Source: Rhizobiales bacterium Ga0077556 (lineage in GTDB: Bacteria > Pseudomonadota > Alphaproteobacteria > Rhizobiales > Phreatobacteraceae). From it: 37,674 nucleotides of DNA. Positions 1-37,674 of this stretch are shown piece after piece; position 1 is the first letter of the stretch; every line of letters starts with the position of its first letter. Made by a program: the position numbers and the translations under genes. The notes under the pieces were generated by a model, which made no database searches, was not told the origin of the DNA, and worked only from the letters and a program-made list of their open reading frames with translations. The stretch is taken from NCBI GenBank assembly GCA_001464235.1, contig LNFH01000083.1:1-37674 (forward strand). The letters run 5' to 3'.

Positions 1-66
1 GTCGGGTGCCTGCAGGAGCAGCGTTCCGCCCGTCAGGGCAACTGCCGCCATCGCCGAAAGCCTCAT
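1..66 (-). CDS. 5' end of an exported protein, cut by the left edge
   Basis: Only the first 22 codons are in the window. The start is ATG at 66, preceded on this strand by a strong Shine-Dalgarno sequence (AGGGAGGG, about 5 bases upstream). The visible peptide begins MRLSAMAAVALTGGTLLL, a short basic start followed by a hydrophobic stretch, as in a Sec signal peptide. No lipobox cysteine is visible before the edge. The function cannot be told from this much. A promoter and a stem-loop lie just upstream (145-173 and 121-138), so this is probably the first gene of its transcript. Confidence 0.6.
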   Translation of the reverse strand, partial: MRLSAMAAVALTGGTLLLQAPD

Positions 67-120
67 GGATCCCTCCCTGTCGCCGTGACGCCGATCCCAG
101 CGATGTCGCACACCGCTTCC

Positions 121-138
121 GTAGGCGTCACCGCCTAC
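121..138 (-). repeat. Stem-loop or operator at the predicted transcription start
   Basis: Perfect 7-base inverted repeat GTAGGCG/CGCCTAC. The four-base loop reads GTGA on the minus strand, which fits the GNRA tetraloop pattern. It begins about where transcription from the 145-173 promoter should start. It could be a 5' leader hairpin in the RNA or a repressor site overlapping +1. The symmetry is seen; the role is inferred. Confidence 0.45.
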
Positions 139-144
139 TTGTAA

Positions 145-173
145 AACATAATTGCGCAAACATCAGTCGTCAA
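145..173 (-). promoter_or_regulatory. Predicted housekeeping-type promoter for the left-edge gene
   Basis: On the minus strand TTGACG (168-173) is followed by a 17-base spacer and TATGTT (145-150). These match 5/6 and 4/6 of the -35 and -10 consensus at ideal spacing, in an AT-rich stretch. The predicted start near 138 would leave a leader of about 70 bases before the ATG at 66. Confidence 0.5.
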
Positions 174-370
174 TTGTCTATTACTTCGCTTTTTTGCTCT
201 TTTTCTTCAGTTTTCGTCATCGCCTTTGAATGTTTACTATTGTACTTCCGCAGAATAATGCGGACATCTGAAGCTCATTCGATGGCTCTACATACTCTCT
301 CCATCGCGTTTCAGAGGAGCGTCGGCAGTTTCGCTTCAGACAGATATCGTATTTCGCGGAACACCATCTT

Positions 371-389
371 TATAGCTCACTGAGCTATA
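371..389. promoter_or_regulatory. Perfect 19-base palindrome, candidate operator
   Basis: TATAGCTCA and TGAGCTATA flank a single central C with no mismatch. The size and symmetry suit a dimeric winged-helix regulator such as the MarR-like protein encoded downstream. A related imperfect copy lies at 3805-3819 directly ahead of the histidine kinase gene. There is no T-run, so a terminator is unlikely. Confidence 0.5.
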
Positions 390-694
390 CATATCCCTTC
401 GCCCAGAGTGGCATCGCGATACCGCGGGTCGTTCGGTTGCATTTCGGCTCATCGGTGAGCGGGAGGGAGATGCGGACGGGACAGGAGGGGGCCTTTTCTG
501 CGAGCCGGGTGAGCCACATTGCCTCACGGCGGACGCCCATCGCCCGCTTGCGTGCATCGGGCCGGGCCGGCTATGTCGGGCGCGAGTTGCACCCCGCGCC
601 CCCGCACGGGCAACCGGCGCCGTTCGCCGTGTCAGGGGATCGGTGCCTGGGGGTCCGGCGCGGTCGTGCCGCGTTTCCAGCATGCAGGCTGCCG

Positions 695-1144
695 ATGGCG
701 ACCAGGACAATCCAGACGGCCCTCTTGGCCCGGCTCGTCGAGCAGACGAGCCGCGCGATCCACTCGCGCGGTCACAGCCATGGGCTGTTTCCGGCGCAGT
801 GGACCGCCCTGCGCTATTTCGCGGGCGCCGAGCCCGGTCTGCGCAGCGCCAGCGCCCTCGCCGCCTACCAGGGCATGGCCTTCGGCCCCGTGTCCCGCAC
901 GGTCCGTACGCTGATCAGCAAGGGGCTCCTCAAGAAGAGCGAGACGACGCGCGGCCGGTTCGAGCTGGTCGAGGTGACCGAGGCGGGACAGGCCCTGCTC
1001 GGCAAGGACCCGATGCTCGGCATGGTCGAGGCGCTGGAGGGACTCTCCCCGTCGGACCGCAAGGTGCTCGCCCTGGCGCTGGAAGCGGTCCTGTTGCGCC
1101 TGCAGGGCGCCGACGGTGAGGAAGGCCTCACCCCGGAGGCCTGA
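695..1144 (+). CDS. MarR-like winged-helix transcriptional regulator
   Basis: 149 residues. The N-terminal half has a MarR-type winged-helix layout: an amphipathic helix, LFPAQWTALRYF, a helix-turn-helix with a recognition helix near GPVSRTVRTLISKGLL, and a wing around SETTRGRFELVEVT. A C-terminal helix probably serves dimerisation. The frame is open back to 437, but the first 86 codons are low-complexity and unlike the family, so ATG at 695 is the likely start; its ribosome site is weak. The gene ends convergently with the receiver gene, sharing 17 bases (1128-1144). The palindrome at 371-389 could be its own operator. MarR proteins usually repress and are released by small ligands or oxidants; the ligand here is unknown. 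Confidence 0.75.
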   Translation: MATRTIQTALLARLVEQTSRAIHSRGHSHGLFPAQWTALRYFAGAEPGLRSASALAAYQGMAFGPVSRTVRTLISKGLLKKSETTRGRFELVEVTEAGQALLGKDPMLGMVEALEGLSPSDRKVLALALEAVLLRLQGADGEEGLTPEA

Positions 1145-1499
1145 GCCCTTCCACCAGGGCCACGAGGCGGCGGTCGTCGAAAGGCTTCACGAGGACGTGG
1201 TCGGCCCCCCAGACCTCTGCCAGCGATCCCGCGAGCTCGATCGACAGCTTGGGGCCGCCCCCGGTGATGACGATGACCCGGGGGGCGTCGGGGCGCTCCC
1301 TGACCTGCTTGATCAGGCGAAGTCCGTCGCCGTCCGGCATCCAGATGTCGGTCACGATGACGTCGAAGTCGCCGCCCTCGACACAGGCCAGGGCCCGGCT
1401 GCCGCTGGAGGCCGTGCTCACCGTATGGCCGGCCGCCTCGAGAGCGGCGGCGATGGACACCTGCATGGCAGGAACGTCGTCAACCACGAGTATGTTCAT
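1128..1499 (-). CDS. Stand-alone receiver-domain response regulator (CheY-like)
   Basis: 123 residues, essentially one REC domain with no output domain. The acidic pair is D7/D8, the phospho-acceptor is D51 in VTDIWMPDGDG, the conserved threonine is T79 and the lysine is K105 in VKPF, so all switch residues are present. The start ATG (1499) lies inside the end of the histidine kinase gene on the same strand, a 20-base overlap suggesting translational coupling and a cognate pair. Single-domain receivers act by protein contact or as phosphate relays, so the final output is not encoded here. The 3' end overlaps the MarR-like gene tail to tail. Confidence 0.92.
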   Translation of the reverse strand: MNILVVDDVPAMQVSIAAALEAAGHTVSTASSGSRALACVEGGDFDVIVTDIWMPDGDGLRLIKQVRERPDAPRVIVITGGGPKLSIELAGSLAEVWGADHVLVKPFDDRRLVALVEGLRPPG

Positions 1500-3798
1500 C
1501 CCTTGCCTCCCCTTCCCGGGCGGTTGGCTCCGCTCGCGGCAGCATGATCGTCACGCACGTCCCCTTGCCGGGCACCGACGCGATCTTCAGCTCGCCGCCC
1601 CAGCTGGACGCAAGCCCGTGCACGATGGACAGTCCAAGTCCAGTGCCCTCGCCGAGCGGCTTGGTGGTGAAGAAGGGCTCGGATGCCCGCGACAGCACCG
1701 CCTCGTCCATGCCGACGCCGTCGTCGGCGACGGCGAGCTCGAACGTCCTGCCGGAGGGCCCCTCGGCTGCGGCGTAGGTCAGGCGGACGACACCCCCGCC
1801 GCTGGTGGCATGAACGGCGTTCGTCACGAGATTGGCGACGACCTGGAACACCTCGGTCACCGGAACCACCGGGCCCTGGTCGGTTCCGATCCGTGCGTCC
1901 AGCGTCGCCGACGCGGGGACCAGCGCCCGCACCTCGTCGATGATGACGGCGAGCGCGGTGCCCACAGGCGCCCGCTCACCCTCGCCCGGCACGGGCCGCA
2001 CGGAGGCCAGCAGAGCCGAGACGATTTCGGCGGCCCGCAGGCCGGACGCGCGCACGATCTCCAGCCAGCGCCTCCGTTCGTCGCTCTCGGCGAAGGATTC
2101 TCCCGCCCGGCGGCTGAGGTTGATGACGGGATGGAGGAGGTTGTTGATCTCGTGGGCGACACCGCCGGCCATCTGTCCGATCGCCGCCATCCGCCGCTGC
2201 CGGTTGCTCCGTTCGGCTTCCACGACCTCGTCCGTCACGTCCGATACGATACCCCGCCAGCCGCCCCCCGCGATGGGCACCGCCGAGAGGTGCAGGTGGC
2301 GGACCCCGCCGGCGGCGTCCCCCCGCAGCAGGGGCGCCCGCGAGAGGCCAGCCCCCGCCTTCAGACGGGCCGGGCCGTCCTGCTCCAGCACCGCCTGGAT
2401 CGGCTGGCCGATGGAGAAGCCTGCCAAGGCGCAGGCCGGGCCCGAGGCGAAGGTGATGCGCCCGGACGCGTCCGTTTCCCAGAAGCTGTCCGATGCGCTC
2501 TCGGCAAAGGCCTGAATGCGGGCGGCGTTCTCGGCGACCGCCCGGGTGAGGGCGTTCTGCCGGGCGCGGATGTCGTTCGCCGCCGCGATGCCGACCAGCA
2601 GCAGCGAGGTCGCGAAGGCCGGGTAGAGAAGATTGATCAGGATGGGGTTGAAGCCTTCCTGCGGGACGAGATCGGGCATGAGCCGGGCGATGCCCGTCGC
2701 CAGCGCCGGTCCCCAGCACAGGACGAAGACGAGCGAGCGGCGCAGCTCCACCCTCGCCGTCGCCACGACCAGCGACAGGACGGTGACGATGGTGGTGAGG
2801 CCGATGACGGGGCTGAACCGCCGCAGGAGGGGCGACCCGAGGGCCGTCGCGACGGCGGCCGCCATGGTCAGGGCCACCAGAAGGGCGACGGCGACCTCCA
2901 CCACGCGCGCGGCCCGCGGAAAGCTCTCGCGCACGTGCAAGGCCCGGACCGCATAGAACAGCGAGGTCGTGTAGATGGCGAAGGTCGCCGTGATGGACAC
3001 GACGCGGGACAGATCCGCCGCCCCCGGAATGATGTAGGTCTCGATGAACGCCTGGTCTCCCATGATGTGGCAGACGAAGCTCAGGGTCAGGATGGCGAGG
3101 GCGCCCGTGGTCGGGTCACGACTGGCGATCGCACCGGCGGCGAAATAGACCAGCAGCGCCAGGAGAACACCGAAGATCACGCCGAAGAACATGGTCTCGG
3201 CGGCATAGGTGGTCAGATAGCTCGAGGCGTTCTGGGCCCAGACGGCCGCCCGCATCGACGAGGGTGTGTGGAAGCGGATGAAGACCGTCTCGCCGCGCGC
3301 CGCGTCCGGCAGCGCAACGGTCGGATAACGCGTCGACAGCAAGGCCGTTTCGGCCGGCACTCCCAGACGCCAGCTCCGCGTCTCGAGGCCGTCGGCGCGG
3401 GGCCAGTAGAGGTCGAGGGTGCGGACGCGGGCTTCCCGCAGGGTGAGCACGACCGAGCCGCCGTCCGTCGCAAGCTCGCGCGGCACGACGAAGCGCAGCC
3501 ACATCGCCGCATGGGGGCCGTGGGCGGCGCCGTAGTTCGCCGCCCTCACGCCGTCGGCGCGCGTGAAGCGGGCGGCACCGGCCGGACCGGTGACATCGGC
3601 GATCGTCAGCGTTCCCGGCAGGTCGACGAGGAAATCCGCACGGGGTCCGACGAAGACGCTGGAGCTCGCGCAGGCGGGTCCCGCCAGGAGCATGGCGACC
3701 ACCATCGCGACCGCCGCGACGACTGCGTTCAGCTGTTTTCGTGCGCAGCCCGCGATCCCCATTCCATAGGAATAGACTCGCGAAGAACACGAATCCAT
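1480..3798 (-). CDS. Membrane sensor histidine kinase with 7TM-DISM input
   Basis: About 772 residues. The order is: signal peptide (to about residue 45), a periplasmic jelly-roll-like 7TMR-DISM domain (about 50-195), seven hydrophobic segments (about 203-408), a PAS-like segment (about 428-530), a phospho-acceptor helix with the H-box GGVAHEINNLLHPVINL (His near 549), and an ATPase domain with an N-box (NLVTNAVHA), D-box (VADDGVGMDE) and G-box (GEGTGLGLSIVHG). DISM sensors often detect carbohydrates or other periplasmic ligands; the ligand here is unknown. ATG at 3798 was chosen; TTG 3804 and ATG 3762 are also possible. A copy of the 371-389 palindrome lies immediately upstream. The receiver gene follows with an overlap. 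Confidence 0.9.
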   Translation of the reverse strand: MDSCSSRVYSYGMGIAGCARKQLNAVVAAVAMVVAMLLAGPACASSSVFVGPRADFLVDLPGTLTIADVTGPAGAARFTRADGVRAANYGAAHGPHAAMWLRFVVPRELATDGGSVVLTLREARVRTLDLYWPRADGLETRSWRLGVPAETALLSTRYPTVALPDAARGETVFIRFHTPSSMRAAVWAQNASSYLTTYAAETMFFGVIFGVLLALLVYFAAGAIASRDPTTGALAILTLSFVCHIMGDQAFIETYIIPGAADLSRVVSITATFAIYTTSLFYAVRALHVRESFPRAARVVEVAVALLVALTMAAAVATALGSPLLRRFSPVIGLTTIVTVLSLVVATARVELRRSLVFVLCWGPALATGIARLMPDLVPQEGFNPILINLLYPAFATSLLLVGIAAANDIRARQNALTRAVAENAARIQAFAESASDSFWETDASGRITFASGPACALAGFSIGQPIQAVLEQDGPARLKAGAGLSRAPLLRGDAAGGVRHLHLSAVPIAGGGWRGIVSDVTDEVVEAERSNRQRRMAAIGQMAGGVAHEINNLLHPVINLSRRAGESFAESDERRRWLEIVRASGLRAAEIVSALLASVRPVPGEGERAPVGTALAVIIDEVRALVPASATLDARIGTDQGPVVPVTEVFQVVANLVTNAVHATSGGGVVRLTYAAAEGPSGRTFELAVADDGVGMDEAVLSRASEPFFTTKPLGEGTGLGLSIVHGLASSWGGELKIASVPGKGTCVTIMLPRAEPTAREGEARDEHTRG

Positions 3799-3804
3799 CT
3801 TCAA

Positions 3805-3819
3805 TTGCTCGGTGAGCTA
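3805..3819. promoter_or_regulatory. Imperfect copy of the 371-389 palindrome ahead of the kinase gene
   Basis: TTGCTCGGTGAGCTA matches the core TAGCTCACTGAGCTA of the upstream palindrome at 12 of 15 positions and stays partly symmetric (GCTC..TGAGC). It lies a few bases before the kinase start codon on the minus strand. Repressor binding here would block the kinase-receiver transcript and perhaps also the 26-codon gene on the other strand. This is inference from the matching sequence. Confidence 0.4.
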
Positions 3820-3975
3820 CCGCGCAATGGCGCTGTTTTTCGTCGCCTGCAACCCGAATGCAGCCGCGGCGATGACCCGGACGGCCGGCCCCTGGACCCG
3901 GTTTTTTCTCCGCCAGACCTCTATCCGCGATGCCGAGCGGCGCGCCCGTGCGTTGGACCCCGAGGAGAAAGGTCG

Positions 3976-4056
3976 ATGCACCACGTCACTGTCGCCATCG
4001 CAGTCCTCGGCATTCTGGTCATCGCAGGCATGGCGGTCTTCGCGATCGCCGGCTAA
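3976..4056 (+). CDS. 26-residue single-span membrane peptide
   Basis: A short frame reading MHHVTVAIAVLGILVIAGMA followed by VFAIAG. Nearly the whole chain is hydrophobic and would form one transmembrane helix. A textbook ribosome site (GAGGAG, about 9 bases before the ATG) precedes it, which a chance frame would rarely have. It reads away from the kinase gene and ends tail to tail with the esterase, sharing 4 bases (4053-4056). I do not recognise the family. Small membrane peptides beside two-component sensors often modulate the sensor, but nothing in the sequence proves that here. Signs of real expression are the ribosome site and the clean TM composition. Confidence 0.55.
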   Translation: MHHVTVAIAVLGILVIAGMAVFAIAG

Positions 4057-5171
4057 CGCATCAGTCCGGCCGCCCGCAGCGCATCCTCGATGACCTTGCC
4101 GACGCCGGCAGCCGATGCGCCGCCCTGCCAGGCGGGGACGGGCGCCTCGTCGGCAGGTCGCGTTGACCGGGCCGCCGGTCGCTCCGAGCGGTCCTCCGCC
4201 GGCACGGACAGTTCCGTTCCCGGGGTTGTCAGTTGCCAGAAGCGGGCGATGTGGCGGGTCGAGGAGATTCCCGCATCCAGCATGAAGGCGCCGGGCGCCC
4301 CGAGGTCGTCGGCACCGTCGAGCGGCGTGCCGTGGCCCATCCCGGTGATCTCGTAGGCCTCGATCCGTGCCGTGCCGGCGGCATCGCGCCAGACCCGCTG
4401 CCGATGCCGGCCGAGGACGTTGTGTTCGGAACTCTCCCGCGCCAGACCATGCAGACCGCGCCATTGGCCGACGAGGGCGTCCATGTTGGCGGGCGCGACG
4501 GTCGCGTCGGCGGTGCCGTGCCAGAGCGACAGCGTGGGCCAGGGTCCGTCATGCCGGGATGCCCGGCGAACCGTCGCCTCGAGCCCCCGTTCGGACGGCA
4601 GGCCCTGGCCGCGCATCCGCTCGAAGGCCTCGGACACCGAACCCGCGCATCCGAACGGCAGGCCGGCGATGATGGCACCGCCGGCGAACATCTCGGGATA
4701 GGTCGCCAGCATGGCGGCGGTCATGGCGCCGCCGGCGGACAGCCCGGTGATGTGGATCCGCGTCCGGTCGAGCCCGTGCCCCTGCACCACCGCATCGACC
4801 ATGCCGGCAATCGAGGCGGCCTCGCCGGAGCCGCGGGTGACGTGCTGGGGCGCGAACCAGTTGAAACAGAGGTTCGGGTTGTTGGGCCGCTGCTGCTCGG
4901 GAAACAGGAGGGCGAAGCCGTGGCGGTCGGCGAGCTGCGACCAGCCCGACCCGTGATCGTAGCCGGCGGCGGTCTGGGTACAGCCGTGCAGGGCGACGAC
5001 GAGGGGCGCGTTCCGCGCCAGGTTGGCCGGGACGTAGACGTGGGCGCCGAGCGCGCCGGGATTGGCGCCGAAGTCGGTCAGCCGCGACAGCCGGGAAACC
5101 GGCGGCGGATGGGCGCCAGCCAGTCCGCGGCCCGATTTCAGGCGGGCGATCGTGTCGGAAATGCTGCGCAT
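4053..5171 (-). CDS. PHB-depolymerase-family esterase (alpha/beta hydrolase)
   Basis: 372 residues. It shows the layout of the esterase/PHB depolymerase family: an oxyanion motif HGC (62-64), the nucleophile elbow GLSAGG (Ser145), an acid in HGTADATV (Asp222) and the histidine in GMGHGTP (His280). There is no obvious Sec signal, and the start MRSISDTIARL is typical of intracellular or unconventionally exported members. The frame is open to a TTG at 5249, but ATG 5171 has AGGGGA at the right distance. The C-terminal 70 residues are proline/alanine-rich and probably disordered. It lies downstream of the LysR gene on the same strand, with a TGC-N3-GCA palindrome between them. The substrate could be short-chain polyester or another acyl ester. 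Confidence 0.88.
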   Translation of the reverse strand: MRSISDTIARLKSGRGLAGAHPPPVSRLSRLTDFGANPGALGAHVYVPANLARNAPLVVALHGCTQTAAGYDHGSGWSQLADRHGFALLFPEQQRPNNPNLCFNWFAPQHVTRGSGEAASIAGMVDAVVQGHGLDRTRIHITGLSAGGAMTAAMLATYPEMFAGGAIIAGLPFGCAGSVSEAFERMRGQGLPSERGLEATVRRASRHDGPWPTLSLWHGTADATVAPANMDALVGQWRGLHGLARESSEHNVLGRHRQRVWRDAAGTARIEAYEITGMGHGTPLDGADDLGAPGAFMLDAGISSTRHIARFWQLTTPGTELSVPAEDRSERPAARSTRPADEAPVPAWQGGASAAGVGKVIEDALRAAGLMR

Positions 5172-5238
5172 GCGGCTGTCCCCTGCGGTCATGCCGATAC
5201 AGCGATGACGTGATCCCAACTGCCCGCCGTGCACTATG

Positions 5239-5249
5239 TTGCACTGCAA
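5239..5249. promoter_or_regulatory. TTGCA-C-TGCAA palindrome, PhaR-like site
   Basis: A perfect 11-base inverted repeat about 70 bases upstream of the esterase start. A further TGCA half-site lies at 5230-5233. The core TGC-N3-GCA is the kind of site bound by PhaR, the polyhydroxyalkanoate-responsive repressor of alphaproteobacteria, which would suit a PHB-depolymerase-type gene. The symmetry is seen; the factor is inferred. Confidence 0.4.
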
Positions 5250-5261
5250 GATGGAATTGTT

Positions 5262-6200
5262 TCAAGCGGGATCGGCGGAGATCCCGCGCCAGAGCGCCTC
5301 GGCGGCCGCCCCCAGCGGCCCCACCGGCCGGCGGAGCACGATCTGCAAGGGAATGGTCCAGCGATCGACCCCCGAGGCGCTCACCAGCCGCCGGCCGCGC
5401 AGACTGTCGGAGACGAGCGACAGCGGCAGCCAGGCGATGCCGCGGCCGTCCTCGGCGAGGCGCAGCAGGGCCGTCGCCAGCCGCGCCTCCAGGACCTTCG
5501 TGACCCGGGGCGCGGCGCTGCACGCCCGCCAGTCGGCCGCCAGGATCCTGCCGAGGCCCGACTCGGGCGCGTAGGACAGGAAGGGCGCCGGTTCGCCCGG
5601 CGACGCGGGCGCGACGGACCACCGCGGCCTTCCCGATCCATCGGGCGCACAGAACGGCGCGAGGACGTCAGACCCGACCTGCCGGGTGGCGAAGCGGGTT
5701 GCGGGAAGAAGGCCGCCGTCGGTGGCGTGGCGATGGCACAGGAGGAAGTCCGCCTCACCCGAGAGCATCATCTGCTCGCAGGCATCCATGCTGTCGGACA
5801 GCAGGCTGAGGGCCCCGAGACGACCGGCATCGATGTTCGACCGTGCCCATTCGGGAAAGAAGGTGAAGGAAAGCGCATGCGTCGCGGCGATGGTGAGAGC
5901 CCTTTCAGCCCGCCCGGCTGCCTCCAGGGCTTCGGACCGGGCCAGTCTGAGGGCCTGAGGCATGGCCTCCACCATGGCGTGGAAGCGTTCGCCCGCGGGC
6001 GTCAGCACCGCGCGGCGCGGAAGCCTGCGGACGAGCGGTACCCCCACCCAGCGTTCGAGCATCTGGATGCGCCGGCTGAAGGCGGGTTGAGTCACATGGC
6101 GAGCGTCCGCGGCGCGCGAAAAGGTCTGGTGCCGCACCAGGGCGGCAAGATCCTCGATCAAACCGATATCCACGGCGCCTATCCCATGCACAGCCGGCAT
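5262..6200 (-). CDS. LysR-family transcriptional regulator
   Basis: 312 residues from ATG 6200. The N-terminal LysR helix-turn-helix spans about residues 10-70 (DIGLIEDLAALVRHQTFSRA, then VTQPAFSRRIQMLERWVGVPL), followed by a linker helix and a two-lobe ligand-binding domain to the end. ATG at 6221 and GTG 6173 are alternative starts; none has a strong ribosome site. It is transcribed divergently from the tartrate dehydratase gene with about 130 bases between, the usual arrangement of a LysR activator with its target. By this context it may respond to tartrate or a related hydroxy acid. The esterase gene follows on the same strand after about 90 bases. Confidence 0.93.
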   Translation of the reverse strand: MPAVHGIGAVDIGLIEDLAALVRHQTFSRAADARHVTQPAFSRRIQMLERWVGVPLVRRLPRRAVLTPAGERFHAMVEAMPQALRLARSEALEAAGRAERALTIAATHALSFTFFPEWARSNIDAGRLGALSLLSDSMDACEQMMLSGEADFLLCHRHATDGGLLPATRFATRQVGSDVLAPFCAPDGSGRPRWSVAPASPGEPAPFLSYAPESGLGRILAADWRACSAAPRVTKVLEARLATALLRLAEDGRGIAWLPLSLVSDSLRGRRLVSASGVDRWTIPLQIVLRRPVGPLGAAAEALWRGISADPA

Positions 6201-6328
6201 GGATTCTAGCACGATCGGCATTGGACTGGAGAGGGCGAATTCTGCGATCCAGAGCCGAACAGGGCCGCCGCGAGCTCTTCCCAAGGGGCGAACACGGGAG
6301 TGGCGGCCGGACACGCGGGAGCCAGGCC

Positions 6329-7492
6329 ATGCGCATCGTCGATATCTGCGAAGTCACCAAGCCGATCGCCTCGCCGATCCGCAATGCCTATATCGACTTC
6401 TCGAAAATGACGGCGAGCCTCGTCGCGGTGGTGACCGACGTCGTGCGCGACGGGCGGCGGGTCGTCGGCTACGGCTTCAACTCGAACGGCCGCTACGGTC
6501 AGGGCGGGCTCATCCGCGAGCGGTTTCGCGGGCGCATCCTCGAGGCGGAGCCGAAGAGCCTCGTCAACGATGCCGGCGACAATCTCGACCCGCACCGCAT
6601 CTGGGCGGCGATGATGGCGAACGAGAAGCCGGGCGGCCATGGCGAGCGCTCGGTCGCCGTCGGCACGCTCGACATGGCGATCTGGGACGCCACCGCGAAG
6701 ATCGCCGGCAAGCCGCTGTTCCGGCTGCTCGCCGAGGCGCACGGACGCGAGGCCGATCCTTCGGTCTTCGTCTATGCGGCGGGCGGCTACTACTATCCGG
6801 GCAAGGACGACGCCGCGCTGAGGGCAGAGATGCGGTCCTATCTCGACCGTGGCTACACCGTGGTGAAGATGAAGATCGGCGGTGCGCCGCTGGACGAGGA
6901 CCGCCGCCGCATCGAGGCCGTCCTCGCCGAGATCGGAACCGGGGCGCAGCTCGCGGTCGACGCCAACGGCCGCTTCGACCTCGAGACCGCGATCGCCTAT
7001 GCCAAGATGCTCAGGGACTATCCGCTGTTCTGGTACGAGGAGGCGGGCGACCCGCTCGACTATGCGCTGCAGGCGGCGCTCGCCGGCTTCTACCCCGGCC
7101 CCATGGCGACGGGCGAGAACCTCTTCAGCCACCAGGACGCCCGCAACCTCCTGCGCTATGGCGGCATGCGGCCGGACCGCGACTGGCTGCAGTTCGACTG
7201 CGCGCTGTCCTACGGCCTAGTGGAGTACCTGCGCACGCTGGACGTGCTGGCGGAATGCGGCTGGTCGCCGGCCCGCTGCATTCCCCACGGCGGCCACCAG
7301 ATGTCGCTCAACATCGCCGCCGGCCTCGGCCTCGGCGGCAACGAGAGCTATCCCGACCTGTTCCAGCCCTACGGTGGCTTCCCGGACGGCGTGAGGGTCG
7401 AGAACGGCCGGATCACCATGCCGGAGCTTCCCGGCATCGGCTTCGAGGGCAAGAGCGACCTCATCACCGTCATGCGCGAACTGGCGGAGTGA
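6329..7492 (+). CDS. tarD: D(-)-tartrate dehydratase, enolase superfamily
   Basis: 387 residues. It dehydrates D(-)-tartrate to oxaloacetate (EC 4.2.1.81) using Mg2+. From memory the sequence is very close to the characterised Bradyrhizobium enzyme over its full length. Expected residues are in place: KMK with the catalytic Lys182, metal ligands Asp211 (VDANGRF), Glu237 (WYEE) and Glu263 (TGENLF), and the catalytic His320 (IPHGGHQ). The start ATG 6329 follows GGGAGCCAGG; an in-frame ATG at 6221 would add 36 unrelated residues. It is divergent from the LysR gene and ends 11 bases before the convergent MocR gene. No tartrate transporter is adjacent, unless the EamA protein or another importer serves. 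Confidence 0.93.
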   Translation: MRIVDICEVTKPIASPIRNAYIDFSKMTASLVAVVTDVVRDGRRVVGYGFNSNGRYGQGGLIRERFRGRILEAEPKSLVNDAGDNLDPHRIWAAMMANEKPGGHGERSVAVGTLDMAIWDATAKIAGKPLFRLLAEAHGREADPSVFVYAAGGYYYPGKDDAALRAEMRSYLDRGYTVVKMKIGGAPLDEDRRRIEAVLAEIGTGAQLAVDANGRFDLETAIAYAKMLRDYPLFWYEEAGDPLDYALQAALAGFYPGPMATGENLFSHQDARNLLRYGGMRPDRDWLQFDCALSYGLVEYLRTLDVLAECGWSPARCIPHGGHQMSLNIAAGLGLGGNESYPDLFQPYGGFPDGVRVENGRITMPELPGIGFEGKSDLITVMRELAE

Positions 7493-7503
7493 CGGAAATC
7501 GCC

Positions 7504-8907
7504 TCAGGACGCCGACCGCATCGCCTTGCGCAGCACCGCGAAGATGCGGGGGTCCGAGCACTGGGCGACGTTGAAGCGCAGGAAGCCGCGGGCGGTCTGC
7601 GACAGGCTGAAGGCGTTGCCCGGCGCGAGGACGACGTTGTCCGCGAGGGCGCGGCGCGCGACCTCCGCCGCATCGAGGTCCCGCGGCAGCCGGCACCAGA
7701 GGAACATGCCGGCCTCCGGCTCGAGCCAGGGGGTGAGCCCGAGTTCCTTCAGCTTCGCGCTCGTCTCGGCCCGGGCCCCGGCGAGCCGGGCGCGCAGCGC
7801 CACCACGTGGCGCCGGTAGGCCCCGTCCGTCAGGGCCGCGAGCACCAGCTCTGCGGAGAGGCCGGCACCGCCGAAGGTCGTGGCGATCTTCAGATCCGCG
7901 AGACCCTGGACCCACGAGGGCCTGCAGGCCAGGAACCCGCAACGGACGGAGGCGGACAGCGTCTTGGAGAAGCTTCCGCACGAGATCACCCGCTGGAGCC
8001 CGTCGAAGGCGGCGAGCCGCGGCGCCGCCCTCTCCTCGAAGTCGGCGAAGATGTCATCCTCGAGGATGGTGAGATCGGCGCGCTCGGCGAGCTTGAGCAG
8101 GCGATGCGCGACGATCGGGGACAGGGTCGCGCCGGTCGGGTTGTGGATGCCGGAATTGGTGATGTAGAGCCGCGGGCGGTGCTGGAGGAGCGCCTGTTCG
8201 AAGAGCTCCAGGTCCGGACCCTGCGGGGTATGGGGCACCGAGACCACCTGCGCCCGGTGCGCCCGCAGCAGGGCGTGGAAGTTGAAATAGCAGGGATCGT
8301 CGACGAGGACCGTGTCGCCCGGTTCGATGAGGAACCGGCAGACGAGGTCCAGGGACTGGGTGCCGGATTCGGTGAGGATGATCTGGTCGGGCGAGGCCTC
8401 GATCCCCTGCCCCAGCATCCGACGGACGATGACCTGCCGCAGCGCCGGCAGGCCGAGCGGCGTGCCGTAGTCGGTGAGGGCCACTGCATCGGCGCGCGCG
8501 AGGGTGCGAAGCGCCCGCCTGAGGCTCTCCTGCGGCATCCACGAGGGCGGCAGCCAGCCGCATCCGGGCTTCAGGAGGTCCTCGTTGCGGCCGAGCGACT
8601 GCCGGGTGATCCACAGCGGATCCACCTCCTGATCCAGCCTCGGGCCGAGATCGGCGAGGGACAGCGGCGCGAGCGGCGCATCGACGTAGAAGCCGGAGCC
8701 CGGGCGGGAGCGGATGATCCCCTCAGCGGACAGGCGCTCGTAGGCCTCGACGACGGTCGACTTCGACACCTTCATCGCCGCGGCGAAGGCGCGGATGGAC
8801 GGCAGGCGGGCACCGGGCCCGAGGGCGCGGGTCAGGACGCGTTGCCTGACCTCACCGACCACGCGATCCGTGAGGCTTCCCGGGAGGCGGGCGCCCTGGT
8901 GATCCAT
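7504..8907 (-). CDS. MocR-type regulator (GntR wHTH fused to aminotransferase fold)
   Basis: 467 residues. The N-terminal GntR winged helix spans about 12-75 (LPSIRAFAAAMKVSKSTVVE, then RPGSGFYV). A linker leads to a class I aminotransferase-like domain from about 110 to the end. PLP-site residues are visible: NPTG at 256-259, the Asp in LEDDIF (284/285) and the Schiff-base Lys315 in SCGSFSKTLSAS. Such proteins are PLP-binding regulators rather than enzymes, and commonly control vitamin B6, taurine, GABA or transport genes. It is divergent from the EamA transporter gene, its probable target. An inverted repeat ACTGT-GG-ACAGT lies between them. The start ATG 8907 has no strong ribosome site. 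Confidence 0.93.
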   Translation of the reverse strand: MDHQGARLPGSLTDRVVGEVRQRVLTRALGPGARLPSIRAFAAAMKVSKSTVVEAYERLSAEGIIRSRPGSGFYVDAPLAPLSLADLGPRLDQEVDPLWITRQSLGRNEDLLKPGCGWLPPSWMPQESLRRALRTLARADAVALTDYGTPLGLPALRQVIVRRMLGQGIEASPDQIILTESGTQSLDLVCRFLIEPGDTVLVDDPCYFNFHALLRAHRAQVVSVPHTPQGPDLELFEQALLQHRPRLYITNSGIHNPTGATLSPIVAHRLLKLAERADLTILEDDIFADFEERAAPRLAAFDGLQRVISCGSFSKTLSASVRCGFLACRPSWVQGLADLKIATTFGGAGLSAELVLAALTDGAYRRHVVALRARLAGARAETSAKLKELGLTPWLEPEAGMFLWCRLPRDLDAAEVARRALADNVVLAPGNAFSLSQTARGFLRFNVAQCSDPRIFAVLRKAMRSAS

Positions 8908-8922
8908 CCGTACTGCTCGCTG

Positions 8923-8934
8923 ACTGTGGACAGT
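8923..8934. promoter_or_regulatory. ACTGT-GG-ACAGT inverted repeat in the MocR/EamA divergent region
   Basis: Perfect 5-base arms around GG, 16 bases upstream of the MocR start. A second small palindrome, TTCCGGAA, follows at 8936-8943. Both lie in the 106-base region between the divergent genes, where a MocR protein would be expected to bind. Many MocR proteins use direct repeats, so the assignment is tentative. Confidence 0.35.
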
Positions 8935-9013
8935 TTTCCGGAATTGTACCGAAGCGTCCCTTGAAGGGCCAGCACCCTCCTGCATGGTGCGGCGACCCAT
9001 GGGAGTTGCAACA

Positions 9014-9877
9014 ATGGACAGGGCTACGAAAGGCTGGATCAACGGCCTCCTCGGCGTGATCATCTTCAGCGGATCCTTGCCGGCGACGCGCGTCGCGGTG
9101 GTGCACTTCGAGCCGATCTTCCTCACCGGGATCAGGGCGAGCATCGCGGGGCTCCTCGCGGTCTTACTGATCGCGGTCTTCCGCGTGGACAAGCCCCTCC
9201 GGAGCGACCTCGTGCCCCTCGCGGTCGTCGCCCTCGGCGTGGTGGTCGGCTTCCCGCTCATGACGGCGCTCGCCCTGCAGCACATCAGCGCCGCGCGTTC
9301 CATCGTCTTCATCGGCCTGTTGCCGCTCGCCACGGCGGTCTTCGGCGTCCTGCGCGCCGGGGAGAGGCCGAGGCCAGCCTTCTGGCTCTTCTCCTGCCTC
9401 GGAAGCGCGCTCGTGGCGGGCTTCGCCCTGTCCCACGGCGGCGGGTCCGCGATCACCGGGGACCTCCTGATGCTGGCGGCCGTGCTGGTGTGCGGCCTCG
9501 GCTATGCGGAGGGCGCGAAACTGGCGCGCCGACTCGGCGGCTGGCAGGTCATCTGCTGGGCTCTGGCCTTGTCGCTGCCGGTGATGGCCGTCCTCGCGGC
9601 GTCGAGCCGACCGGCCTCGTTCGCCGCCGTCGCCGCGTCGGCGTGGATCGGCCTCGCCTACGTGTCGCTGTTCAGCATGCTGATCGGCTTCGTCTTCTGG
9701 TATCGCGGCCTCGCCCTCGGCGGCATCGGCGCGGTCGGCCAGTTGCAGCTGCTGCAGCCCTTCTTCGGCCTCGCCCTCGCGGCCACGCTCCTCGGCGAGC
9801 CGGTGAGCGCCGCGATGATCGGCGCGACCGTCGCCGTGGTCGCCTGCGTCGCCGGAGCGAAGCGATACGGAACCTGA
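9014..9877 (+). CDS. EamA/DMT-family transporter
   Basis: 287 residues with about ten hydrophobic segments in two homologous halves, as in EamA (drug/metabolite transporter) proteins. Recognisable features are ISAARSIVFIGLLPLATAVF at the end of the first half and LLQPFFGLALAATLLGEP in the second. The start ATG 9014 is preceded by GGGAG at 8 bases; an in-frame ATG at 8984 is less likely. It is divergent from the MocR regulator, a pairing seen in many proteobacteria. It probably exports or imports a small metabolite such as an amino acid or vitamer. The substrate cannot be read from the sequence. Confidence 0.9.
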   Translation: MDRATKGWINGLLGVIIFSGSLPATRVAVVHFEPIFLTGIRASIAGLLAVLLIAVFRVDKPLRSDLVPLAVVALGVVVGFPLMTALALQHISAARSIVFIGLLPLATAVFGVLRAGERPRPAFWLFSCLGSALVAGFALSHGGGSAITGDLLMLAAVLVCGLGYAEGAKLARRLGGWQVICWALALSLPVMAVLAASSRPASFAAVAASAWIGLAYVSLFSMLIGFVFWYRGLALGGIGAVGQLQLLQPFFGLALAATLLGEPVSAAMIGATVAVVACVAGAKRYGT

Positions 9878-9967
9878 AGGCAGCCTCCGGACTTGGAACG
9901 GTGCGACGGGACCGCGGCCGGCCCGACAGTCCCGACGCGCCGGACCACCCGCCGAGGAGCGACATCC

Positions 9968-10363
9968 ATGACCATCGCATCGGCGCCGGGGCGCTCCATC
10001 CGACGGCAGGAGACGGAGCGCCCCGATCTCCTGGGCTTCGAGATCTGGGGCAGGATCGACAAGGCAGACATGGCGTGGATGGCGGGGCAGGTCCAGGATG
10101 CCTTCGCCGAGGCCGACGTCATCGACATCATTCTCGTGATGCACCATTACGACGGCGCGGAACTGGGGGCCGTCTTCGACCTCGAGAGCCTGAAGGCGCA
10201 GGCACGTTCCGTGTTCCACGTCCGACGCTATGCCGTGGTCGGCGCGCCCGCCTGGGCCGAGGCCATGATCACCCTGATGTCGCCCCTCTCCCCCGTCGAG
10301 GCGCAGGCCTTTGCCCTCGACGACCTCGACGCGGCGTGGAGCTGGGTCCGCGGGGCGGAGTGA
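9968..10363 (+). CDS. SpoIIAA-like STAS-fold protein
   Basis: 131 residues, one SpoIIAA-like/STAS domain. Its hallmarks are a first strand GFEIWGRIDKADM, a central strand VIDIILVMHHYDGAELGAVF, and RYAVVGAPAWAEAM near the end. The start ATG 9968 follows GAGGAG. The family is widespread but poorly defined; some members bind lipids or act in stress and membrane responses. It follows the transporter gene by 90 bases and may share its transcript. A perfect 21-base inverted repeat begins 6 bases after its stop. Confidence 0.85.
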   Translation: MTIASAPGRSIRRQETERPDLLGFEIWGRIDKADMAWMAGQVQDAFAEADVIDIILVMHHYDGAELGAVFDLESLKAQARSVFHVRRYAVVGAPAWAEAMITLMSPLSPVEAQAFALDDLDAAWSWVRGAE

Positions 10364-10368
10364 ACCCG

Positions 10369-10389
10369 CAGGAGGTCGACGACCTCCTG
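10369..10389. repeat. Perfect 10+1+10 inverted repeat, operator or terminator hairpin
   Basis: Arms CAGGAGGTCG and CGACCTCCTG flank a single A. As RNA it would form a 9-base stem with a GAC loop, but no T-run follows, so it would be a poor intrinsic terminator. Its centre is about 60 bases upstream of the start predicted from the sigma-54 promoter at 10414, so a regulator site is at least as likely. Confidence 0.55.
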
Positions 10390-10413
10390 TCCGGGTGACG
10401 CGCGCCGGGCAGT

Positions 10414-10429
10414 CGGCACGACAGTTGCT
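10414..10429 (+). promoter_or_regulatory. Sigma-54 (RpoN) promoter for the hydantoinase gene
   Basis: CGGCACGACAGTTGCT matches the sigma-54 consensus TGGCACR-N4-TTGCW at every defined position except the first. The GG (-24) and GC (-12) elements are correctly spaced. Transcription should begin near 10440, 37 bases before the ATG at 10477. The sigma-54 activator needed for opening is not encoded in this window. Confidence 0.7.
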
Positions 10430-10476
10430 GACCCATCCCTCGCAGCGCCGCGGTGACGGCGCCGAGGAGATGCCCC

Positions 10477-11928
10477 ATGGCAGATTACGACATGATCGTT
10501 CGCGGCGGCACGATCGCGACCGGCACCGACGTCTTCCGGGCCGACCTGGCGATACGGGACGGCGTGGTCGCCGCCCTCGGGGACGACCTCGGGGCGAGCG
10601 GGGAGGTCATCGATGCGTCGGGCCTGCTGATCTTTCCCGGCGGGGTCGATACCCACGTTCATCTCGAACAGACCGGCCTCGGGCCCGAGATGTGCGACAC
10701 CTGGGAAAGCGGCACCGCCTCGGCCGCGGCGGGCGGCACGACAACCGTCGTCTGCTTCGCCTGGCAGCCGAAAGGCGGCTCGCTCGCCGCCGTCGCCGAG
10801 GACTACCGGATCAAGGCGCAGAAGGCCCGGGTCGACTATTCCTTCCACCTCACCGTGACCGACCCGACGCCCGAGGTGGTGGAGGTGGAACTGCCGCAGC
10901 TGATCGCCGAAGGCTGCCGGTCGGTGAAGGTCTTCATGACCTATGACGGCGTCCGCCTCGACGACCGCCAGGTGCTGCGCGTGCTGGCGGCGGCGCGCCG
11001 CAACGAGGCGCTGGTCTGCGTCCACGCCGAGAACCACGACCTCATCGCCTGGCTAACTGAACAACTCGTATCTGCGGAATTAACAACGCCTAAATTTCAT
11101 GCATATGCCAAACCGATGATCGCCGAGCGCGAGGCTGTATACAGGATCATCAGCCTCGCCGAGGCCCTCGACGTCCCCATCCAGGTCTTCCACGTGTCGG
11201 GGGCGCAGTCGGCCGAGGAGATCGCCCGGGCGCAGGCCCGCGGGCTCAAGGTCTGGGGCGAGACCTGCGTCCACTACCTGACGCTGACGGCGGACGACCT
11301 CGACCGGCCGGGCTTCGAGGGCGCCAAGTACATCTTCGGCCCCCCGGCCCGGACCGAGGCCGACCAGGAGGCCCTGTGGGGCTATCTGAAGCGCGGGGTC
11401 ATCGAGGTCGTCTCCTCGGACCATTCGCCCACCCGCTTCGACGATCCGAAGGGCAAGAAGTTCGCTGGCGACCCCGCACCCTTCAACAAGGTGCCGAACG
11501 GCATTCCGGGCCTCGCCGCGCGGCTGCCCGTCCTCTTCACTGAAGGGGTCGCGAAGGGCCGCATCGACCTGCAGACCTTCGTCCGGCTCACCAGTGCCAA
11601 TCCGGCGAAGCTGTTCGGCCTCTTCCCGCAGAAGGGCAGCCTCGCGGTGGGAAGCGACGCCGACTTCGTGATCTGGGACCCGGAAAAGGCCGTGACCCTG
11701 ACCAACGCCCTGATGCACCACGGCGGCGATTACACCCCCTACGAGGGCTACCGGACGCAGGGCTATCCGGTCGCCACGTTCCTGCGCGGACGGAAGGTCT
11801 TCGACGGCGAGACGGTCGTCGGCGCAGCCGGCGGCGGGCGTTTCATCGCGCGCGAGCCCTATCCGATGATCGCGCCGCTCCAGCGCTTCCCGACGCCGTT
11901 CAACGCCGTCGAGGGCACCCTCACCTGA
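10477..11928 (+). CDS. Hydantoinase/dihydropyrimidinase (cyclic amidohydrolase)
   Basis: 483 residues. It opens cyclic amides such as hydantoins or dihydropyrimidines at a binuclear metal site. All ligands are visible: His60 and His62 (DTHVHLEQ), carboxylated Lys151 (SVKVFMTYDG), His183 (CVHAEN), His239 (VFHVSGAQ) and Asp315 (SSDHSP); Tyr156 matches the family's catalytic tyrosine. The start ATG 10477 has GAGGAG upstream. A near-perfect sigma-54 promoter precedes it, suggesting use under nitrogen limitation. The ABC importer genes follow after 91 bases with their own sigma-54 promoter. Codons 193-214 are AT-rich and unlike the rest of the gene. Allantoinase or another ring amidohydrolase activity is possible; the exact substrate is not visible. 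Confidence 0.9.
   Translation: MADYDMIVRGGTIATGTDVFRADLAIRDGVVAALGDDLGASGEVIDASGLLIFPGGVDTHVHLEQTGLGPEMCDTWESGTASAAAGGTTTVVCFAWQPKGGSLAAVAEDYRIKAQKARVDYSFHLTVTDPTPEVVEVELPQLIAEGCRSVKVFMTYDGVRLDDRQVLRVLAAARRNEALVCVHAENHDLIAWLTEQLVSAELTTPKFHAYAKPMIAEREAVYRIISLAEALDVPIQVFHVSGAQSAEEIARAQARGLKVWGETCVHYLTLTADDLDRPGFEGAKYIFGPPARTEADQEALWGYLKRGVIEVVSSDHSPTRFDDPKGKKFAGDPAPFNKVPNGIPGLAARLPVLFTEGVAKGRIDLQTFVRLTSANPAKLFGLFPQKGSLAVGSDADFVIWDPEKAVTLTNALMHHGGDYTPYEGYRTQGYPVATFLRGRKVFDGETVVGAAGGGRFIAREPYPMIAPLQRFPTPFNAVEGTLT
11053..11115 (+). other. AT-rich, rare-codon patch inside the hydantoinase gene
   Basis: About 63 bases drop to roughly 40% GC by hand count in a gene near 70%. They use codons scarce around them (CTA, TTA, ACA, AAA, TTT, CAT, TAT, GTA). 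The protein is continuous through it (residues 193-213, around LTEQLVSAELTTPKFHAYAK). A milder shift extends to GTATACAGG near 11145. The base composition is seen; its cause is unknown. Confidence 0.6.
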
Positions 11929-11938
11929 CGTAACGTCA
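11926..11938. promoter_or_regulatory. TGACGT-A-ACGTCA palindrome between hydantoinase and ABC genes
   Basis: A perfect 6+1+6 inverted repeat that begins on the hydantoinase stop codon and ends 15 bases before the sigma-54 promoter at 11954. Its centre lies about 48 bases upstream of the predicted start, closer than typical sigma-54 enhancer sites. It may be a repressor or accessory factor site. Confidence 0.45.
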
Positions 11939-11953
11939 CATCGACCGCCCGGC

Positions 11954-11969
11954 TGGCACGGCGCTTGCG
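11954..11969 (+). promoter_or_regulatory. Sigma-54 (RpoN) promoter for the ABC importer operon
   Basis: TGGCACGGCGCTTGCG matches TGGCACR-N4-TTGC at every defined base; only the weak final W differs. Transcription should start near 11980, about 40 bases before the binding-protein ATG at 12020. With the promoter at 10414 it makes two consecutive transcription units that appear to share nitrogen-type control. Confidence 0.75.
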
Positions 11970-12019
11970 AGCGTCCCGCTCGAGCGCAACGCCGCTTCCT
12001 CACGCAAGGATGACGCAGA

Positions 12020-13051
12020 ATGGCCTCCCCGACCCGCATCTCGCGCCGTACGTTCGCCGCCGGCTCGCTCCTCGCCGTGACCGGCTTTCCCAACATCGTG
12101 CGCGGCCAGACCCGCGAGATCTTCGTCGGCGGGCCCGCCTCGCCGGGCCTGACGGACATCCTGTTCCCGGTCATCGAGCGCAAGCACAACATGAAGATCC
12201 TCTTCGAGGGGACCAACTCGCTGATCAACCTCGAGAAGATCCGCGCCAACAAAGCCCGGCCGACGATGACGGTGACGATGATGGACGATCCCGTCCTCGT
12301 CCTCGCCGAGCGCGAGAAGGTCATCCGCAAGCTCCCCGCCGACATCACCAACCTCGCCGACGTGCCGGCCGCCGCCAAGCCGCGCGACGCGATGTGGGTG
12401 AACTGGTGCCAGCCGATGTGCTCGTTCTCCTACAACAGCCGCGCGCTGCCGCAGGGGCTCGCCTCCTACAACGACGCCTGGGACCGCAAATTCCGCGAGC
12501 GCATCATCATGATCTCGATGCGCATCACGCAGGCGGTGGCGCCGCTCGTCGCGGCGGCCTCCTATGCCACCAAGAAGCCCCTCGACCAGGCGCTGAAGGA
12601 GTGGGGCGCCGGCATCGAGCGGCTGAAGGAGCTGCGCCCGAACGTCATCCAGGTCTCGTCGAACGCGCCGCAGGCCCAGCAGCTGCTCGAGACGGGCGAG
12701 TGCGACCTCTACATGGCGCCGGATTCCCGCACCACGCTGTTCCGTAAGGCGCAGGGCGCTCCGGTCGATCAGGGCATGCCCAAGGAAGGCGTGCTCGCCA
12801 TGCCCGCCGGCGTCGCGCTGGTCGAGGGCGGCCCGAACCAGGACCTCGGCATCGCCTTCATCAACGAGATGCTGAACCCGGAGACGCAGGCCCTCATCGC
12901 CCGGACCTTCTGGTCGAAGCCGACCAACGCCAAGACGGTTCTGCCGCAGGGCATCTCCTTCCCCGAGCTGATCGCCCTCGACTGGGAGTATTTCGCCGAC
13001 AACCGCAACGCGATGATCGAGCGTTTCGAGCGGGAAGTCTCCTCGCGATGA
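12020..13051 (+). CDS. ABC importer periplasmic binding protein (PotD-like)
   Basis: 343 residues. A twin-arginine signal (ISRRTFAAGS) is followed by a class II binding-protein fold of the polyamine/iron type. Recognisable stretches are RNIVRG-like processing at about residue 30, a lobe 1 segment ending in KARPTMTVTMMDD, and the C-terminal GGPNQDLGIAFINEMLNPET. It should capture a substrate in the periplasm for the downstream ATPase and two permeases. The start ATG 12020 follows AAGGA. It overlaps the ATPase gene by ATGA. Sigma-54 control and the hydantoinase next door suggest a nitrogen-containing substrate, but polyamine, amide or other cargo is not distinguishable. Confidence 0.92.
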   Translation: MASPTRISRRTFAAGSLLAVTGFPNIVRGQTREIFVGGPASPGLTDILFPVIERKHNMKILFEGTNSLINLEKIRANKARPTMTVTMMDDPVLVLAEREKVIRKLPADITNLADVPAAAKPRDAMWVNWCQPMCSFSYNSRALPQGLASYNDAWDRKFRERIIMISMRITQAVAPLVAAASYATKKPLDQALKEWGAGIERLKELRPNVIQVSSNAPQAQQLLETGECDLYMAPDSRTTLFRKAQGAPVDQGMPKEGVLAMPAGVALVEGGPNQDLGIAFINEMLNPETQALIARTFWSKPTNAKTVLPQGISFPELIALDWEYFADNRNAMIERFEREVSSR

Positions 13052-14178
13052 GCCAGCAGGCGACGGCCCTGCCGCCCGCGGCGGAGGCACAGCATGAGCC
13101 GGGATACCTTGCGGTCTCCAACGTCACCAAGCGTTTCGGGGCCGCCACGGTTCTCGACAGCCTGAGCCTCTCCGTCGGACGGGCCGAGTTCGTCTCGCTC
13201 CTCGGCCCGTCGGGCTGCGGAAAGACGACGCTGCTGCGGCTCATCGCCGGTCTCCTCGCGCCCGACCAGGGCGCGATCGAGGTCGGCGGGCGCGATCTCA
13301 CGCGGGTCGCGGCCCACCGGCGCAACATCGGCGTGGTGTTCCAGAACTATGCGCTGTTCCCGCACCTGACGGTCGCGGAGAACATCGCCTACGGCCTCAG
13401 GGCCAAGGGCGTGCCGAAGGGCGAGCAGGCGAAGAAGGTGGCGGATGCCCTCGGCCTCGTGCGCATGGAGGCCTTCGCCGACCGTGCGGTGACGGCGCTC
13501 TCCGGTGGCCAGCAGCAGCGCATCGCGGTGGCCCGCGCCGTGGTGGTGGAGCCCAGCCTCCTGCTTCTCGACGAGCCCTTCTCGGCGCTCGACCGCAAGC
13601 TGCGCGAGACCATGCAGATCGAGCTGCGCCACATCCTGCGCAATCTCGGCATCACGTCGATCTTCGTCACCCACGACCAGGACGAGGCGCTGGTCATGAG
13701 CGACCGCATCGCGGTGATGAACGAGGGGCGGATCGAGCATCTCGGCACGCCCTCGGAGGTCTATGCCCGGCCGAAGTCGCTCTACACCATGGAGTTCGTG
13801 GGCCAGTCGAGCCGCATCGGCGGTGTGGTGACGGGTGGGCGCGACGGGATCGTCGAGATCGACACGCCCTTCGGCCTCGTCCGGGCGCCGGGACATTTCC
13901 TTACCGGCAGCAAGGTGGTGGTCGGCGTCAGACCGGAAGCGATCGCGGCCGGTGAAGGGCCGGCCGGCGAGTACAACACCGTGCGGGGGACCGTCGCGGA
14001 GGTCATCTATTTCGGCTCGCGCACCCTCCTCCACTTCCGCACCGCGCGGGAGGGCGACCGCCTTCACGTCGAGCTCAACCGGCTCCCCGACACGGTCGCC
14101 CCGGGCGTGGAGATGACGGTCCGCTGGCGGCTCGACGACAGCCGGGTCTTTCCCGCACCGGGCGGTGCGGACCGATGA
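13048..14178 (+). CDS. ABC importer ATP-binding subunit (PotA-like)
   Basis: 376 residues. It drives import through the two permeases downstream. Walker A is GPSGCGKT (53-60), the Q-loop lies in VVFQNYALFPHL, the signature is LSGGQ (152-156), Walker B is LLLLDEP (172-178) and the H-loop is in FVTHDQDEAL. A C-terminal TOBE-type beta domain (about 245-370) places it in the CUT/PotA group. It starts within the binding-protein stop (ATGA) and ends within the next start (ATGA), so the operon is translationally coupled. Confidence 0.95.
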   Translation: MSQQATALPPAAEAQHEPGYLAVSNVTKRFGAATVLDSLSLSVGRAEFVSLLGPSGCGKTTLLRLIAGLLAPDQGAIEVGGRDLTRVAAHRRNIGVVFQNYALFPHLTVAENIAYGLRAKGVPKGEQAKKVADALGLVRMEAFADRAVTALSGGQQQRIAVARAVVVEPSLLLLDEPFSALDRKLRETMQIELRHILRNLGITSIFVTHDQDEALVMSDRIAVMNEGRIEHLGTPSEVYARPKSLYTMEFVGQSSRIGGVVTGGRDGIVEIDTPFGLVRAPGHFLTGSKVVVGVRPEAIAAGEGPAGEYNTVRGTVAEVIYFGSRTLLHFRTAREGDRLHVELNRLPDTVAPGVEMTVRWRLDDSRVFPAPGGADR

Positions 14179-15056
14179 CCCTCGCCCGGGACGATCTGGC
14201 GGTGATGCCGGCGGCGGCGCCCGCGCGCTGGACCTTCGACGCCAAGGCGCTGATCGCGGTGCCCGGGCTGGTCTTCATGGCGCTCGCCTTCGCCGTGCCG
14301 GTGCTCATGCTGGTCGGCGACAGCTTCGTCGACCGCGACGGCTTCAGCCTCGCCGGCTACCGCAAAGTGCTCGGCGATCCCTACTACATCGGCATCATCG
14401 GCAATTCGCTGCAGCTCGCCTGTATCACCACCGCCGTATGTCTCGCCGTCGGTTACCCCGCCGCCTGGGCGCTCGCCCGCATCCGCGGCGCCTGGCAGGT
14501 GATCCTCTTCGCCCTGATCTTCCTGCCGCTGACCGTCTCCATCGTCGTGAAGACCTTCGGCCTGACGATCATGATGCGCCGCGACGGCATCATCAATTTC
14601 CTGCTCGTCAATCTCGGCTTCATCGAGCGGCCGATGCGGCTCGTCTTCACCGAGTTCAGCCTCTATTTCGGCATGGTCAACGTCTTCCTGCCCTTCATGA
14701 TCCTGCCGCTCTACTCGGTCATGCGCATGCTGGATCCGCGGCTGCTGGATGCCTCCGCCTCCCTCGGCGCCGGCCCGGTCCACACCTTCCTGCGCGTGAC
14801 GCTGCCGCTGACCATGCCCGGCATCATCGCCGGCGGGACGCTCGTCTTCTCCATCTCGGTGGCGGCCTATGTCACGCCCGGGCTGCTCGTCGGCGACCGC
14901 TTCATGACCATGTCGCAGGTGATGGCCAAGGCCTATCTCAACATCCGCGACTTCCAGCTGGGGGCGAGCATGGCGGTGATCATGCTGGTCATCTCCGCAG
15001 CGCTCATCCTCGCCTCCTCCTACCTCGTCCGCACGCCGGGCGGAGAGAGGCGCTGA
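14175..15056 (+). CDS. ABC importer permease (PotB-like)
   Basis: 293 residues with six predicted membrane spans. The cytoplasmic ATPase-docking (EAA) loop appears as LLDASASLGAGPVHTFLRVT, followed by LPLTMPGIIAGG. The N-terminal 25 residues are polar and alanine-rich. It overlaps the ATPase gene by ATGA. It pairs with the next permease to form the channel. The residue order suits the polyamine/opine/spermidine permease group rather than the branched-chain or peptide groups. Confidence 0.93.
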   Translation: MTLARDDLAVMPAAAPARWTFDAKALIAVPGLVFMALAFAVPVLMLVGDSFVDRDGFSLAGYRKVLGDPYYIGIIGNSLQLACITTAVCLAVGYPAAWALARIRGAWQVILFALIFLPLTVSIVVKTFGLTIMMRRDGIINFLLVNLGFIERPMRLVFTEFSLYFGMVNVFLPFMILPLYSVMRMLDPRLLDASASLGAGPVHTFLRVTLPLTMPGIIAGGTLVFSISVAAYVTPGLLVGDRFMTMSQVMAKAYLNIRDFQLGASMAVIMLVISAALILASSYLVRTPGGERR

Positions 15057-15059
15057 CCC

Positions 15060-15851
15060 ATGGCCCTGTTCGGCTCGCTCTTCTGCCGCCTCGTCCTCGG
15101 CTTGGTCATCGCCTTCCTGTTCCTGCCGATCCTCATCGTGCTGACGGTGTCGTTCTCCTCCTCGGCGGTCTTCGCCTTCCCGCCGCCGGGCTTCTCGCTG
15201 CGCTGGTACGCCTCCCTCGGCAAGGCGGATTCGATGTTGCAGGCGGTCTGGCTCTCGACGCAGATCGCCGCCCTCTCCACCGCCATCTCGCTGGTGCTCG
15301 GCACGCTCTGCGCCATCGCCATCACGCGAGGCATGATCCCCGGCGCCAAGGCGGTGGCGACCTTCATGGCCTCGCCCCTCATGCTGCCGGGGCTGGTGCT
15401 CGGCATCGCCTTCCTGCAGGCGGCGCGCGACTTCGGCCTGCGCGATACCTACTCGACGCTGCTGATCGCCCACGTCGTCATCACCATGCCCTTCATCATG
15501 CGCACGGTGCTGGCGAGCCTGTCGCTGTTCGACTTCGCCATGGTGGACGCCGCTCGCATGCTCGGCCGCTCCTACCCTGCGGCGCTGTGGACCGTGCTGG
15601 TGCCGAACATCCTGCCGGGCTTCGTCAGCGGCGGGCTCTTCGCCTTCATCGCCTCCTTCGACAACTATCCCGTCTCGATCTTCCTCGTGGACGTGCGCAC
15701 CAAGACGCTGCCGATCCAGCTCCTCAACCAGGTGGAGATGTCGCCGGATCCGACGGTCGCCGCCATCTCGGCGCTCCTCATCCTCGGCACCATCGCCGCC
15801 CTCATCGTCTGCGACCGGCTGGTGGGCCTGAAGCGGATGGCCTCGATCTAG
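15060..15851 (+). CDS. ABC importer permease (PotC-like)
   Basis: 263 residues, six predicted spans. The EAA loop is VDAARMLGRSYPAALWTVLV followed by PNILPGFVSGG. It starts 3 bases after the first permease stop. The C-terminal region (FIASFDNYPVSIFLVD) is characteristic of PotC-type subunits. Together with the three genes before it, it completes a binding-protein-dependent importer (order D, A, B, C). Confidence 0.93.
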   Translation: MALFGSLFCRLVLGLVIAFLFLPILIVLTVSFSSSAVFAFPPPGFSLRWYASLGKADSMLQAVWLSTQIAALSTAISLVLGTLCAIAITRGMIPGAKAVATFMASPLMLPGLVLGIAFLQAARDFGLRDTYSTLLIAHVVITMPFIMRTVLASLSLFDFAMVDAARMLGRSYPAALWTVLVPNILPGFVSGGLFAFIASFDNYPVSIFLVDVRTKTLPIQLLNQVEMSPDPTVAAISALLILGTIAALIVCDRLVGLKRMASI

Positions 15852-15879
15852 TCCCGCCGGAAACGCCAGGAGCGCCGCC

Positions 15880-16722
15880 ATGACCGCCGAACCGGGCTCG
15901 CGCAGCCTCTACGTGTCGCTGGGCCCGTTCGGCGCCTTCGATCGCGGGCGCGCCATCGTCAGCGACGTCGCCTGCGACAGCCGCGGCCACGTCTTCGTAT
16001 TGCTGCGGCTCGATCCGCTGGTGGACGCGCCGGCCGATCCCGTCGTCGAGCTCGACCCGCAGGGCGGCGTCGTCCGGTCGTTCGGCGCCGATGACATCCT
16101 CGATGCCCATATGCTGGCGGTGGACCCGGAGGACCGCGTCGTCGTCGTCGACCGCGACGCCCATCGCCTGGTCGTCTTCGGGCCGGACGGGAAGGTGGTG
16201 CGGAGGCTCGGCACGCCCGAGCGCCCCGGCGAGCCCTTCTCTCATCCCTCGTCCGTCGCTTTTGCCGCCGACGGCAGCTTCTACGTCGCCGACGGATACG
16301 GCGCCTCGCGCGTGCAGCACTTCTCGGCGGCGGGCGACCTCATCCGCAGCTTCGGCCGGCGCGGCACGGAGCCGGGCGAGTTCAGCACGCCGCACGGCGT
16401 CTGGGTGGCCGGCGACGGGCGGGTGCTGGTGACGGACCGCGAGAACGACCGCCTGCAGGTCTTCTCGGCGGACGGCGAGCCGCTCGACGCCTGGCCGGAC
16501 ATGCCGCGTGCCATGGACGTGTGGAGCGATGCGGCGGGCTCGGTCTTCGTGACGGACCAGGTGCCGCGGCTCTCCCGCTTCGATCGCGACGGCCGCCTCG
16601 TCGGCTCCTGCCGTCCCGTGCTGAACGGCGCCCACGGCATCTGGGGCACCGCCGACGGCACGCTCTATCTGGCCGAGGTCAATCCGAGCCGCATCACGCG
16701 CCTGACGCCGGTGGCGGGCTAA
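15880..16722 (+). CDS. NHL-repeat beta-propeller protein
   Basis: 280 residues made of about six NHL-type blades. These show as repeated units such as HPSSVAFAADGSFYVADGYG, TPHGVWVAGDGRVLVTDREN and HGIWGTADGTLYLAEVNPSR. Architecturally it resembles the SMP-30/gluconolactonase and peptidylglycine-lyase-like propellers. There is no signal peptide, so it is probably cytoplasmic. The start ATG 15880 follows AGGAG, 28 bases after the last permease, so it is likely the fifth gene of the importer operon. Propellers of this group can be lactonases, lyases or ligand scaffolds; no catalytic set is clear enough to choose. Confidence 0.85.
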   Translation: MTAEPGSRSLYVSLGPFGAFDRGRAIVSDVACDSRGHVFVLLRLDPLVDAPADPVVELDPQGGVVRSFGADDILDAHMLAVDPEDRVVVVDRDAHRLVVFGPDGKVVRRLGTPERPGEPFSHPSSVAFAADGSFYVADGYGASRVQHFSAAGDLIRSFGRRGTEPGEFSTPHGVWVAGDGRVLVTDRENDRLQVFSADGEPLDAWPDMPRAMDVWSDAAGSVFVTDQVPRLSRFDRDGRLVGSCRPVLNGAHGIWGTADGTLYLAEVNPSRITRLTPVAG

Positions 16723-16735
16723 GCGACACCACCCG

Positions 16736-18055
16736 TCAGGCGACGAGCCCCTGACGCCAGGCGCTGTCGCGGGGCGAGGGACGACGATGGAGGCGCTCGT
16801 CCAGCAGCGCGCGGGCCTTCTCCGCCTCGCCGCTCTTCATCAGCGCCACCAGCAGCGTGTCCTCGAAGACCTCGCGCTGGGCGCCGCTGCCGCCGATCCG
16901 CACGACCTCGGCCGCCATGGGCTCGAGGGTGGCGACGCAGGCGGCATATCGCTCCTCGGCGAAGGCGAGGGCCGCCCTGAACAGGGCCGGCACGACGGGC
17001 CCCGCCGGCAGCTGTCCGGCCTCGACCAGCCGGCTGGCGGCGTCGATGCGCGCGGCGAGCCGGTCGGCGCGGCCGGTCATGGCCTCGGCGAGCCCCAGAT
17101 GCACCTCGACGAAGGGATGGACGGCGCCCGGGAACCTCTCGCCTGCATAGAGCGCGGCCTCGTCCCAGAGCGCGGCGGGAACGACGTGGCCATAGGCCCT
17201 GAGCCGCCAGAGCAGCGAGACGGAATCGGTGACGATGTTGATGGGAAGGCCCGCGGAGGCCGCCGGCTGGACGAAGGCATTGTAGATGGCGAGCGCCCGG
17301 TCCGCGTCCCCGCGCTCCAGCGCGGAGAGCGCCTGGTGCCAGGCGATGTGGCCGTGCAGCACGCCCGTCCGGTCGTAGCCCGGCAGCCAGCCGGCGATGA
17401 AGGCATCGGCCTCGGCGCCCGCCCCGTCCTCGAACATGGCGTGCGACACAGCATGGGCGCCGTTGGCGTTGGCGGGACGCAGGTCGAACCCCTTCGTGGC
17501 AAGGCTCCGACCGAAGGCCACCGCGCCGTTTTCGGCGTGGGACCAGCCGCGATAGGTCAGGAACCACCAGTCGTCGGCGCCGAACTGCGCGGCATGGCGG
17601 TCGCACAGATCGACGCGGGCCTGATCGTGGTCGGCCATGCCGGAGAAGGCGAAGAGCCCGAAGGCGCCGAGGGGGAGCCCGAAGACGACGGTGTCGCGAG
17701 GCCAGGATTCGAGATGTGCGAGGACCCGGTCGAGGGCGCGCGCCCCCTGGCCGGCGATCGCCAGGGCGAGGGCTTCCACATGGCTCTTCTCGCGGTCCGT
17801 GCCGCCTTCCGCCACGAGCGCGGAAGCCCTGTCGATCTGGCTCCGCGCCGCCTCGGGCTCCGCCCGCACGGCATGGGCGCGGGCGAGGGCCGCACGGGCG
17901 AGGGCGAAGCCGGGGTCCGCCTCCACGGCCCTGCCCAGCGTCTCGACGGCGCCGGGCCAGGCGGAGAGCAGGAGATCGACGCCCTCGCGATAGAGGCTCG
18001 CGGCCTCGGCCGACCGGGTGGTGATGGGCAGGCCGCGGCTGTCGGTGTGAGCCAT
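16736..18055 (-). CDS. TPR protein of the TTC38-like family
   Basis: 439 residues of helical repeats with no signal peptide. The N-terminus (LPITTRSAEAASLYREGVDL, then AVEADPGFALARAALARAHA) and the conserved central block with HAVSHAMFEDG and GHIAWHQALSALERGDADRA match the TTC38-like tetratricopeptide family found in bacteria and animals. The biochemical role of that family is not established. The C-terminus ends convergently 13 bases from the NHL gene. A hairpin (18075-18102) lies in its leader. It sits downstream of the HD-GYP regulator on the same strand with a 137-base gap, so co-transcription is possible but not required. Confidence 0.82.
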   Translation of the reverse strand: MAHTDSRGLPITTRSAEAASLYREGVDLLLSAWPGAVETLGRAVEADPGFALARAALARAHAVRAEPEAARSQIDRASALVAEGGTDREKSHVEALALAIAGQGARALDRVLAHLESWPRDTVVFGLPLGAFGLFAFSGMADHDQARVDLCDRHAAQFGADDWWFLTYRGWSHAENGAVAFGRSLATKGFDLRPANANGAHAVSHAMFEDGAGAEADAFIAGWLPGYDRTGVLHGHIAWHQALSALERGDADRALAIYNAFVQPAASAGLPINIVTDSVSLLWRLRAYGHVVPAALWDEAALYAGERFPGAVHPFVEVHLGLAEAMTGRADRLAARIDAASRLVEAGQLPAGPVVPALFRAALAFAEERYAACVATLEPMAAEVVRIGGSGAQREVFEDTLLVALMKSGEAEKARALLDERLHRRPSPRDSAWRQGLVA

Positions 18056-18074
18056 GATCGCATTCCAGGAGCCT

Positions 18075-18102
18075 GCCGGAGCCGGCCTCGCTCGGTTCCG
18101 GC
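18075..18102. repeat. Hairpin in the leader of the TPR gene
   Basis: GCCGGAGCCG pairs with CGGTTCCGGC at 9 of 10 positions across an 8-base loop, about 20 bases ahead of the TPR start codon. On the plus strand the stem is followed by only TTT. It could be a weak terminator for readthrough from the HD-GYP gene, or a leader structure. Confidence 0.35.
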
Positions 18103-18192
18103 TTTGGTCCGCTATAGCAGCCCGCGCCCCCGCCGTGCATCCGGTGTTCCGCTCGCCCCGCTTACCGCGTCGCAGCCGGGGCGCGGCCGCCG

Positions 18193-19275
18193 CTAGCTCC
18201 GGGGCTCGCGGGGTTCGGGATCGGCGGCACTGGCGTGGATGGCCAGGATCTCGTCCCAGACTGCCATCATCGCGTCGACGCAGGCGGGATCGAAATGACG
18301 CCCCCGCTCCGCCAGGATGTAGAGGCGCGCCTCCTCGGGAGCCCAGGCCTTCTTGTAGGGCCGCACGGACGTCAGCGCATCGAACACGTCGGCGAGGGAG
18401 GTGATCCTGCCGGAGAGCGGGATGGCCTCTCCCGCGAGGCCGAAGGGATAGCCCGAGCCGTCGAAGCGCTCGTGGTGGGAAATGGCGATCTCGCCCGCCA
18501 GGCGGATGAGCTCGGACGTCGAGCGCTCGAGGATTTCGCCACCCTGCTGGGCGTGCTTCTGCATCTCCAGGCGCTCGGCCGGCGTGAGAGGCCCGGGCTT
18601 GAGCAGGATCGAATCGGGAATGCCGATCTTGCCGATGTCGTGCATCGGGGCGGCGATCCGCAGCCGCTCGCAGAACTCGTCGTCGAGGGCGAGCGCCCGC
18701 GCGATCTTCTCGGAGTAGCGCGACATGCGTTCGAGGTGCTGGCCGGTCTCGGGGTCGCGGAGTTCGGCGGCCCGCGCGAGGCGGGTGACGATCTCGGCCT
18801 CGCGTCCGCGCGCGACCTCCATCGCCCGATGCACCTCTCGCGACAGCCAGGCCGCCTGGTCCTTCAGCTTCGCCTGGGCCTCGGCGAGCTGCATCAGGTT
18901 GCGGAAGCGCGCCTTGAACTCCGCCGGGTCGATCGGTTTGAGGATGAAATCCGTGGCGCCGGCCTCCAGGGCCTCCAGGCGGACCGAGCGCTGGTCGGCG
19001 GTGGTCACCATGACGACGGGGGTGTCGGCGAACCGCGGCCTCGACCGGACCAGCCGGATGAAGGCGATGCCGTCGAGATCGGGCATCATGTAGTCGACCA
19101 GGATCAGGGTGGGTGCGAGATCGTCGAGCCGGTCGATGGCCTCGGTCGGGCTCTTGAACGTCGTCGAGCCCGGGACCCCGCAGGCCTCGACCAGGGACTT
19201 GATGACGAGGAGATTGGTCTCCGCGTCATCGACGATCATCACAGGCATGGGCGATCCCGCTCGTTCATCAGCCAT
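18193..19275 (-). CDS. HD-GYP response regulator (c-di-GMP phosphodiesterase)
   Basis: 360 residues from ATG 19275; ATG 19248 and GTG 19329 are alternatives. The N-terminal REC domain has its acceptor Asp61 in LVDYMMPDLDG and Lys113 in LKPID. A coiled linker (about 125-165) leads to an HD-GYP domain with HDIGKIGIPD (His212/Asp213), KHAQQGGEIL, HHERFDGSGYP (GYP at 275-277) and a closing SLADVFDALTS. HD-GYP domains hydrolyse cyclic di-GMP through a metal centre, and all signature residues are present. It is divergent from the hybrid kinase with Hpt, which is the natural phosphodonor candidate. Confidence 0.94.
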   Translation of the reverse strand: MADERAGSPMPVMIVDDAETNLLVIKSLVEACGVPGSTTFKSPTEAIDRLDDLAPTLILVDYMMPDLDGIAFIRLVRSRPRFADTPVVMVTTADQRSVRLEALEAGATDFILKPIDPAEFKARFRNLMQLAEAQAKLKDQAAWLSREVHRAMEVARGREAEIVTRLARAAELRDPETGQHLERMSRYSEKIARALALDDEFCERLRIAAPMHDIGKIGIPDSILLKPGPLTPAERLEMQKHAQQGGEILERSTSELIRLAGEIAISHHERFDGSGYPFGLAGEAIPLSGRITSLADVFDALTSVRPYKKAWAPEEARLYILAERGRHFDPACVDAMMAVWDEILAIHASAADPEPREPRS

Positions 19276-19430
19276 CGCTGGGCCGGTGCAACCTATCGCA
19301 TAGCGCAAAGAGGTAAATGACCTCGCCACCTCATTCCTGCGTAGCTTCGACCATCGGGGAAAGTGGTTGTTAGCACAGTCCCAAATATCCGGCCGTGCAT
19401 GGTCGATCTTTACGCTTGGGGAAGTCGGGC

Positions 19431-22313
19431 ATGACAGCGTTCGTCCAACTTCGGTCGAGGCATCATCCCATGGCGCAGTCGCAGGTCAGCGCGCAGAAAT
19501 CCGTCCGGCGTCTCATTGCTCTGGCATCCGCTCTCGGCTTCGCCGTGATCGGGATGATCTGGACCGCCGTGGAAATGGACATCCGCCAGGAGAGGGCCTT
19601 CGCCCGGCGGACGGCGAGCCAGACCGCGCAGAACTATGCGCGCCTGTTCGACGAGCACATCCGCCAGGCGATCAACGAGACCGACAACACGATCAAGTTC
19701 ATCCGCCAGGACTATCTGCGTGCAGGAGGTGCATTCGACCTGCAGGCCTGGGTGACGAACCAGTACAGCTTCAAGGAGCTGGCGCTGCAGTTCACCATCA
19801 TCGGCGCCGACGGCCGGATGGAGACGACGACCACGGCCGGGGCGACCCCGCGGGTCGACCTGAGCGACCGGGAGCACTTCCGCGTGCACGTCGATTCGTC
19901 GCAGGACATCCTGTTCATCAGCAAGCCGGTTCTCGGCCGGGCATCGGGACGCTGGTCGATCCAGCTGACGCGGCGGATCAGCGATGCCGACGGCAACTTC
20001 CGCGGGGTCATCGTCGCCTCGCTGGACCCGTACTACCTGTCGCGCTTCTACGAGACCATCGACCTCGGCAAGGGCGGCGGCATCGCGGTCGTCGGCCGTG
20101 ACCGGGTCGTGCGGGCCATGGCGGGCCTGACCCGCCAGGCGCTCGGCAGCCGCTACGAAGGCGAAGCCGCCCTGTCCCGGACCCTGACCGATGGCCTCGT
20201 CGTGGAGATGGGCGAGAACCAGGAGCGGGGCCGGGCGACGGCCTACAGGGCGATCAACGACTGGCCGCTCATCGTCGCGGTGCGCGTGGACGACACCGAT
20301 GCGCGCGAGCGCCGGATCGCGGCCGCAGCCCAGATGCGGCTGATCGCGGCGGGACTGACCGTCGGCGTCCTCGGCGTCATCCTGCTCGGCATCGCCTACT
20401 GGCGGCGCTTCGGAGCCGCGCTCGCCGCCCTCACCCGGAGCAAGGCCGCCGCCCGGGCGGCCACCAGCGAACTTGCGCTGACCCTGAACAACATGGCGCA
20501 GGGCATCCTGATGGTCGACGGCAACGGTCACGTCGCGGTGGTCAACCAGAACGCCCTCGACCTCCTCGGGCTCCCGGCCACCTTCACGCGCCAGGGCTTC
20601 CCTCTCGAGGTCCTGCTTCTCCACGAACGCGCCACCGGCGAAAGCATCGTGGTGGACGAGCATGGCGGCGCGCCGCCCGATCCCGATCACCTCGCGGTGC
20701 GCGAGCACGTCCGCGGAGATACGGTCCTGGAGATCTGCACGCGCCACCTGCCCGGCGGCGGCTTCGTCCAGACCTACACGGACATCACCGAACGCAAGCG
20801 CTTCGAGACGGCGCTCCGCGATGCCCGCGACGTCGCCGAGAAGGCGTCGCAGGTGCGGACCGCCTTCCTCGCCACCATGAGCCACGAGATCCGCACGCCG
20901 CTGAACGGCATCATCGGCATGTCGTCCATCCTGGAGACGACCGAACTCACGGCCCAGCAGCGCGGCCACCTCAAGACCATCCATGAATGTGGCGAAGCGC
21001 TGCTCGACATCGTCAACGACGTTCTCGACTACGCAAAGCTCGATTCCGGAGCGATCCAGCTCGAACAGACGGCCGTGGACGTGCGCGGCCTGGCCACTTC
21101 GGTCAAGGAGATGCTCGGGCCGCGGGCGCAGGAGAAGAAGCTCAGCTTCGACGTCGTCATCGCCGACGACGTTCCCGCCTCGATCGAGACCGACGGCACA
21201 CGCATCCGGCAGGTTCTCATCAACTTGGTGGCCAATGCGGTGAAGTTCACCCTGACGGGCGGCATCATCGTCTCGGTCGGTTCGCGCACCCTGTCAGGGG
21301 GCCGCCCAGGCCTGCGCTTCTCCATCATCGATTCAGGCATCGGCCTCGCCGAGGGTTCGCACGTCCACCTCTTCAAGGAGTTCTCGCAGGTCGACGCCTC
21401 CATCACCCGCAGGTTCGGCGGCACGGGACTGGGACTTGCCATCTGCAAGCGCATCGTCGACGCCATGGGCGGCGACATCGGTGTCGAAAGCACCCTCGGC
21501 AAGGGCTCGGTCTTCTGGTTCGACGTGCCGGCACCCGAGGCGAAGCCTGCCGCCCCGCCGGCGGAACGGTCGGCGCGCACCAGACTGCCGAACCAGCTTA
21601 GCGTGCTTCTCGTCGAGGACAATGCGGTGAACCAGCAGGTGGCGACGCTGCTGCTCACCGCCATGGGCCACACGGTCACCGTCGCGGACCACGGTCAGGT
21701 CGCGCTCGACCTCGCCGGGCGCCAGGCCTTCGACGTCATCCTGATGGACATGCACATGCCGGTCATGGACGGGGTCCGGACCGCCAAGGCCCTTCGCGCC
21801 GGCAGCGGACCGAACGCCCACACCGCCATCATCGGGCTGACGGCCAACGCCTTCGCCTCGGACCGGCAGGCCTGCCTCGACGCGGGCATGGACGACTTCC
21901 TCGCCAAGCCCGTCACGCGCGCCAAACTCGAGGCGGTCGTGGCGCGGCATTCGTCGGCTCCGGCGCCCGCCGAACAGGCCGATCGGGGCGGGGTGGACCT
22001 CTCCGTTCGCAACTCCCTGTTCGAGGCCATCGGTCCGGAGGTCGGGCACAGGCTCGTCGAGACCTTCGTGGACGAGGCGCGCCGCCTGCTGGTCGACATC
22101 CGCACCGCAGCCGGCAACGGCGACGTCACGGCGCTCGAGGGCCTCCTCCACCAGATCAAGGGCGCCGCAGCCAATCTCGGCCAGGTCGGGATCGTCGGCC
22201 TGACGTCCACCCCGCCCGCAGACCTCGCCCAGCCCGTCGCCATGGCGCGGTTCGCCGACCGGCTGGAAGCCTATCTGGCGGCCGAGGAACGGGCGCTGCA
22301 CAGGGCCGCATAG
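19431..22313 (+). CDS. Hybrid sensor histidine kinase with receiver and Hpt domains
   Basis: 960 residues. The order is: transmembrane span (about 27-48), periplasmic Cache-like sensor (about 60-295), second span (about 303-325), a PAS-type segment (about 345-455), HisKA with His485 in [11 protein letters not shown], an ATPase domain with [14 protein letters not shown] and GGTGLGL, a receiver with Asp773 ([11 protein letters not shown]) and Lys826, and a C-terminal Hpt with His907 ([13 protein letters not shown]). It therefore carries a full His-Asp-His relay in one chain. The start ATG 19431 has GGGGAAG at the right distance; ATG 19470 is possible. It is divergent from the HD-GYP regulator. 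Cache domains bind small metabolites; the ligand is unknown. Confidence 0.94.
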
Positions 22314-22401
22314 CCCCGGAGGCAGCGCACCGCACGGGGCCGCCGCCGCCTCTCGACAAAGTGAAGGAGCCCTGCAGCAAAGCGGGTTGTGCCGATCGCC
22401 C

Positions 22402-22414
22402 GTCCAATGTGGAC
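22402..22414. promoter_or_regulatory. GTCCA-ATG-TGGAC inverted repeat upstream of the Mo-hydroxylase/sox genes
   Basis: Perfect 5-base arms, 52 bases ahead of the GTG start of the first gene in the six-gene run and within its 152-base leader. No strong -35/-10 pair is evident nearby. It is the only clear symmetric element in the gap, so it is offered as a candidate operator. Confidence 0.3.
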
Positions 22415-22465
22415 TCGTTCCAGACAAGAGCCCGTGCAAGGGCCGGTTGGACAAGGGAGACTGCG

Positions 22466-22924
22466 GTGGCGAAACTCAACATCAACGGCCAGGTGGTCGA
22501 CGTCCAGGCGGCGGAGGACACGCCGCTGCTCTGGGCCCTGCGCGAGCACGTGGGCCTCACCGGCACGAAATACGGCTGCGGCATCGCCGCCTGCGGCGCC
22601 TGCACGGTGCATATCGACGGCCAGGCGGTGCGCTCCTGCGCGATGCCGCTGAGCGCGGTCACCCCCGACCAGAAGATCGTCACCATCGAGGGCCTGTCGC
22701 CGAACGGCATGCACCCGATCCAGGTGGCCTGGCGCGACCTCGACGTTCCCCAGTGCGGCTATTGCCAGTCCGGCATGATCATGGCCGCCGCCGCCCTCCT
22801 GGCCGAGAAGCCGAACCCGACGGACGAGGACATCGACAATGCGATGACCAACATCTGCCGGTGCGGCACCTACAACCGCGTCCGCGCCGGCATCAAGCAG
22901 GCCGCCGCGAACCGCCAGGGCTGA
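22466..22924 (+). CDS. [2Fe-2S] subunit of a molybdenum hydroxylase (IorA type)
   Basis: 152 residues. It passes electrons from the molybdenum centre. The ferredoxin-like cluster ligands are C38, C43, C46 and C58 ([17 protein letters not shown]), and the helical-domain cluster ligands are C97, C100, C131 and C133 ([10 protein letters not shown] and [10 protein letters not shown]). This is the full set for the small subunit of isoquinoline 1-oxidoreductase/aldehyde oxidase enzymes. GTG 22466 is the likely start, with AGGGAG six bases upstream; the frame is open further back without family resemblance. There is no signal peptide, so it would be carried out with the Tat-exported large subunit, whose gene starts 11 bases later. 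Confidence 0.93.
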
Positions 22925-22935
22925 GGGAGGCCGAC

Positions 22936-25110
22936 ATGACGCTCATCGAGACCACGACCACCTCCCGCCGCGCCGTCCTCAAGGCCGCCGCCGGCCTCAC
23001 CGTCGGCTTCTGCCTGCCGACCGACGCCTTCGCCCAGCAGCCGGCGCCCGCCGCCACTCCCGAGATCAACGCCTGGGTCGTCATCCGCCCCGACGACACG
23101 GTGGTGCTGCGCATGGCCCGCTCCGAGATGGGCCAGGGCACCCGTACCGGCCTCTGTCAGATGATCGCCGAGGAGCTGCACTGCGACTGGTCGAAGATCG
23201 TCACCGAATACGTCACGCCCGGCCAGTCGCTGGCGCGCAACCGGGCCTGGGGCGCCTTCCTCACCGCCGGCAGCCAGGGCATCCGCCAGAGCCACGACTA
23301 TGTCCGCCGCGGCGGCGCCACCGCCCGCGTCATGCTGATCCAGGCCGCAGCCGATGCCTGGGGCGTTCAAGCGGCGCAGTGCACCGCCAAGGACAGCGTC
23401 ATCACTCACGCGGCTTCCGGCCGGTCCGTGCGTTACGGGCAGGTTGCGGCGGCGGCGGCGCGCCTGACGCCGCCCGCCAACGTGCCTTTGAAGGACCCGA
23501 AGGACTGGACCGTCATCGGCACCTCGGTGAAGCGCCTCGATACGGCGGCGAAGACCACCGGCGCGCTCGTCTACGGCTCGGACCTGAAGATGCCGGGCAT
23601 GCTGGTGGCCGTGCCGAAGGAGTGCCCGGTCTTCGGCGGTAAGGTCGCTTCCTTCGACGCCGCCAAGGTTTCCTCCATGCCGGGCGTGCGCCACGTGCTC
23701 AAGGTCGCCGATACCGCGGTGGCCGTGGTGGCCGACACGTTCTGGCAGGCCAAGACGGCCCTCGACGCCCTGCCCGTCACCTGGGACTACGGCCCCAACC
23801 GGTCTGTGTCCTCCGAGACCATCGCGGCGCAGCTGCGCGAGGGGCTGGACGCGCCGGAGGCCTTCGTCGGCAATACCAACGGCGACGCCCGCGCCGCCAT
23901 TGCCGGCGCCGCCCGCAAGATCGAGGCGGTCTACGACTATCCCTTCCAGAACCACGCGCCGATGGAACCGATGAACGCCACGGTGGTGTGGACGCCGACC
24001 CGCTGCGACGTCTGGTGCCCGACGCAGAACGGCGAGGCGGCGCTGGCCGCCACCGCCCAGGCGGCCGGCCTGCCGCAGACGGCCTGCGACGTCCACCGCG
24101 TCGACCTCGGCGGCGGCTTCGGCCGGCGCACCACCCACGACTGGCTGATCCAGGCGGTCACCATCGCCAAGCAGGTCCCCGGCGTCCCGATCAAGACGCA
24201 GTGGACGCGCGAGGAGGACATGGTGCAGGGGCGCTACCACCCCGTGACCATGGCCAAGATGACCGGCGGCCTCGACGCCCAGGGCAACCTGGTCGGGCTG
24301 CACATGCGGATTTCCGGCCAGTCGATCCTCTCCTACGTCTTTCCCACGGCGCTGCAGAGCGGCCGTGACCCCGTGCAGTTCCAGGGGCTCAACGCCGGCG
24401 GCAACGACAGCCAGATCGGCTATTCGTTCCCCAACCTGCTGATCGACCACGCCATGCGGAACACCCACGTGCCGCCGCATTTCTGGCGGGGCGTGAACCA
24501 CAACCAGAACGCCATCTACCTGGAGTGCTTCCTCGACGAACTCGCCCATGCGGCGGGCCAGGACCCCCTCGCCTTCCGCCGCAAGCTGATGGGCAATCAT
24601 CCCAAGCACCTCGCGGTGCTCAACGCGGTGGCCGAGAAGATCGGCTGGGACAGGCCGCCGCCGGCCGGCGTGCATCGCGGCATCGCCCAGCAGATGGGCT
24701 TCGGCAGCTACGTGGCAGCCGCCGCCGAGGTCTCGGTGGACGCGCAGGGCAAGCTGAAGGTCCACCGCATCGTCGCGGCGACCGATTGCGGCGTCGCCGT
24801 CAACCCGCGCCAGATCGAGATGCAGGTGGAGGGCTCCTTCGTCTACGGCCTTTCCGCCCTGCTCTATGGCGCCTGCACGGTGAAGGACGGGCAGATCGTC
24901 GAGACCAATTTCGACAGCTACAACGTCCTGCGCATGGATGAGATGCCGAAGGTCGAGACCATCGTCATGCCCTCAGGCGGGTTCTGGGGCGGCGTCGGCG
25001 AGCCGACCATCATGGTGGCGGCGCCGGCGGTGCTGAACGGCATCTTCGCCGCCACCGGCAAGCGCATCCGCTCGGTGCCGCTGAAGGACCAGGACCTCAG
25101 GCGGGCGTGA
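22936..25110 (+). CDS. Molybdopterin-binding large subunit, Tat-exported (IorB type)
   Basis: 724 residues. A twin-arginine signal (TTSRRAVLKAAAGLTVGFCL) is followed by the two-part molybdopterin-binding fold of xanthine-dehydrogenase-family hydroxylases. Visible landmarks are MGQGTRTGLCQMIAEEL, GGGFGRR, PHFWRGVNHNQNAIYLECFL and the C-terminal GGVGEPTIM, whose Glu689 is the expected catalytic base. These enzymes hydroxylate N-heterocycles or oxidise aldehydes; the substrate is not readable. There is no FAD subunit, as expected for the periplasmic Ior type, which usually hands electrons to a cytochrome c. Its stop overlaps the soxX start (GTGA), so the cytochrome gene that follows is the obvious partner. 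Confidence 0.93.
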   Translation: MTLIETTTTSRRAVLKAAAGLTVGFCLPTDAFAQQPAPAATPEINAWVVIRPDDTVVLRMARSEMGQGTRTGLCQMIAEELHCDWSKIVTEYVTPGQSLARNRAWGAFLTAGSQGIRQSHDYVRRGGATARVMLIQAAADAWGVQAAQCTAKDSVITHAASGRSVRYGQVAAAAARLTPPANVPLKDPKDWTVIGTSVKRLDTAAKTTGALVYGSDLKMPGMLVAVPKECPVFGGKVASFDAAKVSSMPGVRHVLKVADTAVAVVADTFWQAKTALDALPVTWDYGPNRSVSSETIAAQLREGLDAPEAFVGNTNGDARAAIAGAARKIEAVYDYPFQNHAPMEPMNATVVWTPTRCDVWCPTQNGEAALAATAQAAGLPQTACDVHRVDLGGGFGRRTTHDWLIQAVTIAKQVPGVPIKTQWTREEDMVQGRYHPVTMAKMTGGLDAQGNLVGLHMRISGQSILSYVFPTALQSGRDPVQFQGLNAGGNDSQIGYSFPNLLIDHAMRNTHVPPHFWRGVNHNQNAIYLECFLDELAHAAGQDPLAFRRKLMGNHPKHLAVLNAVAEKIGWDRPPPAGVHRGIAQQMGFGSYVAAAAEVSVDAQGKLKVHRIVAATDCGVAVNPRQIEMQVEGSFVYGLSALLYGACTVKDGQIVETNFDSYNVLRMDEMPKVETIVMPSGGFWGGVGEPTIMVAAPAVLNGIFAATGKRIRSVPLKDQDLRRA

Positions 25111-25547
25111 GGATCGTCCTCGCCGCGGTCGCGCTCCTCGGTCTCGCCGCAGCCGCGGCGGGGCAGGAGGTCGCGCCCTTCGTCGTCTCCGGCGACGGCA
25201 TCGCGGCGCCGCTCGGCGGGCTCGCCGGCTCGGCCGAGCGCGGCGGGCGCATCGTCCGCAACCGGGAGACGGCCAATTGCCTGATCTGTCACACGATCCC
25301 CGATCCCGCCGAGGCGTTCATGGGCGAGGTCGGGCCGCCGCTCGCGGGGGTCGGCGCCCGGCTCACGCCCGGCCAGATCCGGCTGCGGCTGATCGATCCG
25401 ACGCTCGCCAACCCTGACGCGGTGATGCCGGCCTATCACCGTGTCGCCGGCCTCGCCCATGTCGATGCCCGCTGGCGCGGCCGGCCGGTGCTCTCCGCCC
25501 AGGACATCGAGGACGTGGTCGCCTATTTGTCCGCCCTGAAGGAGTGA
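25107..25547 (+). CDS. soxX: SoxX-like monohaem cytochrome c
   Basis: 146 residues from GTG 25107, overlapping the hydroxylase stop by 4 bases. A Sec signal peptide (to about residue 20) precedes a single haem site, CLICH (Cys58, Cys61, His62). Met107 in NPDAVMPAYHR is the likely sixth ligand. The flanking GPPLAGVGARLTPGQIRLRL and the C-terminal DIEDVVAYLSALK fit SoxX. With SoxA it would form the SoxXA complex, which oxidatively couples a sulfur substrate to the SoxY cysteine. Here it could also accept electrons from the hydroxylase. Confidence 0.9.
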   Translation: MRIVLAAVALLGLAAAAAGQEVAPFVVSGDGIAAPLGGLAGSAERGGRIVRNRETANCLICHTIPDPAEAFMGEVGPPLAGVGARLTPGQIRLRLIDPTLANPDAVMPAYHRVAGLAHVDARWRGRPVLSAQDIEDVVAYLSALKE

Positions 25548-25550
25548 CCC

Positions 25551-26033
25551 ATGCCCCGACCTCCATCCGACCGGCCGGATCTCCTGACGCGTCGCGGCGC
25601 CATCGCGGGCGCGGCGGCCTGCGTCGCCCTCGTCCCCGCGGCCGCGTCGGGCCAGGCGGCGCCCGCGGAGACCTTCGCCGCCGCCGAACGGGCGATCCTC
25701 GCCGGCCGTGAGCCCGCGGCGGCCGGCGTGGCGATCGAGATGCCGCAGCTCTCCGAGAACGGCAATGCGGTGGACATCGCCGTCCGGGTGGACAGCCCGA
25801 TGAGCGCCGACGATCACGTCGCCCGCATCCATCTCCTCGCGGACAAGAACCCGGTCCCGCGGGTCGCGACCTTCCACATCGGCCCGCAGGCCGGCCGTGC
25901 CGACGTCGCCACGCGCATCCGCCTCGCGGAGACGCAGACCATCGTCGTCCTCGCCGAGACGAGCCGCGGCGTCGTCCATCGCGGCAGCCGCGAGGTCATC
26001 GTCATTCTCGGCGCCTGCGTGGACGGAGGCTGA
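25551..26033 (+). CDS. soxY: SoxY-like sulfur carrier protein with an altered C-terminal arm
   Basis: 160 residues. A twin-arginine signal (LLTRRGAIAGAAACVALVPA) is followed by the SoxY beta-sandwich (MPQLSENGNAVDIAVRVDSP, then HLLADKNPVPRVATFHIGP). The chain ends ILGACVDGG, so the carrier cysteine (Cys156) is retained but the usual terminal GGCGG is replaced by GACVDGG. That places it four residues from the end instead of two. In Sox systems the intermediate is covalently held on this cysteine. It starts 3 bases after soxX with AAGGAG upstream and is followed 3 bases later by soxZ. Confidence 0.92.
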   Translation: MPRPPSDRPDLLTRRGAIAGAAACVALVPAAASGQAAPAETFAAAERAILAGREPAAAGVAIEMPQLSENGNAVDIAVRVDSPMSADDHVARIHLLADKNPVPRVATFHIGPQAGRADVATRIRLAETQTIVVLAETSRGVVHRGSREVIVILGACVDGG

Positions 26034-26036
26034 GCC

Positions 26037-26366
26037 ATGGCCAATGCCACCATCCCCGCCCGCATCACCATGCCGGCCGAGGCGAAGCGCGGCGAGATCG
26101 TCGAGATCCGCGTTCTCGCCCGCCATCCCATGGAGCGGGCCATCGATGCGCCCGGCCTCAGGCCCGTCGCGCGCAAGATTATCCACACCCTGCGTGTCAG
26201 CCAGGAGGGGCGCGAGTTCTTCCGCATGGACCTCTCGTCCGGCATCGCGGCCAATCCCTATGTCGCTTTCACGCTCCGCGCCGAGCGGAGCGGCGAACTC
26301 GTCTTCGAATGGATCGAGGACGGCGGCGTCACCTACAAGCGCCGCCAGGGCCTCACGGTGACATGA
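26037..26366 (+). CDS. soxZ: SoxZ-like partner of SoxY
   Basis: 109 residues, the usual SoxZ length, without a signal peptide; SoxZ is normally exported in complex with SoxY. Family stretches are visible: PARITMPAEAKRGEIVEIRV, HPMERA, and near the end GELVFEWIEDGG with the final KRRQGLTV. It starts 3 bases after soxY, and its stop overlaps the soxA start (ATGA), which confirms tight coupling of the Sox genes. Confidence 0.94.
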   Translation: MANATIPARITMPAEAKRGEIVEIRVLARHPMERAIDAPGLRPVARKIIHTLRVSQEGREFFRMDLSSGIAANPYVAFTLRAERSGELVFEWIEDGGVTYKRRQGLTVT

Positions 26367-27112
26367 GGGCGGCGATCGCCCTCGCCCTGGTCCTCGCCGC
26401 GGCGGCGGCCGGCGCCGGCGAGGTGCGCGCGCCGGCGACGTTCCTGTCGCCGGACCTCCGGGCGCTGCAGGACGATCCCTCGCGGCATCCCGGCTGGCTG
26501 TGGGTGGATTCCGGCGAGGCGCACTGGCGGGCGCCGCCGGCCGGCGGACGACCGTCCTGCCAGGGCTGCCACGGAGACATCGGCGGGATGCGCGGCGTCG
26601 CCACCCGCTATCCGCAGGTGGCCGACGACGGGCGCCTTCTCAATCTCGAAGGCCGCATCGAGACCTGCCGCAGCCGCCATCAGCAGGCGCCGGCCTTCGG
26701 CTACGAAAGCGAACCGCTCCTGTCGCTCACCGCCGCCGTCGCGCTGCAGTCGCGCGGGCTGCCGACGGCTGTCGCCACCGACGGACCGGCCGCGTCCTTC
26801 GTCGCCGAGGGACGGCGGCTGTTCGAGACGCGTATGGGCCAGCTCAACCTCTCCTGCGCCCAGTGCCACGAGGCGAATGTCGGCCGTCGCCTGCGCGGCG
26901 ACGTCATCTCCAGCGGGATCGGCACCGGATTCCCCGCCTACCGGCTCGAATGGAACACCATGGGGTCGCTGCACCGCCGGCTGCGGGCCTGCTCGCTCGG
27001 CGTCAGGGCGACGCAGTTCTCGCTGGGTTCGCCGGAATATCTCGCGCTCGAGCTCTATCTCGCGGCACGGGCGCAGGGCCTGCCGATCGAGGCGCCCGGC
27101 CTCAGGCGCTAG
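26363..27112 (+). CDS. soxA: SoxA-like dihaem cytochrome c
   Basis: 249 residues with a Sec signal to about residue 20. There are two haem sites, CQGCH (66-70) and CAQCH (165-169). Each is followed at the expected distance by a cysteine that serves as axial ligand: Cys102 (EGRIETCRSRH) and Cys210 (LHRRLRACSLG). The second corresponds to the persulfide active-site cysteine of SoxA, so the SoxXA catalytic residue is retained. It begins inside the soxZ stop. It is the last gene of the run; a 304-base gap follows. No soxB or soxCD is adjacent. Confidence 0.93.
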   Translation: MRAAIALALVLAAAAAGAGEVRAPATFLSPDLRALQDDPSRHPGWLWVDSGEAHWRAPPAGGRPSCQGCHGDIGGMRGVATRYPQVADDGRLLNLEGRIETCRSRHQQAPAFGYESEPLLSLTAAVALQSRGLPTAVATDGPAASFVAEGRRLFETRMGQLNLSCAQCHEANVGRRLRGDVISSGIGTGFPAYRLEWNTMGSLHRRLRACSLGVRATQFSLGSPEYLALELYLAARAQGLPIEAPGLRR

Positions 27113-27416
27113 AGGGGCTCCTGACCGGAGGATCCCCATCGGCGCACGCGCCTGGCGGGCACCGCGCGCCATCCCCATACCACCGACGGCGGACAATGTC
27201 CGCACCTTTGCGTGGGCGCTTTTCACAGTCCATCCTCGCACAAATACACACGCCGCGATGAAATCACTGGGCAAAATTGGTATTTTGTCCTGTCTCTTTG
27301 CCTGTTCCATTTCGGCCGGGCGGCGCCGACTTGCGGCAATATTGTCGGGACAATGGGCTTTACAGCGAAACCCCGCCCTCCCATCCTGCGCCCTCCCCCG
27401 TTCATGAGGCGCTGCC
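27113..27416. promoter_or_regulatory. Regulatory gap with three inverted repeats
   Basis: No gene is visible in these 304 bases. Bases 27220-27360 are more AT-rich than the surroundings. Three symmetric elements are present: GCGGACA-A-TGTCCGC (27189-27203), CAAAAT-TGGT-ATTTTG (27272-27287) and ATTGTC-GG-GACAAT (27341-27354). The first and third share the half-site GACAAT. They lie between the soxA stop and the oligopeptide-type binding protein, so operator function for that gene is the simplest reading. I could not fix a convincing -35/-10 pair. Confidence 0.45.
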
Positions 27417-29003
27417 ATGGCCCGTCAATTTTCCCGCCGCCGCTTTCTCGCCACCTCCGCCGCCGCCTTCGCCGCTCCGTCCCTGTCGCTGGCGCAGGGC
27501 GCCAACGTCCTGAAGTTCGTGCCGCAGACCGACGTGGCGGTGCTCGATCCGGTGTGGACGACCACCTATCCGACCCGCGACCACGGCTACATGGTCTTCG
27601 ACACGCTGTTCGGGATGGACGGTCAGTATCGCATGCAGCCGCAGATGCTGGCCGGCGCGACCACCGACAACGACGGGCGGGTGTGGACGCTGACGCTGCG
27701 CGACGGGCTGAAGTTCCATGACGGTTCCGCCGTCCTGGCGCGCGACTGCGTCGCCTCGATCAAGCGCTGGGGCGCCCGCGACGCCTTCGGCCAGGTGCTG
27801 ATGGCGGCCACGGACGAACTGTCCGCGGCCGACGACAAGACCATCCGCTTCCGCCTCAAGCACGCCTTCCCGCTGCTGCCCGACGCCCTCGGCAAGGCGT
27901 CGCCCAACATGTGCGCGATGATGCCGGAGCGGCTGGCGAACACCCCGCCGATGGAGCGCGTCACCGAGATGGTCGGCTCCGGCCCCTACCGCTACCTCGC
28001 CGGCGAGCGGGTGCCCGGTGCGCTGATCGCCTACCAGAAGTTCGACGGCTACGTGCCGCGCTCCGGCGGCACGCCGGACTGGACGGCGGGACCCAAGGTC
28101 GCCCATTTCGAGCGGGTGGAATGGCGGATCATGCCCGACCCCAACACGGCCATGGGAGCCCTGAGGGCGGGCGAGATCGACTGGTGGTATTCCCCCGACG
28201 CCGACCTGCTGCCGGCGCTGAAGGCCATGCGCGGGGTGTCGACCCGGGTCATCGACCCCACGGGATGGATCTCCACCATGCGGCTGAACCACCTCGTGCC
28301 GCCCTTCGACAATCCGGCGATCCGCCGCGCCGTGCTGTCGGCTGTCACCCAGTCGGACTTCATGGAGGCGCAGACCAGCGACCGCGAGCTGTGGAAGGAC
28401 GGCGTCGGCATCTTCTGCCCGGGCACGCCGATGGCGACGGACGCCGGCATGGCCGCCATCACCGGCCCGCGCGACCTCGAGAAGGCGAAGGCTGCCATCG
28501 CCGCGGCGGGCTACAAGGGCGAGAAGGTGGTGGTGCTCGGGGCGGCGGAGATCGCGAGTTCCAAGGCCCTGTCGGACGTCGGCGCCGACCTCCTCAAGAA
28601 GCTCGGCTTCAACGTCGACTACCAGCTCTCGGACTGGGGCACGGTGGTGCAGCGGCGCGCCAAGACCGATCCCGTCGACCAGGGCGGCTGGAACGTGTTC
28701 CACACCTTCTGGAGCGGCACCGACCTGTTCACGCCGGCGGGCCATGCCTTCCTGCGCTCGCACGGGCGCAACGCGGCTCCTGGTTGGCCGAGCATCCCGG
28801 CCATGGAGCAGATGCGCGACGACTGGTTCAGGGCCCCGGACGCCGCCGCGCAGGTGGCGATCGCCCGGCGGATGCAGGAACTCGCCTTCCAGGAGGTGCC
28901 CTATATCCCGCTGGGCCAGCGGTTCTTCCCGACCGCCTTCCGCAGCAATCTCACCGGCATCCTCAACGGCAATCCGGTGTTCTGGAACGTCCGGCGCGGG
29001 TGA
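27417..29003 (+). CDS. Oligopeptide/dipeptide-type ABC binding protein (family 5)
   Basis: 528 residues. A twin-arginine signal (FSRRRFLATSAAAFAAPSLS) precedes the three-lobed fold of DppA/OppA-type binding proteins. Landmarks are VWTTTYPTRDHGYMVFDTLF near the start, WTLTLRDGLKFHDG, GSGPYRYLAGERVPG, and PYIPLGQRFFPTAFRSNLTG near the end. It should capture a peptide, sugar, nickel or other ligand in the periplasm. No permease or ATPase gene is adjacent, so it is an orphan in this window. The start ATG 27417 follows GAGGCG. It ends 19 bases from the convergent GlxA-type regulator. Confidence 0.92.
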   Translation: MARQFSRRRFLATSAAAFAAPSLSLAQGANVLKFVPQTDVAVLDPVWTTTYPTRDHGYMVFDTLFGMDGQYRMQPQMLAGATTDNDGRVWTLTLRDGLKFHDGSAVLARDCVASIKRWGARDAFGQVLMAATDELSAADDKTIRFRLKHAFPLLPDALGKASPNMCAMMPERLANTPPMERVTEMVGSGPYRYLAGERVPGALIAYQKFDGYVPRSGGTPDWTAGPKVAHFERVEWRIMPDPNTAMGALRAGEIDWWYSPDADLLPALKAMRGVSTRVIDPTGWISTMRLNHLVPPFDNPAIRRAVLSAVTQSDFMEAQTSDRELWKDGVGIFCPGTPMATDAGMAAITGPRDLEKAKAAIAAAGYKGEKVVVLGAAEIASSKALSDVGADLLKKLGFNVDYQLSDWGTVVQRRAKTDPVDQGGWNVFHTFWSGTDLFTPAGHAFLRSHGRNAAPGWPSIPAMEQMRDDWFRAPDAAAQVAIARRMQELAFQEVPYIPLGQRFFPTAFRSNLTGILNGNPVFWNVRRG

Positions 29004-29022
29004 GCGGGAGGGGCGAGCCGCC

Positions 29023-30021
29023 TCAGGCCGGGACCGGGCGCGCCGGCGCGGGGGATGCCGGCGGGGCCGCGCCGAACTGCATCCGGTAGTCGTGGGGACT
29101 GACGCCGAGCCGCCGCCGGAAGGCCCGGCGCATCCGTTCCTCATCGAGGAAGCCGCACTTGCGGGCGATGTCCTTGATGCTGTGACGCGTCTCCTCCAGC
29201 GCGCGGCGGGCGGCCTCCAGGCGCATGTCCTCCACCACCTTCGCCGGCGTGCGGCCGGTGCGCGCGGTGTAGAGCCGGGCGAAGGTCCGGGGGCTCATGG
29301 CGACGCGCCGGGCCAGCGCCTCCACCCTGAGGTCCGCCTCCAGGTGGTCCTCCATCCAGCGGTGCAGCGGCTCGAAACCGTCATCGTCGGCCTCCTGCAG
29401 GGCCAGCGGAACGCTGAACTGCGCCTGGCCTCCGGAGCGCTTGAGGAACACGACCAGCCGCTTGGCGACGCGGATCGCCTCGGCGTGGCCGCGGTCCTCC
29501 TCGATCATGGCCAGCGCCAGATCGATGCCGGCTGTGACCCCGGCCGAGGTCCAGATCGAGCCGTCCCGCTCGAAGATGGCGTCGGGAGACACGGTGAGTT
29601 CGGGGTGGCGGTCCTGCAGAAGCTGGCACGAGCCCCAGTGGGTGACGACCTTGCGCTCCTTCAGGAGCCCGGCCGAGGCGAGGACGAAGGCGCCCGTGCA
29701 GACGGAGCAGAGGCGCCGGGTGAGGCCGGCATTGTCCGCCAGCCAGCGGACGAGGTCCGGATCCTTCGCCGCCTCGTGCACGCCGGGGCCGCCGACGACG
29801 AGGAGCGTGTCCACATCGCCGACCTCGTCCAGCGACCGCGTCATGATCTCGAGCCCGGACGAGGTGCGCACGAGGCCGCCGGCGACGGAGGCGACCGTCA
29901 GGCGATAGGGCGCCGCCTCACGCGGAGCCGTCTCGCAGGAGATCTCGAACGCCGCCAGTGGACCCGACAGGTCCAGGATGAGGGCGTCGGGAAAGACCAC
30001 AAAGACGACGTGACGCTGCAC
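29023..30021 (-). CDS. GlxA-type regulator: DJ-1/PfpI domain plus AraC helix-turn-helix
   Basis: 332 residues. The N-terminal half (to about 185) is a DJ-1/PfpI fold with DLSGPLAAFEI and the nucleophile-elbow-like SVCTGAFVLASAGLL. The C-terminal half (about 215-320) is an AraC/XylS domain with LARRVAMSPRTFARLYTART and IKDIARKCGFLDEERMRRAF. GTG 30021 was chosen because AAGGA lies 7 bases upstream; a TTG at 30036 is the only other candidate and lacks a ribosome site. It is divergent from a second DJ-1 family gene, suggesting it regulates that gene in response to the same ligand class. Confidence 0.93.
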   Translation of the reverse strand: MQRHVVFVVFPDALILDLSGPLAAFEISCETAPREAAPYRLTVASVAGGLVRTSSGLEIMTRSLDEVGDVDTLLVVGGPGVHEAAKDPDLVRWLADNAGLTRRLCSVCTGAFVLASAGLLKERKVVTHWGSCQLLQDRHPELTVSPDAIFERDGSIWTSAGVTAGIDLALAMIEEDRGHAEAIRVAKRLVVFLKRSGGQAQFSVPLALQEADDDGFEPLHRWMEDHLEADLRVEALARRVAMSPRTFARLYTARTGRTPAKVVEDMRLEAARRALEETRHSIKDIARKCGFLDEERMRRAFRRRLGVSPHDYRMQFGAAPPASPAPARPVPA

Positions 30022-30138
30022 CGGCCTGTCCTTCAAGGGGGTCGCATTCCCGCGTGGCAGGAAAGGAGGGCAGAATGTCGTTTCCGCCGCCTCCTGTCAT
30101 GGCCAAAGTGACCGCCTGCATCACGGACGGAGGCCATC

Positions 30139-30849
30139 TTGACGACATCCCCTCTGGAGATCGGGCTGCTGTTCTTCCCCGGCATGACCCAGCTCGACGT
30201 GACCGGCCCCTTCGAGGTGCTGGCGCGGCTGCCGGGGGCGCGCATGCACCTCCTGTGGAAGCGCATCGAGCCGATCACCAGCGACGTCGGCCTCATCCTC
30301 ATGCCGACCACGACCTTCGCGGACTGCCCCCGGCTGGACGTGCTCTGCGTCGGCGGCGGTCCCGGCCAGATCGCCGTGATGGACGATCCCGAGGTCATGG
30401 CCTTCGTCGCGAAAGCCGGCGCCTCGGCCCGCTACGTCACCTCCGTATGCGCCGGGAGCCTGATCCTTGCCGGTGCGGGTCTGCTGGACGGCTATCGCTC
30501 GGCCTGTCACTGGCTGTCGCGCGACCAGCTCGCCCCCCTCGGCGCCATTCCCGTGGCGGAGCGCATCGTCGTCGACCGCAACCGCATCTCCGGCGGCGGC
30601 GTGACGGCGGGCATCGACTTCGCGTTCCAGCTGGCGGCCGAACTGTGCGGCGAGGAGGTCGCGCGGCGGCTCCAGCTGCTGCTCGAATACGACCCGCAGC
30701 CGCCCTTCGACACCTCCGAGCGCAGCGCGACGCCCGAAGCGCTCGGCGCCATCCGCCAGGCGGCGAGACCCATGCTCGAAGCGCGGCGGGAGGCAGGGGA
30801 GCGCGCCCTCGCCCGCCGCAGCGCCGCGTCCGCCGACGCGCCGTCCTAG
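30139..30849 (+). CDS. DJ-1/PfpI family protein, isonitrile-hydratase-like
   Basis: 236 residues, starting with TTG at 30139 behind a strong GGAGG. The whole chain resembles isonitrile hydratase (InhA), which converts isonitriles to N-substituted formamides. Matching regions are LLFFPGMTQLDVTGPFEVLA (Asp20), RYVTSVCAGSLILAGAGLLD (nucleophile Cys104) and GGGVTAGIDFAFQLAAELCG. The residue after Cys104 is Ala rather than the Thr I recall in the Pseudomonas enzyme and see in the neighbouring regulator (SVCTGA), so activity might differ. It is divergent from that regulator with about 117 bases between. Confidence 0.85.
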   Translation: MTTSPLEIGLLFFPGMTQLDVTGPFEVLARLPGARMHLLWKRIEPITSDVGLILMPTTTFADCPRLDVLCVGGGPGQIAVMDDPEVMAFVAKAGASARYVTSVCAGSLILAGAGLLDGYRSACHWLSRDQLAPLGAIPVAERIVVDRNRISGGGVTAGIDFAFQLAAELCGEEVARRLQLLLEYDPQPPFDTSERSATPEALGAIRQAARPMLEARREAGERALARRSAASADAPS

Positions 30850-30954
30850 GGCGCCGAGGCCAAGGCCTTTCCCGGACGCGCCCCGCCCGTCCTCTGCATG
30901 CCCGAGGCCCCGACAGGCCGACGGATGTCGTCAGCACCGTCCAGGAGACCCGTC

Positions 30955-32184
30955 ATGTCCCGACCCAAGCTCGCTCCGCTGATCGCCGCGTGCCTCCTGT
31001 GGGCGGCGGCCGCGACACCCGCTGTCGCGCAGGTCTCCGACGAGGCGGTGCGCATCGGCGTCCTCAACGACATGTCCGGGCCCTATGCCGACATCACCGG
31101 CCGTTCGAGCCTGATCGCGGTGCAGATGGCGGTGGAGGATTTCGGCGGCACGGTGCTGGGCCGGAAGATCGAGGTCCTCTCGGCCGACCACCAGAACAAG
31201 CCGGACGTCGGATCGGCCATCGTCCGCCGGTGGTACGACGAGCGCGGGGTCGACGTGGTGGTGGGCCTCGGCGCCTCCTCCGTCGCCCTCGCCGTGCGCT
31301 CCTACACGCGCGAGATGGGAAAACTGGACATCGCGACGAGCTCCGGGTCGTCAGACCTCACCGGCACCGCCTGTTCGCCGACCGGCTTCCACTGGATGCA
31401 CGACACCTACGCCCTCGCGAAGACCCTGGCCACCGCCGCCGTCCGCAACGGCGGCAACTCCTGGTTCTTCGTCACCGCGGACTATTCCTTCGGCCACGTG
31501 CTGGAGCGCGACGCCGCGCGCTTCGTCGAGGCGGCCGGCGGCACCGTGCTGGGCCGGGTCCGGGCGCCCATCAACTCGACCGATTTCTCGTCCTTCCTCC
31601 TGCAGGCGCAGGCCTCCGGTGCGCGCATCATCGGCCTCGCCAACGGTGGCAACGACACCATCAACACGATCAAGACCGCCCGCGAGTTCGGCATCGTCGG
31701 CGGGCGCGGAAACCAGAGCCTGGCAAGCCTCCTGCTGATGATCACCGACGTCCACGCGCTGGGGCTGGAAGCGGCGCAGGGCATGCTGCTGACCGAGGGC
31801 TTCTACTGGGACCAGTCGGACGAGGCGCGCGCCTTCTCCCAGCGCTTCCTCGCCCGCCGCAACCTGATGCCGAACATGATGAACGCCGCCGACTACAGCG
31901 CGACGCTCCACTACCTCAAGGCCGTGCAGGCGGCGGGCACCGACGAGCCGCGGGCCGTGGCGGCGGCGATGCGCAGCCTGCCGATCAACGACGCGACGCT
32001 GAAGAACGGCCGCATCCGCAGCGACGGGCGGGTGGAGCGCGACATGTACCTCTTCCGCGTCAAGGCGCCGGGGCAGTCCCGCTCGCCCTGGGACCTCTAC
32101 GAGCAGGTCGCGACCGTCGCTTTCGCCGACGCCTTCCGGCCTCTCTCCGAGGGCGGCTGCCCGACGGCGGTCACCTCCCGCTGA
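30955..32184 (+). CDS. Branched-chain amino-acid/amide-type ABC binding protein
   Basis: 409 residues. A Sec signal (MSRPKLAPLIAACLLWAAAA, cleaved near TPAVAQ) precedes a type I periplasmic binding fold of the LivJ/UrtA group. Landmarks are AVRIGVLNDMSGPYADITGR, VEDFGGTVLGRKIEVLSADH, NSWFFVTADYSFGHVLERDA and a C-terminal DGRVERDMYLFRVK. ATG 30955 is chosen because AGGAG lies 7 bases upstream; earlier in-frame starts are less likely. No permease or ATPase genes are next to it, so it is a second orphan binding protein. Some orphans of this group serve as sensors or use distant transporters. Confidence 0.92.
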   Translation: MSRPKLAPLIAACLLWAAAATPAVAQVSDEAVRIGVLNDMSGPYADITGRSSLIAVQMAVEDFGGTVLGRKIEVLSADHQNKPDVGSAIVRRWYDERGVDVVVGLGASSVALAVRSYTREMGKLDIATSSGSSDLTGTACSPTGFHWMHDTYALAKTLATAAVRNGGNSWFFVTADYSFGHVLERDAARFVEAAGGTVLGRVRAPINSTDFSSFLLQAQASGARIIGLANGGNDTINTIKTAREFGIVGGRGNQSLASLLLMITDVHALGLEAAQGMLLTEGFYWDQSDEARAFSQRFLARRNLMPNMMNAADYSATLHYLKAVQAAGTDEPRAVAAAMRSLPINDATLKNGRIRSDGRVERDMYLFRVKAPGQSRSPWDLYEQVATVAFADAFRPLSEGGCPTAVTSR

Positions 32185-32323
32185 GGCGCTGCGGGAGACC
32201 CCCAGTCCCCGTGCTCAAAGCGGCCCGGCGGAGGACGGCCACGGGCTTGCGGAACAAATCGGCCTCACGCACGTTCAAGGGCGCGTCGGGGGGCAGTCCG
32301 CCCCAGCACAGGCGCGCGGGGAC

Positions 32324-32353
32324 GGTCCGACACGGACCCCTTCGCGCGAGGGG
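32324..32353. repeat. Two overlapping hairpins before the HWE kinase start
   Basis: GGTCCG-ACA-CGGACC (32324-32338) shares two bases with CCCCT-N7-AGGGG (32337-32353). The second stem includes the likely ribosome site GAGGGGG that serves the TTG start at 32363. The two stems cannot both form fully. This could control translation, but short GC-rich stems are common in such DNA. Confidence 0.3.
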
Positions 32354-32362
32354 GCCTCAGCG

Positions 32363-35300
32363 TTGGACAATCCCAAGTTCCTGGCCGGCGGCGGCCCGAT
32401 GGGCGAGCGTATCCGCAGCTTCGACTGGTCCGGCCATCCCCTGGGCGCGCCCGCGGGCTGGCCGGCGAGCCTCCGGTCGGCCGTCGCCATCTGCCTCAAC
32501 TCGGCCTTCCCCACCGCCATCTACTGGGGGCCCGACCTCCTGCTGATCTACAACGACGCCTGGGCGCCGATCCCCGGCGAGCGCCATCCCTGGGCCTTGG
32601 GCCGGGCGGGCGCGGAGGTCTGGTCCGACATCTGGCCGGTGGTCGGGCCGCAATTCGCCCGCGTGCTGGCGACCGGCGAGGGGTTCTCCGTCTTCGACCA
32701 GATGCTGCCGATGCAGCGATCCGGCCGCGTCCACGAAACCTACTGGAACTACAGCTTCACCCCGATCCTCGATGAGGACGGCAGGGTCGTCGGCATCCTC
32801 AACCAGGGCAACGAGACCACCGACCGCGTGCTCGGTCTGCGCCGCCAGGAGTTCAAGCTCAAGCTCGAGGACGCCCTGCGCCAGGAGAGCGACGGCCGCG
32901 CCATCATGCTCGCGGCGGCGACGGCGCTCGGCCGCCACCTCGGGGCCCAGCGCGTCGGCTACGGCGAGGTGCTGCAGGACGACGCCACCGTCTCCCTCGA
33001 CGTGTGCTGGGCGGAGGGCGTGCAGCCGGTGTCGGGCCGCTTCCCGCTCGAGAGCTTCGGCGCCGCGGACGTCGCCCGCCAGCGCCGAGGCCTCACCCAG
33101 AGCTGCGACGACGTGCTCACCGATCCCGGCCAGGACGCCGCCGTCTGGGCCGCGATCGACACCCGCGCCTATGCCTCCGTCCCGCTCATCCGCCACGGCC
33201 GCTTCTCGGCGTCGCTCTACGTCAACTTCCGTGAGCCCCACGCCTGGACCGGCGAGGAAATCGCCCTGATCGAGGAGACGGGCGCGCGGACCTGGGAAGC
33301 GGTGGAACGCGCCCGCGCCGAGAACGAGCTGAGGGAGAGCGAGGCGCGCTTCCGCAACATCGCCGACAATTCACCGATGATGATGTGGGTGACGGATGCC
33401 TCGGGCTACTGCACCTACCTGAACCGTCTCTGGTACGAGTTCACCGGCCAGACGCGCGAGGAAGCGGAGGGTTTCGGCTGGCTGGCGGCGACCCATGCCG
33501 ACGACAGGGCGCGCGCCGAGGACGTGTTACGCGAGGCCAATGCGGCGCAGGCGCCGTTCCGGCTGGAGTACCGGCTGCGCAGGGCCGACGGGGCCTACCG
33601 CTGGGCGATCGACGCCGCGGCGCCGCGGTTCTCGCCGTCGGGCGAGTTCCTCGGCTATGTCGGTTCGGTGATCGACATCGACGAGCGCCGCAGCGTCGAG
33701 GAAGCGCTGCGGCAGAGCGGCGAGTTGCTGCGGCAGAGCGAGGACCGGCTCCGCACCCTCACCAACGCGATCCCCTCCTTCGTCTGGTTCGCGACAGCGG
33801 ACGGCGACATCCATTACCTCAACGAGCGCTGGTATGCGTTCACGGGCCAGCGCCCGGACGAGGCGATCCCCAGCGGCTGGACGGCCGCGCTGCATCCGGA
33901 CGACGTGCAGCGGACCATGGCGGCCTGGGAGACGGCGCGGCACCTCGGCGAGCCCTACCGCATCGAGATGCGCTACCGCCGCGCGGACGGCGCCTATCGC
34001 TGGTACGTGGCGCAAGCCGAACCGCTGCGCGACGCGGACGGCGCGGTGACGGCCTGGTTCGGAACCTCGACCGACGTGCACGAGCAGCGCCTGGCGAAGG
34101 AACGGCTCGAACTCGCGCTCGACTCCGGCGCGATCCAGGGCACCTGGGTCTGGGACGTGCCGGCCGACCGGGTGACGGCCGACGAGCGTTTCGCGCGGAC
34201 CTACGGCATCCCTCTCGACGAGGCCAGGGCCGGCTTCCCCATCGCCCTGGCGGTCGCGGCGATCCACCCGGAGGATCAGGCGCTGGTGCGCGAGGCGATC
34301 CAGGGGGCGCTGGACACCGGCGGCAGCTACCGGTGCGAGTATCGGGTCAGGAACAGCGACGGCGTCTTCCGCTGGGTGGAGGCGAGCGGCAAGGTAGAAC
34401 TCGCCGCCGACGGCAGCCCGCTGAGGTTTCCCGGCGTGGCGGTGGACGTGGAGGCGCGGCGGGTGCTGGAGGCCGACCGGGATCGCGCGACCTCCCTGCT
34501 GCAGGCCTTCTTCGACACCTTTCCGGGGGCTGCCTACGCCAAGGACCTCACCGGGCGCATCCTGCTCGGCAACCGCGGCTTCGCCGAAGCCACCGGCACG
34601 CCGCCCGAGCAGTTCCTGGGGCGGACCGACGCCGAGGTCATGGCAGACCGGGAGAAGGCCCGCGCCATCATGGAAAACGACCGCCAGGTGATGGCGACGG
34701 GCATCGCCAGGCAGGTGGAGGAGGACATCGTCCAGCCCGACGGCACGCTGACGCAGTGGCTGTCGATCAAGACGCCTTTGCGCGCGGGCGACGGGTCGGT
34801 GGTCGGGCTGGTGGGCGTCTCCCTCGACATGACCGAGCGACGGCAGGCCGACGACCGCGCCCGGCTCCTGGCGCGGGAGGTCGACCATCGCGCCAAGAAC
34901 CTGCTCAGTGTCGTGCAGTCGGTGGTGCAGCTGACCAAGAGCCCGGACGTCGCCTCCTTCAAGGCGGCGGTCAGCGGGCGGATCCACGCCCTCGCCCGCG
35001 CCCACAGCCTGCTGGCCGAGAGCCGCTGGCAGGGCGTCAATCTCGACACGCTCGTGCGCGAGGAGTTGGCGCCCTTCGCCCGGCCCGGCGCCGACCGCAT
35101 CCATATCGAGGGGCCGTCCCTTCGCCTGCGCCCGGCGGCCTCGCAGGCGCTCGCCCTGGCGCTCCACGAACTCGCCACCAACGCCGCCAAATACGGTGCC
35201 CTGTCGACGGAGCACGGCAGCCTCGACGTGTCCTGGCGCCATGCGGGACCGGCAGCCTCGCGCACGCTGGAACTGATCTGGCGCGAGCGCGGCGGGCCGC

Positions 35301-35530
35301 CTGTGCAGCCGCCCGGCCGCAAGGGCTTCGGCTCGACCGTGATCCGCACCTCGGTCGAGCGCCAGCTCGGCGGCGAGGTACGGCTCGACTGGGACCCGCA
35401 AGGGCTCTTCTGCCGCATCGACGTGCCGGCCGAGGAGCTGGAAGCCATGCACCAGTCGGCCGCGCCGGAGGCCACCGAGGCCGCCGCCAGCGGCTCCCCC
35501 CCCCCCTGGTCGTCGAGGACGAGGCGCTGA
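32363..35530 (+). CDS. Multi-PAS/GAF HWE histidine kinase
   Basis: 1055 residues as the sequence stands, from TTG 32363 (family-typical NPKFLAGGGPMGERIRSFDW). The order is: PAS-like (about 20-160), GAF (about 165-315), four PAS domains (about 320-445, 455-570, 575-700, 705-825; motifs such as WYEFTGQ, WYAFTGQ and DGAYRW), then an HWE kinase core with His842 (EVDHRAKNLLSVVQSVV), ALHELATNAAKYGALS and GFGSTVI. There is no membrane span, so it senses in the cytoplasm. The kinase is complete at about residue 1030; the last 12 residues come from readthrough in the wrong frame after a run of 11 C. One more C would join it to the receiver domain that follows. Confidence 0.92.
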   Translation: MDNPKFLAGGGPMGERIRSFDWSGHPLGAPAGWPASLRSAVAICLNSAFPTAIYWGPDLLLIYNDAWAPIPGERHPWALGRAGAEVWSDIWPVVGPQFARVLATGEGFSVFDQMLPMQRSGRVHETYWNYSFTPILDEDGRVVGILNQGNETTDRVLGLRRQEFKLKLEDALRQESDGRAIMLAAATALGRHLGAQRVGYGEVLQDDATVSLDVCWAEGVQPVSGRFPLESFGAADVARQRRGLTQSCDDVLTDPGQDAAVWAAIDTRAYASVPLIRHGRFSASLYVNFREPHAWTGEEIALIEETGARTWEAVERARAENELRESEARFRNIADNSPMMMWVTDASGYCTYLNRLWYEFTGQTREEAEGFGWLAATHADDRARAEDVLREANAAQAPFRLEYRLRRADGAYRWAIDAAAPRFSPSGEFLGYVGSVIDIDERRSVEEALRQSGELLRQSEDRLRTLTNAIPSFVWFATADGDIHYLNERWYAFTGQRPDEAIPSGWTAALHPDDVQRTMAAWETARHLGEPYRIEMRYRRADGAYRWYVAQAEPLRDADGAVTAWFGTSTDVHEQRLAKERLELALDSGAIQGTWVWDVPADRVTADERFARTYGIPLDEARAGFPIALAVAAIHPEDQALVREAIQGALDTGGSYRCEYRVRNSDGVFRWVEASGKVELAADGSPLRFPGVAVDVEARRVLEADRDRATSLLQAFFDTFPGAAYAKDLTGRILLGNRGFAEATGTPPEQFLGRTDAEVMADREKARAIMENDRQVMATGIARQVEEDIVQPDGTLTQWLSIKTPLRAGDGSVVGLVGVSLDMTERRQADDRARLLAREVDHRAKNLLSVVQSVVQLTKSPDVASFKAAVSGRIHALARAHSLLAESRWQGVNLDTLVREELAPFARPGADRIHIEGPSLRLRPAASQALALALHELATNAAKYGALSTEHGSLDVSWRHAGPAASRTLELIWRERGGPPVQPPGRKGFGSTVIRTSVERQLGGEVRLDWDPQGLFCRIDVPAEELEAMHQSAAPEATEAAASGSPPPWSSRTRR
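35496..35506. repeat. Run of 11 C at the kinase-receiver junction
   Basis: The run reads TCC CCC CCC CCC TGG in the kinase frame. The receiver frame is offset by -1, so 12 C (or 9) would restore one continuous hybrid kinase. Such runs are prone to length change in cells and to counting errors in sequencing. Confidence 0.9.
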
Positions 35531-35847
35531 TCGCCATGGAGCTCGAGCAGACGCTGATCGAGCTCGGCTGCGAGGTGGCGGGCCCTGCGGGCTCGTGCGA
35601 CGCGGCTCTGGCGATCATCGCCGAGCGTAGGCCCCACCTCGCGGTGCTCGACGTCAATCTCGGCCGCGAGACAAGCGGCCGGGTGGCGGAGGTCCTGCGG
35701 GCGCTCGGCGTGCCCTTCATCTACTGCACGGGCTATGCCGAGCCGCTGGAGGACGGCGCACCGCAGGCGGCGGTCGTCATCCGCAAGCCCTTCGACACGA
35801 AGTCGCTGGGCGACGCCATCCGGCGCATCTCCGAGACCGCCGGCTGA
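35506..35847 (+). CDS. Receiver domain, out-of-frame continuation of the HWE kinase
   Basis: 113 residues reading LVVEDEALIAMELEQTLIEL onwards. It is a complete REC domain: Glu4/Asp5 acidic pocket, acceptor Asp49 (LAVLDVNLG), CTGY switch region and Lys94 (VIRKPFD). No start codon or ribosome site precedes it in its own frame, since the conserved strand begins right at the C-run. It must therefore be made as a fusion with the kinase, by frameshift or in a cell or assembly with a different C count. HWE kinases with a C-terminal receiver are common in Rhizobiales. It ends 21 bases from the convergent molybdopterin gene. Confidence 0.85.
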   Translation: MVVEDEALIAMELEQTLIELGCEVAGPAGSCDAALAIIAERRPHLAVLDVNLGRETSGRVAEVLRALGVPFIYCTGYAEPLEDGAPQAAVVIRKPFDTKSLGDAIRRISETAG

Positions 35848-35868
35848 GGATGCCGGCGGTGCTCGGTG

Positions 35869-37674
35869 TCAGAGCAGCTTGTCGAGGGTGATCGGCAGGT
35901 CGCGCACGCGACGCCCGGTCGCGTTGAAGACGGCGTTGGCGACGGCTGCACCGGTCCCGGTGATGCCGATCTCGCCGATGCCGCGCGCGCCCATGGGCGT
36001 GTGGGGATCGGGGATATCGGTCCACATCACCTCGATGACCGGTACGTCGAGGTGTACCGGCACGTGATAGTCGGAGAGGTTCGGGTTCATCACGCGCCCG
36101 TTGCGCTCGTCGAACTGGGTCTCCTCCATCAGGGCGAGGCCGAGGCCCATGATGATGCCGCCGCGGAACTGGCTCGCCGCCGTCTTCGGGTTGAGGATGC
36201 GGCCGCAGTCGAAGGACCCGAGGAACCGCGCGATGCGGATCTCGCCGGTCACCGCATTGACGCGCGCCTCGCAGAACATGGCGCCGTGGCTGTGCATCGA
36301 CCAGTGCATCGTCTCCAGCGGGCTGGCGGGGGTCGCCTCGACGACGACCGACTGACGCTGCGCCCGCTGCAGGATGGAGGCAAAGGTCTCGTGGCGCTGC
36401 GGATCGTCCCGCTTGGCGAGGCCCCCGTCGCGCGCGACCACCGCATCGGCCGCGAGGCCGGCGATGGGAGAGTCGTTGCCCGCGAGGGCGAGGAGCTCGC
36501 CGACCAGCTTGTCGCAGACGGCGATGAGCGAGGCGCCGATGGCAGCGGTCTGCTGCGATCCGCCGGCCATGATGACCCCCGGCAGGCGGGAATCGCCGTA
36601 ATTGAAGGCGACGTTCTCCATCGGCACGCCCAGGCGATCGGCGAGAACCTGCGTGTGCACGGTGGAAGTGCCCATGCCCATCTCGTGCACGGCCAGATCG
36701 ACCGACACGTTCCCGTCCTGCGTCAGGGTCAGGCGGGCGGCGCCGCCGGGCATCCGGTAATAGGGATATGTCGCGGTGGCGCAGCCCATGCCGACCAGCC
36801 ACTCGCCGTCGCGGACGGCTCCGGGCACGGGATTGCGTCGGCTCCAGCCGAAGCGCTCGGCGCCGGCCCGCCAGGCCTCGACGATGTTGCGGCTGGAGAA
36901 GGGAAGGCCCGAGATCGGATCCTTCTCCGGCTCGTTGCGGATGCGCAGCTCGATGGGGTCGAGGCCGATCTCGTGGGCGAGCTCGTCCATGGCCGATTCC
37001 AGCGCGAAGGTGCCCACCGCCTCGCCGGGCGCGCGCATGAAGGTGTTGCTGAGCATGTCGAGCTCCACCTCCTGCACGTCGAGGAGCAGGGTCTTGGCGG
37101 CATAGGCGCTGCGTGTCGGCAGAATGAAGGGCTCGGGCATGGCGTTGTGCGCCGTCTTGACCGTCACGCCGGTGTGGATGATCGCCTCGAGCCGTCCCTC
37201 GGCATCGGCCCCGAGGGCGACGCGCTGTTCGGTCTGCGAGCGGCCGCCGACGACACGGTAGACGCCCTCGCGCGACAGGACGAGGCGCACCGGGCGACCT
37301 GCGAGCTTCGCGGCCGCGGCGGCGAGGATCTGGTGCTGCCACAGGGTCTTGCTGCCGAAGCCACCGCCGACGAAGGGCGAGGTGACGACCACCTTGTCCT
37401 CCGGCATGTCGAAGACCTGCGCCAGTGTCCAGGCGGCGTGGGCGAGCACCTGCTGGGCGTCGTGGATGCGCAGCACTTCGCCCTGCCAGGCGAGTGTCAC
37501 GGCATGAAGCTCGATGGGATTGTGGTTGTGGCGCGGGCTGGAATAGTCCGCATCGATCTTGAAGCGGGCGCCCGCCAGGGCCTCCTCAGCGTCGCCGACG
37601 GCGTCGTGCAGCGCCTCGCCCTGGAACTGGGACTGGGCGGTGCCGCGCGCCTCGGCCTCGGCGAAGTCCGTGAC
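35869..37674 (-). CDS. Xanthine-dehydrogenase-family Mo-binding subunit (PaoC/XdhA type), N-terminus beyond right edge
   Basis: 601 residues are in the window and the frame is open through the right edge, so the N-terminal part is missing. Visible landmarks are RHNHNPIELHAV, SPFVGGGFGSK, FMRAPGEAVGTFALESAMDE, EMGMGTSTVHTQVLADRLGV, GGSQQTAAIG and the C-terminal GARGIGEIGITG, which holds the catalytic glutamate. The order fits periplasmic aldehyde oxidase large subunits (PaoC/YagR), which work with an FAD subunit and a [2Fe-2S] subunit likely encoded to the right. It is not a duplicate of the 22936 gene: the motifs and domain order differ. It converges with the HWE kinase gene. Confidence 0.93.
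   Translation of the reverse strand, partial: VTDFAEAEARGTAQSQFQGEALHDAVGDAEEALAGARFKIDADYSSPRHNHNPIELHAVTLAWQGEVLRIHDAQQVLAHAAWTLAQVFDMPEDKVVVTSPFVGGGFGSKTLWQHQILAAAAAKLAGRPVRLVLSREGVYRVVGGRSQTEQRVALGADAEGRLEAIIHTGVTVKTAHNAMPEPFILPTRSAYAAKTLLLDVQEVELDMLSNTFMRAPGEAVGTFALESAMDELAHEIGLDPIELRIRNEPEKDPISGLPFSSRNIVEAWRAGAERFGWSRRNPVPGAVRDGEWLVGMGCATATYPYYRMPGGAARLTLTQDGNVSVDLAVHEMGMGTSTVHTQVLADRLGVPMENVAFNYGDSRLPGVIMAGGSQQTAAIGASLIAVCDKLVGELLALAGNDSPIAGLAADAVVARDGGLAKRDDPQRHETFASILQRAQRQSVVVEATPASPLETMHWSMHSHGAMFCEARVNAVTGEIRIARFLGSFDCGRILNPKTAASQFRGGIIMGLGLALMEETQFDERNGRVMNPNLSDYHVPVHLDVPVIEVMWTDIPDPHTPMGARGIGEIGITGTGAAVANAVFNATGRRVRDLPITLDKLL

Follow-up and report, generated by a model that had tools for sequence, protein, structure and literature searches.

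The window analyzed here is the whole 37,674-nt stretch of contig LNFH01000083.1 from Rhizobiales bacterium Ga0077556. Positions 22466–27112 are filled by six genes on the forward strand, with intergenic gaps of 11, −4, 3, 3 and −4 nt, and a new reading of the coordinates bore out to the base the one-strand block described in the initial annotation. The first gene (22466–22924, GTG start, 152 aa) codes for the [2Fe-2S] small subunit of a xanthine oxidase-family hydroxylase, with domains Fer2 and Fer2_2, and the second (22936–25110, 724 aa) for its molybdopterin-binding large subunit (Mo subunit), with domains MoCoBD_1 and MoCoBD_2 and a twin-arginine leader, SRRAVLK, at residues 10–16. No signal peptide was seen in the translation of the small subunit, which is presumably carried along by its Tat-exported partner. 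Two consecutive arginines occur within the first 40 residues of the Mo subunit in 80/80 relatives, as does the motif GVGE, containing Glu689 (codon at 25000–25002, + strand), which is invariant in A1 and A2 and which we take to be the catalytic glutamate of the family.

The other four genes are sox homologs. Gene soxX (25107–25547) overlaps the Mo gene by 4 nt and codes for a mono-heme c-type cytochrome with a CLICH motif; soxY (25551–26033) codes for a carrier of the AACIE-arm type with the C-terminus LGACVDGG, which contains the arm cysteine, Cys156 (codon at 26016–26018); soxZ (26037–26366) codes for 109 aa; and soxA (26363–27112, 249 aa) has two CxxCH motifs (CQGCH and CAQCH) and a predicted heme-ligating catalytic cysteine, Cys210 (codon at 26990–26992), in the sequence RRLRACSLGVR. 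When compared with the NCBIfam models, SoxX (TIGR04485, 72 bits, cut-off 61) and SoxA (TIGR04484, 201 bits, cut-off 110) exceed the cut-offs, and SoxZ falls below (TIGR04490, 61 bits, cut-off 76; PF08770, 66 bits), as does SoxY with both of its models, TIGR04487 (131.4 bits, cut-off 172) and TIGR04488 (100.7 bits, cut-off 125). Pfam gathering scores were passed for SoxY, SoxZ, the SoxA-TsdA cytochrome domain, MoCoBD_1/2, Fer2 and Fer2_2. Neither soxB nor soxC was found within the six-gene operon.

The closest solved protein to the Mo subunit is the large subunit of the membrane-bound aldehyde dehydrogenase of Gluconobacter oxydans (8gy3_C, phmmer 6e-81), to which its structural model aligns over 675 of 724 residues (Z 39.6, rmsd 3.0, 29% identity). 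This fold, the two pairs of domains and the catalytic glutamate place the enzyme in the xanthine oxidase family. Substrate assignment from the NCBIfam equivalogs was rejected, since no model reached its cut-off (top score of the Mo subunit, 167 bits against 780). In quick trees, with SH-aLRT as the only branch support here and below, the main set of Mo subunits forms one side of a branch with support 100 and has 63 private positions, among them W105, E367, C357, C384, N521, N523, F683 and T691. Other Sox-linked Mo subunits are scattered at several separate places of the tree, among homologs without nearby Sox genes, suggesting that this class of hydroxylase was paired repeatedly with SoxYZ. 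In a sample of 23 homologs, the flanking sequence fetched was free of Sox genes; the 23 were chosen among Mo matches not beside any of the 89 SoxY places of the class and, therefore, show only that many such enzymes manage without Sox.

Among the 80 best matches to the Mo subunit in genomes of named species, soxX-Y-Z-A lie downstream of the Mo gene in 70, and the stretches of the other 10 end 64–1009 nt past it; because of this, chance adjacency was rejected, and the strict linkage is not a chance neighborhood. None of the 80 loci showed a soxB gene within the sequence fetched. Loci L087 and L119 may be real exceptions to the linkage, because the 769 and 490 nt left after their Mo genes were enough for a module gene at the usual spacing, and none was there. 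In the class, where up to three candidates per genome were scored, at least 24 genomes carry a main-type Mo subunit: 19 of these hold both halves adjacent, with soxX, Y, Z and A; two are cut by contig ends; two (G091 and G127) hold the halves at separate places; and G066, a single contig with 100% completeness, retains FeS-Mo-soxX-soxA with no match to SoxY. Separation of the halves, which the initial annotation considered damaging to the idea of a distinct system, thus occurs in two class genomes against adjacency in 19 of at least 24, and both halves are co-retained even where apart, which counts for a distinct module. Additionally, three divergent loci (L158, L159 and L228) contain a hydroxylase with SoxYZ, and SoxX and SoxA were not found within the fetched 14–16 kb. 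The Mo gene of a plasmid copy in Neorhizobium galegae appears in two tblastn pieces, with no annotated Mo protein, indicating that the module can decay.

The carrier arm separates the Mo-linked from the SoxB-linked proteins. The motif xAC[IVLT][DE] is present in SoxY from 70/70 complete clusters of named genomes. In a census of the class, covering 73 of 89 SoxY places (the 16 omitted all scoring <69 bits), Mo-linked SoxY had Ala before the Cys in 27/28 and GGCGG in 0/28, whereas all 27 soxB-linked SoxY ended in GGCGG; no SoxY was linked to both SoxB and the Mo enzyme. The acidic residue at Cys+2 is absent from two main-type class clusters, with arms AACVI (L058) and GACIV (L164). With the arm removed from the alignment, the main set of SoxYZ still forms one side of a branch (SH-aLRT 97). 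Matches above the TIGR04487 cut-off occur in 15/289 class genomes, and two relatives that pass it, L039 and L120 (212 and 215 bits), have the same operon; the SoxY from the window, below the cut-off, shares their clade and arm type. The SoxY of the cluster was the only SoxY match in 14/18 class genomes, and of the three SoxY in strain SZCCT0449, one is Mo-linked by coordinates.

A second mark lies in SoxA. Residues Cys210, Arg194, Arg206 and Arg215 are invariant in 96/96 main-type SoxA and, together with the CxxCH motifs, are those expected, judging from sequence, for the Cys-ligated catalytic heme of SoxXA. The residue at Cys+3 is Gly in 97/97 SoxA of this type and 0/14 soxB-linked SoxA, where it is Q, N or D in all 14; the Gly is missing from three divergent SoxA. 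The arm motif and the Cys+3 residue would thus serve as simple sequence marks for the two sets. The Mo-linked SoxA do not form a single clade with respect to SoxB-linked SoxA (two changes), with details made unsure by the long row L183, and no private origin is therefore shown for SoxA, unlike for SoxYZ; the separate clade that the initial annotation proposed to look for is seen for SoxYZ.

The absence of soxB and soxCD noted initially holds for the operon but not for the genome: soxB (847 bits) adjoins canonical soxX, A, Y and Z on contig C4, and a soxC fragment that passes the cut-off lies at an edge of contig C5. A sox cluster elsewhere, serving the same SoxYZ, had been expected to count against a distinct system; the cluster exists, but it has its own SoxYZ, with a GGCGG arm. 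SoxB was absent from 17/18 class bearer genomes, a sample of the at least 24 bearers made up of the 15 that pass the TIGR04487 cut-off and the three scoring highest below it. Of the six other bearers counted, the genome of the window, G127 and G044 have SoxB, the search not extending to G039, G128 and G066. Among named bearers, 27/48 are without SoxB and 21/48 with it. Overall, the idea of a distinct system gains support from the strict linkage, including the recurrence of the six-gene order in 70/80 best relatives, the SoxYZ branch, the private arm motif and the lack of SoxB in many bearers.

A flavocytochrome-type flavoprotein gene was identified by similarity inside or next to 37/70 clusters, and two of the products were confirmed as PF21706/PF09242. 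In many clusters the flavoprotein (FCSD_central and FCSD-flav_bind) is accompanied by a small cytochrome c, a pair presumably corresponding to FccAB or SoxEF. The operon in the window has no flavoprotein gene; on contig C194, a homolog (63% to that of Roseomonas) accompanies another SoxYZ. In 29/80 loci only the six genes were seen, as in the window, and no other cytochrome gene was found there by similarity to two references. No conserved flanking gene naming a substrate was found, each family occurring in 11 of the 80 loci at most, and inference of the substrate from neighbors was rejected; the commonest families were an ABC ATPase and genes at the level of a genus, Bradyrhizobium or Duganella. 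Gene mddA (methanethiol methyltransferase) is situated ca. 8 kb from the copy in Methylobacterium sp. NMS14P.

The module resembles the canonical Sox system (SoxXA-SoxYZ-SoxB, with or without SoxCD) in its SoxX, Y, Z and A homologs, in the catalytic Cys and Arg of SoxA and in the arm cysteine near the C-terminus of SoxY; it differs in the arm, in the residue at SoxA Cys+3, in the frequent lack of genomic SoxB and in having a xanthine oxidase-family enzyme in the place of SoxC. The top SoxY model, TIGR04487, describes a SoxY-related protein with an AACIE arm and names one protein; literature searches yielded no pathway or function for it. The enzyme of 8gy3 shares the small subunit with two [2Fe-2S] clusters, the Tat-type large subunit and GVGE, but the Mo subunit of the window belongs to its own clade and has soxXYZA beside it and no cytochrome subunit of its own. 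The isoquinoline 1-oxidoreductase type is another periplasmic enzyme of the family with a similar build. The SoxYZ-like carrier associated with quinoprotein dehydrogenases (TIGR04557) is also of the Sox type, and its partner is likewise a periplasmic enzyme that dehydrogenates organic substrates; the carrier is a fused SoxYZ, unlike the separate genes of the window (SoxY 66 and SoxZ 30 bits, cut-off 140), and its role is unsettled (PMC12997753). Flavocytochrome c sulfide dehydrogenase is represented in many clusters but not in the window operon, and SAR324 bins having it beside SoxYZ only are described in PMC4782131 as a possible novel mechanism. We found no published description of the FeS-Mo-soxXYZA module among the open-access papers listed in our literature searches.

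Sequence comparison establishes a fixed operon with its own SoxYZ lineage, a private arm motif, a matching private change at the predicted SoxA active site, and many bearers free of SoxB. From this we infer, tentatively and at somewhat less than even confidence, a SoxB-independent periplasmic carrier-plus-hydroxylase module, in which the Mo enzyme would oxidize the carbon of an organosulfur compound bound to the SoxY arm; a carrier-bound substrate, the second reading of the initial annotation, appears to be the best fit. SoxXA, with its predicted Cys-ligated heme site intact, would load the arm cysteine with a thiol or sulfane compound by oxidative coupling, and the Tat-exported, aldehyde oxidase-like enzyme would oxidize the carbon part of the bound compound, the target being an aldehyde-like or heteroaromatic carbon. 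The [2Fe-2S] subunit would pass the electrons on to SoxXA and to further cytochromes of the c type, and the flavocytochrome c sulfide dehydrogenase-like pair, where present, might clear leftover sulfane sulfur from SoxY. No sulfonate would be formed, so that SoxB would not be needed. A SoxY-bound methyl (sp3) carbon was set aside as the site of hydroxylation, because this family attacks aldehyde-like and heteroaromatic carbons. Against a carrier-bound substrate, no member of the family is known to act on carrier-bound or sulfur substrates.

It is rather unlikely that the enzyme is an ordinary periplasmic aldehyde or heterocycle hydroxylase, for which SoxX and SoxA merely replace the usual cytochrome c subunit, with SoxYZ riding along or doing a side job. 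The aldehyde dehydrogenase as closest solved relative, the 29 loci showing just six genes and the SoxY-less G066 agree with this first reading of the initial annotation; it is weakened by the retention of SoxYZ and its arm cysteine in 70/70 complete clusters and of the SoxA catalytic Cys and Arg in 96/96, by the frequent flavoprotein and by the loci with SoxYZ where SoxXA was not found, and the long Mo branch of G066 (0.36 against 0.15 for its neighbor) may reflect changed selection following the loss of SoxY. Equally unlikely, in our view, is a maintenance role, in which a site of the periplasmic Mo enzyme that is sensitive to sulfur, such as the terminal Mo=S ligand required in this family, would be supplied, repaired or protected by SoxXA and SoxYZ, with the flavocytochrome, or in which these would scavenge poisoning reactive sulfur. 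Sulfido insertion takes place in the cytoplasm, before export, which argues against this role, and the 23 homologs without Sox genes indicate that many manage without it; the pairing of carriers with several distinct Mo lineages of one enzyme class suggests a job for the enzyme and not for one substrate, and the carrier tied to PQQ alcohol dehydrogenases is discussed in PMC12997753 in terms of maturation, redox control or protection. Quite improbable is a spare Sox set for thiosulfate or sulfide oxidation, perhaps aiding the canonical one and merely co-transcribed with an unrelated hydroxylase. SoxXA does retain the residues for thiosulfate-type chemistry, following the TsdA model in PMC4423706, and SoxB coexists in the genome of the window and in 21/48 named bearers; however, the Mo-linked arm is never GGCGG, no censused SoxY is linked to both SoxB and the Mo enzyme, most sampled bearers lack SoxB (17/18 and 27/48), and the linkage is much too strict for coincidence. 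Additionally, thiosulfate oxidation by Bradyrhizobium diazoefficiens requires soxY1, from the canonical locus, and soxY2, which may or may not be the Mo-linked gene, is dispensable (PMC5748708).

The oxidation of a SoxY-bound organosulfur compound would, more broadly and with somewhat greater doubt, represent a second way of using the Sox swinging arm, one without SoxB, in Alpha- and Betaproteobacteria, possibly assembled more than once, with organic sulfur hung on a dedicated SoxY by SoxXA and its carbon skeleton oxidized while bound by a periplasmic Mo enzyme. Genes soxXYZA are commonly read as a capacity for thiosulfate oxidation. Because this set often occurs without genomic SoxB, has another arm and is tied in an operon to a carbon-oxidizing enzyme family, sulfur oxidation can be wrongly annotated from counts of soxX, Y, Z and A in Bradyrhizobium, Methylobacterium, Roseomonas, Bosea, Duganella and their kin. 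The module is a directly testable case for a role of Sox carriers beyond inorganic sulfur, as with the quinoprotein-linked SoxYZ carriers.

The operon consists of six head-to-tail genes on the forward strand: a [2Fe-2S] subunit gene (22466–22924; Fer2/Fer2_2 in Pfam), a molybdopterin (Mo) subunit gene of Tat type (22936–25110; MoCoBD_1/2), soxX (25107–25547; above its NCBIfam cut-off), soxY (25551–26033; SoxY domain), soxZ (26037–26366; SoxZ domain, NCBIfam score under its own cut-off) and soxA (26363–27112; SoxA-TsdA cytochrome domain, above its NCBIfam cut-off). Their spacings of 11, −4, 3, 3 and −4 nt agree exactly with those in the initial annotation, which had read them directly from the sequence. 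The best-scoring model for SoxY was TIGR04487 (SoxY-related AACIE arm protein), with 131 bits (cut-off 172) against 101 for the true SoxY model (cut-off 125), both scores being under their cut-offs; its C-terminal arm, which carries the carrier cysteine, is GACVDGG instead of GGCGG. Neither a cytochrome c gene nor a flavocytochrome-type flavoprotein gene adjoins the operon. The window also contains an ABC importer set (12020–15851: an SBP_bac_8 solute-binding protein, an ATPase with TOBE_2 and two permease-like ORFs) with an amidohydrolase gene just upstream (10453–11928). At 29023–30849, a pair of genes with DJ-1/PfpI domains occupies opposite strands; one of the two also has a DNA-binding domain of AraC type.

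The window spans one entire contig (C83) of a 4.4-Mb assembly (G000), 89 % complete, in which contig C4 carries a canonical sox cluster with soxX, A, Y, Z and B (SoxB, 847 bits) and the edge of contig C5 a soxC fragment above cut-off, so the reported absence of soxB and soxCD holds for the operon but not for the genome. A third SoxYZ, whose arm is GGCLT, is found on contig C194, next to a flavoprotein of flavocytochrome type and a weaker match to the SoxC family. In this locus (L042, G000:C194:1-13606), a further incomplete Sox set, SoxYZ immediately follows the flavocytochrome c-type flavoprotein, which is truncated by the contig start, and the SoxC-family match (194 bits, under cut-off) is on the opposite strand (1916–2908).

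Species-representative genomes were scanned with a 16-sequence Mo-subunit alignment, and we used the best 80 of more than 80 loci, from Phreatobacter, Roseomonas, Bosea, Methylobacterium/Methylorubrum, Microvirga, Bradyrhizobium, Mesorhizobium, Duganella, Pseudoduganella, Ramlibacter, Rubrivivax, Methylibium and others; among the matches listed, the closest named relatives were Phreatobacter MAGs (Mo subunit, 90–94 % identity), so that the window probably comes from a Phreatobacter-like organism. In 70 of these 80 loci the Mo gene is followed downstream by soxX, Y, Z and A in the same order, preceded in some by a cytochrome and/or flavoprotein gene. The initial observation is confirmed and is stronger than first claimed. 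The other ten stretches end 64–1009 bases past the Mo gene: five extend into the following gene of the module (soxX for L070 and L073; the cytochrome for L095, L098 and L112), three have at most 225 bases left, and two, L119 (490 bases) and L087 (a Rokubacteria MAG, 769 bases), contain no module gene in the remaining sequence and may be real exceptions to the linkage. Locus L087 has a FeS-Mo pair at 66–70 % identity (9538–12947) and, upstream (3867–4259), a separate fused SoxYZ with arm GGCVG. No soxB was seen in any of the 80 stretches as fetched. Many loci have in addition a cytochrome c and a flavocytochrome c sulfide dehydrogenase-type flavoprotein, the latter present in 37 of the 70 complete clusters; their genes sit between the Mo gene and soxX, downstream of soxA or close by. 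Two of the flavoproteins were checked and match PF21706 and PF09242. In the Neorhizobium galegae plasmid pNgVX (L040, 7689–9792) the Mo subunit appears as two tblastn pieces with no annotated protein, next to annotated Sox genes, and is probably a broken copy; in a plasmid of Methylobacterium sp. NMS14P (L039, 21368–22102), mddA (methanethiol S-methyltransferase) lies ca. 8 kb from the module.

At least 24 of the 289 genomes in the class sample carry a Mo subunit of the module clade (22 matches of at least 1143 bits, plus G122 and G147, where the gene is split by contig ends). The complete Sox half adjoins the Mo half in 19 of them, contig ends lie between the halves in G093 and G071, and the one-contig genome G066 contains FeS-Mo-soxX-soxA (L167, G066:C1:2348000-2366000, 6849–10916) with no SoxY match anywhere in the genome. 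The separation of the halves, named in the initial annotation as weakening the idea of a distinct system, occurs in G091 and G127, both of which retain the two halves at different places. Since G066 is the only one of the 24 without a SoxY match, 23 keep the variant SoxY; reciprocally, each variant SoxY set of the main type (that of the window) in a 73-place census has a Mo gene somewhere in the same genome. The G066 locus is a natural deletion, and in the tree its Mo subunit sits on a longer branch than the neighbouring one does. The Mo match in G183:C4 includes one TAG within the matched stretch, from decay or sequencing error.

We searched for SoxB (E ≤ 1e-60) in 18 class genomes, the 15 scoring above the cut-off of TIGR04487 and the three ranked after them, and found none in 17; of the 13 with completeness of 90 % or more and contamination of no more than 5 %, 12 had none. 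The SoxY of the cluster was the sole SoxY match in 14 of the 18. SoxC was above cut-off in two of 19 genomes (G000 and G122), with weaker family matches in nine more. Among 48 named bearers searched, SoxB was found in 21 and not in 27, the latter including the culturable strain Methylorubrum rhodinum DSM 2163 (L116, genome G324); G000, G127 and G044 also carry SoxB. These absences indicate that the module is not dependent on SoxB, though many bearers also have a canonical system.

The structure model of the Mo subunit (pLDDT 80.9, pTM 0.82) is that of a large subunit of the xanthine-oxidase family, the nearest structure being the membrane-bound aldehyde dehydrogenase of Gluconobacter oxydans (8gy3_C; Z 39.6, rmsd 3.0, 675 aligned residues, 29 % identity); the subunit approached none of the NCBIfam equivalog cut-offs (best, 167 versus 780). 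The main clade had a support of 100, apart from 23 homologs without nearby Sox genes (search matches not beside a SoxY place, some with flanks truncated at contig ends). Sox-linked Mo subunits outside the main clade fell at several further places of the tree, in which some branches are long, with five label changes forced by starred branches. At 63 positions, including an FWRGVNxN stretch and residues around GVGEPTI, conservation reached 95 % or more in 101 main-clade sequences, and no more than 35 % of 14 other homologs, eight of them Sox-linked in other ways, had the same residue.

With the arm removed, a single branch (SH-aLRT 97) separated the 31 rows of main-type SoxYZ from the others. 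The arm was xAC[IVLT][DE] in 70 of 70 named clusters; in the class sample, the acidic residue is absent from two main-type clusters (L058 and L164). In the census, covering 73 of the 89 SoxY places in the class sample (the omitted 16 score below 69 bits), the arm was GGCGG in all 27 SoxB-linked SoxY and in none of the 28 Mo-linked ones, of which 27 (not L159) have Ala before Cys and 20 have C-x-[DE]. No census SoxY was linked to both SoxB and a Mo enzyme, and 18 had neither partner within the fetched stretch; four of these, from clusters that are split or separated, have a C-x-[DE] arm. SoxA kept both CxxCH motifs and Arg194, Arg206, Cys210 and Arg215 in 96 of 96 sequences, the same four residues being invariant in 14 SoxB-linked SoxA; whereas position Cys+3 is Gly in 97 of 97, it is Gln (8), Asn (5) or Asp (1) in those 14. 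The SoxA of three divergent loci lack this Gly, which counts against a simple rule. According to excerpts of PMC4423706, thiosulfate-binding residues of TsdA are placed around this cysteine, and the side facing the second substrate is larger in SoxA, as the SoxY arm requires. That the arm and the SoxA site differ together would fit a different docking of the arm at SoxA. The fetched stretches of L224, L227 and L229 have soxXYZA but neither SoxB nor a Mo enzyme, and the arm, GACS, is at the extreme end; these are possibly another SoxB-free Sox type.

The SoxY paralog family is already known, as it was named by NCBI curators. The literature searched, as far as its accessible text extends, yielded no account of the module, which as a strictly linked, SoxB-free hydroxylase-carrier system thus appears undescribed there; a sox report on Bosea concerns, in the part available, the canonical cluster (PMC5894208). 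The retrieved portion of PMC5748708 describes two soxY genes in Bradyrhizobium diazoefficiens, with only soxY1 needed for thiosulfate. Since strain SZCCT0449 (labelled B. diazoefficiens) has three SoxY, one on the SoxB contig, one Mo-linked by coordinates and a third, equating the Mo-linked SoxY with soxY2 is only a lead.

Divergent loci pair Mo hydroxylases with SoxYZ in varied orders: FeS-Mo-Y-Z-A (L156); Y-Z-A-FeS-Mo with arm GACIE (L172); FeS-Mo-FeS-Mo-Y-Z-cytochrome-flavoprotein-X-A, with an internal GACVE arm and a C-terminal extension (L157); Mo-FeS divergent from X-Y-Z, with arm GACGG (L160 and L161); a Mo hydroxylase beside SoxYZ, with arm GACAY (L173); and Y-Z with FeS-Mo, with arms GACS, SGCI and GACEG (L158, L159 and L228, respectively), no SoxX or SoxA being found within 14–16 kb of these three. 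The Mo hydroxylases of all these loci except L156 have 28–52 % identity. The Mo subunit of L173 (G011:C53) is in two overlapping open pieces with a TGA inside, from decay or sequencing error. The varied orders, and the three loci without SoxX/A within that span, identify hydroxylase plus SoxYZ as the recurrent pair, which favors a function of the carrier itself rather than SoxXA serving purely as electron acceptor. Plain electron acceptance by SoxXA nevertheless keeps real weight, given that G066, the counter-example to this pairing, retains FeS-Mo-soxX-soxA without a SoxY match. Real weight also goes to the possibility that the Sox proteins maintain or protect the Mo enzyme, by analogy with quinoprotein-linked SoxYZ carriers, whose role is left open in the passages seen of PMC12997753.

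We favor oxidation of a carrier-bound organosulfur compound. The interpretation in the initial annotation is supported in part. Beyond the observed anatomy and conservation, the protein families suggest chemical steps in which SoxXA, whose loading of SoxY is described in the consulted parts of PMC5748708 and PMC4423706, would load an organosulfur compound onto the variant SoxY arm; the Mo enzyme would oxidize the carbon of the arm-bound compound; the flavocytochrome pair, where present, would remove the leftover sulfane; and electrons would pass to c-type cytochromes.
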